Assembly: GCA_021849295.1 (NCBI GenBank) | Contig: JAJZTA010000012.1 | Location: 1 to 64,000, forward strand | DNA: 64,000 nucleotides | Direction: 5' to 3' | Origin: Pseudomonadota bacterium | Lineage (GTDB): Bacteria > Pseudomonadota > Alphaproteobacteria > Micavibrionales > UBA2020 | Shown here: positions 1 to 64,000 of the stretch, one piece after another | Layout: each line of letters begins with the position of its first letter | Position numbering within the stretch: the first letter of the stretch is position 1 | The notes under the pieces: generated by a model | Told to the model about the DNA's origin: nothing | What the model saw: only the letters and a program-made list of their open reading frames with translations | Database searches by the model: none | Translations under genes and position numbers: made by a program

Positions 1-129
1 ACGCAATGCCTCTGTCGTGCGGGCGCACTTGTGCAGTATCTGTCCCATAGCTTGTCCCTCCGTATGCGGTTATATCTTATGCCACCATATCGTGGGACTA
101 ATTACCTAACCGGATTCTCTCTCATTGAA

Positions 130-406
130 AATGGTCAAATTTTTAGGGGGAAGACCAAGTTGACGCTGTAATTCTTTTGCAGATACGCCATGCCGTGTTG
201 TGGTGAAAAGATAGATGGCGAAACCAAAGCTGTAAGGATGTTCTGGAAGCCTCAAAAGGTGTCCCTACGGTGGGGTGAATGTGATGACCGCACCACTGGC
301 AAGCATAAGCCCTGACTTTTGTAAGGGCATACCATTGGGCTTCCCGTTCACATTTCGGGCATTTGTGGCCTTGACCGTAACGGATGTTAAAAAGATGATC
401 AGGCAA
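130..406 (-). pseudogene. IS1595-family transposase remnant (zinc-ribbon N-terminus, frameshifted and truncated)
   Basis: CPKCEREAQWYALTKVRAYACQWCGHHIHPTVGTPFEASRTSLQLWF matches the IS1595/ISXO2 zinc-ribbon region; the continuation AIYLFTTTRHGVSAKELQRQLGLPP is in another frame. Confidence 0.7.
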
Positions 407-638
407 GCCGCATCATCTTTAAATTTATGGTAAAATTATTTTACGGTTATTGTCATGGCGTTCCTCACTGTTTATACCTTCAGCATAGTGAAGATTTAAC
501 CGTACGTTGGTGGGGTAATCACCTTTTTATTGAAAAAGTGGATTGCAAACGGCGTGACAGGATCGAAGCGCGGATTGATGGAAAAAGCCGGATGTTTCTT
601 GAGAGGGGGAACGGCCCTGAATACGGCCTTACAAGGCC

Positions 639-2477
639 TCAGTCCCGCCCGCGCAGGATGTCCAGAAATGTCTTGCCGTATTTGACGAGTTTTCGCTCTC
701 CCACGCCGTGGAGGCGCGCCATTTGCTCCAGCGTTTGCGGTTTTCGGGCGGCCATTTCGCGCAGGGTCCTGTCATGGAAGATGACGTAGGGCGGGACGCT
801 CTGGGCCTGTGCCAGCGTCCTGCGGGCTGTTTTTAGCGCATCGAGCAGGGACTGGTCGATGTCGCCTTCGTCCGGAAGGGGAGTTGAGGCTGCCTTCGGC
901 TTTCTGGCGCTGCGGCTTTCGTGTAGGCGCAATTGGAGCGTTTCTTTGTCTTTGAGGAAGGCTTTGCCTCGCGGCGTCAGGGAAAGGCCGCCGTGATCGG
1001 AATCCACTGCCAGAAAATTGAGCGTGACGAGCTGGCGGAAGACGGATTTCCATTCGGTCTTGCCGAATTCCGTGCCGATGCCGAAGGTGCTGGTCTGGTC
1101 GTGTCCGAAGCGCTGGATGCGTTCGTCGTCCTTTTCCCCCAGCAGGACCGAGATCAGATAGCCGGTGCCGAACCGCTGCTCGGTGCGGTAGACGGCGGAG
1201 AGCGCTTTTTGTGCGGCGATCGTGCCGTCGAACGTTTGCGGCGGCGTCTGGCAGGTATCGCAATTGCCGCAAGGTTCGCAGCTGTCGCCGAAATATTCGA
1301 GAACCGCCTGACGCCGGCAGCCGGCGGTTTCGCAAAGGCCGAGCAGGGCGTTCAGTTTCTGGTGCTCGATGCGCTTTTGCGCTTCGGGCGCGGTGGATAC
1401 GTCGATGAAATTGCGCTGCATCGCGGCATCCTGCGTGCCGAAAATCATCAGTGCGTCCGAGGGCAGGCCGTCCCGACCGGCGCGGCCGGTTTCCTGATAA
1501 TAGGCTTCGATGTTCTTGGGGATGGTCATGTGCGTGACGAAGCGGACGTCCGGCTTGTCGATCCCCATGCCGAAGGCGATGGTGGCGACCATGATGATTT
1601 TTTCTTCTTTTAAAAACCTGTCCTGATGTTGCGCGCGGGTTTCGGCGTCAAGGCCAGCGTGGTAGGGCAGGGCCTCGAAGCCTTCGTTGCAGAGCCACAT
1701 GGCCGTTTCTTCCGTCATCTTGCGGGAAAGGCAATAGACAATGCCGCTGTCTTCGGCGTGCTTTTCTTTGATGAAACGCAGCACCTGCGCGCGCGCGTTG
1801 TCTTTGGGAACGATGGTGTAATGGATGTTCGGACGGTCGAAACCGGCGACGAAACTGCGTCCGTCCTCCAGCCTCAGGCAGTCGATGATGTCCCGCCGCG
1901 TCGGCGCGTCGGCGGTGGCGGTCAGCGCGATGCGCGGCACGGCGGGGTAGCGCTCCGCCAGCAGCGAAAGCTGTTTGTAATGCGGCCTGAAATCGTGCCC
2001 CCACTGCGAGACGCAGTGCGCTTCGTCGATGGCGAACAGCGCGACCGGAGCTTCATCGAGCAAGCTCAAAAAATCTTCCATCAGCAGTCTTTCCGGTGCG
2101 ACGTAGAGAAGATCAAGCTGTCCTTGCATAAGGGCGGTCTTGGCGGCGGAGTTGTCGGCGCCGGACATGTTGGAGTTGATGGCAGCCGCGCGGATGCCGA
2201 GCTGTTGCAGGGCGTCCACTTGGTTTTGCATCAGCGCGATGAGCGGCGAAATGACGATGCCGGTGCCTGCGCGCAGCAGGGAGGGGATTTGATAGCACAG
2301 CGACTTGCCGCCGCCTGTGGGCATCAGTACAAAGGCGTGATGGCCGCCGGTGATATGTTGGATAATGTCCTCTTGCGCGCCGCGAAACGCTTCAAAGCCG
2401 TAAGTCTTCTGCAGGATCTGCAGGGCCTGTTCGGCTATGGGCGAAGCGGACTGGGGAGAGACTTGGGGCATAGGCAT
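639..2477 (-). CDS. recQ: ATP-dependent DNA helicase RecQ
   Basis: MPTGGGKSLCYQIPSLL, DEAHCVSQWGHDFRP, QETGRAGRDG; Zn-binding cysteines and C-terminal HRDC-like region. Confidence 0.95.
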   Translation of the reverse strand: MPMPQVSPQSASPIAEQALQILQKTYGFEAFRGAQEDIIQHITGGHHAFVLMPTGGGKSLCYQIPSLLRAGTGIVISPLIALMQNQVDALQQLGIRAAAINSNMSGADNSAAKTALMQGQLDLLYVAPERLLMEDFLSLLDEAPVALFAIDEAHCVSQWGHDFRPHYKQLSLLAERYPAVPRIALTATADAPTRRDIIDCLRLEDGRSFVAGFDRPNIHYTIVPKDNARAQVLRFIKEKHAEDSGIVYCLSRKMTEETAMWLCNEGFEALPYHAGLDAETRAQHQDRFLKEEKIIMVATIAFGMGIDKPDVRFVTHMTIPKNIEAYYQETGRAGRDGLPSDALMIFGTQDAAMQRNFIDVSTAPEAQKRIEHQKLNALLGLCETAGCRRQAVLEYFGDSCEPCGNCDTCQTPPQTFDGTIAAQKALSAVYRTEQRFGTGYLISVLLGEKDDERIQRFGHDQTSTFGIGTEFGKTEWKSVFRQLVTLNFLAVDSDHGGLSLTPRGKAFLKDKETLQLRLHESRSARKPKAASTPLPDEGDIDQSLLDALKTARRTLAQAQSVPPYVIFHDRTLREMAARKPQTLEQMARLHGVGERKLVKYGKTFLDILRGRD

Positions 2478-2525
2478 ACATCTTTCGCGGCGTTGTATGC
2501 ATCACAGCACAGCGAGGAGAACAAA

Positions 2526-3845
2526 TCAAGAACTTCCCTTGGGAGAAGTTGCCTTGATCGTGCGCCGCCCGCGCCAGAGCACCAGAACGCCTTCCGGCAT
2601 GATCACTGCGCCGTAGAAAACGCAGAGCCACAGGAGACTGTGGCGGTCGTGCAGCCAGGCGTGCCAGAGCAGCATGGCGCAGCTTCCCGCCGCCAGCAGC
2701 CCGCCCAGAAAAGGCCAGAGCGGATAGAGGCCGATCTCTTTCGACAGGCGGCAGGCGGAAAAGTTGACGGCCATGAAGATCAGCAGGAACGTCACGCTGA
2801 CCAGCGTCGAGATAATATCCAGATTGGCCGCCACGCTGAGCAGGATGGACAGCGCCGTCAAAATCAGCAGCGCCACGTAGGGCACGGGGCATTTGCGCGA
2901 CTGCATGGAGAAAATGCGCGGGAGGGCGTGGCTTTCCGCCGCCATCACCTTGGCAAGCCGCGCGGCGCCGAACAGCGTCGCGTTGATCGTCGAGGAGGTG
3001 GACAGAAGCGCGGCGATGCCGATAAGGATGAAGCCCGCCTTGCCGAGCGTCGGCGTCGCGGCGACGGCGAGAACGTATTCCTGATCATGCTGGATCTGCG
3101 CCGGCGTCAGGTTGCCGAGCGCGACCAGCGCGACCAGCACGTACACAACGATGGTGATGCCGATGGCGAGCATGATGGCGCGTTTCAGGTTGCGCTCGGG
3201 GTTCTCCATCTCGTCCACGGCGTTGGGGATAAGCTCGAAACCCTCGTAGGCGACGAAGACCAGCGCGATGGCGACGACGGGCGTGAATATCCCGTGGTTG
3301 AACACAGGCGTGAAGTGGCTGGCGTGGATGCTCGTCATGCCCGCGACGACGAATAGCGCGAGAATGGAGAGCTTCGCCGCCACCACGCTCAGCTCGACGC
3401 GGCCGGAGGCCTTCGCGCCCGTCAGATTGATGGCGAGGAACAAAAGCAGCGAGACGGCGGCCAGCATGTCCGCCTGCGGCGAGAAGACATGGATGCGTTT
3501 CACCAGCGCCGCGCCGTAATCGCCGAACGCCGTGGCGTAAAGGGCGATCGTGCCGATGTAGCCGATCACCAGCAGCCAGCCTGCGAGGCCCGCGACGCTG
3601 GGCGCGTTGAAGGCCTGTTCGATGTAGGTGAAGCTGCCGCCGTCGCTGCGGAACCTGAGCCCGAGGTGGGCGTAGGACAATCCCGTCAAAAGGGCGATGA
3701 CGCCGCCGCCCGCGAGCGACAGGGCGACCGCGTGTCCGGAGACGGAAATCGCGAGGCCCAGCACGGCGAAGCTGCCGCCGCCGATCATGCCGCCGATGCC
3801 GATAGCCGTCACTTCCGCGAGGCTGAGTTTTTCTTCCTGTGCCAT
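2526..3845 (-). CDS. APC family amino acid permease
   Basis: GIGGMIGGGSFAVLGLA N-terminus and about 12 hydrophobic segments. Confidence 0.85.
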   Translation of the reverse strand: MAQEEKLSLAEVTAIGIGGMIGGGSFAVLGLAISVSGHAVALSLAGGGVIALLTGLSYAHLGLRFRSDGGSFTYIEQAFNAPSVAGLAGWLLVIGYIGTIALYATAFGDYGAALVKRIHVFSPQADMLAAVSLLLFLAINLTGAKASGRVELSVVAAKLSILALFVVAGMTSIHASHFTPVFNHGIFTPVVAIALVFVAYEGFELIPNAVDEMENPERNLKRAIMLAIGITIVVYVLVALVALGNLTPAQIQHDQEYVLAVAATPTLGKAGFILIGIAALLSTSSTINATLFGAARLAKVMAAESHALPRIFSMQSRKCPVPYVALLILTALSILLSVAANLDIISTLVSVTFLLIFMAVNFSACRLSKEIGLYPLWPFLGGLLAAGSCAMLLWHAWLHDRHSLLWLCVFYGAVIMPEGVLVLWRGRRTIKATSPKGSS

Positions 3846-3950
3846 TCCTGATCCGCCCTTGAATTATTGAGAGAAGCTACGCTTTCAGCATCATAGCCGC
3901 CCGTTGCGGATCTTGAAGTTTTTTGCGCCCGCTGCGGCGTTTTGTAAAGA

Positions 3951-3978
3951 AAACCCCGCCATTGGCGGGGTTTTTTTT
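3951..3978. terminator. Rho-independent terminator, possibly bidirectional
   Basis: aaaccccgcc-attg-gcggggtttttttt hairpin followed by a T run. Confidence 0.75.
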
Positions 3979-4003
3979 CGAGAGCCTTGATCCGGAATCA
4001 AGG

Positions 4004-4423
4004 CTAGACGGCTTCTTCAGAGCGCACGGGATAACCGTTGTAATACCATGCGCTGCGCCCATCCACTTCTTCGATGGCAGGCCCGTTATCGCGATGGCGG
4101 CGGCCCTTGCAATACCAGTACCGCGAACCGTCGGCCGTTTGGAGGCAGCGCAGTTCGCCGTTGAGATGCCACTCCTTCTGGCCGCCCGCATATGAAACGG
4201 CAGGCCCGTCCTCGCGGTGCTTGCGCCCGTGGCGGTACCAGTAAGCCGTGCCGTCCGGATATTCGACGGCGGGCCCGTCTTCGCGATGCAGTTGTTCGTT
4301 TTGATACCATCGTCGCACGCCTGCCGCGTCTTTTGTCGGTCCGCTGCGTCCGGATGTTGTTGATAAACCGCTCAGCCATGTCAGAAACTGGTCATTCCAT
4401 TTCTGCGTCACTATCGTCTCCAT
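4004..4423 (-). CDS. Tandem-repeat protein (YwqK/MORN-like WY..G..HREDGPA repeats)
   Basis: Repeats RWYQNEQLHREDGPAVEYPDGT / YWYRHGRKHREDGPAVSYAGGQ / YWYCKGRRHRDNGPAIEEVDGR. Confidence 0.6.
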   Translation of the reverse strand: METIVTQKWNDQFLTWLSGLSTTSGRSGPTKDAAGVRRWYQNEQLHREDGPAVEYPDGTAYWYRHGRKHREDGPAVSYAGGQKEWHLNGELRCLQTADGSRYWYCKGRRHRDNGPAIEEVDGRSAWYYNGYPVRSEEAV

Positions 4424-4763
4424 TTACCCCTTCCTCTTTCCGGACGCTCCTCCACACTTCGTCAGTCGTTACGCGCAGAAACTCCGTCAGATCTTTGCTA
4501 AAATAAAAGATGCTCTTACAAGATACATCCACCTCTAACATAACACTGTTGCGGTAAAAAAAGCCTTAACCGAAAACCGGATAACTTATTGAGATTATTC
4601 ATTAAATTTTATATTAATCAGCGCGAAATTCGAGAAAAATCCATGACAGGGAAAGATAACGGAAACATGTTTTCCCCGCTTCGCGGGATTTTTGATACAA
4701 TAGGCGGATACACGCGTTGCGAACCCATTGAAATATGACGGCGCAGAGCCGGAAAGGGCCTAT

Positions 4764-5474
4764 ATGACGGAAGCCAAGCTTGTCCTGATGAGACACGGTC
4801 AGACCAAGGACAATCTCGATCATGTGGACACGGGGCAGAACGATGTGCCGCTGACCGCCGAAGGCAGGAAGCAGGCCGACATGGCGGGCCTGATGCTCGG
4901 GAACATCCGTTTCGACAAGGTCTATAGCTCGCCCTTGAGCCGCGCTTACGATACGGCGTTGCTGGCCTTGGAGTCGTCGGGGAAGCAGAAGCACCTGCAG
5001 AACGGCGACGGCACGTGGAAGGTTGAAAAACGCAAAGAGATTATCGAGGTGGACGACGGCGACCTGACGGGGCGCCATATGGACGATCCCGACGTCGTTG
5101 ATTATTTCAAAAAGGCCGTATTCGACAAGGCGCCGCCCAACGGCGAAAGCGAGAAGGATTTCGTCGCGCGCGTGCGGAAGTTTTACGACGACGAGGTCGT
5201 GCCGCGGCTCGGGCGCGGGGAGAACGTTCTCATCGTCGCCCATACCGGCACTTTGCGCGCCCTTTACATCGCGATGGGCCTGACGCCGCAGCCGGAAGAC
5301 GGCCAGCCGTGGAAGAACAGAAAAAAAGTTTATAACGCCATACCGGTGATTAACGAATATAAGGACGGCGTGCTGACGGGTTCCACAGTAGAAGGAGCCG
5401 ACGAGGTTCTCGGGAAGAAAAAGCCGCAGCAGAAAAAACCTTCAGCCAAAAAGACGGGCGATCCAAAACCTTGA
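4764..5474 (+). CDS. Histidine phosphatase family protein (phosphoglycerate mutase-like)
   Basis: LVLMRHGQTKDN RHG motif; VYSSPLSRAYDTA; VAHTGTLRAL. Confidence 0.85.
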   Translation: MTEAKLVLMRHGQTKDNLDHVDTGQNDVPLTAEGRKQADMAGLMLGNIRFDKVYSSPLSRAYDTALLALESSGKQKHLQNGDGTWKVEKRKEIIEVDDGDLTGRHMDDPDVVDYFKKAVFDKAPPNGESEKDFVARVRKFYDDEVVPRLGRGENVLIVAHTGTLRALYIAMGLTPQPEDGQPWKNRKKVYNAIPVINEYKDGVLTGSTVEGADEVLGKKKPQQKKPSAKKTGDPKP

Positions 5475-6515
5475 GGCGCTGTTCGCCGGCGTTGCGCCGA
5501 TGTTTGTTTGCGTGGCCGCGGGCGCTTGCGCGGGCGGCGTGTATTTGAGCTGCAGGGGCCATTTGACGTAATTGTTATATGATCTCCCGTAGTCCGTGCT
5601 CTTTTGCACGTTCAGCGCATAAGCGACATATTCGGCGCAGGCCCAGGTCTGGACCTGTTGGCGCGTGATCTTGATGGATTGCAGGGCGGCATATTCTTCC
5701 AGCACCATGTCGGTGAAGTCGGCGGGGAATTTCTCGTAAAGTTTCTTGAAGCCCGATTCCACCGAAGTGAGATGGCTGAGGCCGAAATCAATGACGCCCG
5801 TGAGCCTTTTGGTTTCGGGGTTCCACAGCATGTTGCCGTCCTTGAGGTCGCAGTGCATGAGGACTTTTTCGGCCGTTGCGGGATTTTTCTCGCGGTAGTC
5901 GATATAGTCGTCCACGGCTTTCTTGAAGAAGTCATAGCGTTCGCCGAACAGCTTGCGGGCGCGGGCGCTGTCCATATCGGCGCGAAGCTGCTTTGCGTCG
6001 AACATGACCTCCGCCGGCGATGCGTCCAGATTCATTTTGACGGCGTCGTCAGCGGGAACGGCATTGGCAAGGTCGGCGCAAAATGTCGCGATGTCTTTTG
6101 CGAGCTGTCGTTTGTCGTCCGGCGCGAGGCCGTCGACGTCCCAGCGGTTCAGCGTTTCTCCCTGCAGGCGCGTCATGCCGAAAAATGAAAGCTTGCGGCC
6201 GGTATAGGTGAGCTTCGGCATCGGCAACTCCGAATCCTGCAGATATTGCAAAAGATCGTGTTCGCGCTCGATGCCCAGAATGAGGTCTTTGGTTTCGATT
6301 CCCGGCCACGCGTAGCCTTGGGACGTTTTGAAGACTTCGTCGCCGACGATGACGGTGTAGGCGGAAAAGCCCTGTCCGGGAAAAACCGGTTTGACCGCGC
6401 CGCTTTTTACCTTTTCCCTGAGATCCGGACGCTCTTCGAGGATGGCGTCGAGAAAGGCGTTGCTGCTCATGCTCTCGGCTCTTTTCACGGCTTGGGCGAA
6501 GTCTTTTTTGAGCAT
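5442..6515 (-). CDS. Aminoglycoside phosphotransferase / kinase-like family protein
   Basis: VLMHCDLKDGNMLWNPETKRLTGVIDFG catalytic loop and DFG-like motif. Confidence 0.75.
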   Translation of the reverse strand: MLKKDFAQAVKRAESMSSNAFLDAILEERPDLREKVKSGAVKPVFPGQGFSAYTVIVGDEVFKTSQGYAWPGIETKDLILGIEREHDLLQYLQDSELPMPKLTYTGRKLSFFGMTRLQGETLNRWDVDGLAPDDKRQLAKDIATFCADLANAVPADDAVKMNLDASPAEVMFDAKQLRADMDSARARKLFGERYDFFKKAVDDYIDYREKNPATAEKVLMHCDLKDGNMLWNPETKRLTGVIDFGLSHLTSVESGFKKLYEKFPADFTDMVLEEYAALQSIKITRQQVQTWACAEYVAYALNVQKSTDYGRSYNNYVKWPLQLKYTPPAQAPAATQTNIGATPANSASRFWIARLFG

Positions 6516-6640
6516 GTCGGTGGACCACGGTTAAGAAATTTATATAAACGAAGAATATACTTTATTTTACAGAACATATCAACGGCATATTACTATCCGA
6601 TTGATATATAAAAAAATGTTCAGGATAAGGCCGCCAGCGG

Positions 6641-7990
6641 CTAGTGCGCGGTTTCTGCTTTGCGCTGCTCCAGCAGCTCGGATACAAGCTGGTTCAGGCG
6701 CGAGCCTTCATCGAGCTTCATATGCACGTCGCGCTGCGGGAAGGGGATCTCGATGTGATGCTCTTTAAACAAATCCCAGATCCGGTAGTAAATGTCGCTG
6801 GTGACGTTCGCCACGCCGTCCGCCGGATCGTTGATCCAGGCCAGCAGCAGATGGTTGACCGAACTGTCGCCAAAGCCGGTGATGTAGCAGGCCGGCTGCG
6901 GATCTTCGAGGATGCGGATATGTTCCGTCACCGCCTGCAGAAGCAGCTCCCTGACAAGCTTCATATCCGCCGCGTAGGAAACGCCGACCGGAATGCGGAT
7001 TCTGATTTTTTTGTCGGTGTAGGACCAGTTCTCCACCGTCTGGGTGATGAGGTTCTCATTCGGGATGAGGTGCTCCTTGCCGTCGCGGGTCAAAACGGAC
7101 ACATGGCGCGCGCCCAGAGAGTTCACCCAGCCGAACGTGTCGCCGACGCTGATGACGTCCCCCGGCTTGATGGATTTGTCCAGCAGCAGAATGATGCCGC
7201 TCATCAGGTTGGAAAAAACCTTCTGCAGGCCGAAGCCGATGCCGATGCCGAGCGCGCCGCTGAACATCGTCAGCGTCGTCACGTCTATGCCCACGATATC
7301 CATGCCGATGACGATGCCCACGGCATAAAGGAAGATGTTGGACAGCTTGAAGAACAGCACGCGCTGCGAAGGGGTCAGGCCGTCCGCCTTCTGGAAGATG
7401 CGCTCCAGCAGCGTGGAGACGAGTTTGATCGTCCAGAACAGGATGGAAAAGGCAAACAGGCTTTTCACGACCAGCAAAAGCGACAGCCGGAAGTTGCCGA
7501 CGGTGACGGCGGTTTTGCCCATGATCTTTGTGACGCGGTCGAGCTCGCCGACGATGTTCAGCGCCGCGAGGCACCAGAGCGTCACCGCGAAGATGCGCGA
7601 CCAGAACACGCTTTTGATGACGTTCGAGGTCATGCGGATGATGCCCCACGCCGTTGCCAGACTGGCGGCCGTCCTGAGAATGTAGAACGGCAGCTTCGCC
7701 CCCTGCACGCCGATGGCGGCGAACCACAGAAGCGTGATCAGGAAAACCAGAAAGAAGATCTCGCGGTAGGACTCGTGGAGATGGAGGATATAGCGCGGCT
7801 CGTGCTTTTTGAGCCGTGACGTCAGCCATTCCGTGCTGTGTCTGGCCAGCAGCCGCGCGAAGAAGATGGCAGCGACGATGATGACGATTTGCAGCAGGGA
7901 GTCCTTGGAGACGACATGCCCGATGAACCAGTCATGCGCGACAACAAGCCAATGCTTGAGCCACGGAATGTAATGCTGCATATCTTTCAT
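6641..7990 (-). CDS. MscS-family mechanosensitive ion channel
   Basis: GALGIGIGFGLQKVFSNLMSGIILLLDKSIKPGDVI motif. Confidence 0.92.
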   Translation of the reverse strand: MKDMQHYIPWLKHWLVVAHDWFIGHVVSKDSLLQIVIIVAAIFFARLLARHSTEWLTSRLKKHEPRYILHLHESYREIFFLVFLITLLWFAAIGVQGAKLPFYILRTAASLATAWGIIRMTSNVIKSVFWSRIFAVTLWCLAALNIVGELDRVTKIMGKTAVTVGNFRLSLLLVVKSLFAFSILFWTIKLVSTLLERIFQKADGLTPSQRVLFFKLSNIFLYAVGIVIGMDIVGIDVTTLTMFSGALGIGIGFGLQKVFSNLMSGIILLLDKSIKPGDVISVGDTFGWVNSLGARHVSVLTRDGKEHLIPNENLITQTVENWSYTDKKIRIRIPVGVSYAADMKLVRELLLQAVTEHIRILEDPQPACYITGFGDSSVNHLLLAWINDPADGVANVTSDIYYRIWDLFKEHHIEIPFPQRDVHMKLDEGSRLNQLVSELLEQRKAETAH

Positions 7991-7999
7991 AAGGACATC

Positions 8000-8956
8000 T
8001 TACCCTTTTGCCATCTCCATGGCCAGCCCCTGCAGGCCGACGAATCCGGGATAGGGATGGGTGATGACGAAAGTGGGGATGCGCGCAAGATAATCGCGCG
8101 AACGTCCCTTGTTCATGAAGCTTTCGCGGAAGTGGCTGGTTTTGAACCAGTCGCCGAGTTTGGTGACGATGCCGCCCGCGATATAGACGCCGCCGAACGC
8201 GCCGAGCGACAGCGCGACGTTGCCCGCCAGCGTGCCGAGGAGGTCGGCGAACAGGTCGAGCGTTTCGATGCAGGCGGGGCAGGACTTGTCGAGACCCGCC
8301 TTGGTGATGGCGGAGGGCGTTTCCTTCTCCTGCCTGATGCCGTCGAGCGTGCAAATCGCCTGATAGATGTTGAGGATGCCCTTGCCGGAAACGAGCCGTT
8401 CGGCGGAAACATGGTGGTATTTTTCGCGCTTCAGCTCGGCGACGATGTCCCACTCGCGCTGGGTGTTGATGCACATGGTGACGTGTCCGCCCTCGGTCGT
8501 CACCGGAATGGCGCGCCCCTGTTCGTCGAACACGACCGCCGCGACGCCGAGCCCCGTACCGGGGCCGATGATGCCGATGGGCGCGCCTTTTTGCGCCGCG
8601 CCTTCGCCGATCTGGTAGTAATCGTCCGCCGAGAGCAGCGGCACGCCGTGGGCGACGGCGGTGAAATCGTTGATGACGCGCAGGTTGCTGAAGTTCATGT
8701 CGCTGCGGATCTTGCTTTGCGACATGACCCACGTGTGGTTGGGCATTTTGATCTCGTCGCCGAGGATGGGCGCGGCGACGGCAAACACGGCATGATCGGC
8801 GGTGCGCTTGTATTTGGCGAGATAGGCCTTGGCCGCCTCTGTCAGGCTGCCGTAGTCGGCGCAGGCGAGAACGTCAATGTCCTCGACCGCGCCTTTGTCG
8901 TCGACGTGGGCGAAGCGTGCGTTGGTGCCGCCGATGTCCGCAATGAGCCCGTTCAT
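8000..8956 (-). CDS. glk: Glucokinase
   Basis: LIADIGGTNARFA, GPGTGLGVA, GGVYIAGGI. Confidence 0.92.
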   Translation of the reverse strand: MNGLIADIGGTNARFAHVDDKGAVEDIDVLACADYGSLTEAAKAYLAKYKRTADHAVFAVAAPILGDEIKMPNHTWVMSQSKIRSDMNFSNLRVINDFTAVAHGVPLLSADDYYQIGEGAAQKGAPIGIIGPGTGLGVAAVVFDEQGRAIPVTTEGGHVTMCINTQREWDIVAELKREKYHHVSAERLVSGKGILNIYQAICTLDGIRQEKETPSAITKAGLDKSCPACIETLDLFADLLGTLAGNVALSLGAFGGVYIAGGIVTKLGDWFKTSHFRESFMNKGRSRDYLARIPTFVITHPYPGFVGLQGLAMEMAKG

Positions 8957-8966
8957 GATACGCTAC

Positions 8967-10571
8967 TCATCCCAGCTCTCCGAAAAATCCGCCGAAAGCG
9001 GGCAGGTCGAGCTTGTTGTCGTTGAGCTTGTAAGGCAGCTTGTGGCCTTCGAGCGGTTTCGTGCCGCCGGGCAGCGTATAGACCTCTTCCTTGTCGCCCA
9101 TGTTGAAGACGGCGATGATCCTGTTGCGCGTAAAGGACAGGACGGGCTCGCGCGTCTCGAAAAAGCTGATGTCGCCGGTAACGAAAGACGGCTGTTTCGC
9201 CCGCCACTTGATGAAGTTGCGGAAGAAGTTGAGCGGGGAATCCGCGTCCTTGTCCTGTACGTCGACGGCGCTGTCCTGATAATTCCTCGGGACGGGCAGC
9301 CACGGCTCGACGTTGGTGTCGGAAAATCCGGCGTTGGCCATCGTATGCTTCCACGGTATCGGCGTGCGGCAGCCGTCGCGGCCGACGTCCTCCGGCCAGG
9401 CGAACTTGCCGAAGGGGTCCTGCATTTTTTCGTACGGCACCTTGGTGTCGGGCAGGCCGAGCTCTTCGCCCTGATAGACGAAGATCGTGCCCCACAGGCT
9501 GCACAGCAGCGCCTGCAGCATTTTCAGCTGCCGCGTGTCGACGCGGCCCTGCACCGCCCAGCGCGAGGCGACGCGCTTGGTGTCGTGGTTCGAAAAAGCC
9601 CATGTCGGCCAGCTTTTCGCGCCCTTCTCGCGGAACGCGCCGACCATGTCGTGGACGACGTGCGCGCCGTATCTTTCCGTCAGCAGGGAGAAGCTGTAGG
9701 CCGTGTGCAGCATGCCGGGCGCGGTGTATTCGATGCAGCGCGCTATGTTGTCGTCGTCGCCGATCTCCGCGACCGTCATGCGGTCGTCGTATTCGTCGAC
9801 CAGCGCGCGCAGGCGCCGCACGAAGTCGAGGTTTTCCGGCTGCGACCTGTCGTAGAGGTGCCGCTGCATGTCGTAAGTGTTTTTGTAGTCCCTGTCCGGC
9901 GTGCGCTCGTTTTCCGGCCGCGAGGGGTTGTCGCGCAGGTACGCGTCCTGAATGCAGTGGTTGATGGCGTCGAGACGGAAGCCGTCCACGCCCTTGTCGA
10001 GCCAGAATTTCGCGACGCCGAGCAGGGCGTCCTGCACTTCCGGGTTGCGGACGTTGAGGTCCGGCTGTTCGTCGAGATACTGATGCAGGTAATATTGTCC
10101 GCGCCGCGCGTCGAACCGCCAGGCCTGTCCGCCGAAGACGGACTGCCAGTTGTTGGGCGGCGTGCCGTCCGGCTTCGCGTCCGCCCAGACGTACCAGTCG
10201 GCTTTCGGGTTGATCATGTCCTTGCGGCTTTCCGTGAACCACGGGTGCCGGTCAGAGGTGTGGTTGAAGACAAGGTCGATGATCATTTTCAGGTCGCGCG
10301 CGTGCAGGCCTTCGAGCAGGGCGTCGAAATCCTCCATGGTGCCGAACATCGGATCGATCTCGCGGTAGTCCGCGACGTCATAGCCGAAATCGACCATCGG
10401 CGATTTGAAAAAGGGCGAGATCCACACGCCTTTTACACCGAGGCCGGCGATATAGTCGAGCTTTTCCGTGATGCCGCGCAGGTCGCCGATGCCGTCCCCG
10501 TTGCTGTCTTTAAAGCTGCGGGGGTAGATTTGGTACAATACCGCCCCGCGCCACCAATCCGTGTTTTTCAT
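8967..10571 (-). CDS. GH13 alpha-glucosidase (oligo-1,6-glucosidase type)
   Basis: WWRGAVLYQIYPRSFKDSNGDGIGDL; DLVFNHTSDRHPWF; GFRLDAINH; FSNHD. Confidence 0.92.
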   Translation of the reverse strand: MKNTDWWRGAVLYQIYPRSFKDSNGDGIGDLRGITEKLDYIAGLGVKGVWISPFFKSPMVDFGYDVADYREIDPMFGTMEDFDALLEGLHARDLKMIIDLVFNHTSDRHPWFTESRKDMINPKADWYVWADAKPDGTPPNNWQSVFGGQAWRFDARRGQYYLHQYLDEQPDLNVRNPEVQDALLGVAKFWLDKGVDGFRLDAINHCIQDAYLRDNPSRPENERTPDRDYKNTYDMQRHLYDRSQPENLDFVRRLRALVDEYDDRMTVAEIGDDDNIARCIEYTAPGMLHTAYSFSLLTERYGAHVVHDMVGAFREKGAKSWPTWAFSNHDTKRVASRWAVQGRVDTRQLKMLQALLCSLWGTIFVYQGEELGLPDTKVPYEKMQDPFGKFAWPEDVGRDGCRTPIPWKHTMANAGFSDTNVEPWLPVPRNYQDSAVDVQDKDADSPLNFFRNFIKWRAKQPSFVTGDISFFETREPVLSFTRNRIIAVFNMGDKEEVYTLPGGTKPLEGHKLPYKLNDNKLDLPAFGGFFGELG

Positions 10572-10698
10572 GCTTATGTCGTGCTAAATCCGAGGTTTCA
10601 GGCTATGCAATTTTATTGTAATGTTCAAAGATTTTAAGTAGGTTTCACCCTGATTGTCCACGTTAAAATCATGACCTCTGTAATCTGGAAATAAAGAC

Positions 10699-12051
10699 AT
10701 GAAAACACTCAAAATCAACGGGTTGGTTTTTGATTATTCAAGAACCGCCTTCGGCAAAAAACAACTGGCGACCCTGACGAAACTGGCCCGCACGCGCGAC
10801 TTCGCGGGACGGCGCAAGGCGATGCTCTCGGGCGCGAAAATCAACACCACCAGCGACTGGGCGGTGCTGCACACCGCGCTGCGTGCGAAGAAGAGCGACA
10901 AGATTTATGTGGACGGCAAAAACGTCGTCGCCGACGTGCATAAGGTTCTGGCGCAAATGGCCGGCTTCGCCGAAAAGGTGCGGACGGGCAAATATCGCGG
11001 CTATGCGGGCAAGCCCATCACCGACATCGTCCATATCGGCATCGGCGGCAGCCTGCTCGGGCCGAAGATGGTCACGCGCGCGCTGGCGGCGCACCACAAG
11101 CCGCACCTCAAGGCGCATTTCGTTTCGGACGACGTGCAGGGCGTGCTGAAAGATCTCTCGCCCGCGACGACGCTGTTCGTGGTGGTGTCGAAAACCTTCA
11201 CTACGCCGGAAACGCTCGGGCAGGCGGAAATCGCGCGCAAATGGTTTAAAAAGAAAGGCGGCAAACACGCCGAAAAGCATTTCGTCGGCGTGACGGCGAA
11301 CCCCGCCACGGCCGCGAAATGGGGCGTGCCGGAAGGCAACGTGTTCCAGTTCTGGGACTGGGTCGGGGGACGCTACAGCACATGGTCCGCCGTCGGCATC
11401 ACGCCGATGATCATGGCGGGGGCGAAGGCCTTCACCCAGTTCCTCGAAGGCGGCCGCAAGGTCGACGGCCATTTCAAGAAAGCGGCGCTGACGCAAAACA
11501 TTCCCGTCATGATGGCGCTGATCGGCATGGCGCACAGGAATTTCTTCAAATATCCCGCCTATGCGTCGATCCCGTATCCGCCGCAGCTGGAATTCTTTCC
11601 CGCGTGGCTGCAGCAGCTCGACATGGAGAGTAATGGAAAGTCGGTGGAGCTGAACGGCAAGCGCGTCAAGGGCGCGACAGGGCCGGTGGTGTTCGGCTGC
11701 CTCGGCTACGACGCGCAGCACAGCTTCTTCCAGTGGCTGCATCAGGGGACGGACATCGTGCCTGTCGAGTTCATCACCTCGGCGGACAGCGAGAACTGCG
11801 TCATTCAGGCGGATATCCTGTTCAAGGGGCAGAAGGACAAGGCGCATCCGCAAAACAACCTCGAAGGCGGGCGGCCCAGCACGCTGTTGATGGTGAAGGA
11901 CGTCACGCCGGAAAGTCTCGGCATGCTGATGGCGCTCTACGAGCACAAGGTCTTCACGCAGGGCGTTCTCTGGAACATCAACAGCTTCGACCAGTGCGGC
12001 GTCGAGATGGGCAAGATCATCAAGAAAAAGCTGCTCGCCGGACGGCGCTGA
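10699..12051 (+). CDS. pgi: Glucose-6-phosphate isomerase
   Basis: GIGGSLLGPKMV; FQFWDWVGGRYSTWSAVG; NSFDQCGVEMGK. Confidence 0.95.
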   Translation: MKTLKINGLVFDYSRTAFGKKQLATLTKLARTRDFAGRRKAMLSGAKINTTSDWAVLHTALRAKKSDKIYVDGKNVVADVHKVLAQMAGFAEKVRTGKYRGYAGKPITDIVHIGIGGSLLGPKMVTRALAAHHKPHLKAHFVSDDVQGVLKDLSPATTLFVVVSKTFTTPETLGQAEIARKWFKKKGGKHAEKHFVGVTANPATAAKWGVPEGNVFQFWDWVGGRYSTWSAVGITPMIMAGAKAFTQFLEGGRKVDGHFKKAALTQNIPVMMALIGMAHRNFFKYPAYASIPYPPQLEFFPAWLQQLDMESNGKSVELNGKRVKGATGPVVFGCLGYDAQHSFFQWLHQGTDIVPVEFITSADSENCVIQADILFKGQKDKAHPQNNLEGGRPSTLLMVKDVTPESLGMLMALYEHKVFTQGVLWNINSFDQCGVEMGKIIKKKLLAGRR

Positions 12052-12071
12052 AGCCTATTCCGCAATAAAGA

Positions 12072-12806
12072 CTATTCCATCGTCGGGTAGTGCAGCGACA
12101 TCGACTGGATGCCGACGCGGCCCGGGCCGGTGAAGCGGTTGGTGATGAAGCTCATTCCGCCGAAGAGGCCGCTGCTGACTTTCTGCAGGTTGGTGTCCAT
12201 ATGCACGCTGGCGTCCTTGTAGAGCCAGCCGCCGGGTTCGACCTCGATCTGCTCGCCCGCCGCGAGGGTTTTCTCGAAAACGTTGCCGTAGCCGTGCAGC
12301 CACAGGATGCCTTCGCCCTGCGTGCAGCGGAACTTGTCGATGAAGAAGCCCGTGCCGCCGAACATCATCGACGCCACGCCCTTGACGCGGCTGAAGCTGT
12401 ATTCGACGTGGCGCGAGGCGGCGAGGAACTGGTGCTCGCGCACGTCGATTTCCTCTCCCTGTTTGAGATGCAGCGGCACGATATGGCCCGCGCCGTCGCG
12501 GCTGAAGGCGATCATGCCCTGGCCTTGCGCTTCCGTCACGAAAACCTGCAGGCCCGCCATCATGCGCTTGAAGGCGCCCTTCATGGCCTTCATGCCGATA
12601 TTCACCGTCGGCTGCTTCCACAGCATAATGTTGTGCTCGAAGTAGACCGGCTCGTCGGGCTTGATTTCGAGCGTCAGCACGGGCACAAGCTCGCCGTCGA
12701 GGTGATAGGTGATGTTGGCGAACGTCTCGTTTTGCGCCGACGTGGGCATCAAAGCCGGTCTGCCGGTTGCGGATATCTGTTTTGCTGCTGCCTGTGTGGA
12801 TGACAT
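12072..12806 (-). CDS. AIM24 / TIGR00266 family protein
   Basis: VYFEHNIMLWKQPTV..., AFSRDGAGHIVPLHLKQGEEI..., GTGFFIDKFRCTQGEGILWLHGYG pattern. Confidence 0.7.
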   Translation of the reverse strand: MSSTQAAAKQISATGRPALMPTSAQNETFANITYHLDGELVPVLTLEIKPDEPVYFEHNIMLWKQPTVNIGMKAMKGAFKRMMAGLQVFVTEAQGQGMIAFSRDGAGHIVPLHLKQGEEIDVREHQFLAASRHVEYSFSRVKGVASMMFGGTGFFIDKFRCTQGEGILWLHGYGNVFEKTLAAGEQIEVEPGGWLYKDASVHMDTNLQKVSSGLFGGMSFITNRFTGPGRVGIQSMSLHYPTME

Positions 12807-12902
12807 GTAAACCCCCTTAAAAAATAAAAAAATACCGTGTCCATTGTAGCGGCGAGGGATTAATAAGGCGTTAATCCCTCGCCGCCGTTGGGGGGACTTC
12901 TT

Positions 12903-13715
12903 TTAAAGGGCGTTCAGCATGAAGCTGGCAAGTCCGGCGGCAGGTTTTTCCGGCGTGGCATGGGTCGTGGTGCCGAGGTTGCGGATTTGCAGGCTTGCAT
13001 CCGTCGCGGGCGGGCGCAGGGAAGACTTCTGCATCAGCTGCCTTTGTCTCTTGTTATCGTAAAGCGCTTTGTCCGCGGCGCGGTAGGCGGTTTCATAGGA
13101 CATGTCGCCGGTGACGTACTTGATGCCCATGCTGGCTTTGATGGAGATCATATGCTGTTCCCAGACGAGTTGCAGACTGTTGAGGGCGTGCCGGATCTCG
13201 TTGAGGCAGTTGGCTGATTTTTCCGGGTCGGTGTGGGAGAGCAGGAGCGCGAACTCGTCGCCGCCGATGCGCGCCGCCGCGTCGACGGTGCGGATTTTGT
13301 GGCTGATGGAGTCGGCGATTTTTTTCAGGCAGGCGTCTCCCGCCTGATGGCCGTAGGTGTCGTTGATCTCCTTGAACTTGTCGAGATCGAAGAGAACGAG
13401 CACGCTGCCGGGCGTGTTGTGGCGGCGCGTGCGCTCCAGCTCCTGCGCGCAGAAATGCTCGAAGCCGCGGCGGTTGAGAAGCCCCGTGACGGGATCGGTC
13501 GCGGCGAGGCGTTCCAGTTCGTAAATTTTTCTGTCCTTGGCGGCGAGGCGGGTTTCGGCTTCCCTGACCTGCGCATGGGCCTGTTGCAGCAAAATGAGCG
13601 CGTCTTTGTGGCGGTGCCACTGGTCGTCCGCCGCCAGCGCCCAGATTTGTGCGTCGAGGCTGTGGCTGTCGATGACGATGTCGGAGGGTGAGGTTTCTTT
13701 TGTGAGTGTGGTCAT
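12903..13715 (-). CDS. GGDEF-domain diguanylate cyclase
   Basis: DPVTGLLNRRGF; RIGGDEFALLL. Confidence 0.9.
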   Translation of the reverse strand: MTTLTKETSPSDIVIDSHSLDAQIWALAADDQWHRHKDALILLQQAHAQVREAETRLAAKDRKIYELERLAATDPVTGLLNRRGFEHFCAQELERTRRHNTPGSVLVLFDLDKFKEINDTYGHQAGDACLKKIADSISHKIRTVDAAARIGGDEFALLLSHTDPEKSANCLNEIRHALNSLQLVWEQHMISIKASMGIKYVTGDMSYETAYRAADKALYDNKRQRQLMQKSSLRPPATDASLQIRNLGTTTHATPEKPAAGLASFMLNAL

Positions 13716-13827
13716 GGTCGCTGTCTCCCTGTGCGGTTATGAACTGTCAGGGAAGACCATGCGAGAATCGTGCCAGATTAAGGGAAAAGATAAAAAGTCA
13801 TTATTAATCAATGAAATAAAGTTTCTG

Positions 13828-13904
13828 TGGCGCGCCCTGCAGGAATCGAACCTGCAACCTGCCGCTTAGAAGGCGGCTGCTCTATCCAGTTGAGCTAAGG
13901 GCGC
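13828..13904 (-). tRNA. tRNA-Arg(TCT), CCA encoded
   Basis: Acceptor GCGCCCT/AGGGCGC, anticodon loop CTTCTAA, T-loop GGTTCGATTCC, encoded GCCA. Confidence 0.95.
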
Positions 13905-13978
13905 AGACAGCTTTAAAACGTTCAAGTACTGATAGCATATTTCTGAAAATATTCAACTTTTGAATTATTCAGGGTTTG

Positions 13979-15628
13979 TCAGCTGCCGAAGGTGAAGGAA
14001 TAAACTTCCAGTCCCGGCTTGGGGGTCGTGATCTCCAGCAGGCCATTTTTTGCCGCTTTCTGGCTGATCACGTGGTAAATCGTGTGGCGCGTCACGGTGA
14101 TGGCTCCGTTGTGCAGGTCTTTTCCGCTGGCGGGCGCGCCGTTCAGTTTGACCTCTACTTGCAACGGGCTGCCATCGGCGCTGCCCATGACGAGGTAGAC
14201 GTCTTTGGCGGTGAAGTTGAGCCGTAGCCCTGCGCCCGCCGCCATGGCGGTGTCGCGCTGGGGCCCGACATGCCATTGTCCTTGCAGCGTCCAGCCATCC
14301 TGAGGAACGGATGACGCGGGCGTGTAATGGACGGAAAGGTCGTGCTGCAGGTCGGGCGCGCCAGTATAGCCTTCGGCGCGGGCATAGCCGAGATATGTTT
14401 CCGGCGTTTGATCGGGGCTGAAAGTCTGCTTGTCCGCCACCTCCGTTTTTGCCGCGCTTTTGAGGCCGAGCAGGTAGCGGATATTGTTTTCCGTGATGTC
14501 GTCGTCGCCTTCGCCGAAGTGGGTGTAGACGACTTTCCCCTCGCTGCTGATCAGGTAATGGGCGGGCCAGTATTCGTTGTTGAAGTTCTCCCACGTTTCG
14601 AGGTCGTTGTCGAGCGCGACGGGATATGCGATATGCCGCGCGGCGACGGCGGCGCGCACGTTCGCCGGATCTTTCTCGAAGCCGAATTCCGGCGAATGCA
14701 CGCCGACGATGACAAATCCCCTGTCGTGATATTTTTTATACCAGTCGTTGAGATAAGGCAGCGTGCGCACGCAGTTGATGCAGGAATAGGTCCAGAAATC
14801 GACCAGCACGACTTTGCCTTTGAGCCCCGCCATGGTCAGCGGTTTCGAATTGATCCAGTCCTTGAGGCCGGCGAAGGCGGGCGCGGGGTAGGGACGCGCG
14901 AGCGGCTTCTCCAGATGCAGGGCGGGCGCGTTCGCGGCGACGGTCTGCCGCGGCACTGCGGAGCTGAAAAAGCTGTCCACCTGCGCGGAAAAGGCGATGT
15001 AGCCGACGGAAAGAATGATGATCACGCCCAAAGCCCGCCGCAACGTCTCCGTATGGCGGGTGAAGAACGGGTATCGGGTCAGCAGGCTTCTGCCCACAAG
15101 CGCGATGGCGAGCATCGGCAGCCCCGCGCCGACGGCGAAGGAAAAGATCACGGCGACGGCGTCGAGATTGGTCTTCTGGCGGATGACTTCCACCAGCACG
15201 ACGGCGAGGATGGGGCCGGCGCAAGGCGTCCAGACCAGTCCGATCAGCGCGCCGATGCCCATGCCGCTGAAAAAGCCGTCCTTCTGCGCCTGTCCGGCCT
15301 TGTTGCCGATATTGGCGGCGCCGCGCGTCAGGCGGCTGAAAATGTCCGAGAGTTTTTCGGACAGCAGCACCAGCCCGAACAGCAACAACAGCCACAGCGA
15401 TACCGTTTTAATGGTGTTCGGGTCGATATGCAGCGCCTCGACCAGCGTCCGCGACGCCAGCGCGAACAGGCTGAAGGCGAGAACAAACCCGGCGATAATG
15501 CCGAAAGGCCTTTTTTTGCCGCCGTCAGACGAGGTGGCCAGCACCAGCGGCAGCACGGGTAGGATGCAGGGGGAGGCGATCAGGACGATGCCTTCGATAA
15601 AAGCCTTGAATATTTCTATGGGGTTCAT
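13979..15628 (-). CDS. DipZ-like fusion: CcdA transmembrane domain plus TlpA/thioredoxin-like domain
   Basis: ASPCILPVLPLVLA, TPCAGPILAVVLV; WTYSCINCVRTLPYLNDWYKKY (CxxC). Confidence 0.85.
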   Translation of the reverse strand: MNPIEIFKAFIEGIVLIASPCILPVLPLVLATSSDGGKKRPFGIIAGFVLAFSLFALASRTLVEALHIDPNTIKTVSLWLLLLFGLVLLSEKLSDIFSRLTRGAANIGNKAGQAQKDGFFSGMGIGALIGLVWTPCAGPILAVVLVEVIRQKTNLDAVAVIFSFAVGAGLPMLAIALVGRSLLTRYPFFTRHTETLRRALGVIIILSVGYIAFSAQVDSFFSSAVPRQTVAANAPALHLEKPLARPYPAPAFAGLKDWINSKPLTMAGLKGKVVLVDFWTYSCINCVRTLPYLNDWYKKYHDRGFVIVGVHSPEFGFEKDPANVRAAVAARHIAYPVALDNDLETWENFNNEYWPAHYLISSEGKVVYTHFGEGDDDITENNIRYLLGLKSAAKTEVADKQTFSPDQTPETYLGYARAEGYTGAPDLQHDLSVHYTPASSVPQDGWTLQGQWHVGPQRDTAMAAGAGLRLNFTAKDVYLVMGSADGSPLQVEVKLNGAPASGKDLHNGAITVTRHTIYHVISQKAAKNGLLEITTPKPGLEVYSFTFGS

Positions 15629-16599
15629 TTTTCTACCGGCAGTCCCTGATGAACGGCGAAGCGGGGAACGGACTGGATGTCGAATTGCAGGAACGAGAGC
15701 AGCATCTGGAATCCCAAAATGACCGGCAGCGCGCTCAGCATGACCGTGCCGGCGCTGGCGGCGATGTGCGTTTCCGCGCCTTCATGCCATTCCACAAGAC
15801 CGAAGACCGTGCCGAAGACCATGAAGAGGATGCCGAGGATAAACTGGAGCGAAGCAAGATTGAAATCGCGCAGGAAGTAGTTGTAGCCGATGCGCTTGTA
15901 GAAGTTCCGCACGTGGCCGCGGATAAAGGGCCAGAGGATTTTCTTGATGTCTAGGCTGCTGGTCTCGTTGTCGTAGACGGCCTGCATGGGAATGTCGATG
16001 ACCACGGCATGGAGAAGATTGAGACGGAAGAGCATGTCGCTTTCAAAGAAATAACCGCGTGCGATCTTGTGCAGCGGCAGGCGGGCGAGGACGTTCGTGT
16101 GAATGGCGGTATAGCCGTTGTTGGGATCGAAAATATTCCAGTAGCCGCTGGAGAGCTTGGTGACGAAACTCAGGAGCCCGTTGCCGAACAGCCTGATGCG
16201 CGGCATGCAACGCACGTCCTCGGGGCGGTAAAAGCGGTTGCCTTTGGTGTAGTCGCAAAGCCCCGCCAGAATCGGCGCAACGAAGGTGGGCAGGATTTCC
16301 GGAGGCATCTGTCCGTCGCCATCGACTTTCACGACGATGTCGGCATCGGTCTTCAGCGCCGCCTCGTATCCCGTGATCATCGCGCCGCCGACGCCCTGAT
16401 TTTGGTCATGGCGCAGAATTTGCACCCGCGGGTCGGTGCAGGCCCTTTTTATAAAATCTCCGCTCTGGTCGGGGCAGGCGTCGTCGACGCAAAAAATATA
16501 AGCGACGTCCTCCGGAATCCTCTTGATGACGTCAAGCACATGGCCTTTGACTCTGTAGCAGGGAATGACAACGGCAATAACCGGATTTTCCTTGCTCAT
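15625..16599 (-). CDS. Family 2 glycosyltransferase
   Basis: VVIPCYRVKGHVLDVIKRIP; VDDACPDQSG; VKVDGDGQM. Confidence 0.88.
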   Translation of the reverse strand: MSKENPVIAVVIPCYRVKGHVLDVIKRIPEDVAYIFCVDDACPDQSGDFIKRACTDPRVQILRHDQNQGVGGAMITGYEAALKTDADIVVKVDGDGQMPPEILPTFVAPILAGLCDYTKGNRFYRPEDVRCMPRIRLFGNGLLSFVTKLSSGYWNIFDPNNGYTAIHTNVLARLPLHKIARGYFFESDMLFRLNLLHAVVIDIPMQAVYDNETSSLDIKKILWPFIRGHVRNFYKRIGYNYFLRDFNLASLQFILGILFMVFGTVFGLVEWHEGAETHIAASAGTVMLSALPVILGFQMLLSFLQFDIQSVPRFAVHQGLPVEK

Positions 16600-16695
16600 C
16601 GCAGATTTCCCCCATGTGCTGAAAGTCGGAGACTTTCTTTATTCTTATTGCCTGACTGTTTCCTGTAATCTAGACTGTGAAAACGGGAGAAGTCA

Positions 16696-17412
16696 ATGGC
16701 AAGCGGCAGTACCGGCAATACGGAAGAAGATCGCGAGTGGCTGGATTACAAGGCCAAATTCGCCCTCTCTTATGACGAGGCCAACTATGCCAGCCCGCTG
16801 CAGGCGGCCGTCATGCACGCCAGCCACCGCCTGACGGAACGCCCGTTCAACGCACAAGCGCATTTCGAAAAAGTGCTGGAAGTCGGCGCGGGAACGGGGC
16901 AGCATTTCCCTTTTGTCCGCCACGGTTTCGGCCAGTATATCATGACGGACATGGACCCCGCCGCGCTCGAAGTGGCCAAAAAGTCTCTGGCGGGAAAAGC
17001 CGACAGCCGACTGACCTTCGCGGTGCAGGACGCCGCGAAAGTCGGCTATGCGGATAACAGTTTCGACCGCGTCATCGCGGTGCATCTGCTGGAGCATATC
17101 TATCAGCCGCATCTGGTGCTCAAAGACTGGCGGCGCGTGGTCAGGAGCGGCGGCACGCTGTCCATTCTCATTCCCACGGATCCGGGCATGGCCTGGCGGC
17201 TGGGGCGGCATTTGGGGCCGCGCAGGCATGGTCTGGAGCAAGGCATCGCCTACGACTACGCGATGGCGCGCGAGCATGTCAATTCCTGCGTCAATCTGCT
17301 TGCCTTCATTCGTCATTACTTTCCCGGGCGCAAAGAAAGCTGGTGGCCGTTCCCCGTGCCGTCGGTCGATATGAATTTGTTTTTCGCCTGCCACGCAACG
17401 ATCGAGAAGTAA
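16696..17412 (+). CDS. Class I SAM-dependent methyltransferase
   Basis: VLEVGAGTGQHFPF; DNSFDRVIAVHLLEHI. Confidence 0.85.
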   Translation: MASGSTGNTEEDREWLDYKAKFALSYDEANYASPLQAAVMHASHRLTERPFNAQAHFEKVLEVGAGTGQHFPFVRHGFGQYIMTDMDPAALEVAKKSLAGKADSRLTFAVQDAAKVGYADNSFDRVIAVHLLEHIYQPHLVLKDWRRVVRSGGTLSILIPTDPGMAWRLGRHLGPRRHGLEQGIAYDYAMAREHVNSCVNLLAFIRHYFPGRKESWWPFPVPSVDMNLFFACHATIEK

Positions 17413-17419
17413 GCTCAGG

Positions 17420-18436
17420 TTAGCGGCAGGCCACAGCCTTGAATCCGTCTTCATCCGCCAGCAGTTCTACATGTGAAAAGAGAGCGTGCAGCGTCTTCTC
17501 GTAGGGCAGATGGCGGTTGGCGACGAGATAGAGCGTGCCCTGCGGCTTGAGCGCCTGCGCCGCCGCGGCGATGATCGCCTGTCCGCGTTCCGGCACGGCG
17601 CGCGTGCCGTCGTGAAACGGGGGATTGAGCAGAATGGCGTCGTACGGGCCGCGGCGGCCGTCCGGTGTTGTCAGATCCGTCCACAGGGTTTTCACGTCCA
17701 TCGCCGGATATTTTTCTTCGATATTGCGGGCGGCGATGCGGATGGCGCGGACGTCGATGTCGGCAAGCGTCAGTTGCGTGATCTTGTGCGCCGTTGCAAG
17801 CGCCTGCAACGTGAGGTATCCCCAGCCGCAGCCGAAATCCGCCACATGGCCGTGCAAACCGGCGGGCAAATGACGGGCGAGCAGGGCGGAGCCCGCATCC
17901 ACCTTGTCCCAGCCGTGCAATCCGGCGCAGGAGAAAACGCCGGTTTCCGCGACCCGTTGTTCTTTGCCCTGGTCAAACCAGAGGTCCGCCTGTTTTCGAT
18001 CGTATCCGTGGACGGGCGCGAAGACGATGCGCGCCTTGTTTTTGCTTTCCGTCCGGGCGGCAAGGCCGAGTTCTTCGAACAATGGCGGCAGGCGCCTGCC
18101 GCCGGCATCGTTGGGCGCGGCGGCGACGATCGTGCCGCCATTTTTGGCGCACCGCAGCGCCTGCGCGAGAAGATATTGCGTTTCAGTTTTGTCTTTTGAC
18201 GGCAGCACCCAGACCGTGTCGAACTTTTCATCCGGCGGCGAATCGACGACTGCATGTCCGGCGTCGATCAGGGTGCGCGCTTTGTCGTAGCGGGGCTGGA
18301 CAAGGACGGGGGATTTCACGTCTTTGAGCGCGGGCGTATTCTCGGCATTCAGGAACAAAAGGCGGACATCCGCCTCCGGCATTTCGAGCAGGTTTTTGCG
18401 GTAGGGGTAAAGAAGTGTCTCCGCCATGAAATTCAT
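17420..18436 (-). CDS. RsmC-like class I methyltransferase
   Basis: VADFGCGWGYLTLQAL; DAILLNPPFHDG; start placed at MNFMAETLLYPYRKN. Confidence 0.8.
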   Translation of the reverse strand: MNFMAETLLYPYRKNLLEMPEADVRLLFLNAENTPALKDVKSPVLVQPRYDKARTLIDAGHAVVDSPPDEKFDTVWVLPSKDKTETQYLLAQALRCAKNGGTIVAAAPNDAGGRRLPPLFEELGLAARTESKNKARIVFAPVHGYDRKQADLWFDQGKEQRVAETGVFSCAGLHGWDKVDAGSALLARHLPAGLHGHVADFGCGWGYLTLQALATAHKITQLTLADIDVRAIRIAARNIEEKYPAMDVKTLWTDLTTPDGRRGPYDAILLNPPFHDGTRAVPERGQAIIAAAAQALKPQGTLYLVANRHLPYEKTLHALFSHVELLADEDGFKAVACR

Positions 18437-18740
18437 TTTTGCCCGCCTTTTGCCATCTCCACCTATCCCTTTGAAATCATACAAAAGGGTAAACAATATT
18501 ACTTACAATTTATCTCATATTATAAACAGTTTTTGTCTAATATTAATTAGGTGAAGATAGAATAAAATATGGGGCAATTTATTTAATTTATACGAATTTG
18601 CCACGTAAACGACAGAAGTGAGGAAAGATAAAACGTCAAAAGCGCAAGGCTTTAACCAAATATAGGGAGGAACCGGAAATCCGTATTTGGCGTACATGGC
18701 GGTACCAATGAAAAAACAAACTTACTAACGGGGCACAACG

Positions 18741-21227
18741 ATGCACAAACTGACAAAACTCACGGCGACGACGGCACTGGTTACCCTCCTTGCAGGATTT
18801 TCATCCCATGCCGCTTATGCTTTAAGCGCCGGCGCGCTTCCTCAGGGCGCGACCGTCGTCGGCGGCAGCGCAACCTTCAGCAATCCGACATCCACCAGCC
18901 TGACGGTCGACCAGAGCACGGAACGCTCGGTCATCAACTGGCAGTCGTTCGATATCGGCAGCAAAGCGTCGGTGCAGTTCGTGCAGCCGGATGCGAGCGC
19001 GCTCACGGTCAACCGCGTCACCGGCTCCTCGACCAACCCCGCGCAGATCCTCGGCACGCTGAAATCCAACGGTCAGGTGATGATCCTCGACCAGAACGGC
19101 GTTCTGTTCGGCAGCAGCGCGGTCATCGACGTCGGCGGCATCATCGCATCGACGGGCGACGTCGACAACACGCAGGTCATGTCCGGTTCCAACAGCATCG
19201 ATATCACCAATATCGGCGGCGGCTCCGTGATCAACCAGGGCAGCATCACCGCGGCGCAGGGCGGCCTTGTCGCGCTGGTCGCGCCCTATGCCGACAATAG
19301 CGGCGTCATCACCGCCAACCTCGGCCGCGTCGAGCTCGCTGCGGGCAGCGCCGTGACTGTGGATCTTTCGGGCGACAACCTCGTGTCCATGGCCGTGACG
19401 GGGCCGGTCGCCAATGCGCTGGCGGCGAACTCCGGCACGATTACGGCGGACGGCGGGCGGATCGCCATGACGGCGCGCGCCGCGGCGGGCGTCGTCAGCG
19501 ACGTCGTGAACATGACGGGCGTTCTGCAGGCGGATACGGTCGGCACGCAAAACGGCGAGATTGTTTTGAGCGGCGGCAGCGCGGGTACGGTCAACGTGGC
19601 CGGCACGGTGAACGCGACGAATGGCGCGACGGGCGGGCGCGTTGACGTGACAGGCAACCAGATTACCTTGAACAATGCGCAGGTCAATGTTTCCGGCACA
19701 AGCGCGGGCGGGCAGGTTTATATCGGCGCCGGCCTCAACGGCGCGCAGGACGGCACGGACGCGCCCGCGGCGACGACGGACATTTCTTCCGGCAGCGTCA
19801 TCAACGCCGACGCGACGGACAATGGCAACGGCGGCACGGTCGTCGCCTGGGGCAACCAGCATGACGGGTTCTACGGCACGATCACGGCGCGCGGCGGCGC
19901 CAACGGCGGCAATGGCGGCATGGTCGAGGTTTCGACCGGCGCGGGCGTCGATTTCTCCGGCATGGTCAATACCACCGCGCCGCAGGGCACTGTCGGCGAA
20001 CTGCTGATCGACCCTGCTTCAGTCTCCATCGGCAACGGCACGCAGACCGTGAGCGGCAGCACTTATCTTGACGCACAGAGCATCGCCGACAGCCTGGTCT
20101 TCACGTCGATCGACATTCAGGGCACCAGCAATATCGACGTGATCAACAGCATCGACCTTTCCACCAGCACTTACGGAACGCCGGTCTATCCGTTGACGCT
20201 GACGACGCCGACGTTTAACCTCGACTACAACATGAACATGGGCGCTTCGAGCCAGCTCGCGCTGGATGTGGCCACAATGAACCTGAACGGCCACATCACG
20301 TCAGGCGGCGCGGATATTCCGCTGTCGCAGGTCAGCAGCACGGCGACGCAGGTGAACGTCATGAGCAACCTTGCCAGCATCCAGCAGGGCATGGATCTCT
20401 CCTCCGCGACGCTGCCGGTCACCGTCAACGTCGCCACCGGATCGTACAATGAAAACCTGACCGTCAACAAGGCGGGGCTGACGCTCTCCGGCATCGTCAA
20501 TACGGCGGGCGCGGGCGCTGATGCGGCGGCGCCGGAACTGTTCGGCACGGCCGCGGGCGGCAACATCATCACCGTTACGGCCAACAACGTGACGATCGAC
20601 GGCTTCCACCTCAATGCGCAGGTCAGCGGCGGCACGCTCGCGAACAGCGCTTACGGCATCTACGCCAGCGGCGTGGACAGCCTGACGGTCAATCAGAATA
20701 CCTTCGACGGCTTCGCCGTTCCGGGGATCTCCACGCCGACGTCGACCAACGTCACGCTGACGTCGAATACCAATATCAACGTGCCGACCACGGGCACGGG
20801 GACAGGCAGCGGCGGCGGCACCGGCGGTACGGACGAGACCGAGAATAGCGACAATAGCGGCGGCGATCATGGCAAACACAAAGACCATGGCCATCATTAC
20901 GGTCAGGACGGCGAACACGGCGTGGAAAATGCGGAGACGCACGCGGCTCCGGAAGCGCAGGGGGCTCTCGATCACGCAGAGCAGGCGGGCCATCAGACCC
21001 AGTCGTCAGATACGCCCGACATCTCCGCCGTCCGCGAGGGCATGGAGGCCGCGCACGCCAAGGCGGAGCAGGCCGAAACAGCCGCTGGCGCCGCTCATCA
21101 CGACGTGGCGGGAGATACCGTCGATATCCGCACGACCACCACGGACGCGCACGATGACGGGCATGACGAACATCATCACAAGAAGAAAGATGATGGAAAA
21201 GACGCGCACCACCACGACAGCCGGTAA
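18741..21227 (+). CDS. Filamentous-haemagglutinin N-terminal (two-partner-secretion) exoprotein with His/Asp-rich C-tail
   Basis: NWQSFDIGSKASVQFVQPDASALTVNRVTGSSTNPAQILGTLKSNGQVMILDQNGVLFG; beta-helix-like repeats; HDDGHDEHHHKKKDDGKDAHHHDSR tail. Confidence 0.88.
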   Translation: MHKLTKLTATTALVTLLAGFSSHAAYALSAGALPQGATVVGGSATFSNPTSTSLTVDQSTERSVINWQSFDIGSKASVQFVQPDASALTVNRVTGSSTNPAQILGTLKSNGQVMILDQNGVLFGSSAVIDVGGIIASTGDVDNTQVMSGSNSIDITNIGGGSVINQGSITAAQGGLVALVAPYADNSGVITANLGRVELAAGSAVTVDLSGDNLVSMAVTGPVANALAANSGTITADGGRIAMTARAAAGVVSDVVNMTGVLQADTVGTQNGEIVLSGGSAGTVNVAGTVNATNGATGGRVDVTGNQITLNNAQVNVSGTSAGGQVYIGAGLNGAQDGTDAPAATTDISSGSVINADATDNGNGGTVVAWGNQHDGFYGTITARGGANGGNGGMVEVSTGAGVDFSGMVNTTAPQGTVGELLIDPASVSIGNGTQTVSGSTYLDAQSIADSLVFTSIDIQGTSNIDVINSIDLSTSTYGTPVYPLTLTTPTFNLDYNMNMGASSQLALDVATMNLNGHITSGGADIPLSQVSSTATQVNVMSNLASIQQGMDLSSATLPVTVNVATGSYNENLTVNKAGLTLSGIVNTAGAGADAAAPELFGTAAGGNIITVTANNVTIDGFHLNAQVSGGTLANSAYGIYASGVDSLTVNQNTFDGFAVPGISTPTSTNVTLTSNTNINVPTTGTGTGSGGGTGGTDETENSDNSGGDHGKHKDHGHHYGQDGEHGVENAETHAAPEAQGALDHAEQAGHQTQSSDTPDISAVREGMEAAHAKAEQAETAAGAAHHDVAGDTVDIRTTTTDAHDDGHDEHHHKKKDDGKDAHHHDSR

Positions 21228-21259
21228 CACAGGCTTCGGCAGGGCAAACGGTCGGAAAA

Positions 21260-21772
21260 TCAGCCGATCAGGTTTCTCATTGATTTGAGCTCGTCCAGCA
21301 TGGACTGGAGTTCATCGCGCTTCTTGCTCTTTTGCGGAACGCTGGAGGGCTCTTCCGCCTCGACCTGAACATCGGACGCGGCGACGCGGGCGGTGAGGTT
21401 GCCGCGCGTGCTGTGCAGGAGTTTCTGCACGCCCTTGATGGTGTAGCCTTCCTGATAGAGCAGGTGGTAGATGTTCTTCAACAACTCGATGTCTTCGGGA
21501 CGGTAGTAACGGCGTCCTCCGCCGCGCTTCAGCGGCCTGATCTGGCTGAACTTGCTTTCCCAGAAGCGCAGAACGTGCTGCTGGACTTTCAATTCGTCCG
21601 CCACTTCGCTGATCGTGCGGAAAGCGGAGGGGGCTTTTTCCGGCGCCGCCTTCTTGGCGGTTTTCTTCACGGGGCGGCGGTTGGGGATATTCTGGACGGT
21701 CTGCTTGTCCGTCTGGGGAGAGGTTTTCGGTTCGGACGTGCTGCTTGCAACTGATGACGTTGTCGAGGACAT
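21260..21772 (-). CDS. MerR family transcriptional regulator
   Basis: [47 protein letters not shown]. Confidence 0.9.
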
Positions 21773-21830
21773 AGGGGAGATGTTCCTTATTTTATTTCTT
21801 ATTTATTATATAGGGGTAGGGGCAGAATAT

Positions 21831-22157
21831 TTATTTTTCGGCGTTAATGCGTTCCTTCAAGACGTTGCTGGCGCGGAAGGTCAGCACACGGCGGGGAAGA
21901 ATGGGAACTTCTTCTCCGGTCTTGGGGTTGCGGCCGATGCGCTGGCGCTTGCTGCGCACCTGAAACGTGCCGAACGAGGAAATCTTGACCATTTCCCCTT
22001 TTTGCAGGGCCTTGCAGATCTCGGAGAGAACTGTTTCCACCAGATCAGCGGATTCGTTTCTGGAAAGACCGACTTGTTCGTAGACGGCTTGGCTCAAGTC
22101 TGCGCGAGTGATTGTCTGGTTGTTCATGTTGCACCTCAATAAAAGATCAACGTGCAA
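21831..22157 (-). CDS. ihfA: Integration host factor alpha subunit
   Basis: [25 protein letters not shown]... [30 protein letters not shown]. Confidence 0.93.
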
Positions 22158-22260
22158 ACACAGTATCGTTTCGCAATAAGGCAGTCAATACAAAGCGTTG
22201 AGAAATAAAGTTACAGTATTGACATGCTCGAAACCCGCAGATAACAAGGGGTTAGAAGGG

Positions 22261-23238
22261 TCACCAGCGTGCCAGCGCGGCGCCCCATGTAAAGCCTCCG
22301 CCCATCGCTTCCATGAGAATCAGATCGCCGGACCGGATTCGTCCGTCTTCAACCGCCGTGCAAAGCGCGAGGGGAATCGAAGCGGCGGATGTATTGCCAT
22401 GTTGTTCAACGGTTATGACGACGCGTTCCGGCGGCAACCCGAGTTTTTGCGCCGTCGCATCGATGATTCTCTTGTTGGCCTGATGCGGCACGAGCCACTG
22501 AATATCTTTTCCTTCCAGATCATTAGATTTAAGAGCTTCAACCACTACTTCACCCATGCGCGTCACGGCATGGCGGAAAACTTCGCGTCCGTTCATGCGC
22601 ACATGGCCTGTCGTTTGCGTCGTGGCGGGGCCGCCGTCGACATAAAGCTGCCCGCGGTGCGCGCCTTCGGAGTGAAGATGCGTCGAAAGAATGCCGCGAT
22701 CTTTTTTCGTTCCCTTCGCCGCGTCATCCGCTTCAAGAATCACCGCGCCCGCACCATCGCCGAACAGAACGCAGGTGGTGCGGTCGGTCCAGTCGAGCAG
22801 ACTGCTGAAGCGTTCGGCGCCTATCACCAGCGCGCGGTTGATCTGGCCGGATTTCACAAAATTATCGGCCGTCGCCAAGGCATATATAAAGCCGGAGCAG
22901 ACGGCCTGAATGTCGAAGGCGAATCCCTTGTCGCCCATGCCGAGGTTGTCCTGCACGGTGACGGCCGTTGCGGGGAAGGTCTGGTCGGGCGTGGTTGTCG
23001 CAAGGAAGATGGCGTCTATGTCCTTGCCTTCAAGACCCGCCTTTTCGAGGGCGCGGCGTGCGGCGCGCGTCGCCATGTCGGATGTCGTTTCTTTTTTACC
23101 GGCGATATGGCGCGCCTTGATGCCGGTGCGCTGCTCGATCCATTCATTCGAGGTGTCGATGATCCTGGCGAGATCGTCATTGGTCATGACGCCTTCCGGC
23201 AGGTAAGAGCCGCAACCGATGATCTTTGCGCGTCTCAT
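22261..23238 (-). CDS. fabH: 3-oxoacyl-ACP synthase III
   Basis: [41 protein letters not shown]. Confidence 0.95.
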
Positions 23239-24329
23239 GCAGGCACCGTTTCTTCGGTCACGGAAAGCGCGGGGCTGCCGGAACCGATCCCCATGCTTTC
23301 AAGCTCTTGTGCAACCTTCTTATTAAACTGGATGAGGGCCATTTCGGCCGCCACGCCGATGGCGTTGGCAAAGCCGACGGCGTTCGTGCCGCCGTGGCTT
23401 TTGATGCAGAGGCCCTTGAGGCCCATAAAGCTGGCGCCGTTGTAATGGTTTGGGTCGAGCCGCTTCTTCAATGACAGGAAAGAGGGCAGGGCGATGGCAA
23501 TGCCCGGCAGGCAGAGGACGGTGCCGAACTTTCCAAGCCACGAGGAGAAGAGCGTTTGCTTCACAAGGCTGCCGAGCAGCTTGGCCGTGCCTTCGATGGC
23601 CTTGAGGACAATGTTTCCCGTGAAACCATCGGTGACGACGACGTCGACCGTGCCGCTGCTGATGTCGTCGCCTTCGACGAAGCCGATATATTTGCCCGGC
23701 AGGTGCGCCGCGGCTTCGAGCAGCTCCGCCGCGCCTTTGACGGTTTCGTCGCCCTTCATCTGTTCGGAGCCGACATTGAGCAGGCCGATGCGCGGCTCCG
23801 CCGTTTTCATGATTTCACGTGAGAAAACGCCGCCAAGCGTCGCAAATTCAAGCAAGTTCTGCGGGGAACATTCCACATTCGCGCCGAGATCGAGCATGAC
23901 GACGCCGTGTCCCGCGACCTTTGTCGGCATATAGGTCGCGATGGCGGGGCGTGTGATGCCGGGCAGGGCTTTGAGAACGAATTTCGCCATGGCCATCAAC
24001 GCGCCGGTGTTGCCGGCGGAGACGACACAATGCGCTTCGCCGTTGCCCACGGCGTCGATGGCGAGGCGCATGCTGGAGTTGCGCCCCTGACGGAGCGCGA
24101 CCGAGGGTTTATCTTCGCTGGTAACGTAGTCCGGCGTATGGCGCAGTTCCATCACGGCCTCGAGGCCGGGGTGTTTCTTGATCAGCGGGCCGATCTTCTT
24201 TTCGTCGCCGAAGATAATGAACTTCGCCTGTGGATATTTTTTGCGCGCGAGCCACGCCCCCTCAACAACGATATTGGGCGCATGATCTCCGCCCATGCCG
24301 TCCAGGGATATGACCAGTCCGTTTTCCAA
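23235..24329 (-). CDS. plsX: Phosphate acyltransferase PlsX
   Basis: [45 protein letters not shown]. Confidence 0.95.
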
Positions 24330-24390
24330 AGGGGGTGCCTTTGTTACTTATAGTGGGTTATCGCAGCGGGAAAGCCGCGGCTGGAAGGCT

Positions 24391-24567
24391 TCAGTCAACG
24401 TCGATGACTTGCTGACCTTTGTACATGCCGGTCTTCAGGCAGACATGGTGCGGGCGCACCATTTCACCCGTGTGCTTGTCTTCCACGACAGCGGGAGACT
24501 TGAGCGCATGGTGGGCGCGGCGCATGTCGCGTCTCGACTTCGATGTTTTTCTTTTTGGAACAGCCAT
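24391..24567 (-). CDS. rpmF: 50S ribosomal protein L32 (absent from ORF track, 58 aa)
   Basis: Manual translation: [58 protein letters not shown]. Confidence 0.95.
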
Positions 24568-24713
24568 GGTTTGTGTACTCTCTCAAAATTAATCAGCTTC
24601 ATTACATAAGGAAAAATCCCTGATCAGGCAAGAAAAATCACCTGTTCCGACCCCATAAATACGTTTTTTTAAAGAGTTTTTTAATTATTATGAAAAAAAA
24701 ATTACGATTCAAG

Positions 24714-24727
24714 TTAACCAAGGTTAA
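24714..24727. promoter_or_regulatory. Candidate CtrA-type site upstream of ctrA
   Basis: TTAACC-AA-GGTTAA in the ctrA leader; resembles paired TTAA half-sites but with N6 spacing. Confidence 0.4.
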
Positions 24728-24800
24728 TTTTATTGGTATAATGGTAGACAGGGTCAAGGTTCAATTAAGGTTTAACGTCAATCAAAGGGGAATGAAGAGC

Positions 24801-25520
24801 ATGCGGGTTCTACTTGTAGAAGACGACCAGTCCACAGCCAAGAGCATTGAACTGATGCTGAAATCCGACGGCTATGTTGTCGATATGACCGACATGGGCG
24901 AAGACGGGCTCGAAATCGGCAAGCTCTACGAATACGATATCATCATTCTCGATCTGATGCTGCCCGATCTCGACGGCTACGAAGTACTGAAGCGTCTGCG
25001 CGCCGCCAAGGTCGAAACGCCCATTCTGATTCTCTCCGGTTTATCGGAGCTGGACAGCAAGCTCAAGGGCCTCGGCTTCGGCGCCGACGACTATCTCACC
25101 AAGCCCTTCGACAAAAGAGAACTCATGGCGCGCATTCAGGCGATCGTCCGCCGCTCCAAGGGCCACGCGCAGAGCGTGATCAAGACAGGCCCGATCATGG
25201 TCAATCTCGATGCCCGCACCGTCGAGGTCGACAACAAGCAATTGCACCTGACCAGCAAGGAATACGGCATCATCGAGCTGCTCTCCTTGCGCAAAGGCTC
25301 GACCCTGACCAAGGAAATGTTCCTCAACCACCTTTATGGCGGCATGGACGAGCCTGAGGTCAAGATCATCGACGTGTTCATCTGCAAGCTGCGCAAGAAG
25401 ATCGACAAGCTGTCCGCCGACGGCGGCGCCTGCATCGAGACCGTCTGGGGGCGCGGCTACGTGCTGCGCGATCCGAACGGCCTGCCGCAGCAAACCTCGA
25501 AGGAATCCGTTTCGGGATAG
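24801..25520 (+). CDS. ctrA: Cell-cycle response regulator CtrA
   Basis: [63 protein letters not shown]; winged-helix output domain. ORF-track start 24690 is too early. Confidence 0.9.
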
Positions 25521-25548
25521 GCTCTCCAGCACCGGTCAGGACTTTCAA

Positions 25549-26481
25549 GTGACTTCTTTCAGTTATGAGACAACGCTGTTGCCGTTGACGTTGCTGGTCG
25601 TGCTCGGCTGGATCGTCGGGCGCTGGCGCAACATCGACGTCAGGCCCATCTCGACCATCGTGATCTATGCCGTCGCGCCGGTTGTCGCCTTCGGGACGAC
25701 GGCGCAGCTTGTTTTCCACGGCAGGATCGTTCTGCTGCCGTTCATCGTCTATACGCTGGCCTGTTTCTGCGGCCTCACGTCCTTTGTGCTGGGGCGGGCG
25801 CTCTTGAAAAAGAAGGACATGCGCTTTCTGCTGCCGGAGGCGACGGGCTGCGGCAACAACGGCTATTTCGGCCTGCCGCTGGCGATGGCGCTGTTCGCCC
25901 CGGCGCAGGTGGGCGTTTACTTCCTCATCATGATGGGTACGTCGATTTTCGAGGCCACGTTCGGCTATTATTTCGTCGGGCGGGGGAACCTGTCCGTCAA
26001 GGATTCGCTCAAGCGCACGGCGGGCATGCCGATCATCTACGCCATCACCGCGGGGCTTATTCTGTCCGCCAACCATATCCCGCTTGCGCCGGGCCTGATC
26101 AAGCTCTGCGACGTGGCGAAGGGCTGCTACGTGACGCTCGGCATGATGATCATCGGCCTTGCGCTGGCCAAGCATAAAAAGCTCTCGTGGGATTTCGATT
26201 TCATCGCGCTGGTGATGTTCGGCAAATATGTCCTCTGGGCCGCGGCCGTCGCGGCGTTCGTCTGGCTCGACGCGCATGTGCTGAAGATATACGACGGCTC
26301 CGTTTACGCCATGATCGCCATTCTCGTCGTCACGCCGTCGGCGGCCAATACGGCGGCCTTCGCCGCGCAGCACGACTTCAAATCGCAGCAGGCGGCGACC
26401 GTCGTGTTCGTGACGACGCTTCTGTCCTTCGCGACCCTGCCTTTTACGCTGCCGCTGCTGTTTACTTTTGTGCCGCACTGA
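25549..26481 (+). CDS. AEC-family auxin-efflux-like transporter
   Basis: GTG start at VTSFSYETTLLPLTLLVVLGW; about 10 TM segments; ATGCGNNGYFGLPLAMALF. Confidence 0.8.
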   Translation: MTSFSYETTLLPLTLLVVLGWIVGRWRNIDVRPISTIVIYAVAPVVAFGTTAQLVFHGRIVLLPFIVYTLACFCGLTSFVLGRALLKKKDMRFLLPEATGCGNNGYFGLPLAMALFAPAQVGVYFLIMMGTSIFEATFGYYFVGRGNLSVKDSLKRTAGMPIIYAITAGLILSANHIPLAPGLIKLCDVAKGCYVTLGMMIIGLALAKHKKLSWDFDFIALVMFGKYVLWAAAVAAFVWLDAHVLKIYDGSVYAMIAILVVTPSAANTAAFAAQHDFKSQQAATVVFVTTLLSFATLPFTLPLLFTFVPH

Positions 26482-27337
26482 CGGGCGGGACGGGCGCCGC
26501 TGGTTTTTTCTCCGCCATGAATGTGGAATCGTCGCGCACATAAACGCCGCGCACGTTGGCGAGCGGCCTGAAGGCGTCCGATATGCCGATGACGGTTTCC
26601 GCGCCGCCGAGGAACAGGACGCCGTCCTCTCTGGTCGCGCCCTTGAGCGTGGACAGAACTTTGCCCTTGGTGGGCACGTCGAAATAGATCAAAACGTTGC
26701 GGCAGAGAACGATGTCGAAATGGCCGAGGTGCTTCAGGTCGCCCAGCAGGTTGGCCTCCTTGAAGGCGATCATGTCCTTCAGCTCCGGCTTGAACGCCCA
26801 GTTGTCGCCCTGCTTGGTGAAATATTTGACCAGCATCTGGATCGGCAGGCCGCGCTGGACTTCGAACTGCGAATAGACGCCGGCTTTCGCTTGCGCGAGA
26901 ATGTCCTGCGACAGGTCGGTTGCGACGATCTCGAACCGCCAGCCTGCGAGTTGCGGGTGTTCTTTCAGCGTCATGGCGACGGAATAAGGCTCCTGTCCGC
27001 TGGAGCAGGCGGCGGACCAGATGCGCAGGCTTCTTTGCGTCGCGCGCGATTTCAAAAAGACCGGCAGGATGTCCTCTTTCAGGCGCTGGAACGGCGTATT
27101 GTCGCGGAAGAACGACGTTTCGTTGGTCGTCATGGCCTCGACGACCGCGCGGGTCAGCGCCGCGTCCCGGCAGGCCCGCATTTGCCGCGCCAGCCCCTCG
27201 AGGCCGCCCTGAATGCCCTGCTTCTGCGCCAGCGGCAACAGGCGCGATTCGAGCAGGTACAATTTTTCAGGCGTGATGATGAGGCCGGATTCCCTTTTCA
27301 GCAGCTCCTCGAAGAATTTGTAGTCCAGATCGTTCAT
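26462..27337 (-). CDS. cheR: Chemotaxis protein methyltransferase CheR
   Basis: MTTNETSFFRDNTPFQRLKEDILP; IWSAACSSGQEPYSVAM; FDIVLCRNVLIYFD. Confidence 0.93.
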   Translation of the reverse strand: MNDLDYKFFEELLKRESGLIITPEKLYLLESRLLPLAQKQGIQGGLEGLARQMRACRDAALTRAVVEAMTTNETSFFRDNTPFQRLKEDILPVFLKSRATQRSLRIWSAACSSGQEPYSVAMTLKEHPQLAGWRFEIVATDLSQDILAQAKAGVYSQFEVQRGLPIQMLVKYFTKQGDNWAFKPELKDMIAFKEANLLGDLKHLGHFDIVLCRNVLIYFDVPTKGKVLSTLKGATREDGVLFLGGAETVIGISDAFRPLANVRGVYVRDDSTFMAEKKPAAPVPPVSAAQK

Positions 27338-28503
27338 GGGGCGCCTCCGGCGGCGGGAGAGGCGCCGCGGTCGGCATATTCGCGCACGGCGTGCGCAAGT
27401 TTGTTCAGCGGCAGCACCTGCGTGCAGACGCCCGCCATGGCGACGGCGCCCGGCATGCCCCAGACGACGCTGGTCGCTTCGTCCTGCGCCAGCACGGTCC
27501 CGCCGGCTTCCGCGAGCTGCTGGCAGGCATTCATGCCGTCCGCGCCCATGCCGGTGAAGATGACGGCGAGGATTTTTTTGCCGTACGCCTCGATGAGGCT
27601 GCGCAGCATGGGGTCGACGGCGGGGCGGCAGAAATTCTCCTGCGCGTCCTGATTGAGCGAGATGATTTTCCGCGCGCCTTCCTGTCTGACGGTCATGTGA
27701 TAGTTGCCCGGCGCAAGATAAACGCGGCCGCCGGTGACGGGCTCTCCGTCCTGACCCTCGCGGCAGTCGAGGCCGGACTGCTTGGAAATATGCTCGGAGA
27801 GAATGGTCGTGAACATCGGCGGCATATGCTGCGTGACGAAGACGGGTTGTTTGAGCGGGCCTTTGAGATCGGTAAAGAATTGCAGCAGGGCCTGCGGGCC
27901 GCCGGTCGAGCTGCCGATGGCGATGACATCCGGCGCCGCTTTGATGATTTCGGGCCGCAGCGTGAATTTTTTGGGCGGCGGCGCGGGGCGGGTGGTTACG
28001 GTTGTTTTCTGCGCGGCGGCGGGGGCCGCGGCAGATTGTTTTCCCGTTCCGCCCCGTTTCTTTCTGGCCAGCATGCCGAGCGAGCGGACTTTCTCGACGA
28101 GGCTGTCGCGGAAATTGTTCGAGCCGGCCAGTTCCTGCGACGTCGGCTTGGCAAGGCATTCCGCCGCGCCCGCCTCGAAGGCCTTGAGCGTGATGGCGGC
28201 GTTGGCCTTGGTGAGCGTCGAGGCGATGATGACCTGCACGTTCGGGTCCGCCTTGAGGATCAGGGGCAGGGCGGTGATGCCGTCCATCACGGGCATCTCG
28301 ATGTCGAGAAGCACGACGTCGTACTTGTCCGGCGCCGTGTTGTTGACGGCCATCTGGCCGTTGGCGACGGAGGAGATGACTTTGATGTCGGGGCTGCTCT
28401 CGATAAAACGGGTGAGAAAGCCGCGGATGACGGCGGAATCGTCCACGACCATGACCCTGATCGGGTTTGCGGCGGAAGGCATGATGTCGGTCGTCGGTGC
28501 CAT
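27334..28503 (-). CDS. cheB: Chemotaxis methylesterase CheB
   Basis: REC domain VMVVDDSAVIRGFL; AIGSSTGGPQALLQF; VFVTQHMPPMFT; FTGMGADGM. Confidence 0.95.
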   Translation of the reverse strand: MAPTTDIMPSAANPIRVMVVDDSAVIRGFLTRFIESSPDIKVISSVANGQMAVNNTAPDKYDVVLLDIEMPVMDGITALPLILKADPNVQVIIASTLTKANAAITLKAFEAGAAECLAKPTSQELAGSNNFRDSLVEKVRSLGMLARKKRGGTGKQSAAAPAAAQKTTVTTRPAPPPKKFTLRPEIIKAAPDVIAIGSSTGGPQALLQFFTDLKGPLKQPVFVTQHMPPMFTTILSEHISKQSGLDCREGQDGEPVTGGRVYLAPGNYHMTVRQEGARKIISLNQDAQENFCRPAVDPMLRSLIEAYGKKILAVIFTGMGADGMNACQQLAEAGGTVLAQDEATSVVWGMPGAVAMAGVCTQVLPLNKLAHAVREYADRGASPAAGGAP

Positions 28504-28516
28504 GCCTCGCGCCCCC

Positions 28517-28882
28517 TCAGATCGCGCCGATTTGCAGCAATTTGCTCTGGACGATTTCCTTGTCGAAGGGTTTCATGATGTATTCGTTGGCGCCGGCCTC
28601 GAGCGCCTTTTCAATGAAGGAGAACTCGTTTTCCGTGGTGCAGAAAATGACCTTCGGCGCGTCGCCGCCCTCTGTTTTGCGCAAGACCTGCAAAAACTCG
28701 ATGCCGCTCATCACCGGCATGTTCCAGTCGAGCAGGATGACGTCGGGCATGCCCGCTTTGCAGGCTTCGACCGCTTTCTGCCCGTCTTCGGCCTCGCTGC
28801 AGGCGAAGCCGAGGTCTTCGAATATTTTCTGCGCGACTTTCCGGACAACCCGGCTATCGTCGACAATCAGGCAGGTCTTCAT
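28517..28882 (-). CDS. cheY: Chemotaxis response regulator CheY
   Basis: MKTCLIVDDSRVVRKVAQKIFEDLGF; stand-alone REC domain. Confidence 0.92.
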   Translation of the reverse strand: MKTCLIVDDSRVVRKVAQKIFEDLGFACSEAEDGQKAVEACKAGMPDVILLDWNMPVMSGIEFLQVLRKTEGGDAPKVIFCTTENEFSFIEKALEAGANEYIMKPFDKEIVQSKLLQIGAI

Positions 28883-28908
28883 GTCAGCAACCTTTCTCCT
28901 GCGCAGGT

Positions 28909-29388
28909 TTAAGCGGCGTCGTCTTTCACGAACAAGGCCTCGAGCATGCCGGGAACGTCGAGGATGACAAGCAATTCTTCCTTGAGACGGTAGATGCCGA
29001 TGGCCAGCGCGCGCCATGAGGCTTCGAGCGTTGCGGGCGTTTTTTCGAAATCCGCGTCGGGCAGGGACAGCACCTCGCCGACGCTGTCGACGATCAGGCT
29101 GTAAAGCTCGCCTTTGTGCTCGACGACGATATACATGGTCTTCATCTCCGCCGGTTTTTCGGGCATGCCGAGCTTATGGCGCAGGTTGATCGCCGTGACG
29201 ACGCGTCCGCGCAGGTTGAGCGATCCGGCGACTTCTTTCGGCGCCAGCGGCACGCGCGTGACTTTTTGCTCGCCGAGAACGTCCTGCACCTGCAAAACGG
29301 GGATGCCGAAGATCTGCCCCGCGACGGTGGCGGTCAGGAACTCCTTGTTGCCGCCGTCGGCGGCGCTGTCTTTGTCTGTTTTCGTCAT
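28909..29388 (-). CDS. cheW: Chemotaxis coupling protein CheW
   Basis: TATVAGQIFGIPVLQVQDVLGEQKVTRVPLAPKEVAGSLNLRGRVVTAINLR. Confidence 0.93.
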   Translation of the reverse strand: MTKTDKDSAADGGNKEFLTATVAGQIFGIPVLQVQDVLGEQKVTRVPLAPKEVAGSLNLRGRVVTAINLRHKLGMPEKPAEMKTMYIVVEHKGELYSLIVDSVGEVLSLPDADFEKTPATLEASWRALAIGIYRLKEELLVILDVPGMLEALFVKDDAA

Positions 29389-32051
29389 GCGGCTTCTCCC
29401 AGGCTGGCGATCGAGCGGAGCAGGGCTTCGCGGTCGAACTTGGCGATATAATTATTGAACCCCGCTGCCTTGCCGCGGTTGATATCCTGCTCCGTGGCGT
29501 GCGAGGAGAGCGCAAAGAGCGGAACGTTCTTCCATTTGCTGTCGTTGGCCTTGATTTTTTGCGCGAGCTCATAGCCGTTCATGCCGGGCATCTCGATGTC
29601 GCTGATGATCAAGTCGAACTGCTCTCCGGCGCGGCAAAGCCCCATGGCCTCGTCGCCGCTTTGCGCGCTGACGACGTTGTAGCCGGCGATGCTGAGCATC
29701 GGCGAAAGCATGTTGCGGAAGAACGGGCTGTCGTCCACCAGCAGGATCTTGAGCGTCTTTTCCTGCTTCTGGAACTGGCCGCCGGATTTGCAGCCGAACC
29801 AGTCGCCGTGGGCGATGGAGAGGAAATGCCCGACGTCGATCACGTCCATGGCCTGCCCCTGTATGATGGCACTGCCGAGCATGCCGAAGTTGTTCTCCGA
29901 GGTAATCTGCACGTTGATGCGCTCCTCGACGATGTCGACGATGCTGTCGACCATCAGGCCCATCGAGCGGTCGCGGTCGGAGAAGACCAGAACGGGCTGG
30001 TTGCCTTTGTCTTTCAGCGTCATCTGGTCGCTGAAGGGGATGAGCGGCATCAGCGCGCCGCGGTACTGGATCACTTTCTGCAGGCCCGAGACCTCGATCT
30101 GACCGACTTCGAAATCCTCGAGCCGCGAGACGAGGGCGAGCGGCACGGCGCGCGGCGCGCCGGGGCCCGCCTTGAAGATGAGCAGCGACGTTTTGCGCTC
30201 GTTGTCGGCGACGGCGCGCGCGCCTTCCGCCGCCCTGCCTTTTTCCCTGTCGTGGGTGTCGGCGACCTTGCCGACGGCGTTGGCGATGCCGTTCGGATCG
30301 AGAATCATGATGACGCTGCCGTCGCCGAGAATGGTGTTGCCGGAAAAGAGACGGATGTTTTTGAGGATCGGAGAGACGGGCTTGACGACGATCTCCTCCG
30401 TGTCGAAGACGCGGTCGACGATGATGCCGAAGGTTTGCGCGCCGACCTCGACGACGATGACTTGCTTGTTGGCGCGGTCGTCTTCCGCTTCTTCCAGCTT
30501 GAGGATTTTGGTGAGCGAGACCAGCGGCAGCAGCCGGTCGCGCAGGCGCATGACGGGCGTGCCGTGGATTTCCTCCAGTTTGTTTTCACCGTTGGCGGAG
30601 AGGCGCACGAGCTCCTGCACGCTGATTTGCGGGATGGCGAAGCGCTCGCCGCTGGACTCGACGATCAGCGCCGAGACGATGGCGAGGGTGAGCGGAATCT
30701 TGATGGTGAAGGTCGTGCCTTTGCCCTCGATGGATTTCATCTCGATGGTGCCGCCGATTTTCTCGATGTTGGTGCGCACGACGTCCATGCCGACGCCGCG
30801 GCCGGAGACGGCGGTAATTTTTTCCGCGGTCGAGAAACCGGGCGCGAAGATGAACTGCTGGATTTGCTGTTCGGTCATGCTCTTGATCTGCTCTTCGGTG
30901 GCAACGCCTTTTTCGATGGCTTTTTTGCGGATGCGCTCGGAACTGAGGCCGCGACCGTCGTCCGAAATCTCGATGACGATGTGCCCGCCTTCGTGGAAGG
31001 CGTTGAGCAGTATCGTGCCTTCTTCGGGCTTGCCTACGGCAAGGCGTTCCTCCGGCGTTTCGATGCCGTGGTCTCCGGAGTTGCGCACCATGTGCGTCAG
31101 CGGGTCCTTGATCAGTTCGAGGACTTGCCGGTCGAGCTCCGTTTCGTTGCCGCGCATGTCGAGGTTGATCTTCTTGCCGAGTTCGACGGAGATGTCGCGG
31201 ATGATGCGGGTGAGCTTGCTCCAGGCGTTGCCGATGGGCTGCATGCGCGTCTGCATGACGCCTTCCTGCAGGTCGGAGACGACATGGCTCAGGCGTTGCA
31301 GCGGCGGCGTGAAGGGGCTGTCGTGCTGCGTGCGCAGGATTTGCAGGAGCTGGTTGCGGGTGAGGACAAGCTCGCTCACCATCGTCATCAGGTTTTCCAG
31401 CACGTCGACGCTGACGCGCAGGCTTTTTTCTCCGGCGGGCGCGGCGGATGCGGTCGAGGCCGCCGCGGGCTGGGCGGGCGCGGCCGGTTTGGCGGCTTTC
31501 GGTGCCGGTGCGGGGGCTGGTTCCGCAGGCGCGGCTTCGGCCGGTTCCTCCGAATAGTTCTCTGCCCTGACCGGTTCGAACAATTGGTCGGGCGTGGGCA
31601 CAAATTCGGTTTTTTCTTCTTTTTTGGCTTTTTTCTTTTTCTCGGCTTTGGGCGCGGCTGCGGCGGGCGCGTCCTTGCCTTCGAACACGGCGTCGAGGCG
31701 GGCGATCAGGTCGCTGTCGTCGCCTTCCGGCTCTTTTTCCGTTTCGGCGATGCCGGCGACGATCCCCTTGATGCAGTCGAAAGCCTCGAGGATGAGAGAG
31801 ACGGAATCCACCGTCACCTGCAGCGAGCCGTCGCGGTAGCGGCCCATGATGTTTTCGGAGTGGTGGGCGACGGCTTCGAGACGCGGCAGCCCGAGAAAGC
31901 CGCAGGTGCCCTTGATCGTGTGGACGAGGCGGAAAATGCGGCCGATGAGATCTTTGTCGTCAGGATTTTGTTCGAGCTTGACGATGTCGTTGTCGAGGGC
32001 GTTGAGGCTCTCCGTCGTTTCCGCCAAAAATTCCTGAATCAGATCATCCAT
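29385..32051 (-). CDS. cheA: Hybrid chemotaxis histidine kinase CheA (Hpt-HATPase-CheW-CheW-REC)
   Basis: Hpt LVHTIKGTCGFLGL; HMVRNSGDHGIE; two CheW-like regions; C-terminal REC KILLVDDSPFFRNML. Confidence 0.93.
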   Translation of the reverse strand: MDDLIQEFLAETTESLNALDNDIVKLEQNPDDKDLIGRIFRLVHTIKGTCGFLGLPRLEAVAHHSENIMGRYRDGSLQVTVDSVSLILEAFDCIKGIVAGIAETEKEPEGDDSDLIARLDAVFEGKDAPAAAAPKAEKKKKAKKEEKTEFVPTPDQLFEPVRAENYSEEPAEAAPAEPAPAPAPKAAKPAAPAQPAAASTASAAPAGEKSLRVSVDVLENLMTMVSELVLTRNQLLQILRTQHDSPFTPPLQRLSHVVSDLQEGVMQTRMQPIGNAWSKLTRIIRDISVELGKKINLDMRGNETELDRQVLELIKDPLTHMVRNSGDHGIETPEERLAVGKPEEGTILLNAFHEGGHIVIEISDDGRGLSSERIRKKAIEKGVATEEQIKSMTEQQIQQFIFAPGFSTAEKITAVSGRGVGMDVVRTNIEKIGGTIEMKSIEGKGTTFTIKIPLTLAIVSALIVESSGERFAIPQISVQELVRLSANGENKLEEIHGTPVMRLRDRLLPLVSLTKILKLEEAEDDRANKQVIVVEVGAQTFGIIVDRVFDTEEIVVKPVSPILKNIRLFSGNTILGDGSVIMILDPNGIANAVGKVADTHDREKGRAAEGARAVADNERKTSLLIFKAGPGAPRAVPLALVSRLEDFEVGQIEVSGLQKVIQYRGALMPLIPFSDQMTLKDKGNQPVLVFSDRDRSMGLMVDSIVDIVEERINVQITSENNFGMLGSAIIQGQAMDVIDVGHFLSIAHGDWFGCKSGGQFQKQEKTLKILLVDDSPFFRNMLSPMLSIAGYNVVSAQSGDEAMGLCRAGEQFDLIISDIEMPGMNGYELAQKIKANDSKWKNVPLFALSSHATEQDINRGKAAGFNNYIAKFDREALLRSIASLGEAA

Positions 32052-32188
32052 TTTTCGTCACCCCCGCAAACTAAAAAACCTGCTTCGTGCAGTACTATAA
32101 TGCACTGAACTGATTAAGGTTTTATTAGTATGCGGCGGGAAATCCGGCGGGGATTTACCTAATAAACCGGGGCGGCATACTGCTGTAT

Positions 32189-32827
32189 TTAAAAGGAAAT
32201 TTTCAGCTCGACGCGCCCGAAATCCTGCTGGGACTTGTGCTCTACGTTAAACCCGAAATGTGCCGCGAACCGCCCCGTGATATAGGCGTGCACCGAGCGG
32301 GCATCGAGGTCATCGACGGGCGTTTTTCCTTCCAGCGCGGCTTCGGCGCCCTCGCGGAAAGCAACGTTCTTTCCGGTGGCGGCGACTTTGATGCCGTTGC
32401 CCTCGTCCGCGGGGGCGATGAAGATTTTGCCTTCGCCGCGGTTGCATTCTTCCGCGAACATCATCAGGTTGAGCGCGCACTTGAAAAAGCCGCGCGGCGG
32501 CATGGAGAATTTCGTGTCCAGCGCGGGGTCGAACTCGCACTGCACGTGCCCCGAGGTGAGCCAGCCCGCGAAAACGCCTTTGATGTCGCGAAAGCCGAGG
32601 TTTTTGTCGGTGCCCGCGGCGCCGTAGGCGAGGCGGAAGCATTTGAGGCGGTGCGAGGCCTGCTGCGCGCTTGTGGAGACGAGGGCGATGGCTTCGTCGC
32701 CCGCTTCCTCGCCCATTTCCTCTAGCAGTTCGACGCCGTTGCTGATCGCGCCGACGGGGCTGACAAGATCGTGGCAGATGCGCGACGAGATGAGTTCCAG
32801 CACGCGCGGACTGAGTTCTACAGACAT
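32189..32827 (-). CDS. chpT: ChpT-like histidine phosphotransferase
   Basis: LELISSRICHDLVSPVGAISNGVELLEE; overall length fits ChpT. Confidence 0.82.
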   Translation of the reverse strand: MSVELSPRVLELISSRICHDLVSPVGAISNGVELLEEMGEEAGDEAIALVSTSAQQASHRLKCFRLAYGAAGTDKNLGFRDIKGVFAGWLTSGHVQCEFDPALDTKFSMPPRGFFKCALNLMMFAEECNRGEGKIFIAPADEGNGIKVAATGKNVAFREGAEAALEGKTPVDDLDARSVHAYITGRFAAHFGFNVEHKSQQDFGRVELKISF

Positions 32828-32840
32828 GGTTATCCCCCCG

Positions 32841-34232
32841 TTAAAACGGCGAAGCGATGCCGCTTGATTTCAGTTGCGCTATCATCTGGTCCTTGAGACG
32901 GTCGAGGCCGTCGGTCGTGAACCCTTCCGCGCGAACGGTGAGCACGTCTTCGGTGTTGGACGGGCGGATAAGCCACCAGCCGTCCTTTGTTGTGACGCGC
33001 ACGCCGTCGATATCGTTCACGGTAACACCGTTTTCGTTAGCGTTTTGTAAACGCTGCCTGATTTCCGGCACGATTTTGAATTTTACGTCGGCGGGGACGT
33101 GGAAACGCACTTCCGGCGTGTTATGGATTTTCGGCAGGTGCGCCACCAGCGCCGACAAGGGCTTGCCCGCATGACTGAGGATGTTCAGCAGGCGCACGGC
33201 GCAATAAACGCCATCATCGAAGCCATAATAATGGTCGGCGAAGCAGATATGGCCCGCAAGCTCGCCCGCAAGCGGGGATTTCAGTTCCTGCTGCTTGGCC
33301 TTGATGAGCGAGTGTCCGGTGTTCCACATCACGGGTTTGCCGCCGAGGCGGGCGATTTCGTCGAACAGCACGCGGCTGGACTTCACGTCGGCGATGATCG
33401 GCGCGCCGGGGAATTCCTTTAAGACTTCCGCCGCATAAACCGCCATGATGATGTCCGCCCAGATGATCGTGCCGTTTTCATCGACCGCGCCGATGCGGTC
33501 GGCGTCGCCGTCGAAGCCGAGGCCGATGTCGCAGCGGTTGTCTTTCACCGCCTTTTGCAGATCGACGAGGTTTTTGGCGATGGTCGGGTCGGGGTGGTGG
33601 TTCGGGAAGGTGGCGTCTATCTCGTCGAAGAGGAGGATATGCTTGCCCGGCAGTTTTTTCGTCAGGCGGCGGATGATCTCGCCCGCAGCGCCGTTGCCGT
33701 TGTCCCATGCGACCGTGAGGTCTTTGGGGCCGCTGTAATCTTCGAGCATGCGGTCGACGTAGGCGTCGCGCACGTCGACTGCGACGGTTTTGCCTGCGCC
33801 GTCCTCATAGTCTCCTTTGGCGGCCAGCTTGCCGAGTTCCTGTATCGCCTCGCCGTAGAACGGGCCGGTTTTGAGCGCCATCTTGATGCCGTTGTAGTTG
33901 ACGGGGCTGTGCGAGCCGGTGACGGCGACGGCGGCATCCAGCCCGCGCGACTTCATGGCGAAATAGACCATCGGCGTGGGGCCGAGGCCGATGTTTTCGA
34001 CGTCGAGGCCGCAGGCGTTGAGGCCGCGGATGACTTCGTTTGCGAACGTCGACGAGCTTTGCCGTCCGTCATAGCCGACGACGACGGTTTTGAATCCCTT
34101 GCGCTTCAGCACCGTGCCGAAGGCGCGGCCGACGTTGATGCAGTCGATTTCTTTCAGGGTTTCGCCGATCGTGCCGCGAATGTCGTATTCACGCAGGATG
34201 GAGGCGTCGAAGGTGTGCGGTGTGTTTGTCAT
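32841..34232 (-). CDS. Phosphomannomutase/phosphoglucomutase
   Basis: REYDIRGTIGETL; VTGSHSPVNYNGIKM; GFDGDADRIGAVD. Confidence 0.93.
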   Translation of the reverse strand: MTNTPHTFDASILREYDIRGTIGETLKEIDCINVGRAFGTVLKRKGFKTVVVGYDGRQSSSTFANEVIRGLNACGLDVENIGLGPTPMVYFAMKSRGLDAAVAVTGSHSPVNYNGIKMALKTGPFYGEAIQELGKLAAKGDYEDGAGKTVAVDVRDAYVDRMLEDYSGPKDLTVAWDNGNGAAGEIIRRLTKKLPGKHILLFDEIDATFPNHHPDPTIAKNLVDLQKAVKDNRCDIGLGFDGDADRIGAVDENGTIIWADIIMAVYAAEVLKEFPGAPIIADVKSSRVLFDEIARLGGKPVMWNTGHSLIKAKQQELKSPLAGELAGHICFADHYYGFDDGVYCAVRLLNILSHAGKPLSALVAHLPKIHNTPEVRFHVPADVKFKIVPEIRQRLQNANENGVTVNDIDGVRVTTKDGWWLIRPSNTEDVLTVRAEGFTTDGLDRLKDQMIAQLKSSGIASPF

Positions 34233-34388
34233 GTCGTGGTTTATGCCCTGTTATTTTCCAAATAATCAGTTGTACCCCGTTTGGCGGCGGGAAACAATAG
34301 GTTACATATCGATGAAATTTTGCATGGGCGCCGTTTTTTCATGTAGAATCAAGGCGGAAAACATTTAAAGCCGGGGAGGGCTTATTCT

Positions 34389-35006
34389 ATGCAAGACGAA
34401 AACAAAACTGCGGAGAGCGCTGAAAAAACCGGATGCTGCGGCGGTCATGGCGGCGGCGACAAAAAAGAGGGCTGCTGCAAGATGAAGGGCTGCTGTATGA
34501 AGCTGCTGATGGGCGGGCTTGTCGGCGGCGTGGTGATGTTCGTCTATTATCTGGCTGCGTGGAAGTTTCTGCCGTGGCATCACAAGGATATTCTTTCTTT
34601 GGCACACGAAAACTTTTCTATTGGCGGCATGCATCTTTCCTTCGGGAATTCGCATGCGTCGAATATCCGCTTTTTCCTGCTCTGCTTCACGGGCGCGGCG
34701 TTGCTGACGTCGGTTCTCAAGAAGGGCGGATGCCCGGTGTTCAAATCGATGGTCATCGGCCTTCTGGTCGCGGGCTACAGCCATCTGCCGGACGTGATCT
34801 TCGCTCACCTGCCGGTCAAGAACGCGCTGGCGGGCATGTTCAACGACTTTGTCGCTTTCGCGCTGGCCGGTTTTGCGGTTTCGATCCTTGTCCTGAAAAC
34901 GGGCGGTTGCAAGATGGGCCATTCCTGCGGCGGCAAGGGCGGCGAAAAGGCCGGATGCTGCGGCGGCGAGGGCAAAGACGGCGACAAGAAGGGCTGCTGC
35001 CACTAA
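34389..35006 (+). CDS. Cys-pair-rich membrane protein, uncharacterised
   Basis: GCCGG..EGCCKMKGCC N-terminus, several TM segments, GGCKMGHSCGGKGGEKAGCCGGEGKDGDKKGCCH C-terminus. Confidence 0.65.
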   Translation: MQDENKTAESAEKTGCCGGHGGGDKKEGCCKMKGCCMKLLMGGLVGGVVMFVYYLAAWKFLPWHHKDILSLAHENFSIGGMHLSFGNSHASNIRFFLLCFTGAALLTSVLKKGGCPVFKSMVIGLLVAGYSHLPDVIFAHLPVKNALAGMFNDFVAFALAGFAVSILVLKTGGCKMGHSCGGKGGEKAGCCGGEGKDGDKKGCCH

Positions 35007-35127
35007 ACCGTTCTATTCTCGGGGTTTTACCTGCGGAGAGGCGGCCGGCGGGCAAAATGGCTTGATTTTGCTTATTGTGCTGATAGTATCCGGCTTTCCG
35101 CAGGAAAACATCGCGGGTTCATATATT

Positions 35128-35166
35128 GGACAGGTGGCCGAGTGGTTGAAGGCGCTAGTCTCGAAA
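35128..35166 (+). other. attL: 5' half of disrupted tRNA-Ser(CGA), core GCTAGTCTCGAAA (35154-35166)
   Basis: GGACAGGTGGCCGAGTGGTTGAAGGCGCTAGTCTCGAAA; the 3' half is found at 54110-54173. Confidence 0.85.
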
Positions 35167-35285
35167 GCTACTAACTTCAAATTACATCACGAAATTATCA
35201 ATAAATATCAAACGGTTAAGATTGTTAATCTTTCCGTATTATACTTACACATGTGTTACACACTTTTCGTTGATGGAGTGTACCC

Positions 35286-36701
35286 ATGACAGCCGAAACG
35301 AACGTAGAATCTCACAGCATTATGGATGGTAAAGTCCAACTCTATAAGCGCGAGGAGAGCAGATTCTGGCAATGCTCGACATACATGGACGGTCAAAATC
35401 ACCGTACCTCCACCAAGGAAGAAACCCTGACTATGGCAAAGGAATTTGCCAGAGAATGGTACATGATTGCCTATGCAGATTCAGTACGGAGAAACCGTAA
35501 CGCGAGAACTTCCCGACTTCTGGAAAGGTTTGAGCCTAAAGTAAACCTTCCGGCGGTTATTCCTCAACCTAATGTAATCACCCCTGCTACCGCCTCGCAG
35601 CCTGTTCCGCAGGATGCCCCTGCCATCCAGCCATCTGAAATTTTCCCACCAAGGAACTCCCCGCAGCCGTTCAATCAGGCTCCGACAATCATCATTGAGA
35701 ATGTCGTTAAACCCTCTACCCCGACTTTCAGGGAAGCGGCGGAGAAGTTCTTAGCCGAATACGAAATCATGACGGAGGGGCAGAGAAGCAAGGAGTGGAC
35801 TTGGCAACACCGAATGAGGATTGAGGTTCACCTTCTGCCGTTCTTCGGTGACAAGCCCGTAAGTGAAATTAACGCGGGTCTGGTCAACGAATACCGCATG
35901 AGACGCAGAACGATTGGTCACAGGGGGCGGAAGCCTGGGCGCAGCACCCTTCATCATGAGACTGTAACTTTGCGCATGGTTCTCAAGACAGCGCATAACT
36001 ATGGCTGGCTTCAATTCGTACCAAATATTTCCGCCCCCTACAAAACATCAGGGAAAGTAAAGCATCGTGCTTGGTTCTCCAAAGAAGAATACGAAACGCT
36101 TTACGAAGAAACACGCAAACGCTCTGAAAATCCCCCCAAGGATAAATATAATGAACGCTATAAATATGTTTGGGAGGACTTGCACGATTACGTCCTGTTC
36201 ATGGGTAACACAGGTTTGCGGGCTGACGAGGCCGCAAACCTTGAATACAGGGACGTAAAGATCGTGAAAGACCAAGCTACTGGTGAGCGCATACTTGAAA
36301 TTGAAGTGCGCGGAAAGCGCGGCGTAGGCTTTTGCAAAAGCACGAAGGGCGCGGTCTATCCCTTCCAGCGTATGCGTAAAAGGCATAACGGTCAGCCTAC
36401 CGATAAAATCTTCGGTAGGACTCCCCGCGTTGTACTTAACAAAGTCCTAGTTCATTTGAAGCTGAAGTTCGACAGGGATGGCAATGTCAGAACTGCTGGC
36501 AGCTTGCGCCATACTTACATCTGCCTACGGCTCATGGATGGGGCAGACATCTATCAAATTGCTAAAAACTGCCGCACAAGCGTTAAAATGATCCATGATT
36601 TCTACGCTATCCATCTTAAAAATTACCTAGACGCGGCAAAAATTAACGTCAGAAAAATCACTAAAAAGAGCAATAAAAACAAAGAGGAAACTAATTCTTG
36701 A
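35286..36701 (+). CDS. Tyrosine recombinase / phage-type integrase
   Basis: NTGLRADEAANLEYRD box; SLRHTYICLRLMDGADIYQIAKNCRTSVKMIHDFYAIH box with catalytic Tyr. Confidence 0.92.
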   Translation: MTAETNVESHSIMDGKVQLYKREESRFWQCSTYMDGQNHRTSTKEETLTMAKEFAREWYMIAYADSVRRNRNARTSRLLERFEPKVNLPAVIPQPNVITPATASQPVPQDAPAIQPSEIFPPRNSPQPFNQAPTIIIENVVKPSTPTFREAAEKFLAEYEIMTEGQRSKEWTWQHRMRIEVHLLPFFGDKPVSEINAGLVNEYRMRRRTIGHRGRKPGRSTLHHETVTLRMVLKTAHNYGWLQFVPNISAPYKTSGKVKHRAWFSKEEYETLYEETRKRSENPPKDKYNERYKYVWEDLHDYVLFMGNTGLRADEAANLEYRDVKIVKDQATGERILEIEVRGKRGVGFCKSTKGAVYPFQRMRKRHNGQPTDKIFGRTPRVVLNKVLVHLKLKFDRDGNVRTAGSLRHTYICLRLMDGADIYQIAKNCRTSVKMIHDFYAIHLKNYLDAAKINVRKITKKSNKNKEETNS

Positions 36702-36789
36702 AAATGGGCGCTTTACCGCTTATAAAAGCCCCTGCCGCGCCTTTTTGCGGCGTCCTACATTTCTATCATCAACCGTAGAAATTCTAGCT

Positions 36790-36879
36790 GGACAGGTGGC
36801 CGAGTGGTTGAAGGCACCGCTCTCGAAAAGCGGCAAGGGTGTAAGCCCTTCGTGAGTTCGAATCTCACCCTGTCCGCCA
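36790..36879 (+). tRNA. tRNA-Ser(CGA), intact, CCA encoded, inside the island
   Basis: Acceptor GGACAGG/CCTGTCC, anticodon stem CCGCT-CTCGAAA-AGCGG, long variable arm, GTTCGAATC T-loop, GCCA. Confidence 0.93.
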
Positions 36880-37052
36880 TTTCCCAACGCCCCTTTTATT
36901 TCTTCGCAGCCGATGAACAACGGCGCGGTTGCCGTGGAGCATAAAGGTCGGACGACCGGCTGCTTCACGGACGCAATGACAGATGAACGTCTGTCATGGT
37001 GGCGTGAAACGCCCTGAACAGGGCGTAGCCAGCGCACTAACTTCTTTATCCC

Positions 37053-37718
37053 TTAGCGTTTTAGCGTCCATGACGCGAAGGCGGTCGCCGCAAACGCGCC
37101 CGCCAGTTGCGCGAGGATAAACGGCAATGCGTCCTGCGGTCTGATGCCCGCGAAAGTATCGCTCATGGCGCGGGCGATGGTGACGGCGGGATTGGCGAAG
37201 GACGTTGAAGCCGTGAACCAGTAAGCCGCCGTAATGTAAGCGGCAACAGCGAGGGGAACGGCGGAAAGGTTTTGCCGGACGCAAAACCAGATCACCATAA
37301 GAAGGCCGAAGGTGGCGACAAACTCGCTCCACCATTGGGAGCCGCCTGTGCGAATTTTAGTGGAGGCGAACAGAAATGTTTCGCCAAACATCAAATGAGC
37401 GAAGGCAACGCCCAAGATTGCCGTAAGTACCTGAACACCGATATAAGCCGCAGCATCCCGCTTCGTGATTTTTCCCTGCGCCGCCATGCACAGTGTCACG
37501 GCGGGATTGAAATGCGCTCCTGAAAGCGGGGCAAAAATCAATATCAGCACCGCCAGGGCGCAGCCTGTGGCAAGGCTGTTGGCGAGAAGCGCGATAGCGG
37601 TATTACCCGCCGCCAGCTTTTCGCCCATGATACCGGAGCCGATAACAGCCATGAGCAGGAAAGCTGTTCCCATGCCTTCGGCGGCCAGCCGCCGCGATAA
37701 CGGAACCGGCTTGCTCAT
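37053..37718 (-). CDS. MIP-family aquaporin, ars-operon associated (AqpS-like)
   Basis: GAHFNPAVTLCMAA and SFANPAVTIARAMSDTFAGI NPA motifs; overlaps arsC. Confidence 0.85.
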   Translation of the reverse strand: MSKPVPLSRRLAAEGMGTAFLLMAVIGSGIMGEKLAAGNTAIALLANSLATGCALAVLILIFAPLSGAHFNPAVTLCMAAQGKITKRDAAAYIGVQVLTAILGVAFAHLMFGETFLFASTKIRTGGSQWWSEFVATFGLLMVIWFCVRQNLSAVPLAVAAYITAAYWFTASTSFANPAVTIARAMSDTFAGIRPQDALPFILAQLAGAFAATAFASWTLKR

Positions 37719-38212
37719 GAAATCGTCTCCCCGATTGTTTTGAGGTGCTTGGCAAGTTCCTGCTTATCTAGCCCAGCAGGAAGGCGCAGCAGCGCCTTAA
37801 TACGCGCCTCAAGGATCGCGTAGAAATTCTCGAAAGCCGCCATGATTTCCTCGTCCGTGCCGGTGGCATGAGCGGGGTCGGGAACGCCCCAATGCGCCTT
37901 GACAGGCGCACCGAAGAAAACTGGACATGCTTCACCCGCTGCGTTGTCGCAGACGGTAATCACAATGTCGATCGGCGTATTCGCAAATTCATCCCATGAC
38001 TTGCTGCGATAACCGGAAGTCGGGATACCCTTGGATTGCAGCAAGGCAAGGCTCTTCGGATGCACCGTGCCCGTGGGCTTGCTTCCCGCGCTTACTGCAT
38101 GGAAGCGGCCTTTCCCCAAGTGGTTCAAAGCGGCCTCTGCCATGATGGAGCGGCAGGAGTTGCCCGTGCAAAGGATGAGAACTTTCTGAGGCGAAGTCAT
38201 TAGGGGCAGCAT
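37715..38212 (-). CDS. arsC: Arsenate reductase, low-MW phosphatase type
   Basis: VLILCTGNSCRSIMAEAAL (CX5R); GVPDPAHATGTDEEIM. Confidence 0.9.
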   Translation of the reverse strand: MLPLMTSPQKVLILCTGNSCRSIMAEAALNHLGKGRFHAVSAGSKPTGTVHPKSLALLQSKGIPTSGYRSKSWDEFANTPIDIVITVCDNAAGEACPVFFGAPVKAHWGVPDPAHATGTDEEIMAAFENFYAILEARIKALLRLPAGLDKQELAKHLKTIGETIS

Positions 38213-38664
38213 CCTTTAGCCGAGGCCGGGTTATCGCAGCAGCCGGAGGCTTGTTCTTCGGGAGCGCAACAGCCGGAATCCTGCGGCTTCGCCGCCTTGA
38301 AGATTTCCGCATCTTCCATTGTGCGGTAGGTTTCCCAAGGGATTCCGGCGGGGTCATGCACCCATGACTTTTCAGAGCGGGCGTAGCAACAGACCGTTTC
38401 GCCCTCGTCAACGACCGCCAAATCCGCTTTCTTCATGCGTTCGCGCAACTCGGAAAGCTCGCTTTCCTCGTCCACCTGTATCCCAAGGTGGTTCACGCCC
38501 GTTTCCGCTCGTGTCGAAATGGCAAAGTTTACATGGGGATTGTCGAGCATCCACTTGGCATAGTCGGGTTTCTGTTTGATGGGTTCCGTGCCGAATAACG
38601 CGCTGTAGAACCGGACAGACTGGTCAAGGTTTTCGACACCCACATGGATGTGCAGCCGTTTCAT
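38200..38664 (-). CDS. arsI: ArsI/CadI-family VOC protein (candidate C-As lyase)
   Basis: MKRLHIHVGVENLDQSVRFYSALFG; VNHLGIQV; vicinal Cys TVCCYARSEKSWVHDPAGIPWETY; Cys-pair tail GCCAPEEQASGCCDNPASAKGCC. Confidence 0.82.
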   Translation of the reverse strand: MKRLHIHVGVENLDQSVRFYSALFGTEPIKQKPDYAKWMLDNPHVNFAISTRAETGVNHLGIQVDEESELSELRERMKKADLAVVDEGETVCCYARSEKSWVHDPAGIPWETYRTMEDAEIFKAAKPQDSGCCAPEEQASGCCDNPASAKGCCP

Positions 38665-39038
38665 GATTTCTTCTCCTTCTTGGCTGGAACGCAGCAGTTC
38701 GAAAGTTCGATCACGCTGCACCCTTTCTTTTTATCGTTGCGGATACTGGCAAATTCGACGCTGCAACAGTCTTCGACCATGAAGCGGATAAGGCCAGTAA
38801 AGAACTCGAAATTGGCGGTATAGATGATCGAGCGCCCCTCTCGGCGCGGTATCACCAGTCCCGCATTGCTCATGTGGGAAAGGTGGAAGGACATTGTATT
38901 CGCCGGGATTCCCAGCTTTTCGCTCAAACTCCCGGCGGGGGCGCCCCCTGTGCCATGTTCCACCAGCAGGCGGAACACCTTAAGGCGGGTTTCCTGAGAC
39001 AATGCGTCAAACGCTATAACTGCTTCTTGTATATCCAT
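38661..39038 (-). CDS. arsR: ArsR-family repressor
   Basis: FDALSQETRLKVFRLLVEHGTGGAPAGSLSEKLGIPANTMSFHLSHMSNAGLV. Confidence 0.9.
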   Translation of the reverse strand: MDIQEAVIAFDALSQETRLKVFRLLVEHGTGGAPAGSLSEKLGIPANTMSFHLSHMSNAGLVIPRREGRSIIYTANFEFFTGLIRFMVEDCCSVEFASIRNDKKKGCSVIELSNCCVPAKKEKKS

Positions 39039-39040
39039 AC

Positions 39041-39056
39041 TTCCAGAATATTGGAA
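39041..39056. promoter_or_regulatory. Candidate ArsR operator
   Basis: TTCCA-GAATAT-TGGAA inverted repeat immediately upstream of arsR. Confidence 0.5.
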
Positions 39057-39126
39057 ATATACCGATTCTGTCAAGGGGCATGAATCCGAAAGGTGCGCGG
39101 GATAGCGCACCTTTCGTCGTGAGCCT

Positions 39127-39327
39127 CTAAAAGCGCGGCCCGCGAGGCTTCAACGCTCGTTTGCGCTGAAGCACGCGCTGAATGTTTTCCAGCGTCATCG
39201 TCGCCAGCGGGCAATCCGCCGCCGCCAGATTGCGGCGGGAGAGATCGTTCAGTATCGCGTTGTACTTCTGGCGCAGCTCCATTTCGTTCAAGTGTTCGAG
39301 TTCCTGCGTCGTGATGATGTACGTCAT
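39127..39327 (-). CDS. Small hypothetical protein
   Basis: 66 aa ORF with coding-like composition. Confidence 0.4.
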   Translation of the reverse strand: MTYIITTQELEHLNEMELRQKYNAILNDLSRRNLAAADCPLATMTLENIQRVLQRKRALKPRGPRF

Positions 39328-39968
39328 GTTTCGCTCCTGTCTTTCTGACCGCGACCATCGCGGCCTTCATGACGCGGACTGGTCAGCGCGTTCGACTGAC
39401 AGCACTTGACGGAACGAAGAGGAGGAATCGCAGCGGAGCGGCAGCGACGACCGATTTGCGGGCATTAAGGCGAACCGATGCCAGGATGCGAATGAAAAGG
39501 CCGTGTAGCGAGGCAGAAGGCAGGAGCAAAGAAACTGCGGACTTCATCTCCCTTTGACGCAATTAAGGAAGCGAGAACAGCAACGGAATGAGAGCCAGCA
39601 ACAAGGCAGATAGTGAATGATAAGACCGAAACGGCGGAAGAATTGACCGCCCAAGACAAAGACGCTCAGGAAAATATACAAGCGAGCAGCTGGGCAAATG
39701 TGCTGCAAGCAGCGCACCGCGCTTTACTCGCAGGCTCACGAAGCCAACTGCGTTGTCTTCGCCCTTCGGGTTTCAATCGCTTTCGCAAGAAATGCGGATG
39801 CAAATTTTGAGTGGGGGCAGCCCCCGACAACCGCCAAGCACAAACTGAGCCAAGAAAATTGCGTTTAGAGTCGAGGCAATGCAAGCGCATCGCCTCCAAA
39901 ACGACAGATTTTCTTGCTCACTTTCTGCTTGTCTGTCGCCTCCCCCGTTGCGCTCGCCGCTTGGCGTT

Positions 39969-39988
39969 CAGGTCGCATACGCGACCTG
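39969..39988. promoter_or_regulatory. Perfect hairpin/palindrome upstream of the ardA gene group
   Basis: CAGGTCGC-ATAC-GCGACCTG. Confidence 0.5.
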
Positions 39989-40013
39989 CAAACAACCAAG
40001 AAGGAGAGCAGAA

Positions 40014-40247
40014 ATGACTAAGAAAACGATGAAATGGAACGGACTCACGCTCGAAATCAGCGCAGAGCCGAACGCCCTTCTTTCCCGCCTTCAAGGGGAA
40101 GAAGTAACCAGCCTGAAAGTGACCAGCGCCGCGAGCGCGAAGCCTCTTATCAATGACACCTTTGCCGCGTCTCTCATTCAGACGGCAGGGGGAGCCGCGA
40201 ACTTTGTTGATGTGATGCTTTCCGCAGAACTTCAACAGGCGGCGTAA
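40014..40247 (+). CDS. Small hypothetical protein upstream of ardA
   Basis: RBS AAGGAGAG then ATG; MTKKTMKWNGLTLEISAEPNALLSRLQGEEV... Confidence 0.6.
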   Translation: MTKKTMKWNGLTLEISAEPNALLSRLQGEEVTSLKVTSAASAKPLINDTFAASLIQTAGGAANFVDVMLSAELQQAA

Positions 40248-40257
40248 GGGGGCGGTC

Positions 40258-40374
40258 ATGCAATCAGAACCTTACAAAAATCCGGACTTCTGGCAGCAAG
40301 AGCCAATCCACGGCGACTTCAACCGGGCTTCAGACTTCGATACCTGGCTGGATAAACTTTTCGGGGAGGAATAA
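40258..40374 (+). CDS. 38-aa small ORF between 40014 ORF and ardA
   Basis: MQSEPYKNPDFWQQEPIHGDFNRASDFDTWLDKLFGEE, stop 2 nt before ardA start. Confidence 0.5.
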   Translation: MQSEPYKNPDFWQQEPIHGDFNRASDFDTWLDKLFGEE

Positions 40375-40376
40375 CC

Positions 40377-40889
40377 ATGACACAGCTTTACGCACAGCCC
40401 TATGATATTTCCGCGACGGGGTTTTTCTTCGATACGCGGGAAGAATACGAGCAAAAAGCGGCGAAGAACCGCAATCATTACGGCCAGCCCGTTGAGGAAT
40501 ACGAACTGCAATTCATCGATGGAGAGGACATTGATTGCCAGTTGTTCAAAGCCCTGAGCGTATGTCAGGCGACCTTTGGAAAGTATCTGGAAGCCTGCGA
40601 CGAGTGGAGTGAGGACGAGAAGCGGAAAATCATTATCGCCGTTGGCGAATGTGGCTACAGCTACAGCTTCAACTTCGACAAAAACAGTCCGGACGACTTT
40701 GAGGTGGACATTTACGAACTGGACAGCCTCAAGGAATTGGCGGAGCAGTTTGTTGACGAAGGGCTTTTCGGCCCAATCCCCAAGGCTATCGAGAACTATC
40801 TGGACTATGACGCGATAGCCCGCGACCTGGGGCTTGACTATTCGGAAATCACTATCGCCGGGACAAACCTGATTTACAGATGCAGCTAG
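40377..40889 (+). CDS. ardA: ArdA-family antirestriction protein
   Basis: Acidic; ELAEQFVDEGLFGPIPKAIENYLDYDAIARDLGLDYSEI matches the ArdA C-terminal pattern. Confidence 0.85.
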   Translation: MTQLYAQPYDISATGFFFDTREEYEQKAAKNRNHYGQPVEEYELQFIDGEDIDCQLFKALSVCQATFGKYLEACDEWSEDEKRKIIIAVGECGYSYSFNFDKNSPDDFEVDIYELDSLKELAEQFVDEGLFGPIPKAIENYLDYDAIARDLGLDYSEITIAGTNLIYRCS

Positions 40890-40962
40890 AAAGGGCGAAG
40901 GCCGCCGCCGGCAGAGAACCGGCGGCGGCCTTCGCGTCCTATAAACTGAAAGACGAAAAAGA

Positions 40963-41418
40963 TTAGGCGACTTTTTTCTTGAGCTTCTTCTCGCTTCTGT
41001 CTCGTCTATGCGCATGGCATTTGCCGTGATCGTAGAGAACTTCGATAACCCGACAATCCGCGATCCTGCCGGAGCCACCGTGCTCCAGCATACGCATAAG
41101 TTCAGCGCGAAGAATCTTGAGACTGGCCAGCCGTTCTTCCACCGCCGCAAGATGATTTCGGGCGATGGTATCGACGGTCTGACAGGAGGCCTTGTGGTCG
41201 CCCGAAACTGATAGAATCTCTCTAATCTGGTCAATTTCAAAGCCAAGTTCCCGTGCGTGACGGACAAATGAAAGACGTTTCACGTCGTTGTCTGAATAAC
41301 GGCGCTGCTTGCCCGAAGTGCGGTCAGGCTTCGGGAGCAGTTTAATATTTTCATAATATCTAATCGTTTCTATGCGGACGCCGCTTTGCGCCGAGAGTTC
41401 ACCAATCGTTAAAAACAT
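40963..41418 (-). CDS. MerR-family heavy-metal regulator (ZntR/CadR type)
   Basis: TIGELSAQSGVRIETIRYYENIKLLPKPDRTSGKQRRYSDNDVKRLSFVRHARELGF; conserved Cys; divergent from CDF. Confidence 0.88.
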   Translation of the reverse strand: MFLTIGELSAQSGVRIETIRYYENIKLLPKPDRTSGKQRRYSDNDVKRLSFVRHARELGFEIDQIREILSVSGDHKASCQTVDTIARNHLAAVEERLASLKILRAELMRMLEHGGSGRIADCRVIEVLYDHGKCHAHRRDRSEKKLKKKVA

Positions 41419-41419
41419 C

Positions 41420-41450
41420 TTGAACCTCTAGTGACTATAGGTCGTAACAT
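41420..41450 (+). promoter_or_regulatory. MerR-type promoter/operator with 19 bp spacer
   Basis: TTGAAC-N19-TAACAT with ACCTCTAGTGACTATAGGT dyad in the spacer. Confidence 0.75.
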
Positions 41451-41473
41451 GGCTCAAATTTGAGGAAGAGTCC

Positions 41474-42484
41474 ATGCCTAAACATACACATGACGACCAT
41501 GATCACAAACACGATCACAAAAGCGGCCAAAACCAAAAGCCTGAAAAGCATGATCACGATGACGCCCATAAACATGGGCATCATGGACATCATCATGTGC
41601 CAAAGAATTTTGACCGCAGCTTCGCCATTGGAGCGTTCCTGAACTTCGCCTTCGTAGGAGCGGAGCTGTTTTACGGGTACATGGCACATTCGTTGGCTTT
41701 GGTGGCCGATGCCGTACATAATTTCTCTGATGTGATAGGGCTGCTACTGGCTTGGGGTGCGGCTTGGCTTGGACGCCTAAGCCCCACCGATGAACGCACC
41801 TATGGTTTTCGTGGCGCGTCGATTCTGGCGGGGTTGGCAAATTCGGGCATGCTGTTCCTCGTAACGGGCGGAATTATCATCGAGTCCGTCCAGCGCCTCG
41901 CGCACCCGCAGCCGCTTGCGACGATGACAATGGTGTATGTCGCGTCCATCGGCATCGTTATCAACTTTGTCACGGCTATGCTGTTCTGGCGCGGGCAGAA
42001 AGATGACCTGAACATTCGCGCTGCGTTTATTCACATGATGGGGGATGCGGCGATAGCCTTTGGCGTCGTAATCACGGCGCTCATCATCCGCATGATGGGA
42101 GCCGGCTGGCAATGGCTTGACCCGGCCAGCGGCCTTGTGATTTCGACCATTATCGTTATCGGATGCTGGGATGTCGCCAAGGAAGCGCTGCACCTGTCCC
42201 TCGACGGAGTTCCCAAACACATCGACCGTCGTGGCATCATCGTCTTTTTGCACGGATTACCGGGAGTGACGGGCATGCACGACCTGCATATTTGGGCGAT
42301 GAGCACAACCGAAACCGCGCTGACGGTTCATCTTATGCGGCCCAAGATTCCCGCTGACGACAATTTCTTGAATGATGTCGCGTTTGAACTGAAATCGAAT
42401 TTCAAAATTGACCACGCCACAATCCAGATTGAAGTGGGCAACGCAAGGGAAGCTTGCAGGCTGGCGCCGAAGGAAGTGATATAG
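41474..42484 (+). CDS. CDF-family cation efflux protein (CzcD-like)
   Basis: His-rich N-terminus; LVADAVHNFSDVIGLLLAWGA; SLDGVPKHIDR. Confidence 0.92.
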   Translation: MPKHTHDDHDHKHDHKSGQNQKPEKHDHDDAHKHGHHGHHHVPKNFDRSFAIGAFLNFAFVGAELFYGYMAHSLALVADAVHNFSDVIGLLLAWGAAWLGRLSPTDERTYGFRGASILAGLANSGMLFLVTGGIIIESVQRLAHPQPLATMTMVYVASIGIVINFVTAMLFWRGQKDDLNIRAAFIHMMGDAAIAFGVVITALIIRMMGAGWQWLDPASGLVISTIIVIGCWDVAKEALHLSLDGVPKHIDRRGIIVFLHGLPGVTGMHDLHIWAMSTTETALTVHLMRPKIPADDNFLNDVAFELKSNFKIDHATIQIEVGNAREACRLAPKEVI

Positions 42485-42554
42485 CCCAACAAGGTAGGTT
42501 CGGCGCAACGCAATGGCGCTTCCCGCCGACGTGGAATCGTGCTATCATTATCAT

Positions 42555-42947
42555 ATGTGTGCGAATGTTATAGTCAGAGCGAAGCCGACCGTCTCCGAAA
42601 GCTGCGCGATTCCCTGCTTCAAGCAGGGACTTGTGAAAAAGCTGCAAGAGGAAATGCCTCAAGACGAGGCATTGGAGGATATGCGGGCGGTTTTTGCGGC
42701 GCTGGCCGACAAAGCCCGCCTTAAAATCCTCTATTCCCTCAAGGACGGGCAGGAACTTTGCGTGTGCGATGTGGCCCATGTCGTCGGGACGACCGTTTCC
42801 ACGGCTTCCCACCACCTACGCAAGCTGCGGGATTTGAAGCTTCTGAAATACCGCAACGACGGCAAGATGGCCTATTACTCGCTGAAAAGCGAAATTGCCG
42901 CCCAGCTTGTCAGGGAAGCCCTTAAATCTGTCGGGAGAAAGAAATGA
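42555..42947 (+). CDS. ArsR/SmtB-family metalloregulator with CadC-type ELCVCD motif
   Basis: LADKARLKILYSLKDGQELCVCDVAHVVGTTVSTASHHLRKLRDLKLL. Confidence 0.9.
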   Translation: MCANVIVRAKPTVSESCAIPCFKQGLVKKLQEEMPQDEALEDMRAVFAALADKARLKILYSLKDGQELCVCDVAHVVGTTVSTASHHLRKLRDLKLLKYRNDGKMAYYSLKSEIAAQLVREALKSVGRKK

Positions 42948-44128
42948 CTTCCGACAAGGACGCCGAAGACAAGGCATTGCAGATCGTAACGCAGCAACTG
43001 GCCGAAGCCGTCGCCGCCGCGAAGTGCCACAAATGCGGCTGCCTTCAGCAGACCGTGGAAGCTCTTTCCACCACAGACGCCGGAAAGGGCGCACTTGCGG
43101 AGCAGCTTTCGAAGGCAAGGGCGGTATTCCAGCCCAAGAAATACGATTGCCTTGGCTGCGCGGTATGCTGGCCTGCGGTCGCTGCAAATGCTTTTGCCGA
43201 GGCTTTTCCGGCGGCGAGTGAAGGGCTTGACCTATGCCCGACCGAGGAGCCGGAAGTACGCAAGGGCTGGCCTCCTTTGCCGGGGGATTACCATGTTGTC
43301 CGTTCGCGCGCCCCTGTCGCGGTTTGCACCCTGAACAGCGGCGGCCTTGCGGCGCGGCTGAACGAGCTTTCGCCGGAAGGTCTGTCTATCGCCGGAACAC
43401 TGCATACGGAAAACCTCGGGATTGAGCGCATCATTAAAAATGTCGTTGCCAATCCCCATTTACGGTTTCTCATCCTGTGCGGGGAGGACACACAACAGGC
43501 TATCGGGCATTTGCCGGGGCAAACGCTGCACAGCCTGTTTCTGAACGGCGTTGACGAGCGCCAGCGCATTATCGGCGCGAAAGGCAAGCGGCCTTTTCTC
43601 AAGAACGTGACGCGGGAAGAAATTGACGCTTTCCTGAAGCAGATTGAACTTGTCCCGCGTATCGGTGAAATGGACGAAGCCGTTATCGTCAAGGAAATCG
43701 GCGAATTGTTTAAGCGCGACCCCGGCCCCGTTGAACACTGCGTCGCGGCCAAGGCTGTGGAAACGGTGCAGGCATCGGAGCAGAAGCAGCTCAAACTGGA
43801 CAAAGCCGGATACCTTGTCGTGTACCCCGACGCACGGCGCAACCTGATTGTCATGGAACACTACACCAATCAGGGGGTGCTGGATTGCATCATCGAGGGC
43901 ACGACGACAGCTGCGCTTTACAGCACGGCGATTGCACGGGGGTTTTTGACCGTGCTTGACCATGCCGCCTATATCGGGGCGGAACTAGCGAAGGCGGAAG
44001 CCAGCCTGTTGACCGGAGGGTCCTATGTGCAGGACAAGGCCGCCGGAGAAATTGCCAAGCCGCAGGAAAAATCCTGCGGCACTTCCTGCGAAACAGGCAA
44101 TAAGGGGGAAAAATGCGGGGAAAAGTAG
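42944..44128 (+). CDS. MtrA-like (tetrahydromethanopterin S-methyltransferase subunit A-like) + DUF4346 protein with Cys-rich N-terminal domain
   Basis: CHKCGC...CLGCAVCWP; YHVVRSRAPVAVCTLNSGGLA...TENLGIERIIKNVVANPHLRFLILCGED...GHLPGQTLHSLFLNGVDE; LDKAGYLVVYPDARRNLIVMEHYTN. Confidence 0.75.
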   Translation: MTSDKDAEDKALQIVTQQLAEAVAAAKCHKCGCLQQTVEALSTTDAGKGALAEQLSKARAVFQPKKYDCLGCAVCWPAVAANAFAEAFPAASEGLDLCPTEEPEVRKGWPPLPGDYHVVRSRAPVAVCTLNSGGLAARLNELSPEGLSIAGTLHTENLGIERIIKNVVANPHLRFLILCGEDTQQAIGHLPGQTLHSLFLNGVDERQRIIGAKGKRPFLKNVTREEIDAFLKQIELVPRIGEMDEAVIVKEIGELFKRDPGPVEHCVAAKAVETVQASEQKQLKLDKAGYLVVYPDARRNLIVMEHYTNQGVLDCIIEGTTTAALYSTAIARGFLTVLDHAAYIGAELAKAEASLLTGGSYVQDKAAGEIAKPQEKSCGTSCETGNKGEKCGEK

Positions 44129-44502
44129 TCGGATTGATTTGCGTGATAGCCATTTCTTTCGGCATCATTATTTACAAGCAGACACTGACCGCAGGGGCTT
44201 CCCAACCAGAACCCAGCAAGCCGTGGGTTCTTTTGGTGGCCGAATTACGCGAAGCGGACGAGGCCCATGACTCCTGCGCAGATATTATTCGGCTAGTAAG
44301 AGAGGCACAGGCGCGAGGAATCAAGACCGAAGAACTGACGCCGCAGAGCGATTCTCCGCTTCTGAGCAAATATCACGTCCTGATCATTCCGACAGTCGTC
44401 ATTGTCGGAGGCGACGGGCAAGAGAAGGCGAGGTTTGAAGGCGAAGACGAAAAGACCGTCAAGGCTCTGAAAGAGCAGCTTTCAAAGTTGAAAGAGGGTT
44501 AG
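44113..44502 (+). CDS. Membrane-anchored thioredoxin-fold-like protein lacking CxxC
   Basis: N-terminal TM; WVLLVAELREADEAHDSCADII; YHVLIIPTVVIVGGDG (cis-Pro region). Confidence 0.6.
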   Translation: MRGKVVGLICVIAISFGIIIYKQTLTAGASQPEPSKPWVLLVAELREADEAHDSCADIIRLVREAQARGIKTEELTPQSDSPLLSKYHVLIIPTVVIVGGDGQEKARFEGEDEKTVKALKEQLSKLKEG

Positions 44503-45165
44503 GTGGACATTGCAGCCCAGCTACATGACGCTTTGAAAGGCGGCACTCTGCTGGCGTTTCCGCTGTCGCTCATTGGTGGGCTTATCGCTGGTTTCAACCC
44601 CTGCTGCCTTGCGCTTTATCCCGCTGCCGCCGCCGCCTGCTGCACAGGGACGGCTTGCAGCCCGAGGCGCAGTTTTTTACATGCCCTAGCCTTTCTTTTG
44701 GGAATGGCATTAGCTCTGTCCCTGTTGGGACTGGCGGCGGGCATCGTGGGCCGGATAACGGGTCCAGGTATAGTCTGGCGCTACCTGATTGCGGTCATCC
44801 CGATCACTATGGGATTAAACCTCTTGGGGTGGATATCGCTGCCACTAGCAAGACTAGCGAAATTCACCGCGCGGGGCGGTGGCGCGTTTGGAACTGGCTT
44901 TGCCCTGTCCCTCGTCATCGGCCCCTGCGGAACCCCGCTGCTGGCGGCGGTTTTGTCGTATGCCGCCTACAAGGGAGGGCTGATTTATGGGGCGCTATTG
45001 CTATTTCTCTACGGTATCGGCGCTGGCACACCCATGTTGCTGGTCGGAGTTTTTGCGGGACACATCACGCAAAAGATGGAACTCGCTGGCCTTAAACATT
45101 GGGTTGATGGCGCGGCGGGCGTATTCCTCATACTGCTAGGCTTTTATTTGCTTTGGATTGCCTGA
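44503..45165 (+). CDS. CcdA-family thiol-disulfide transmembrane protein
   Basis: GGLIAGFNPCCLALYPAAAAACC; LSLVIGPCGTPLLAAVLSYAAY; 6 TM segments. Confidence 0.85.
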   Translation: MDIAAQLHDALKGGTLLAFPLSLIGGLIAGFNPCCLALYPAAAAACCTGTACSPRRSFLHALAFLLGMALALSLLGLAAGIVGRITGPGIVWRYLIAVIPITMGLNLLGWISLPLARLAKFTARGGGAFGTGFALSLVIGPCGTPLLAAVLSYAAYKGGLIYGALLLFLYGIGAGTPMLLVGVFAGHITQKMELAGLKHWVDGAAGVFLILLGFYLLWIA

Positions 45166-45170
45166 TTCCG

Positions 45171-45509
45171 CTAGTGCTGCTGGACTTCATCAATGAGTGC
45201 CGCGCGAACTTCTTCCTCACTCCAATAGAGTCTTTTCGGTTTTCCCTTCATGAGCGTTGCGCGTTTTTTTCGAATCACCGCACCGACTTTATGAGGCTTG
45301 AGGTCAGCAGCGACATTGCTTTTGGTTATCTCGGCTTTCAGGACTTTCAGCGACACAAAATCCCCGTCTATGGCGGTTACCTCGCCCGTAACCTCCTGTT
45401 CGCCCCAAGGGTGACGCTGCTTTCGTCGCCGCTTTGGAGCCCACATCGCCTCTTTCCACTTCAAGACGTCGCTCTCCAAGAAGCCATCCCCTGATTGTTT
45501 CCAAGTCAT
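45171..45509 (-). CDS. Hypothetical protein next to the relaxase
   Basis: 112 aa ORF overlapping the relaxase stop by 4 nt. Confidence 0.5.
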   Translation of the reverse strand: MTWKQSGDGFLESDVLKWKEAMWAPKRRRKQRHPWGEQEVTGEVTAIDGDFVSLKVLKAEITKSNVAADLKPHKVGAVIRKKRATLMKGKPKRLYWSEEEVRAALIDEVQQH

Positions 45510-47452
45510 GTTTTGCTCCTGTCTATCTTTGCGGAGTTAAATCGGATTGTCGCATTGGTCGGCAGCGTCGGCATAGCCGCCGACGTGCCGCCGCCGACCG
45601 GAGGCAGCAGGCCCGACCGCGCAAAGGCTTCATGCACTTCAATGACGCATGCGCGGAGATTGGGCGCGGCGGTCGGCGGGTTTATGGGTGGGCGGCGCGA
45701 AACGTCGCTTTCGTTAGCAGGCGAGTTCAGTATGGACACGACCAGCGCGACGTTATCGCGTCGCTGAACCGTCTGGATGAAGGCGGGTTCATCCAGACGT
45801 TTGTCAGGCGGCGGGCTCATGACTGTGATTTTCCACGGCGGGAGGCCGTTGAGCGAATAGCTCATATCCCGAATGAGCCCATAGAATTGCCTGTTGGCCT
45901 CTATCTGCCTTCGTTGCTCCTCCATCTTCTGCTGCAATTCGGCCTGGCGCCTGAGCAGGTCGGCAAGCTCGGCCTGTTTCGCAGCGACTTCCCTGACCCG
46001 TTCTTCCTCTTTCCTGTCTTGTGCGACCCTCTCAAGCGCCTTGATTTGCAGCGCGGTCGCCGCCCGCTCGATCAGCGAGCGGATTCTCGCCCGCATTTCA
46101 TCGGAGAGAAGGTTATTCTCAAGGGAGGCTTGCAACATCGAAATGTCGCCCGACAGGACCGACAGGCGGGCCTCGATGACGGCAAGCTGATCCACCAGCG
46201 GCGGCGCGGCCGATTTTGGCGGCGGCGGCGGTTCCGCCGCCGTGGACACGTATTGCGCCATTTCCCGGCGCAGGCGGTAAAGTTCGTAGCGGTGTTCTTC
46301 GCGGTAGAAAACAGCCGCTTTTTGCAGCTTTTGCCGTTCTTCGAGCTGCTGGCGGATGAGCGCCTGCAGCTCTTTCCTGTCCCGCTCAAGACAGGCTTTT
46401 GTTTCCGCCTCGTTTACCTTGCGGATTCTCTGATATTCCCCGCTAACACGCTCCCAAATCCCCTTAACGCCTTTTCCAAGGCGACGCGAACGCGCCTTGG
46501 TTTCCTCTATCCAGCGTTTTTGCTGCTTGTCCAACAGTTCAGCCCGCTCCTTGCGGTGGTGGGCGGTCATGGCGCGGATTTCCTGCACCAGCGGCGCGCG
46601 CATTTCCTTGGCCTTTGCCTTGGCCGCTTCGATGAAGCGTTCAAGGTTGGCGGTCATGCGCGCGGTGATAAAGCCCTTGGCCTGTTCGGCACTCGGCAGA
46701 GTTTCCGTAGCGCCTATGCGGGCTTTCAGATCGCGGGTGCCGAGGTCGAGCCAGCGCGTCAGGGAATAAACCCCGCCCTTGACGTCGATGGCGACGTAGC
46801 CACGGCGATCACCCCGCGCCAGAAAGAAGCCATTTTCTTCCAAAGCGCGGGCGAAAGTCGCCCGCGTGTCCGTCTGCTCCCAGCAGCGGCGGAACATGGC
46901 TTTAAGCGCCTGCGGGTCTTCGACCAGCCGCACCGCCTGCCGGTATTCCTCCCGCGTCAGGTGCTGGGGGCTGCGTTCTTCGCCTTTTTTCATGCCCTTT
47001 GGCATCTCCCAGCCATGCTCCAGATAGAGCTGGCGGGATACGTCCATCAATTTTCGTTTAAAGAAGTCCATATCAATAGCAACCAGCCGCTTGCCATTGA
47101 ACTGGATGCGCGACCAGACGGCATGGCAATGCCGCCGCCCGTTCTTTTCGTGGAACACGATGGCGCGGGGCTGATCGGTCAGACCCAATTTCCGCTCGAC
47201 CTCATGGATGGCCGATTCAAAGTCCTCAATCGGCACATCCTCGTTTTCCGGGGGATTGAGGCTGAGGGAGAACAGGAATTTCTCGCAGCGGGAGCCCTTG
47301 GAAACGGCTAAAGCCTCTTCCAGGGCCCCCGCCAGATCGTCGGCCATAAAGCCGCGAATATCATGCACTGCAACATGCTCGTTATCGTCCCCGTTCAGGA
47401 GGTGTTTGGCGAGTTCCGCCGAGCGCCCGCGCTTGCTGCCGTAAAGGATCAT
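45506..47452 (-). CDS. Relaxase/mobilization nuclease domain protein
   Basis: HEKNGRRHCHAVWSRIQFNGKRLVAIDMDFFKRKL (HxH relaxase motif III), long helical C-terminus. Confidence 0.88.
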   Translation of the reverse strand: MILYGSKRGRSAELAKHLLNGDDNEHVAVHDIRGFMADDLAGALEEALAVSKGSRCEKFLFSLSLNPPENEDVPIEDFESAIHEVERKLGLTDQPRAIVFHEKNGRRHCHAVWSRIQFNGKRLVAIDMDFFKRKLMDVSRQLYLEHGWEMPKGMKKGEERSPQHLTREEYRQAVRLVEDPQALKAMFRRCWEQTDTRATFARALEENGFFLARGDRRGYVAIDVKGGVYSLTRWLDLGTRDLKARIGATETLPSAEQAKGFITARMTANLERFIEAAKAKAKEMRAPLVQEIRAMTAHHRKERAELLDKQQKRWIEETKARSRRLGKGVKGIWERVSGEYQRIRKVNEAETKACLERDRKELQALIRQQLEERQKLQKAAVFYREEHRYELYRLRREMAQYVSTAAEPPPPPKSAAPPLVDQLAVIEARLSVLSGDISMLQASLENNLLSDEMRARIRSLIERAATALQIKALERVAQDRKEEERVREVAAKQAELADLLRRQAELQQKMEEQRRQIEANRQFYGLIRDMSYSLNGLPPWKITVMSPPPDKRLDEPAFIQTVQRRDNVALVVSILNSPANESDVSRRPPINPPTAAPNLRACVIEVHEAFARSGLLPPVGGGTSAAMPTLPTNATIRFNSAKIDRSKT

Positions 47453-47456
47453 GCCA

Positions 47457-47891
47457 TCATCCTCCGCCTTCGTCGGATGATGGCCTTTCCGGCAGATGGC
47501 CGAGAGCCTGCGTTAACGATTGCCGCATTTCCAGCAGCGCACGACAAGCCTCTTGGAGGGCTTGTTCGGTTTCAGGGGTAACAGGCAGGGAGCCGCTATG
47601 GGCGGCTTTGGTTAACTGGTTAACATTCTGCGGGAGCCTTGAGCGGCCCAGCGCATCCAGTACCTGGCCCAAAGCTTCGGCGTCCCTGACAGGCCTGCGG
47701 AAGACCCGTTTGCGGGCGTCCGGCACCGCGAAGAGGCAATGCCGGATGTAGTCGCCTAAAGGCAGCGGGCCTGCCTGGCTGTCCAGCAGGGCCAGTTCGG
47801 TTTCGGTCAGCCGGAAGGAAACCACCCGGCCATACCGACCGACCTTGCGGGCGGCATCGACAGGCGCAGATATATCGCTATCCCCGGTCAT
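47457..47891 (-). CDS. MobC-type relaxosome accessory protein
   Basis: VSFRLTETELALLDSQAGPLPLGDYIRHCLF...LDALGRSRLPQNVNQLTKAAHSGSLP. Confidence 0.8.
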   Translation of the reverse strand: MTGDSDISAPVDAARKVGRYGRVVSFRLTETELALLDSQAGPLPLGDYIRHCLFAVPDARKRVFRRPVRDAEALGQVLDALGRSRLPQNVNQLTKAAHSGSLPVTPETEQALQEACRALLEMRQSLTQALGHLPERPSSDEGGG

Positions 47892-48380
47892 GCGTCCCCC
47901 CCGGACGATGGACGGTGAAACAAAATTACTCAGCTATGAATGTCGGGAGGAGAAATAAATTATCGCTCGCTTACAATGCACTCCATCCCATACTTCAAGC
48001 GTAGCGCCTGTTCATTAACCGGGCTTTAACGTCCCATCGAAAGGGAAGCACAGAGTTGCGGATTGCTGCGGTGCAGCGTCCTTGACGAGCAGCACTAAAA
48101 TCCGGTACAGAAAAAGCGTAGTAAGAACGTGAATCGAAACCGTGATTTTACCCTTGTAAAACGCGGTTTTTCCTTCACTATCACCCCTGCGAATCGCGGG
48201 AAATAATATTGCAAAAAATTTTAGAATCCATACTGCACCGCCATCTCGCGGTGCAGGCAAGATGTGTTCAGTAGTACAAAACCGCCGGTTTTCGTCCTCC
48301 AGAACCTATCTTGGCAAGAGAGGGGGAAATGCCGCAGCAATCGCCGCCTGTTTTCCGCCCTCCCGTTGCATCCCTCCCCG

Positions 48381-48451
48381 GATATCCACGCCAATGCTTC
48401 AGACGAACGCTCTTAATGGTCGCGTTGTCCTGTCGTATTGGCGTGGATATC
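48381..48451. repeat. 15 bp perfect inverted repeat (candidate oriT or RNA hairpin)
   Basis: GATATCCACGCCAAT (48381-48395) / ATTGGCGTGGATATC (48437-48451). Confidence 0.75.
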
Positions 48452-48479
48452 GTGCGCCGCCGCTGCCGCGATCGGCGCA

Positions 48480-48569
48480 GGCATGGGCCAGGACGAAAAC
48501 GACAGGATGCGCCAGCCAATACTCCCGCATTGTCCGACTGTGCATCCCGCCCTCGTCCTGGCTCATGCC
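48480..48569. repeat. 17 bp inverted repeat with one mismatch and a nested 6 bp stem
   Basis: GGCATGGGCCAGGACGA / TCGTCCTGGCTCATGCC; nested GGATGC / GCATCC. Confidence 0.75.
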
Positions 48570-48885
48570 ATTGGCACTCCCGCACCGCACTCCGCGACGG
48601 CCGCCTTGCCAAGCGGTCATCGCTGGGGTTGCTCCCGTGCCAGTGGCGCCGGCGGCCGACAAGCCGCCGCGCCTTGATGTGGCCTGCCGGCCATGCACCG
48701 TAATGGCCGATGCAATGCGCCATTCAGGGAGCCTTCGTGCTGCCCCGAAACCCCATGACCAAGGAAGGCAGACTATGGTTCTCCGTTCCGGCCAACTTAT
48801 TAATTTTGATATCTGAGCTAGTTCTCAAATTGTGGTATTCTGCTATGCTTCCATCAAAAGTTAACCGCAGCTATAGGAGCGAAAA

Positions 48886-49479
48886 ATGAATGAATCGGAT
48901 CAAGCAAAAGCGATCCTTGAATCCACGCTTCGCCGTCAGGAAATGCACTGGAGTTCTCTCGCCTCGGATATTCGCCTAAGCAACGGCGTCGCAGCAGACA
49001 TTGGAATAGATGCTTTAAAAACGGCCATTCTCATTAACGCGGGGGCGATAGTCGCGCTTTTAGCATTTGCTGGACAATTGTGGAATAAAGACGAAGGTCG
49101 CAATGTAGCTTGGCAGGTGCTTAGTTCAGGAAAGCCGTTTGTACTAGGTTTAGTTTGTGCTGCTGTAGCTTTCGCCGTCGCCTATTTTTATCAGTCTTTC
49201 GTTACCGTTGTCTTCCAACATGCGCTTGCCAAAGTATCTGATGGTGGTGACAAGTTGAAGCCGAATTCCAGCTTTACCTGTGCGGCTAAAATTACTGCCG
49301 TGCTCATGATTGGCTTAGCTTTTGGCGCAGTCGGCTGTTTTATCGATGGGTCGTTTGCCGTAGTAGATACTGTGCAAGTTATGAGCGTTAAAGCTGAACA
49401 AAAAACGGAATCAGTGACAACACCTTCCGACTCACAGCCTCTCAAAACTAAAAATCACGCCGTGAAACCGGCGAAGTAA
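48886..49479 (+). CDS. Hypothetical membrane protein
   Basis: Three to four hydrophobic segments in 197 aa. Confidence 0.55.
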   Translation: MNESDQAKAILESTLRRQEMHWSSLASDIRLSNGVAADIGIDALKTAILINAGAIVALLAFAGQLWNKDEGRNVAWQVLSSGKPFVLGLVCAAVAFAVAYFYQSFVTVVFQHALAKVSDGGDKLKPNSSFTCAAKITAVLMIGLAFGAVGCFIDGSFAVVDTVQVMSVKAEQKTESVTTPSDSQPLKTKNHAVKPAK

Positions 49480-49505
49480 CCAGAATATTACTGAAAGGAA
49501 AGGAG

Positions 49506-49913
49506 TTACGCGAAGAAGCTAAGAATCCATCGGTAGATGCGGGAGAACAATCCATCTTTTGTTTGATACATAGCTTGATAATATGCGCGCCTTCTCTCTT
49601 CCTCATGCGCTCTGCCTGCAATGACTTGTTCTTCTGTCCACTGACCGGACGGCATAATACCGCCTCTATAAATCCAATAATGTGACCGACATTTCTGCTG
49701 CCAATTTCCGATGGAGGGGTTCAATGATGGCCCCGCGGGAGTTTCATCAAATGCCCATTCTGTCGGCCCCAAGGGCGTTCTAATCTTGGCTCCGCAACCA
49801 CAAGCACATAGATGAACTGCTATCGCAAATTCTTCGGAAACATAAAGTACACCTTCCGTCAATTCTTTGGGCATGTACTGTACGCGCTGCAGCTTAATTT
49901 TCTTCGTTTTCAA
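49506..49913 (-). CDS. DUF6527-like zinc-binding protein
   Basis: HLCACGCGAKIRTPLGPTEWAFD...SLNPSIGNWQQKCRSHYWIYRGGI. Confidence 0.7.
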   Translation of the reverse strand: MKTKKIKLQRVQYMPKELTEGVLYVSEEFAIAVHLCACGCGAKIRTPLGPTEWAFDETPAGPSLNPSIGNWQQKCRSHYWIYRGGIMPSGQWTEEQVIAGRAHEEERRRAYYQAMYQTKDGLFSRIYRWILSFFA

Positions 49914-51099
49914 ATTTCCCCACTATTTTCAGATCGCTGATTTCGAGGAGCAGGTGGTACGGGGAGTTTTCGTCCAGATAGAACCCCCTCAACTGCTTAA
50001 ATTTTATTACTGCCAATGCGGCGTTCAACGCGTTAAGTTCACCAATTTGTATGTTTGTGCGATACATATTTTCGGGGGCATCGAAAAGCTCTGCGAGCTT
50101 TTGATCACGAATTTTTGCACCGTTCTCTGCAGAATAGTAGGTCGCGCGCATCATGCCATTTATGGGCCCCAGCTTGCGATTTAACCCCATCCCGGCATCG
50201 ATAAATGGGATTTTTTTGGAAATTAGCAGGTCAAAAATTTCGGCTCGTGACGTACCTTTGTCGACGAAAACGAAAGCAAAGGTTACACCGTCCAACTCCT
50301 CACCACATGACGCGTCAATGAACTTTGGCTTAATTGAGAGGCCATGACGGAAGTTATCATATCGTGCAGCATAAATTTCTGCTTTTTGTTTGCCTAATTC
50401 TTCCTGTCGGAGCATCCCCGGCGAACGAAACGAGTTATGAATGTAAAACCAGTCGGCGTCAAAAGCCCTGATTTCCCGCACCGGAGTTTTTACGAGGAAA
50501 TCTAAACCGTAAGAACCTGTGCCCCCAAGGCCGATCACCGCGACTACATCGTTTTCAAACTTCTTGGAGAGATCTGAAATTTCAGCTCTGCTGGTGAGCG
50601 AGTCTGTGAATTTGAAAACAGACTTATCTTCCGCGCCTTTAGATGTTCGCGACGTGTAGGGGTTGGCATTGTGAAGCTCGATTGCGGGCCCGGAAATTAT
50701 CCCTAAATAGCTTGTAATTTTTTCAAAGTGGTCTGCAAATTTTCCGACCGGCTTGCCGTTTACGCATGGTTTGTTTGAGAACGAGCGCTGAACGACGACA
50801 TCTTTATTATACTCGCTGAGTGCGAGCTTATGCTCGCCCCCACCGAGGTTCGGTATCGGCTTTCCATCAAGGCCATGCGGATGTGCCCCCGCGAAAAGTA
50901 TTTGATGATCCTCCTGAATCACCTTGTTTCCGTCAACTGGAACGAGCTTGGAGACTATCGCTCCCCATAGCAAATCTCGCTTTTCGTTCAGATAAGGAAT
51001 ATCCCGAATGATAAGGAGGTTGCTGTCGAAGCCGACAGCAAACCCCTTCTCAACAAGACGGTTCAAATCTTCGTTATGACTGACCAGTTTCTGAAACAC
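49894..51099 (-). CDS. ThiF/E1-like adenylyltransferase with family-specific N-terminal domain
   Basis: VVAVIGLGGTGSYGLDFLVKTPVREIRAFDADWFYIHNSFRSPGM (Rossmann/ThiF); GTG start overlapping the ubiquitin-like ORF. Confidence 0.85.
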   Translation of the reverse strand: MFQKLVSHNEDLNRLVEKGFAVGFDSNLLIIRDIPYLNEKRDLLWGAIVSKLVPVDGNKVIQEDHQILFAGAHPHGLDGKPIPNLGGGEHKLALSEYNKDVVVQRSFSNKPCVNGKPVGKFADHFEKITSYLGIISGPAIELHNANPYTSRTSKGAEDKSVFKFTDSLTSRAEISDLSKKFENDVVAVIGLGGTGSYGLDFLVKTPVREIRAFDADWFYIHNSFRSPGMLRQEELGKQKAEIYAARYDNFRHGLSIKPKFIDASCGEELDGVTFAFVFVDKGTSRAEIFDLLISKKIPFIDAGMGLNRKLGPINGMMRATYYSAENGAKIRDQKLAELFDAPENMYRTNIQIGELNALNAALAVIKFKQLRGFYLDENSPYHLLLEISDLKIVGKFENEEN

Positions 51100-51352
51100 T
51101 GAATTTCATCCCTTCTTTGATTTTGACAGATGCGCCGGGCGAGAGCGTGCCTTCGGGCTTATTGCCTTGGCCGTTCGTGTACTTGACCGAATAAGTGATG
51201 TTGGGATTTTGGTCGTAGTTGGGCACTTCCAGCTTCACGACCTGGGCGTACGAGATATTGGTGTTTTTCTCCCATTCGTGCGGCGTAGCGTTAACGTAGA
51301 TAGTGACCAGCTTCTCATCCTTCGCTGCGGCCTTAGCGATCGACTTGAATTG
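51074..51352 (-). CDS. Multiubiquitin-family ubiquitin-like protein (absent from ORF track; no canonical start codon in frame)
   Basis: Manual translation: SIAKAAAKDEKLVTIYVNATPHEWEKNTNISYAQVVKLEVPNYDQNPNITYSVKYTNGQGNKPEGTLSPGASVKIKEGMKFSVSETGQS*. Confidence 0.8.
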   Translation of the reverse strand, partial: QFKSIAKAAAKDEKLVTIYVNATPHEWEKNTNISYAQVVKLEVPNYDQNPNITYSVKYTNGQGNKPEGTLSPGASVKIKEGMKFSVSETGQS

Positions 51353-51510
51353 TCAATATAGGAAACATATTAATATTAGAAGTTAATAAACCACTAATTC
51401 TGAATGTAACAAATGTAAATGAATCAGTCACTTGCAAAATAAATTAATATACTGTTAATGAATTGTTTGTATAATTGACAATTAGAGTTCAACTGCTGTA
51501 GAGTCCTGTC

Positions 51511-51906
51511 ATGCGATTCGAAGATGTATATGCCGAACTCGGTGGGGTCATTAAGGCCGCTAGAGAAGCCGCCGGATTGACCCAAGATGAGCTTGCGAAG
51601 CTCATAAACTTGTCCCGTGCGTCAATTGCGAACATCGAAACAGGTCGTCAGAAAGTATTTCTGCATCAGCTGTATATGCTGGCGCATCATCTTGACGTAC
51701 CGGTGATCGACCTGCTCCCCAAGCAGAGTTCCTTTGGAAGCTGCCTTCCCTCAGACTTATCAGATGAACAAAAATTTTGGGCAGAGTCCGTCCTGGCATC
51801 ATTCGCGGGTCCCGAACAAACAATGCAATCCGCGCTCAATGACTCCGACTTGAACACTGATGAAAAAGAGTGGGCTGCATCAATTTTAAGGTCAGCAAAT
51901 GGCTAA
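51511..51906 (+). CDS. XRE-family HTH regulator
   Basis: IKAAREAAGLTQDELAKLINLSRASIANIETGRQKVFLHQLYMLA. Confidence 0.9.
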   Translation: MRFEDVYAELGGVIKAAREAAGLTQDELAKLINLSRASIANIETGRQKVFLHQLYMLAHHLDVPVIDLLPKQSSFGSCLPSDLSDEQKFWAESVLASFAGPEQTMQSALNDSDLNTDEKEWAASILRSANG

Positions 51907-52456
51907 TGCAGTTAAAGAAGCTGAAAAACTTTTAGAACGGCTGGGAATGAAAGACAAAATCCCGGTCGACGTGATGGAAATTGCGCGCGCGCTAGGAGCT
52001 AAAGTCGTTTTAAAAGCCTTCGACGGCGAGGACGACCTAAGCGGTATGCTCTTTCAAGACAACAATCAAATCATCATCGGCGTAAACGCCAATCATCATC
52101 CGAACCGGCGACGATTCACTGTGGCGCACGAAATCGGGCATCTCGTTCTTCACAAGCACATATTTGAAGGCCGAGTGCATGTAGATAAAGCATTTGAAGT
52201 AAAGATGTTCAGAGATGGCCGCTCTAAACAAGGCAAAGATTTCATTGAAATCCAAGCGAACAGATTTGCGGCAGAGCTGTTAATGCCGACTGAATCTTTG
52301 AAGAGGGAACTCAAAGACAAGTATGTTGACGTCGAGAATGATGATGAAGTAAAGGCTTTGGCAAATAAGTACGAAGTCAGTGCTCACGCAATGTCGATCA
52401 AATTGTTTAATACCGCAAGCGACTTATTCGAAACACAGGAAAGTCTCCCGCTTTAG
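51899..52456 (+). CDS. ImmA/IrrE-family metallopeptidase
   Basis: RRFTVAHEIGHLVLHKH (HExxH); EIQANRFAAELLMP. Confidence 0.9.
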   Translation: MANAVKEAEKLLERLGMKDKIPVDVMEIARALGAKVVLKAFDGEDDLSGMLFQDNNQIIIGVNANHHPNRRRFTVAHEIGHLVLHKHIFEGRVHVDKAFEVKMFRDGRSKQGKDFIEIQANRFAAELLMPTESLKRELKDKYVDVENDDEVKALANKYEVSAHAMSIKLFNTASDLFETQESLPL

Positions 52457-52461
52457 TTACA

Positions 52462-53373
52462 ATGACCCTAGCGCATCGAAAATTGGATTTATTGCAAAAA
52501 ATGTCCTTGGAGCCATTGCGAGAAATGGCTGCATATGAAGCACTATGGAAGAACAATACTGTTAGCTTTAAAAAAATGGCCGAGCTATTCGCGGAACACC
52601 CAGGCCAACGGCCTTCCGATTTAGTATCGGAGGAATTAATCAATACCTTCACGACGTATCTGAAGGAGATTTTAGAAAGCGAAGAGACCGTTAATACTAA
52701 TGTCCTGATGAATTGCACCTATGAATACCCGCAGAAGCTGCGAGATGCGCAATACCCTGTTGAGATGCTTTATTATCAGGGAAACCTTGACTTGATTTAC
52801 AACCGCTCCGTTGCAATTGTCGGGACTAGGAACCCCACTAAAGAGGGGCTTACTCGTACCGCGCAACTAGTGAAACATTTGGTGAAGGACAATATCACGG
52901 TCGTATCTGGCCTCGCAAAAGGGATTGACACACAGGCACACACCACGGCTATTGAGAATGGCGGCCAGACGATCGCCGTGATAGGAACGCCGCTAAACGA
53001 GGCTTACCCAAAGGAAAATAAAGATCTTCAAAAGAAGATTGCAGAGAACCATTTGCTGATCAGCCAAATACCCTTTTGGCGTTATAAACAGCAGAACTAT
53101 AAACTGAATAGATTTTTCTTTCCTGAGAGAAACAAGACGATGTCGGCATTGACCGACGCAACAGTTATTATTGAAGCTGGCGAAACATCGGGTACGCTCA
53201 TACAAGCGCAAGCCGCAATCTATCAGAAACGGCCGCTTTTCATTCTCGAAAGCTGCTTTCAAAATAAATCCATTTCGTGGCCGGCCAAGTTCGAAAAGGA
53301 AGGCGCCATTCGAGTTAAAAGCTATGACGATATTAGAAAGGCGCTAAATCTAGGTGCCGCAGCGACTTCTTAG
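52462..53373 (+). CDS. DprA/Smf-like Rossmann protein
   Basis: VAIVGTRNPTKEGLTRTAQLVKHL; VVSGLAKGIDTQAHTTAIENGGQTIAVIGTPLNEAYPKEN; FFFPERNKTMSALTDATVIIEAGETSGTLIQAQAA. Confidence 0.85.
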   Translation: MTLAHRKLDLLQKMSLEPLREMAAYEALWKNNTVSFKKMAELFAEHPGQRPSDLVSEELINTFTTYLKEILESEETVNTNVLMNCTYEYPQKLRDAQYPVEMLYYQGNLDLIYNRSVAIVGTRNPTKEGLTRTAQLVKHLVKDNITVVSGLAKGIDTQAHTTAIENGGQTIAVIGTPLNEAYPKENKDLQKKIAENHLLISQIPFWRYKQQNYKLNRFFFPERNKTMSALTDATVIIEAGETSGTLIQAQAAIYQKRPLFILESCFQNKSISWPAKFEKEGAIRVKSYDDIRKALNLGAAATS

Positions 53374-54007
53374 AATAGACGATTTGGTGAGGGGCCAACA
53401 CACGTACCTCGAAGAAGAGGACGTTTGTTACTATTTGAGAGAATATACGGCTCACACCGGCTATTCGCACAGTGAGACAAACAATCTCATAAGCAATTTT
53501 AAAAAGAAAATGGACAAACGAGGCTCGGCGCAATGGCGTTATAAGGGCCAGGCTATCGATAGAGTAGCCGCGGATTTCCGCGCCTGCTTACCTCGCGAGC
53601 TGCTCGAAGAGTGGACGCTGGTTCCTATCCCGCCGTCCAAAGCAAAAACTGACCCACTTTACGACGATCGTATGTCTCAAGTTCTAGCTAAAATGTCGAT
53701 GGGTTACGACGTCGATATTCGAGAATTGGTGACGCTCGATGAGAGCATGGAGGCGTCCCACACGACAACCAACCGCCTGCCTCCTAACGAGTTAAAGGAG
53801 CATCTTAGTATAGATGAAGAGCATAGCGACCCGGAGCCCAATGTAATTATCTTGTTTGATGATGTGCTGACGACCGGATCGCACTTCAAAGCCTGCAAGG
53901 CGCTGTTGGAAGAAAGATTTCCCAACGCCGAGATCGCTGGAATGTTTGTCGCCCGGAGAGCAATTCCAGACGCAGCTGATGACTTTGATGATATCGATGA
54001 TATCTAA
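53354..54007 (+). CDS. Phosphoribosyltransferase (ComF-like PRPP motif)
   Basis: NVIILFDDVLTTGSHFKACKALLEERF; VPIPPSKAKTDPLYDDRM. Confidence 0.82.
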   Translation: MPQRLLRIDDLVRGQHTYLEEEDVCYYLREYTAHTGYSHSETNNLISNFKKKMDKRGSAQWRYKGQAIDRVAADFRACLPRELLEEWTLVPIPPSKAKTDPLYDDRMSQVLAKMSMGYDVDIRELVTLDESMEASHTTTNRLPPNELKEHLSIDEEHSDPEPNVIILFDDVLTTGSHFKACKALLEERFPNAEIAGMFVARRAIPDAADDFDDIDDI

Positions 54008-54109
54008 GTCACTTCTCAAAAAAAAAGCGCTTGCAGTCTTACACACTTTCTTACACACTCCGTGAAGGACAGAAAAAGATCGTTATAACTCAATAGGATA
54101 ATTTGCCAT

Positions 54110-54173
54110 GCTAGTCTCGAAAACTAGTATAGGTGTAAGCCTATCGAGGGTTCGAATCCCTCCCTGTCCGCCA
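54110..54173 (+). other. attR: 3' half of disrupted tRNA-Ser(CGA)
   Basis: GCTAGTCTCGAAAACTAG...GGTTCGAATCCCTCCCTGTCCGCCA; completes the 35128-35166 5' half. Confidence 0.85.
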
Positions 54174-54318
54174 TATTTTCTTGTATTTTCAGCATTGTTT
54201 TTTAAAGGCTTCAGGCGCCACTCGTCCAAGAAACAGTACATGTAATTTTATATTTAAATTCATATAGATAGTACTTACATATCTCTTGCACGCTTTGGGG
54301 ATATAAGTTGAATTTAAT

Positions 54319-54432
54319 ATTCTCGAACGGGAATTTATTGCTTCGTAGCCGTCCGCACCTGATAAATATTACCGAACGGTAATATTTAACTTGTTTTCTA
54401 TCTTAAAATGAGTTATTGTTACCGTACGGGAA
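54319..54432. promoter_or_regulatory. Three palindromic operators upstream of hipB
   Basis: ATTCTCGAACGGGAAT (54319-54334), AAATATTACCGAACGGTAATATTT (54364-54387), TTACCGTACGGGAA (54419-54432). Confidence 0.7.
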
Positions 54433-54437
54433 TGATA

Positions 54438-54662
54438 ATGAAGTATGCGGCAAAACATATAGGAAAACTGGTTCGCGCCACGCGTAAGAGCCTTGGTCTC
54501 ACACAAAAAGACCTCGCGCTGACGTCCGGTACGGGCCTGCGTTTCATCATCGAACTGGAGAAAGGCAAGCCCACTTGCCAGATCGAAAAGACCCTGACGG
54601 TGATCAATACGCTTGGGATCAGGATAGAACTGACACCGCCTGCGCCGCCGAAGGAGGATTGA
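54438..54662 (+). CDS. hipB: HipB-like XRE antitoxin
   Basis: HIGKLVRATRKSLGLTQKDLALTSGTGLRFIIELEKGKPTCQIEKTLTVINTLGI. Confidence 0.85.
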   Translation: MKYAAKHIGKLVRATRKSLGLTQKDLALTSGTGLRFIIELEKGKPTCQIEKTLTVINTLGIRIELTPPAPPKED

Positions 54663-54666
54663 AGCC

Positions 54667-55881
54667 ATGTTACGCATGCTTGATGTTTATCTGCATCATG
54701 ATTTTGTCGGGCATCTGGTTCAGGATGAGGGAGGGCAGATGCTGTTCAGCTATGCCGAGAGATGGCTGGAAAATCCGTGCGCGCAGGCTTTGTCACATTC
54801 CTTGCCCTTGCGGGTTGAACAATTCACGCAAAAGGAATGCACGGGTTTTTTCGGTGGCCTTTTGCCCGAAGAGGACGTTCGCGAGCGTATTGCTAAAAAA
54901 CTCGGGATTAGCGCGAATAACGATTTTTCCATGCTGGAGCGGATCGGGGGCGAGTGCGCGGGAGCCATCACCTTCATGCCAGAAGGACAAGACTTGCCCG
55001 CACGTGACGATACTTATCGCGAACTCTCACAAAAAGACTTGGCGGACCTTCTGGAGACTTTGCCGCGCCGCCCGTTGCTGGCTGGCGAAGAGGGCGTGCG
55101 TTTGTCGCTCGCAGGTGCGCAGGACAAACTGGCCGTCAAGGTTTCAGGTGATGTCATTTCGGTTCCGCTGAACGGCGCGCCGAGCACGCATATTCTGAAG
55201 CCGGATAATCCGCATTATCCCGGACTTGTTTTTAACGAGCTTTTTTGCATCAATCTTGCGCGTGCCGCGGGGCTCAATGCCGCGAAGTCGGAAATAAGAA
55301 CTGCCGGTGGCAAGGATTTTCTATTGGTTGAGCGTTATGACCGCAAAGACGGCAGGCGCCTCCATCAGGAGGATTTCTGTCAGGCACTCGGTATTCCAAC
55401 GCAAAAAAAGTATCAGGAAGAGGGCGGACCCAGCCTGAAACAATGCTTTGATCTGTTGCGCGAGACTTCCACGCTGCCCGTAATTGATTTACGACGCTTG
55501 CTGGATGCCGTGATTTTCAATTATCTGATAGGCAACAACGATGCACATGGAAAAAATTTTTCTCTGCTTTGTCACGATGATGGCACTATACGTTTTGCTC
55601 CGTTATATGATGTCATCTGCACGGCCGGCTACGAGGGCCTCAGTAATAAAATGGCTATGAAGATCGGTGGAGAATATAATTCAGACCTTGTCGGTTTGCA
55701 GCATTTTGAGAGGCTTGCAGATGAAACCGGAAACAACAAACAGCTGGTGAAGGAAAGGGTGGGCGAACTGGCCGCTGTTTTGGAAGAGAAGCTCGCCAAT
55801 ATGGCTGATAAAACGCCAGCGGCAAAACCTCTCTCCGGAATTATTCAGAAACGTTGCAAGCTTAATCATCCGGGCAGATAA
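54667..55881 (+). CDS. hipA: HipA-family Ser/Thr kinase toxin
   Basis: RLSLAGAQDKLAVK; HILKPDNPHYPGLVFNELFC; YLIGNNDAHGKNFSLL. Confidence 0.92.
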   Translation: MLRMLDVYLHHDFVGHLVQDEGGQMLFSYAERWLENPCAQALSHSLPLRVEQFTQKECTGFFGGLLPEEDVRERIAKKLGISANNDFSMLERIGGECAGAITFMPEGQDLPARDDTYRELSQKDLADLLETLPRRPLLAGEEGVRLSLAGAQDKLAVKVSGDVISVPLNGAPSTHILKPDNPHYPGLVFNELFCINLARAAGLNAAKSEIRTAGGKDFLLVERYDRKDGRRLHQEDFCQALGIPTQKKYQEEGGPSLKQCFDLLRETSTLPVIDLRRLLDAVIFNYLIGNNDAHGKNFSLLCHDDGTIRFAPLYDVICTAGYEGLSNKMAMKIGGEYNSDLVGLQHFERLADETGNNKQLVKERVGELAAVLEEKLANMADKTPAAKPLSGIIQKRCKLNHPGR

Positions 55882-56097
55882 TCCAGAGCAGGACAGACGA
55901 AAGAAATCCCCCTGAATTCTTACACACTTTATTACACGCTTTCATCGGACTGAAGATAATATCCTTATAAAACAAATACTTGAAATATGCGCTCGCGTAT
56001 TTCTTTAATGCTGGTTGACTTACGTATATGAAAAATTATATATGATAAATATTCGGTCTTGCCGCCGCTGCTTTTAAATAGAGAAGAGTTTTTGAAC

Positions 56098-57705
56098 ATG
56101 GCTGATATTGAACACGTCTTTGTTTTGATGATGGAGAACAGATCGTATGACAACCTGCTCGGCTACAGCGGTTTCAAAGGCAAGGATCCGAGAACGGGCA
56201 AGACGGTTTCCGCGAACGATCTGACCACGTCGCAACAATTCAATCTCAGCGCCAGAAACAAAAAATACGCGGTCACCAAAGGCGCGCCCTATAGTCTCGG
56301 GCGGGATCCGGGGCACGAGTTTACCGATATGATCGTTGCCCTGTCCGGCCTGGGCACGCTGCCGAAGTCCGAGGACAAGATCAGGGAGGCGATTCAGCAG
56401 GATCTCTATAAATGCCAGAACGGCGTTTATCCCGCGCCGCAGAAAGACCCTAACAAGTTCGGCTTTGCGCTTGCGTACGACTATGAGGGCGCCAAACATC
56501 CGGACGATGTTTTGAAATGCTTCAGCCCCGAACAGTTGCCGGTGTTGAACACTCTGGCGAAAGAATACGTGGTTTGCGACAACTGGTTTTGCGCCATGCC
56601 GGGGCCGACCTGGCCGAACCGCTTCTTTGCGCTGTGCGGGTCTTCGGGCGGTCTGGACCACAGCCCCACCAACAACAGAGCGGGGGCCTCGTCGGCCTTG
56701 CGCATCGACGGGTTCGAATTCCAATACGGCAATATCTTTGAAAAGTTCGGCGACGACTGGCTGGTCGCCTACGGCAAGGATGACTTCGCGCAGGCGGGCG
56801 CCATCAAGGCGCTGGAGAAAGAGACCGCCGGAAAGCATTTCGTTTATCACGCAGATCTTTACCGGAAGCTGCGCGAGGGCACGCTTGAATCGAAGTTTAC
56901 ATGGATCGAGCCGTCCTATGACAGTCTGGCCAACTACCGCTTCGGCAATTCCATGCACCCCAACGGCGACGTCAGATGGGGTGAGGCCTTTATCAAGGAG
57001 TTTTACGAGAACCTGCGTAAATCGAAGTACTGGGAAAAGAGCGTCCTGCTGGTCGTTTTCGATGAAAACGGCGGCTTTTTCGATCACGCCGTTCCGCCGG
57101 GGCCGGACGCGAACCTGATACCGGGAGACAAGCCGACGGATCCCGACAACAATAAACATGATTTCAAGTTCGATGCGCTGGGGCCGCGCGTTCCCGCCCT
57201 TATCATATCCCCCTGGGTTGAAAAAGGCGGCGTGGACAAAACGCTCTATCATCACGGCTCGATCATCAAGACGGCAAGCGAGATGTTCGGCTTCAAACCC
57301 GAAATGGGCAACCGCGTGGACGGCGCGTCATCGTTCCTTCCCGTGCTGACACGCAAGACGCCGCGCACCGACGCGCCGGAAGTCCTGCCCGAACCGGCGT
57401 GGAACTGGCTGAGCAAGGCCTATTGGGAGGCCGTCACTTATCTCAGGGACCGCACGGCGATAGGCCCCGTCCTTGACAAGGGTCGCAGGGTGCTGGATCC
57501 GTTCGTCCGTTTCTTCAACCGTGCAGGCGCATGCGCGGACGCTTTCCGCTCGGTCGCGGCGCGGATGCATATCGAAAAAATCCGCAAAGACAAGGGCGAC
57601 GAGGCGGCGCAAAGCGTTGAGACGGCAATGCGGGCTTTAAAGGGGGAAAAAGAGATCGAGCAGTATCTCAAAAAGCAGGTGGGGATATACAGGAAGGGGC
57701 GGTAA
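56098..57705 (+). CDS. Phosphoesterase / phospholipase C family
   Basis: HVFVLMMENRSYDNLLGYSG; AMPGPTWPNRFFALCGSSGG; VVFDENGGFFDHAVPPG. Confidence 0.88.
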   Translation: MADIEHVFVLMMENRSYDNLLGYSGFKGKDPRTGKTVSANDLTTSQQFNLSARNKKYAVTKGAPYSLGRDPGHEFTDMIVALSGLGTLPKSEDKIREAIQQDLYKCQNGVYPAPQKDPNKFGFALAYDYEGAKHPDDVLKCFSPEQLPVLNTLAKEYVVCDNWFCAMPGPTWPNRFFALCGSSGGLDHSPTNNRAGASSALRIDGFEFQYGNIFEKFGDDWLVAYGKDDFAQAGAIKALEKETAGKHFVYHADLYRKLREGTLESKFTWIEPSYDSLANYRFGNSMHPNGDVRWGEAFIKEFYENLRKSKYWEKSVLLVVFDENGGFFDHAVPPGPDANLIPGDKPTDPDNNKHDFKFDALGPRVPALIISPWVEKGGVDKTLYHHGSIIKTASEMFGFKPEMGNRVDGASSFLPVLTRKTPRTDAPEVLPEPAWNWLSKAYWEAVTYLRDRTAIGPVLDKGRRVLDPFVRFFNRAGACADAFRSVAARMHIEKIRKDKGDEAAQSVETAMRALKGEKEIEQYLKKQVGIYRKGR

Positions 57706-57727
57706 GCCGCATTCCTTCCGGCGCTCT

Positions 57728-59230
57728 TCAGCTCTTCAGGTAATCCACCTCGGTCATCATGCCGTCGGCGTGATGCACTTCGTTGTGGCAATGCAAAACC
57801 CAGCGGCCCGGCGGCGACGTCGCCTCGAAGAACCATGATCCCGTCCCGCCGTTCGGGGGAATGAGCGTCGTGTCCTTCGGCAGCGGGTATTTCAGCGATT
57901 TTCCGTCGAGCTCGACCAGTTTGAACACATGCCCGTGCAGGTGCATGGGATGCGACATGTCGGTATGGTTTTTGAAGCGCACCAGAACGCGGTCGCCGCG
58001 CCTGACGCGGATTTTCGGCGTATGCGGCCAGACCTCGCCGTTGATCGTCCAGCGCGGCACGCCCCGTTTGCCGCCGCCGAGAATGAAATTCGCCTCGACG
58101 TCGATGCGTTCCCTGACCAGCGGATGGCGCAGGGGCTCCGCGACGCCCGCCAGCGGATAGGTGAAATATTCGACGCCCGCCAAAGTCTGTATGGGCTTGA
58201 TGGGCGGCGCTTTCTCCATCCCCGCGGTGTGAATCAAAAGCGCCTGACCGCGCGACAATTGATCGCCCGCGAGGTCTTCCAGCAGCCACGCGCCTTCCTT
58301 CGCCACTTCGAACCACGCGTCGTAGCGCTCCGCCACGCCGACGCGCAACGCCTCGACCGTGACGGGACGTTCCATGAGGTTGCCGTCGCTGTGCGTGACG
58401 GTGAGTTTATGGCCGCCGAGCGCGATGTAGTGGGTCATCGTCGGGCTGGCATTGAGGATGCGCAGGCGCACGCGGTCGCCGACCTTGACTTTGATCGGCC
58501 GGGTGCGCGGATATGCCGCGCCGTTGACGCAACGGGCGAGGTAGGCGACTTCATCGCCCATGGCCATCATATGCTTCTGTCCCATATGCTTCATGTCCAT
58601 AGGGTGCATGGCGCCCATGTTCATGCTTTTCATCTTCATCTGCCCGTGCAATCCCGGCGGCTCGACCATCGGCGCATCCGACACGCCCTTGACAGCGGCG
58701 CGGAAGCTTTGCATGTTCGGCACGTCGTGGAACACCAGCACGGCCTCGACGTCGGCCTTCTCGTCGTGCGGATCGTCGACGATAAAGGCGCCGAACAGCC
58801 CCAGCGCGGCCTGCGGCGAAACGTGGCTGTGATACCAGCGGAAGCCCGTCGGCGCTGGCATGAAATCGTATATGAACGCGCCGCCGTCCGGCACGGGCTT
58901 TTGCGTCACGTTGGGCACGCCGTCCATATCGTTGGGGATGATCATGCCGTGCCAGTGGACGGTGCTGTCGGTGCCGGTGCGATTGAGGAAGCGCGCGCGG
59001 AAACGCTGGCCCGCGCGCGTGCGGATCACCGGCCCCGGAATCTGCCCGTTATAGGCAAGGCCGGAAAAGGTCACGTTCGGCAGCGGGGTGTAGGTATAGG
59101 GCTGCGCTGTCAGCGTCATCTCCAGCATGTCCTGATCTTTTGCCCACGCGCTCATGGGCGGCAACACAGCCGCGCTCATTACGCCGAGCGCGCTTGTCGA
59201 CATCCATTTCAGCAGATCCCGTCTGTTCAT
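57728..59230 (-). CDS. Multicopper oxidase (CopA/laccase-like), Met/His-rich insert, Tat-like signal
   Basis: MNRRDLLKWMSTSALG; VHWHGMIIP; WYHSHVSPQ; HPMHLHGHVF; HCHNEVHHADGMM; MKSMNMGAMHPMDMKHMGQKHMMAMG. Confidence 0.92.
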   Translation of the reverse strand: MNRRDLLKWMSTSALGVMSAAVLPPMSAWAKDQDMLEMTLTAQPYTYTPLPNVTFSGLAYNGQIPGPVIRTRAGQRFRARFLNRTGTDSTVHWHGMIIPNDMDGVPNVTQKPVPDGGAFIYDFMPAPTGFRWYHSHVSPQAALGLFGAFIVDDPHDEKADVEAVLVFHDVPNMQSFRAAVKGVSDAPMVEPPGLHGQMKMKSMNMGAMHPMDMKHMGQKHMMAMGDEVAYLARCVNGAAYPRTRPIKVKVGDRVRLRILNASPTMTHYIALGGHKLTVTHSDGNLMERPVTVEALRVGVAERYDAWFEVAKEGAWLLEDLAGDQLSRGQALLIHTAGMEKAPPIKPIQTLAGVEYFTYPLAGVAEPLRHPLVRERIDVEANFILGGGKRGVPRWTINGEVWPHTPKIRVRRGDRVLVRFKNHTDMSHPMHLHGHVFKLVELDGKSLKYPLPKDTTLIPPNGGTGSWFFEATSPPGRWVLHCHNEVHHADGMMTEVDYLKS

Positions 59231-59248
59231 TTCGCGGCCTCCCGTCTT

Positions 59249-60003
59249 TTAGCTGCCCAGCATGCTCTGCGCCGATACGCGGCGGTTCATAAGGAACTTT
59301 TTGACCTTGGCATATTCGTCTTTGACGTTCTGGAGCAGGTGTTTTTTCTCTTCGAGAGAAACGTCTTGCGCTTCGAGGGCTTTTTTGCAGGCGGCCTCGA
59401 GCGGGGCCGCGCCGATTTGGGCGACGGAGCCCTTCATCTTGTGCGCCGCAGCGCCCCAATCCTGCGCGGAGGCGTCGTTCACGATGGCGTGCCTTTCCAT
59501 GGCTTGATCCGTTTCGTGCGTTGCGTCATGTGCGTCCTGATCCGCCTCGTTGCCGTCTTGCAGAACGAAATGCCTGGCGGTAGTCATGGTTTTCTGGTCG
59601 GGATTGACGTATTTATCGTCGCCGACCTGGATTTTTCCGCCGTGTTGCATGGTTATGGTGCCTGTGCCGCCGTTGACGAACTTGCCGCCGTGGGAAACAT
59701 TGATGCTGCTCCCTTTTTCGATAATAATGGTTCCGCCGGTGTGTTTGAAGCCGGCCTTTCCGGCCATAATTTTACCCCCGTTCTCTATCGTCATCGTCCC
59801 GCCGCTCATGACAAAGCCTGTCGTGGGGCCTGTGTACTTATTAGGAGCGCATCCTGCACCTTGAAAGGCTGATGATTGTTTGCAGCCTCCGCCAGCTTGG
59901 CGGCAATCGGGGCATTCTCCCTCCTGATCCTCTCCTGTGCGTAGGAATGAGAGCTTGCAAAACACGCGATAAGGCCGATGGCCAAACAATATCTCTGCCG
60001 CAT
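59249..60003 (-). pseudogene. Apparently frameshifted secreted protein: signal peptide + short repeats + Hpt-like domain
   Basis: Signal peptide MRQRYCLAIGLIACFASSHSYA (ORF 59806-60003) and GGTMTIENGGKI.../AAHKMKGSVAQIGAAPLEAACKKAL (ORF 59249-60016) lie in different frames. Confidence 0.6.
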
Positions 60004-60185
60004 GATCCCCCCTCAAGTGCCCATGTTAATCTATTTATTTTGCAGAAATTGAATTAAGTTTCAGTTATCGGATTTTTTCAATTTAATCAAATAGATATAA
60101 AATACGGGGTTCGATCCGTCCCGCATATGCCTTTCCTTTCAGAGGGTTGCCGCACTATACTTGCTCTTTGGATGCGGGGTTTTAA

Positions 60186-61553
60186 ATGAAGATCACTTTT
60201 CTTGGCGCGACAGGGACGGTCACCGGTTCCAAGTATATGGTCGAGGACGGCGACCGCAGGATCCTCGTGGATTGCGGCCTGTTTCAAGGGCGGAAGGACC
60301 TGCGTCTGCGCAACTGGGCGAAGCTGCCTGTCGATCCCGCTTCCATCGACGCCATTATCCTGACGCACGCGCATCTCGACCATAGCGGCTACATCCCGCT
60401 GCTGGTCAAGAACGGTTTCAAGGGCACGATCTACTGCTCGGAGGGGACGCGCGATCTTTGCACCATTCTTCTGCCGGACAGCGGCCATATACAGGAAGAA
60501 GACGCCGAGGCCGCCAACCGCCACGGCTATACAAAACATACTCCTGCACTGCCTTTATATACGAAGCAGGATGCGCTGGACTGCCTGGCGCGGTTCAAAG
60601 CCGTTCCTTTCGGCCAGACGGAGCGCGTCGGCGCGGAAATGTCGTTCATGCTGCACCGCGCGGGTCATATCCTCGGCGCCGCCATGATACAACTCACCAG
60701 CGACGGCGGCACGTCCATCCTCTTTTCCGGCGATCTGGGACGGATGCAAAACCCGATCATGAAGCCGCCGTCGATTATTCAGGATACCGATTATCTCGTT
60801 ATTGAATCGACCTACGGCGACCGCCTGCACCACGACCACGATCCGACCGCGGAGATCGAGAAAGTCGTGCATGAAACAGTGAGCGGTGGCGGCACGGTGG
60901 TCATTCCCGCTTTCGCCGTGGGGCGCGCGCAGGAGGTCATGTACTATCTGCATATGCTCAAGGTGAAGGGGAGATTGCCGCATAACCTGCCCATTTATCT
61001 CGACAGCCCCATGTCCATCAACGTGTCAGAACTCCTCGCCAAACATGTCAGCGACCACCGCCTGTCGCTGAAATTGTGCGAGGAGGTGTGCGCCGCAGTG
61101 ACATACACCCGCACGCGCGAGGAATCGAAGGCGCTGGACGAAAACCCGTCCGTGCCGAAGATCATCATTTCCGCCAGCGGCATGGCGACGGGCGGGCGCG
61201 TTCTCCATCACCTGAAGTGCTATCTCGGCGACCGGCGCAATACGGTCCTGCTGACGGGCTTTCAGGCGGAGGGGACGCGCGGTGACAGGCTGGCGCGCGG
61301 CGAGACGGAAGTCAAGATCCACGGGCATATGTATCCCGTCAACGCGCGCATCGAGAAAATAGACGGCTTGTCGGCGCATGCGGACTACAGCGAGATGCTG
61401 TCATGGCTGAAGAATTTCACGCGCCCGCCTAAAAAGGTTTTTATCGTGCACGGCGAACCCGTCGCGTCGCAGAGCCTCAAGAAAAAAATGGAAGAGGCGT
61501 TCGGGTGGAAAGAGGTCTCTATCCCCGAATATCTGCACGAAGAAGAGATCTGA
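60186..61553 (+). CDS. Metallo-beta-lactamase/beta-CASP RNA-specificity exonuclease-like protein
   Basis: ILTHAHLDHSGYIPLL; ESTYGDRLH; SASGMATGGRVLHHL; IDGLSAHADYSEM. Confidence 0.92.
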   Translation: MKITFLGATGTVTGSKYMVEDGDRRILVDCGLFQGRKDLRLRNWAKLPVDPASIDAIILTHAHLDHSGYIPLLVKNGFKGTIYCSEGTRDLCTILLPDSGHIQEEDAEAANRHGYTKHTPALPLYTKQDALDCLARFKAVPFGQTERVGAEMSFMLHRAGHILGAAMIQLTSDGGTSILFSGDLGRMQNPIMKPPSIIQDTDYLVIESTYGDRLHHDHDPTAEIEKVVHETVSGGGTVVIPAFAVGRAQEVMYYLHMLKVKGRLPHNLPIYLDSPMSINVSELLAKHVSDHRLSLKLCEEVCAAVTYTRTREESKALDENPSVPKIIISASGMATGGRVLHHLKCYLGDRRNTVLLTGFQAEGTRGDRLARGETEVKIHGHMYPVNARIEKIDGLSAHADYSEMLSWLKNFTRPPKKVFIVHGEPVASQSLKKKMEEAFGWKEVSIPEYLHEEEI

Positions 61554-61561
61554 GCCGCGGA

Positions 61562-62715
61562 TTAATAATAGACGCCGAGCTGGACAAAGATTTCGTTCCG
61601 GTTGAAGCTCGCGCCCGCGGCGTTTGAAAAGCGTTTTTCGTTGCGCAGGTCCGTGGCCAGATAGGTGTGCGGCGAAAGCGCGTAGCTCAGGCCGACGCTC
61701 GTGTCGTAATCGTTGTCCTTGCGGCTGATCCCGCGGAAATCGCTGTGGTCGTATATGCCGCGCAGGTTGAGCGACAGAACCGGCGTCAGCTTGTGCTCGA
61801 CAAAAGCGCCCACGCCCGAATAGAGCTCGCTGGATGCGCCCGCCAGCGTCGTCGGGTAAAAGGACTTGTCCGTATAGAGCGAGGCTTTCGTCTTGTCCGT
61901 CGGCCTCCAGTTCAGGCGGCCCTTGAAGGCGAAGGTATGCGCCGTCGAGAAGCGGCTATCCTGATAGCTCTGCGTCATGTAGCCGATGCCGATGTTGCCG
62001 GTCAGTTTCTTGTGCGCAAGGGAAAAATCGTCGCCGATCATGACGTCCTCGCCGTGCGACGTGCGGCGGTAGCCGTTGTTGTCCACGGGGCCGACATAGA
62101 GCCTGTCCTCTCCCGTAAAGTGGACATAGGGCATGAAGAGGCCGCCGTTGTCGCAGGTGAAGGAAACGCCGTAGGTGACGTGGTTGTTGTTGCGGTCGCT
62201 GTTGTTGATCGTCGCGCCGGCGGTTTCCGTCGTGTCGTAGACGAGGTGTTCTATCGTCGCGCCGATCCTTGTGACGATGTTCGAAAACCTGTGCGAAACG
62301 CCCGCATACGTGCGCGCATCATAGTAAACCGTGGGGCCAGCGCGCCGACCGTATTGGACGAATTGGCATCCTCGTGGTTGCGCAGGCCGAGCAGGCCGTA
62401 GGAAAAACGCGTGTTGTTGTCTTCGAAGTCGTAGCGGCCCTCGGCGCTGACGTGGTAGTCGACCGTGCTTTGATCCTCGTGGCTGGCGTAATGCGTCGCG
62501 TCGACGTGCGCTTCCAGATTCAGCATGTTCCTGTCCCATCAGGATTCGGCGATGAGGTGCGGCGCGATAACGCTCACGAAGTCGGATGTCCGGTTGGTTT
62601 CGGTCGCGAAGATGTTGCTGTCATGAAACTCGGCCATCGCCACTTCGGGATAGACTATGAAGGTACCGACCTTGATCCCGTGCGGCTTTTCGACCTGATC
62701 CGAACGCTTTTAATG
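61562..62715 (-). pseudogene. Outer-membrane beta-barrel protein (BBP2-like), frameshift plus in-frame TGA
   Basis: C-terminal barrel ending in ...NEIFVQLGVYY; upstream MLNLEAHVDATHYASHED... in another frame; AEFHDSNIFATETNRTSDFVSVIAPHLIAES*WDRNMLNLEA. Confidence 0.65.
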
Positions 62716-62734
62716 AGGACAAAACGCCCGCACC

Positions 62735-63997
62735 CTAGCGCGGCGTCTGTCCTTTGGTGACTTCCGCAAGGCCGTCCGGACGGATCCATGCGGCGAAGGC
62801 TTTCTGGACCTGTTTCGCGGTCATTTTGACGTAGCGCCGCGCGGCCAGCATCGGTTCGTTCAGCGGCAGTCCCATGGACGAGAGGTGGATCAGGTTGAGG
62901 GCGATGCTGCCGGTGCCTGATTCCGAAAGGGGGATTTCCCGCAGGATCATCGCCTTGGCCTGCCGCAGATCATGCGCGCTGACGGGTTCGTCCTGCATCT
63001 GCTTGAGGTCGTGGATGATGATGGCGCGCGCCTTGGAGACGTTCTTGGGGTCGCAGCCGTAACCGACCATGTAGACCGCGCGCTTCTTGCCGAATTCGAA
63101 CGACGACCCGACGTAATAGGCCAGACCGGAGTTCTCGCGCAAATCCTGATAGAGGCGGGTGGCGTAAAAGCCGCCGCCGAGCACATGGTTGCCGAGCTGC
63201 AGCGGATAGTAGGCGGGGCTGAACCGGTTCAGCCGCAGCGTTTCCGCAAGCGTGACGCTGTTTTGCACGCTGCTTTTGTCCGGCACGACGGTCGCGGAGG
63301 GTTTGTTGTCCGGCACCAGCGGCAGCACGGTCGGCGGCTTGGGGCCTTTCGCGCTCCACGCGCCGAAATATTTTTCGATCATCTTCTTCGCCCTGGCGGG
63401 GTCGACCTTGCCGATGACGACGATGGTGGTCATGTCGGGGCGGAACACTTTTTTGTAATAGGCCCTGATGTCTTTCAGCTTGAGCGCCATGACGGTTTTC
63501 GGAGTCGCCTGCCTTAAAGTCGGGTCCGTTGCGGGGAACAAAGCCTTGCGTATCGCGCGGCCTGCTAGATAATCCGGACTTTGCAGGCGGCCCGCCACGG
63601 TGGCGGCGAGCTGCGCGCGGGTGATTTTGAAGGCGCGCTCCGGAAACACGGGGTGCAGTTCGTTCTGCGCCAGCAGATCGACGCCGCGCTCCACATGGGC
63701 CGCCAGCACGCCAAGCGAAAAGTCCGTGCCCGCGGATTCCGTGGCGCCGATGTCGTCCAGCGCTTTTTGGAACGCGATGCGGCCGAGGGTCGTCGAGCCG
63801 TAGGAGAACAACTGGTCCAGTTCCTCGGAAACGCCTTCCTGTCCCTTGGGCGCTTCAAGACCGGCGTTGTTCTTGATATGCCCGTAAACCTCCACCGTGT
63901 CGCTGATGGACTCGGGCTGCACGATCAGCCTGATGCCGTTCGGCAAAGTGCTGACCACTGGGTGTATGGTCGCTTTCGGGATGGAAAGTCTTTTCAA
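62735..63997 (-). CDS. M16-family peptidase domain, probably the C-terminal/inactive half, running off the window
   Basis: STLPNGIRLIVQPESISDTVEVYGHIKNNAG; LGNHVLGGGFYATRLYQDLRENSGLAYYVGSSF; HxxEH replaced by VSEEL. Confidence 0.8.
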   Translation of the reverse strand: MKRLSIPKATIHPVVSTLPNGIRLIVQPESISDTVEVYGHIKNNAGLEAPKGQEGVSEELDQLFSYGSTTLGRIAFQKALDDIGATESAGTDFSLGVLAAHVERGVDLLAQNELHPVFPERAFKITRAQLAATVAGRLQSPDYLAGRAIRKALFPATDPTLRQATPKTVMALKLKDIRAYYKKVFRPDMTTIVVIGKVDPARAKKMIEKYFGAWSAKGPKPPTVLPLVPDNKPSATVVPDKSSVQNSVTLAETLRLNRFSPAYYPLQLGNHVLGGGFYATRLYQDLRENSGLAYYVGSSFEFGKKRAVYMVGYGCDPKNVSKARAIIIHDLKQMQDEPVSAHDLRQAKAMILREIPLSESGTGSIALNLIHLSSMGLPLNEPMLAARRYVKMTAKQVQKAFAAWIRPDGLAEVTKGQTPR

Positions 63998-64000
63998 GGC

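Follow-up and report, generated by a model that had tools for sequence, protein, structure and literature searches.

Archaeal MtrA is the cobamide subunit of the methyl-H4MPT:CoM methyltransferase, and the locus described here raises the question of what a protein with the same domain might do in a bacterium, among genes of metal resistance. The locus lies in a stretch of 64,000 nucleotides from a member of the Pseudomonadota, here called the window. Between positions 42555 and 45165, reading of the sequence and of its open reading frames reveals four overlapping or abutting genes on the plus strand, all at the place given for them in the original prediction and with matches to the expected family profiles, of which that of the thioredoxin-like protein is sub-threshold. 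They encode, in this order, an ArsR/SmtB repressor with a CadC-like set of cysteines (42555..42947), a 394-aa protein made of a seven-cysteine N-terminal domain, an MtrA domain, DUF4346 and a Cys tail (42944..44128), a thioredoxin-like protein that is anchored in the membrane and has one invariant Cys (44113..44502), and a CcdA/DsbD-TM-like membrane protein with PCC ... PC(G/S/A)TP and an extra CC pair (44503..45165). The ATG at 42555 was taken as the arsR start since it coincides with that of an 85 % identical protein at locus L002 of another species of the genus; the mechanical reading frame begins at 42513. The arsR and mtrA-type genes overlap by ATGA and the mtrA-type and thioredoxin-like genes by 16 nt, while the CcdA-like gene starts with GTG and abuts its predecessor. 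This arrangement is not due to chance, because both gene order and sequence are conserved across other genera and phyla.

The sensor can be assigned with some precision. The ArsR protein matches HTH_5 (1.6e-13) and scores 84 bits with the metalloregulator profile against a cut-off of 55. Its putative ligands, an SCAIPC (CxxxC) near the N terminus and the ELCVCD motif, agree with the CadC-type sensor proposed earlier, and the same Cys set occurs at L002, L037 and L042. Judged by its position, it would control the gene of the 394-aa protein. Immediately upstream (40963-42484), a divergent pair encodes a MerR-family metal regulator that resembles CadR, ZntR and MerR, with profile scores below the equivalog cut-offs (40963..41418, minus strand), and a ZitB-like CDF cation efflux protein with a His-rich N terminus (41474..42484, plus strand). 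Two regulators adjoin here, of which ArsR alone is part of the operon.

The core of the 394-aa protein is its MtrA domain (43253..43738), which matches PF04208 at 5.4e-43 (147 bits, cut-off 25) and, at the sequence level, the solved MtrA structures 5LAA and 5L8X (E 3e-35 for 5LAA). The structure prediction that had been suggested as a check yields a model whose fold matches the same two entries (Foldseek E 2e-11). It is followed by DUF4346 (43796..44035; PterinBD-DUF4346, 3.2e-17, 63 bits) and the short Cys tail, whose length differs among members. Over its whole length the protein aligns with NF002128 (PRK00964.1-6), “tetrahydromethanopterin S-methyltransferase subunit A”, at 374 of 390 positions; however, the 517 bits reached fall below the curated cut-off of 568, and the name, with its reference to the H4MPT methyltransferase, reflects similarity and is at odds with the genomic context. 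With the MtrA proteins of known structure (5LAA, 5L8X, 8Q3V) it shares the fold, about 40 % identity in the domain and the conserved His84, Glu54, Thr53 and Asn64. In contrast to them, it bears no membrane anchor and has acquired the N-terminal domain and DUF4346, and its gene, the only one of the MtrA family in the source genome, adjoins metal genes.

The cobalamin contacts described in the MtrA crystal paper (PMC4915002) map to D115, Y116, T155, E156, G159, I163, N166 and H189 of the window protein. T155, E156, G159, N166 and H189 correspond to Thr53, Glu54, Gly57, Asn64 and His84 of 5LAA and are kept in all 24 homologs aligned. One part of the site departs from the archaeal pattern: the meander consensus GAIPF-Y/F-XEN (PMC4915002) is replaced by GKRPFLKN in the window protein and by RPxLKN (or RP-[LI]-[KR]N) in all members, which, as judged from the alignments, is a signature of this MtrA subfamily.

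The N-terminal domain (43022..43240; KCxxCxC ... CLGCxxCxP ... CP) reads KCHKCGC ... YDCLGCAVCWP ... LCP in the window protein. Across 14 diverse members, six of its seven cysteines never vary and the last one hardly does. No Pfam family and no significant PDB relative was found for it, the best profile matches being ferredoxin-like proteins, mostly of the PsaC type, at E > 0.8, and its predicted structure had no fold match. On its sequence, it is a new, unnamed domain.

The thioredoxin-like protein by itself stays below threshold (Thioredoxin_3, E=0.04), its homolog at L038 passes the Thioredoxin cut-off, and in 13 homologs the single Cys is invariant, so that the CxxC active site is absent. 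The CcdA-like protein matches DsbD_TM at 3.2e-18 (66 bits, cut-off 27) and its reactive cysteines C34 and C142 (PC ... PC) are invariant in 12 sequences; its predicted structure (pLDDT 49) is too poor to use. Comparison of lineages indicates that this membrane partner is exchangeable. The thioredoxin-like and CcdA pair accompanies the MtrA/DUF4346 gene in the window, in Acidobacteriota and at L037 and L038, a MerC protein takes its place in G106 (L042, L043), and at L011, L036, L040 and L041 the partner is a membrane protein with a GCCGSP motif. The latter (L011:3378-3914, L036:5720-6262, L040:1489-1974, L041:2976-3362, L045:8001-8354) is an unnamed family of 130-180 aa with a Cys tail and no Pfam match, whose genes adjoin MtrA/DUF4346 genes or metal ATPases. 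In a metal cluster of the Pelobacter plasmid pPRO1, with no MtrA gene beside it, a GCCGSP homolog is flanked by lspA/DUF302 on one side and a metal P-type ATPase on the other, and on a Staphylococcus plasmid a CcdA relative adjoins lspA, ZIP and metal-ATPase genes. It is possible that the GCCGSP family represents a new soft-metal transporter. Mainly because the membrane partner is exchanged, we infer that it carries metal or metal-thiol adducts and not electrons alone. The electron supply that had been assigned to the thioredoxin-like/CcdA pair found no direct support, and its replacement elsewhere by MerC-type proteins fits a hand-over of metal at least equally well.

The operon travels on an integrative mobilizable island of 18,956 bp (35167..54122) inserted into a tRNA-Ser(CGA) gene. 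The 5' part of the split tRNA gene ends at 35166 and the 3' part starts at 54110 and continues to 54173; a 13-bp direct repeat, GCTAGTCTCGAAA, which belongs to the anticodon arm, occurs at both edges (attL 35154..35166 and attR 54110..54122, plus strand). ARAGORN finds an intact tRNA-Ser(cga) in the joined flanks and in neither edge alone. Besides the tRNA target and the flanking repeats, the element has an integrase (35286..36701, plus strand; phrog_1 integrase, 1.3e-23, without Pfam match), a MobA/VirD2-type relaxase (45506..47452, minus strand; PF03432, 3.8e-14) and, upstream of the latter, a probable mobilization accessory gene assigned by position, with no family match (47457..47891, minus strand). 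It also carries an intact tRNA-Ser(CGA) gene (36790..36879, plus strand), a replacement for the split one, and an ArdA-like antirestriction gene (40377..40889, plus strand). An arsenic cluster on the minus strand (37053..39110) encodes an aquaporin (MIP), an ArsC-like protein, a protein of the ArsI/CadI family (149.6 bits, cut-off 116) and an ArsR, and adds to the Cd/Zn-type MerR/CDF pair beside the operon. The G+C content of the island is 0.527, against 0.59 and 0.57 in the flanks. In the closest relative (L002, genome G719, same genus), the operon forms one block of 2.67 kb with 83 % DNA identity and adjoins a diverged, inverted mob region. Gly/Cys-rich stretches are encoded just outside the left end of the island (34414-35000) by an imperfect repeat of 65 nt that occurs twice, at a distance of 522 nt.

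Outside the window the MtrA/DUF4346 gene is sporadic. It was found in two of eight genomes of the host genus, in 2 of 399 Pseudomonadota sampled (own genome counted) and in 7 of 297 Acidobacteriota sampled (centre counted), as well as in MAGs of Obscuribacterales and Sandaracinaceae and on plasmids of Paraburkholderia and Planococcus; phages and viral contigs gave no match. Identities of 60-64 % between the protein of the window and those of Acidobacteriota fit horizontal transfer. Most of the 21 non-redundant relatives adjoin genes for ArsR, RND, HMA/P-type ATPase, MerC or MerR proteins. By table count, an ArsR/SmtB gene lies within about 7 kb upstream at 14 of the 21 loci, and at 11 it is a direct neighbour or no more than two genes off. 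CusA/CzcA-family RND exporters adjoin the gene at L002, L003, L006, L035 and L038, while L011 has RND genes of the outer-membrane or fusion type; on the Planococcus plasmids, ArsR, an HMA protein, a CadA-type P-type ATPase and the MtrA gene stand in a row, and G106 contains two MtrA copies, each with a MerC gene directly beside it. No metal gene was seen in the stretches available at L005, L009, L018 and L039, and neither merA, merT nor merP in the window or the loci read, MerC being confined to G106. The soft-metal setting first proposed from a single locus is reinforced by these independent neighbourhoods. Two observations on gene structure may be added: in two Acidobacteriota operons a Cys-containing gene separates the MtrA gene from arsR (L007:2243-2782, L008:7448-7909; V4R match in L008), and at L010 (3000-4619) the MtrA/DUF4346 and thioredoxin-like parts share a single open frame of 539 aa, which is either a true fusion or an assembly error.

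If the pocket is to bind a corrinoid, its supply in the host becomes a point of interest. The genomes of the host genus, eight in all, contain no B12-binding domain protein above cut-off, and in G000 and G719 neither a CobA/BtuR or PduO-type adenosyltransferase nor a cobalamin riboswitch was found, the ribonucleotide reductase being the class I NrdAB. Sister genera keep a MetH-sized B12-binding protein, a pattern of lineage loss of B12 use in the host genus. Two apparent exceptions were discounted. An 800-aa NrdJ-like protein (L062:1571-3973, G000:C22; also in G719) is probably a divergent, non-RNR homolog, as the active-site motif NPCxE is absent, and a B12 match in G719 is sub-threshold and falls within a stretch overlapping a gene recognised by eye as probably IMPDH/GMP-reductase-like. 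The proposal that the 394-aa protein binds a corrinoid is thus supported by half: the pocket residues are invariant down to the Co-ligand His, but every B12 marker tested in the genus was negative. A scavenged corrinoid is possible there. Between the window and L002, dN/dS is 0.063 for the MtrA gene (0.058 in the N domain, 0.045 in the MtrA domain) at a dS of about 0.87, compared with a dS of 0.45 for NrdA and 0.64 for NrdB in the same two species. From this strong purifying selection in the absence of B12 markers it follows that the MtrA-type protein is useful in the host genus. The whole protein, pocket included, is thus under selection in a lineage with no detected B12 metabolism, with the reservation that divergence of the two copies may predate their entry into the genus.

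The reading that we favour, tentatively and at a little short of an even chance, is that of a mobile soft-metal defence operon built around a thiol-based metal-capture relay. Exposure to soft metal would release the CadC-type ArsR and de-repress the genes. The membrane partner would then take soft-metal ions or metal-thiol adducts across the membrane, thiol by thiol; here this would be the periplasm-facing single-Cys thioredoxin-like protein together with the CcdA-like protein and its vicinal Cys pairs, elsewhere MerC or the GCCGSP protein. The receiver would be the MtrA-fold protein, whose Cys domain and Cys tail would capture the metal in the cytosol ahead of efflux or further conversion. 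Its MtrA pocket may still bind a ligand, which could be a corrinoid in hosts that possess one. What the comparison of loci shows is that the cytosolic 394-aa protein keeps company with a Cys-bearing membrane protein and with genes of metal resistance. Because its relatives recur beside such genes, the cluster probably represents a type of metal defence that has not been described before. MerT, MerP and MerC offer a parallel, in which soft metal passes from a Cys-bearing membrane protein to a Cys protein of the cytosol, and MerC is itself the partner in G106; unlike the mer set, the window has no MerA, MerB or MerT, and the thioredoxin-like/CcdA pair stands in the transport place, if such is its role. 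CadC/CadA resistance to Cd and Pb shares the sensor Cys set and, in Planococcus, the adjoining CadA-type ATPase, but this operon is without an ATPase and its effector is the MtrA-Cys protein. Several points speak against a relay: the corrinoid pocket is conserved too closely for a protein that only sequesters, the reactive PC...PC cysteines of the CcdA-like protein are kept, the established role of CcdA-type proteins being the transfer of electrons and not of metal, and L005, L009, L018 and L039 have no metal gene in the stretches seen; the poor CcdA model and the N domain without a fold match add to these.

The pocket and the occasional methyltransferase neighbours would be explained by a methyl transfer that depends on a corrinoid and has a metal(loid) as acceptor or donor, a possible but on balance unlikely alternative, in which the MtrA domain holds the cobamide, an Fe-S centre in the Cys domain keeps Co reduced and the thioredoxin-like/CcdA pair gives the electrons. 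The protein would then act either as a demethylase or, in one chain, as a functional counterpart of HgcAB. The named 5LAA contacts (Thr53, Glu54, Gly57, Val/Ile61, Asn64, His84) are kept in 24/24 homologs, the CxxCxxC...CP pattern is ferredoxin-like, in keeping with the non-significant lead of PsaC-type ferredoxins, and most other hosts of the gene show B12 traits. SAM methyltransferases adjoin the MtrA gene at L042 and L010 (TehB-like), an MTHFR fragment lies in L036, and a gene of the ArsI/CadI family is present on the same island. No particular methylation or demethylation found direct support. The B12-negative host genus with its NrdAB argues against it, as does the replacement of the GAIPY-EN meander by RPxLKN in all members. 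Most of the metals that the neighbouring genes suggest (Cd, Zn, Cu/Ag types) do not undergo methylation, and methyl transfer to Hg(II) is not favoured by His-ligated Co, HgcA being Cys-ligated (PMC11588087). The likeness to HgcAB (PMC11588087), namely a corrinoid domain, a ferredoxin-like Cys motif, a Cys tail and a metal setting, is one of logic; the corrinoid domains are unrelated, ligation is by His and not by a cap-helix Cys as in HgcA, a single chain replaces two, the present system is known from sequence alone, and no operon protein matches the families of HgcA or of HgcB with its 2x[4Fe-4S]. The boldest form of the idea, that outside methanogens the MtrA fold has become a mobile protein with Fe-S and corrinoid in one chain, which adds methyl groups to a soft metal(loid) or removes them and is fed by interchangeable membrane thiol transporters, we regard as fairly improbable. 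If true, it would amount to a second, HgcAB-independent organometal route, even in aerobic bacteria.

The retained CcdA cysteines and the thioredoxin-like partner would suit a role in redox protection or repair, in which CcdA passes reductant to the thioredoxin-like protein, the MtrA/Fe-S protein serves as electron carrier, sensor or corrinoid guardian, and thiol damage by soft metals is offset with no handling of the metal itself. An extra Thioredoxin_3 protein downstream at L006 points the same way. A partner with a single Cys can form no CxxC redox pair, though, several lineages have MerC-type proteins in place of CcdA and thioredoxin, and the C-terminal Cys tails are of variable length; we consider this explanation unlikely. 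Still less probable is a non-working passenger, brought in with the island by a donor that uses B12. The mobility of the island, the presence of the gene in only 2/8 genomes of the genus and the missing B12 markers would agree with it, but all four frames are intact, and dN/dS is 0.045-0.06 in the MtrA and Cys domains at a dS of about 0.9, similar to or above the housekeeping range of 0.45-0.64. A direct function in methanogenesis or H4MPT metabolism was rejected because the partner genes are absent from the window, where no other mtr subunit gene was found.

What MtrAH does outside the methanogens is described as unclear in PMC9635834, and our search retrieved no paper on DUF4346, none that ties MtrA-type proteins to metals and, among work on CcdA in mer operons, no description of this system. 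The present analysis offers a concrete, testable role for bacterial MtrA/DUF4346 proteins, which public databases name as methanogenesis subunits, and points to a mobile metal-response system spreading among Pseudomonadota, Acidobacteriota, Bacillota and others. Should the pocket work with a corrinoid, a new branch of organometal biochemistry would come into view; should it work without one, the family would be a clean case of the reuse of a B12 fold.

Follow-up and report, generated by a model that had tools for sequence, protein, structure and literature searches.

Bil and type II CBASS are bacterial immune systems of E1-driven ubiquitin-like protein (Ubl) chemistry that use E2 and JAB partners together with a catalytic Cys, and Bub operons are known targets of the CapH-CapP switch. 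Bub operons have been described by Gong et al. 2025 and Ye et al. 2026 (as cited in PMC13373217) and are represented by PDB entries 9ea4, 9ea5, 9ea8, 9eae, and 9eav. According to PMC13373217, a paper of 2026, CapW or CapH+CapP adjoins 219 of 544 Bub operons, and phage protection by these operons has yet to be demonstrated. A study of multiubiquitin cassettes from 2016 found HTH/COG2856 pairs adjoining 70% of PF14452 proteins and labelled them toxin-antitoxin (PMC4963859). Earlier still, Iyer, Burroughs, and Aravind 2006 (PMC1779556, Table 1, row 6e) listed polyUbl operons in which the E1 carries a 'domain X' replacing JAB and is accompanied by a metal-binding protein 'Y' with the signature C-x(3)-C-x(35-38)-H-x(2)-C; one species had a solo Ubl, and the row lumps E2/JAB forms with domain-X forms.

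The window (the whole stretch of DNA analyzed, 64,000 nucleotides) contains an operon that, judged by its sequence, is Bub-type and of the E2-less, JAB-less DUF6791 kind. Its three genes lie head to tail on the minus strand, with overlaps of 26 bp (Ubl/E1) and 20 bp (E1/DUF6527) and uninterrupted translations of 92 (51074-51352), 401 (49897-51099), and 135 residues (49509-49913). The three overlapping frames proposed in the preliminary description are thus open, and its naming of the products as Ubl, ThiF/E1, and DUF6527 was borne out by Pfam matches that all exceed the curated cut-offs. The Ubl protein contains one Ubl domain, not several, and its matches to the Multi_ubiq profile and to the profile of the solved structure 9cd2 agree with the beta-grasp fold ascribed to it. 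The E1 also matches NCBIfam entry PRK06153.1-2 (5.6e-182), titled 'hypothetical protein'. In an alignment of 22 homologues, residues C36, C38, C40, C75, S77, and H78 of DUF6527 were invariant; its fold had no PDB match, nor was a credible sequence relative found in the PDB. Codon positions indicated purifying selection on all three genes. Coordinates of these and the neighboring features are given in the table.

Table. Features of the operon, its divergent neighbors, and the surrounding island (positions within the window).
Feature	Position	Strand	Evidence or remark
tRNA-Ser(CGA)	about 36790..36880	+	ARAGORN; island begins on the left with its 3' part (36838-36880)
MobA/VirD2-like relaxase	45506..47452	-	PF03432 3.8e-14
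DUF6527 zinc-site-like protein	49506..49913	-	TTG start; PF20137 1e-21
E1-like adenylating enzyme, N-terminal DUF6791 + ThiF Rossmann domain	49894..51099	-	GTG start; PF20590 2.5e-37; PF00899 3.3e-10
BubA-like single-domain ubiquitin-like protein (likely start)	51074..51340	-	Multi_ubiq PF14452 2.5e-14; 9cd2 profile 8e-25; C-terminus ...SVSETGQS-stop
Divergent promoter/operator region, Ubl gene to capH	51353..51510	.	Inverted repeat AATTGT-N11-ACAATT at 51461-51483
CapH-like HTH repressor	51511..51906	+	PADLOC capH 4e-12
CapP-like ImmA/IrrE protease, HEIGH (HExxH) motif	51899..52456	+	PADLOC capP 2.9e-37
ShosA (DprA-like)	52462..53373	+	PADLOC ShosA 9e-103; 5 bp past capP
ShosT (phosphoribosyltransferase-like), overlapping shosA	53354..54007	+	PADLOC ShosT 2.2e-51
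tRNA-Ser tail, right island boundary	54132..54174	+	37/43 identical to 36838-36880; next best in window 24/43

The window operon has in common with the Bub operons a Multi_ubiq Ubl, the same E1 motifs and Tyr, and a CapH+CapP neighbor, but it is without BubB (Prok-E2_E) and BubC (JAB), carries DUF6791 in place of JAB on the E1, and differs in the Ser end of its Ubl. That the operon has no separate E2 or JAB, as first proposed, held true: no Prok-E2_E match (BubB, PF14462) was found in its own genome, which is 88% complete, the JAB domain is missing from both the E1 and the operon, and the PF14464 matches of the genome sit on other contigs. Among the JAB-type loci of a 399-genome sample of the phylum, Multi_ubiq was fused or adjacent to Prok-E2_E and accompanied by a JAB-ThiF E1 and DUF6527, the last being shared by the window and the JAB-type loci examined; the proteins of one such locus match the solved Citrobacter BubB and BubCD. 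The E1-driven Ubl chemistry presumed for the window operon would also be shared with Bil and type II CBASS, although its resemblance to these is confined to weak ThiF-domain matches. Two loci (L090 and L092) combine Multi_ubiq, an E2-like protein, a JAB-ThiF-type E1, and DUF6527 with a kinase-like TCAD9/APH gene overlapping or adjoining the set; this gene was considered as a replacement for the E1 and rejected as an extra gene, since both loci also carry the JAB-ThiF-type E1.

In the window operon and in row 6e alike, the Ubl gene lies directly upstream of an E1 with a distinct N-terminal domain, a protein with a metal-binding signature follows downstream, and the spacing of the Y signature is close to that of C36/C40/C75/H78 in the window DUF6527; no essential difference was apparent. 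We infer that domain X is DUF6791 and that Y is DUF6527. The preliminary description spoke of a minimal version; that such a form is unusual was not supported. Ubl, E1, and DUF6527 together are what the DUF6791 family normally comprises, in print since 2006, and the window operon, with all three genes already annotated by NCBI, is an ordinary member. A dedicated study of the E2-less form was not found in the accessible literature.

DUF6791 was present in 9 genomes of the 399-genome sample, and all 8 of the unfragmented loci had adjacent Multi_ubiq and DUF6527 genes, so the co-location of the three genes in other genomes is established. The E1 was also present on 115 plasmid records ranging from Rhizobium to Acinetobacter and Spirosoma, where NCBI annotates adjoining multiubiquitin, ThiF, and DUF6527 proteins; searches of phage and E. 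coli collections gave no match. The nearest relative, at 67% identity, comes from another phylum (Paenibacillus), and the window groups in a clade of eight mostly single-Ubl systems (support 100/99), which makes horizontal transfer likely. Some variation in layout was observed: in L022, L075, L078, and L081 the regulator is separated from the Ubl gene by a small gene encoding DUF2188 or DUF1508, and on the Methylomonas plasmid (L081:5188-6912) a DUF6527 gene is apparently split by an IS256-family transposase gene.

Alignment of 22 DUF6791-E1s with five JAB-E1s revealed residues invariant in both sets (G190, T194, G195, D214, D216, R225, K239, D301, G303, and Y346), with D280 present in 21 of the former and all five of the latter. 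The window E1 keeps all motif residues. No Cys was invariant among the 22 DUF6791-E1 sequences, in contrast to a canonical E1 with its catalytic Cys. Y346 aligns with the Tyr at chain position 372 of BubCD; the JAMM Asp at chain position 106 is called D104 in the PDB entries, an offset of two, so the Tyr should be native Y370, and Tyr346 should on this numbering be the counterpart of the residue changed (Y370F) in the solved BubCD complex 9eav. By profile the E1 matches BubCD (5e-10) about as well as TcdA (3e-10). A model of the E1, of moderate confidence (pLDDT 71), gave Citrobacter BubCD (9eae/9ea5/9eav) as its best fold matches, with MccB and PaaA also among the top matches, in a PDB fold search whose hits were driven mainly by the ThiF domain. 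For DUF6791, the predicted succession of helices, a strand meander, a loop, and a further helix would be consistent with an E2/RWD fold. The domain was also considered as a divergent Bub E2, and this candidate was rejected after hhalign of the 22 DUF6791 sequences against five Prok-E2_E sequences returned nothing.

The Ubl does not end in Gly-Gly, as had been noticed, and closes instead on Ser. The motif [T/S]-x-x-S is terminal in 26 of 26 homologous loci, just past the E1 start, and the Ubl/E1 overlap is of the same kind in every one (26 bp in 25; in L079 the E1 starts one codon later), a pattern far beyond chance. The Ubl Ser codon shares its T with the wobble position of E1 codon 7 (N, S, D, or A); a C there would leave the E1 unchanged and turn the Ubl Ser into Pro. 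This wobble base is T in every locus, which points to selection acting on the terminal Ser of the Ubl and not on the E1. The constant overlap of the Ser-ended Ubl was overlooked in the preliminary description, as were the invariant Tyr346, the anomalous Ubl start, and CapH/CapP with Shosta.

The CapH+CapP pair diverges from the Ubl-E1-DUF6527 operon across an intergenic region in which promoter-like matches were at chance level (5 found, 3.9 expected). In many homologous loci the corresponding position is occupied by HTH and ImmA/IrrE genes or by WYL regulators; in some it is not. The window thus shares an adjacent HTH and ImmA/IrrE pair with the multiubiquitin cassettes of PMC4963859, with the difference that its pair matches the CapH/CapP regulator rather than a toxin. 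On the far side, capH-capP-shosA-shosT (51511-54007) probably form one operon; since capH-capP run into shosA-shosT with a 5-bp gap, a single repressor may serve two defence operons, one Bub-type and the other Shosta.

The assignment to a mobile island was sustained by a relaxase gene and by boundaries consisting of tRNA-Ser(CGA) and a tRNA-Ser tail. The island (36838-54174) spans 17.3 kb of lower G+C, and its cargo comprises metal/arsenic-type genes (as read from ORFs), the MobA-type relaxase, the operon, CapHP, and Shosta. It also includes, in a bacterial setting, a protein (42944-44128) with MtrA (methanopterin methyltransferase subunit A) and pterin-binding DUF4346 domains. A separate small element lies at 35127-36815. 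It holds an integrase-like gene (35286-36701), flanked by an exact 27-bp repeat that matches the 5' portion of tRNA-Ser(CGA).

Taken as a whole, the locus is explained best, and in our estimation somewhat more probably than otherwise, as a CapH/CapP-controlled tagging operon of the Bub type that dispenses with E2 and JAB, resides on an island, and has a stress or anti-phage outcome. The adjacent CapH repressor would keep the operon off until DNA damage, the presumed trigger for the window copy, activates CapP, which would then cleave CapH and turn the operon on. Conserved adenylation residues suggest that the E1 would adenylate the C-terminal Ser of the Ubl, which would probably be handed on through the invariant Tyr346 and not a catalytic Cys, and attached to a target, a step in which the E1's own DUF6791 domain would assist. 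DUF6527 may serve in attachment as a target adaptor or ligase-like factor. The result would be a stress or anti-phage response, for which a defence role is plausible from context. In a more specific form, held tentatively and with considerable doubt, this would be a Cys-free two-enzyme system in which the Ser-ended Ubl passes via the invariant Tyr, DUF6791 is a built-in E2-like domain, and DUF6527 is the target adaptor, making a separate E2, E3, and C-terminal processing unneeded. We know of no experiment showing conjugation by a DUF6791-type operon.

The main rival to E1-driven tagging is that a MccB/PaaA-like E1 modifies the Ubl's own C-terminus, yielding an adenylate, phosphoramidate, or small-molecule adduct, with the modified Ubl as effector or signal. 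An E1 free of conserved Cys, an operon without JAB in a genome without a Prok-E2_E match, a Ubl C-terminus that requires no trimming, and the presence of MccB and PaaA in the top fold matches would all suit such an enzyme. We nevertheless regard it as distinctly unlikely, as the best fold match is BubCD with its E2 and Ubl, with which the invariant E1 motif residues are held in common, and as the occurrence of DUF6527 in E2/JAB-containing operons suggests a shared tagging step. A ThiS-ThiF-like sulfur-carrier or cofactor pathway unrelated to conjugation would account for a ThiF-fold E1 with a beta-grasp partner, and is very improbable given a Ubl ending in Ser and not Gly-Gly, the absence of biosynthetic partners from the neighborhood, and a plasmid-borne, mobile distribution with CapHP-like or WYL regulators.

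A further rival reading is decay of this particular copy. The Ubl had been placed at 51074-51352, of which the open frame stands and the start does not: 51352 is merely the first codon past an upstream TGA (51355-51353), and the frame offers no ATG, GTG, or TTG ahead of codon 39, by which point the fold has already begun. The most likely candidate is an ATC (51340-51338), since ATC GCT AAG in the window corresponds to ATG GCT AAG in homologue L003; homologue Ubls begin just ahead of the first strand, and normal start codons are available in the other homologues read. No near-identical copies showing the start codon were found in the genomes of 57 relatives (by protein search), plasmids, or viral contigs, which leaves three possibilities: that ATC serves as a weak start, that the start codon was lost recently, or that the assembly is in error. 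Expression from the window copy may be weak, or the copy may be decaying. Loss by change of ATG to ATC, or by an indel parting the frame from an upstream ATG in another frame, would leave the operon poorly expressed or silent, an outcome we consider rather unlikely, because the Ubl, E1, and DUF6527 frames are all intact, as are the catalytic residues of the E1. Moreover, change between the Ubl gene and that of L002 by codon position (0.22/0.13/0.58 at positions 1/2/3) resembles that between pairs of intact homologues, suggesting selection at the protein level at least until recently.

The operon class is known, and its interest lies in the chemistry of the family, with its Ser-ended tag and no E2 enzyme. 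The invariant Ser end and the Tyr shared with BubCD make working without an E2 or catalytic Cys a question for point mutants, and CapHP, lying between the Bub-type operon and Shosta, offers a compact setting in which to test whether a single DNA-damage switch serves two systems.
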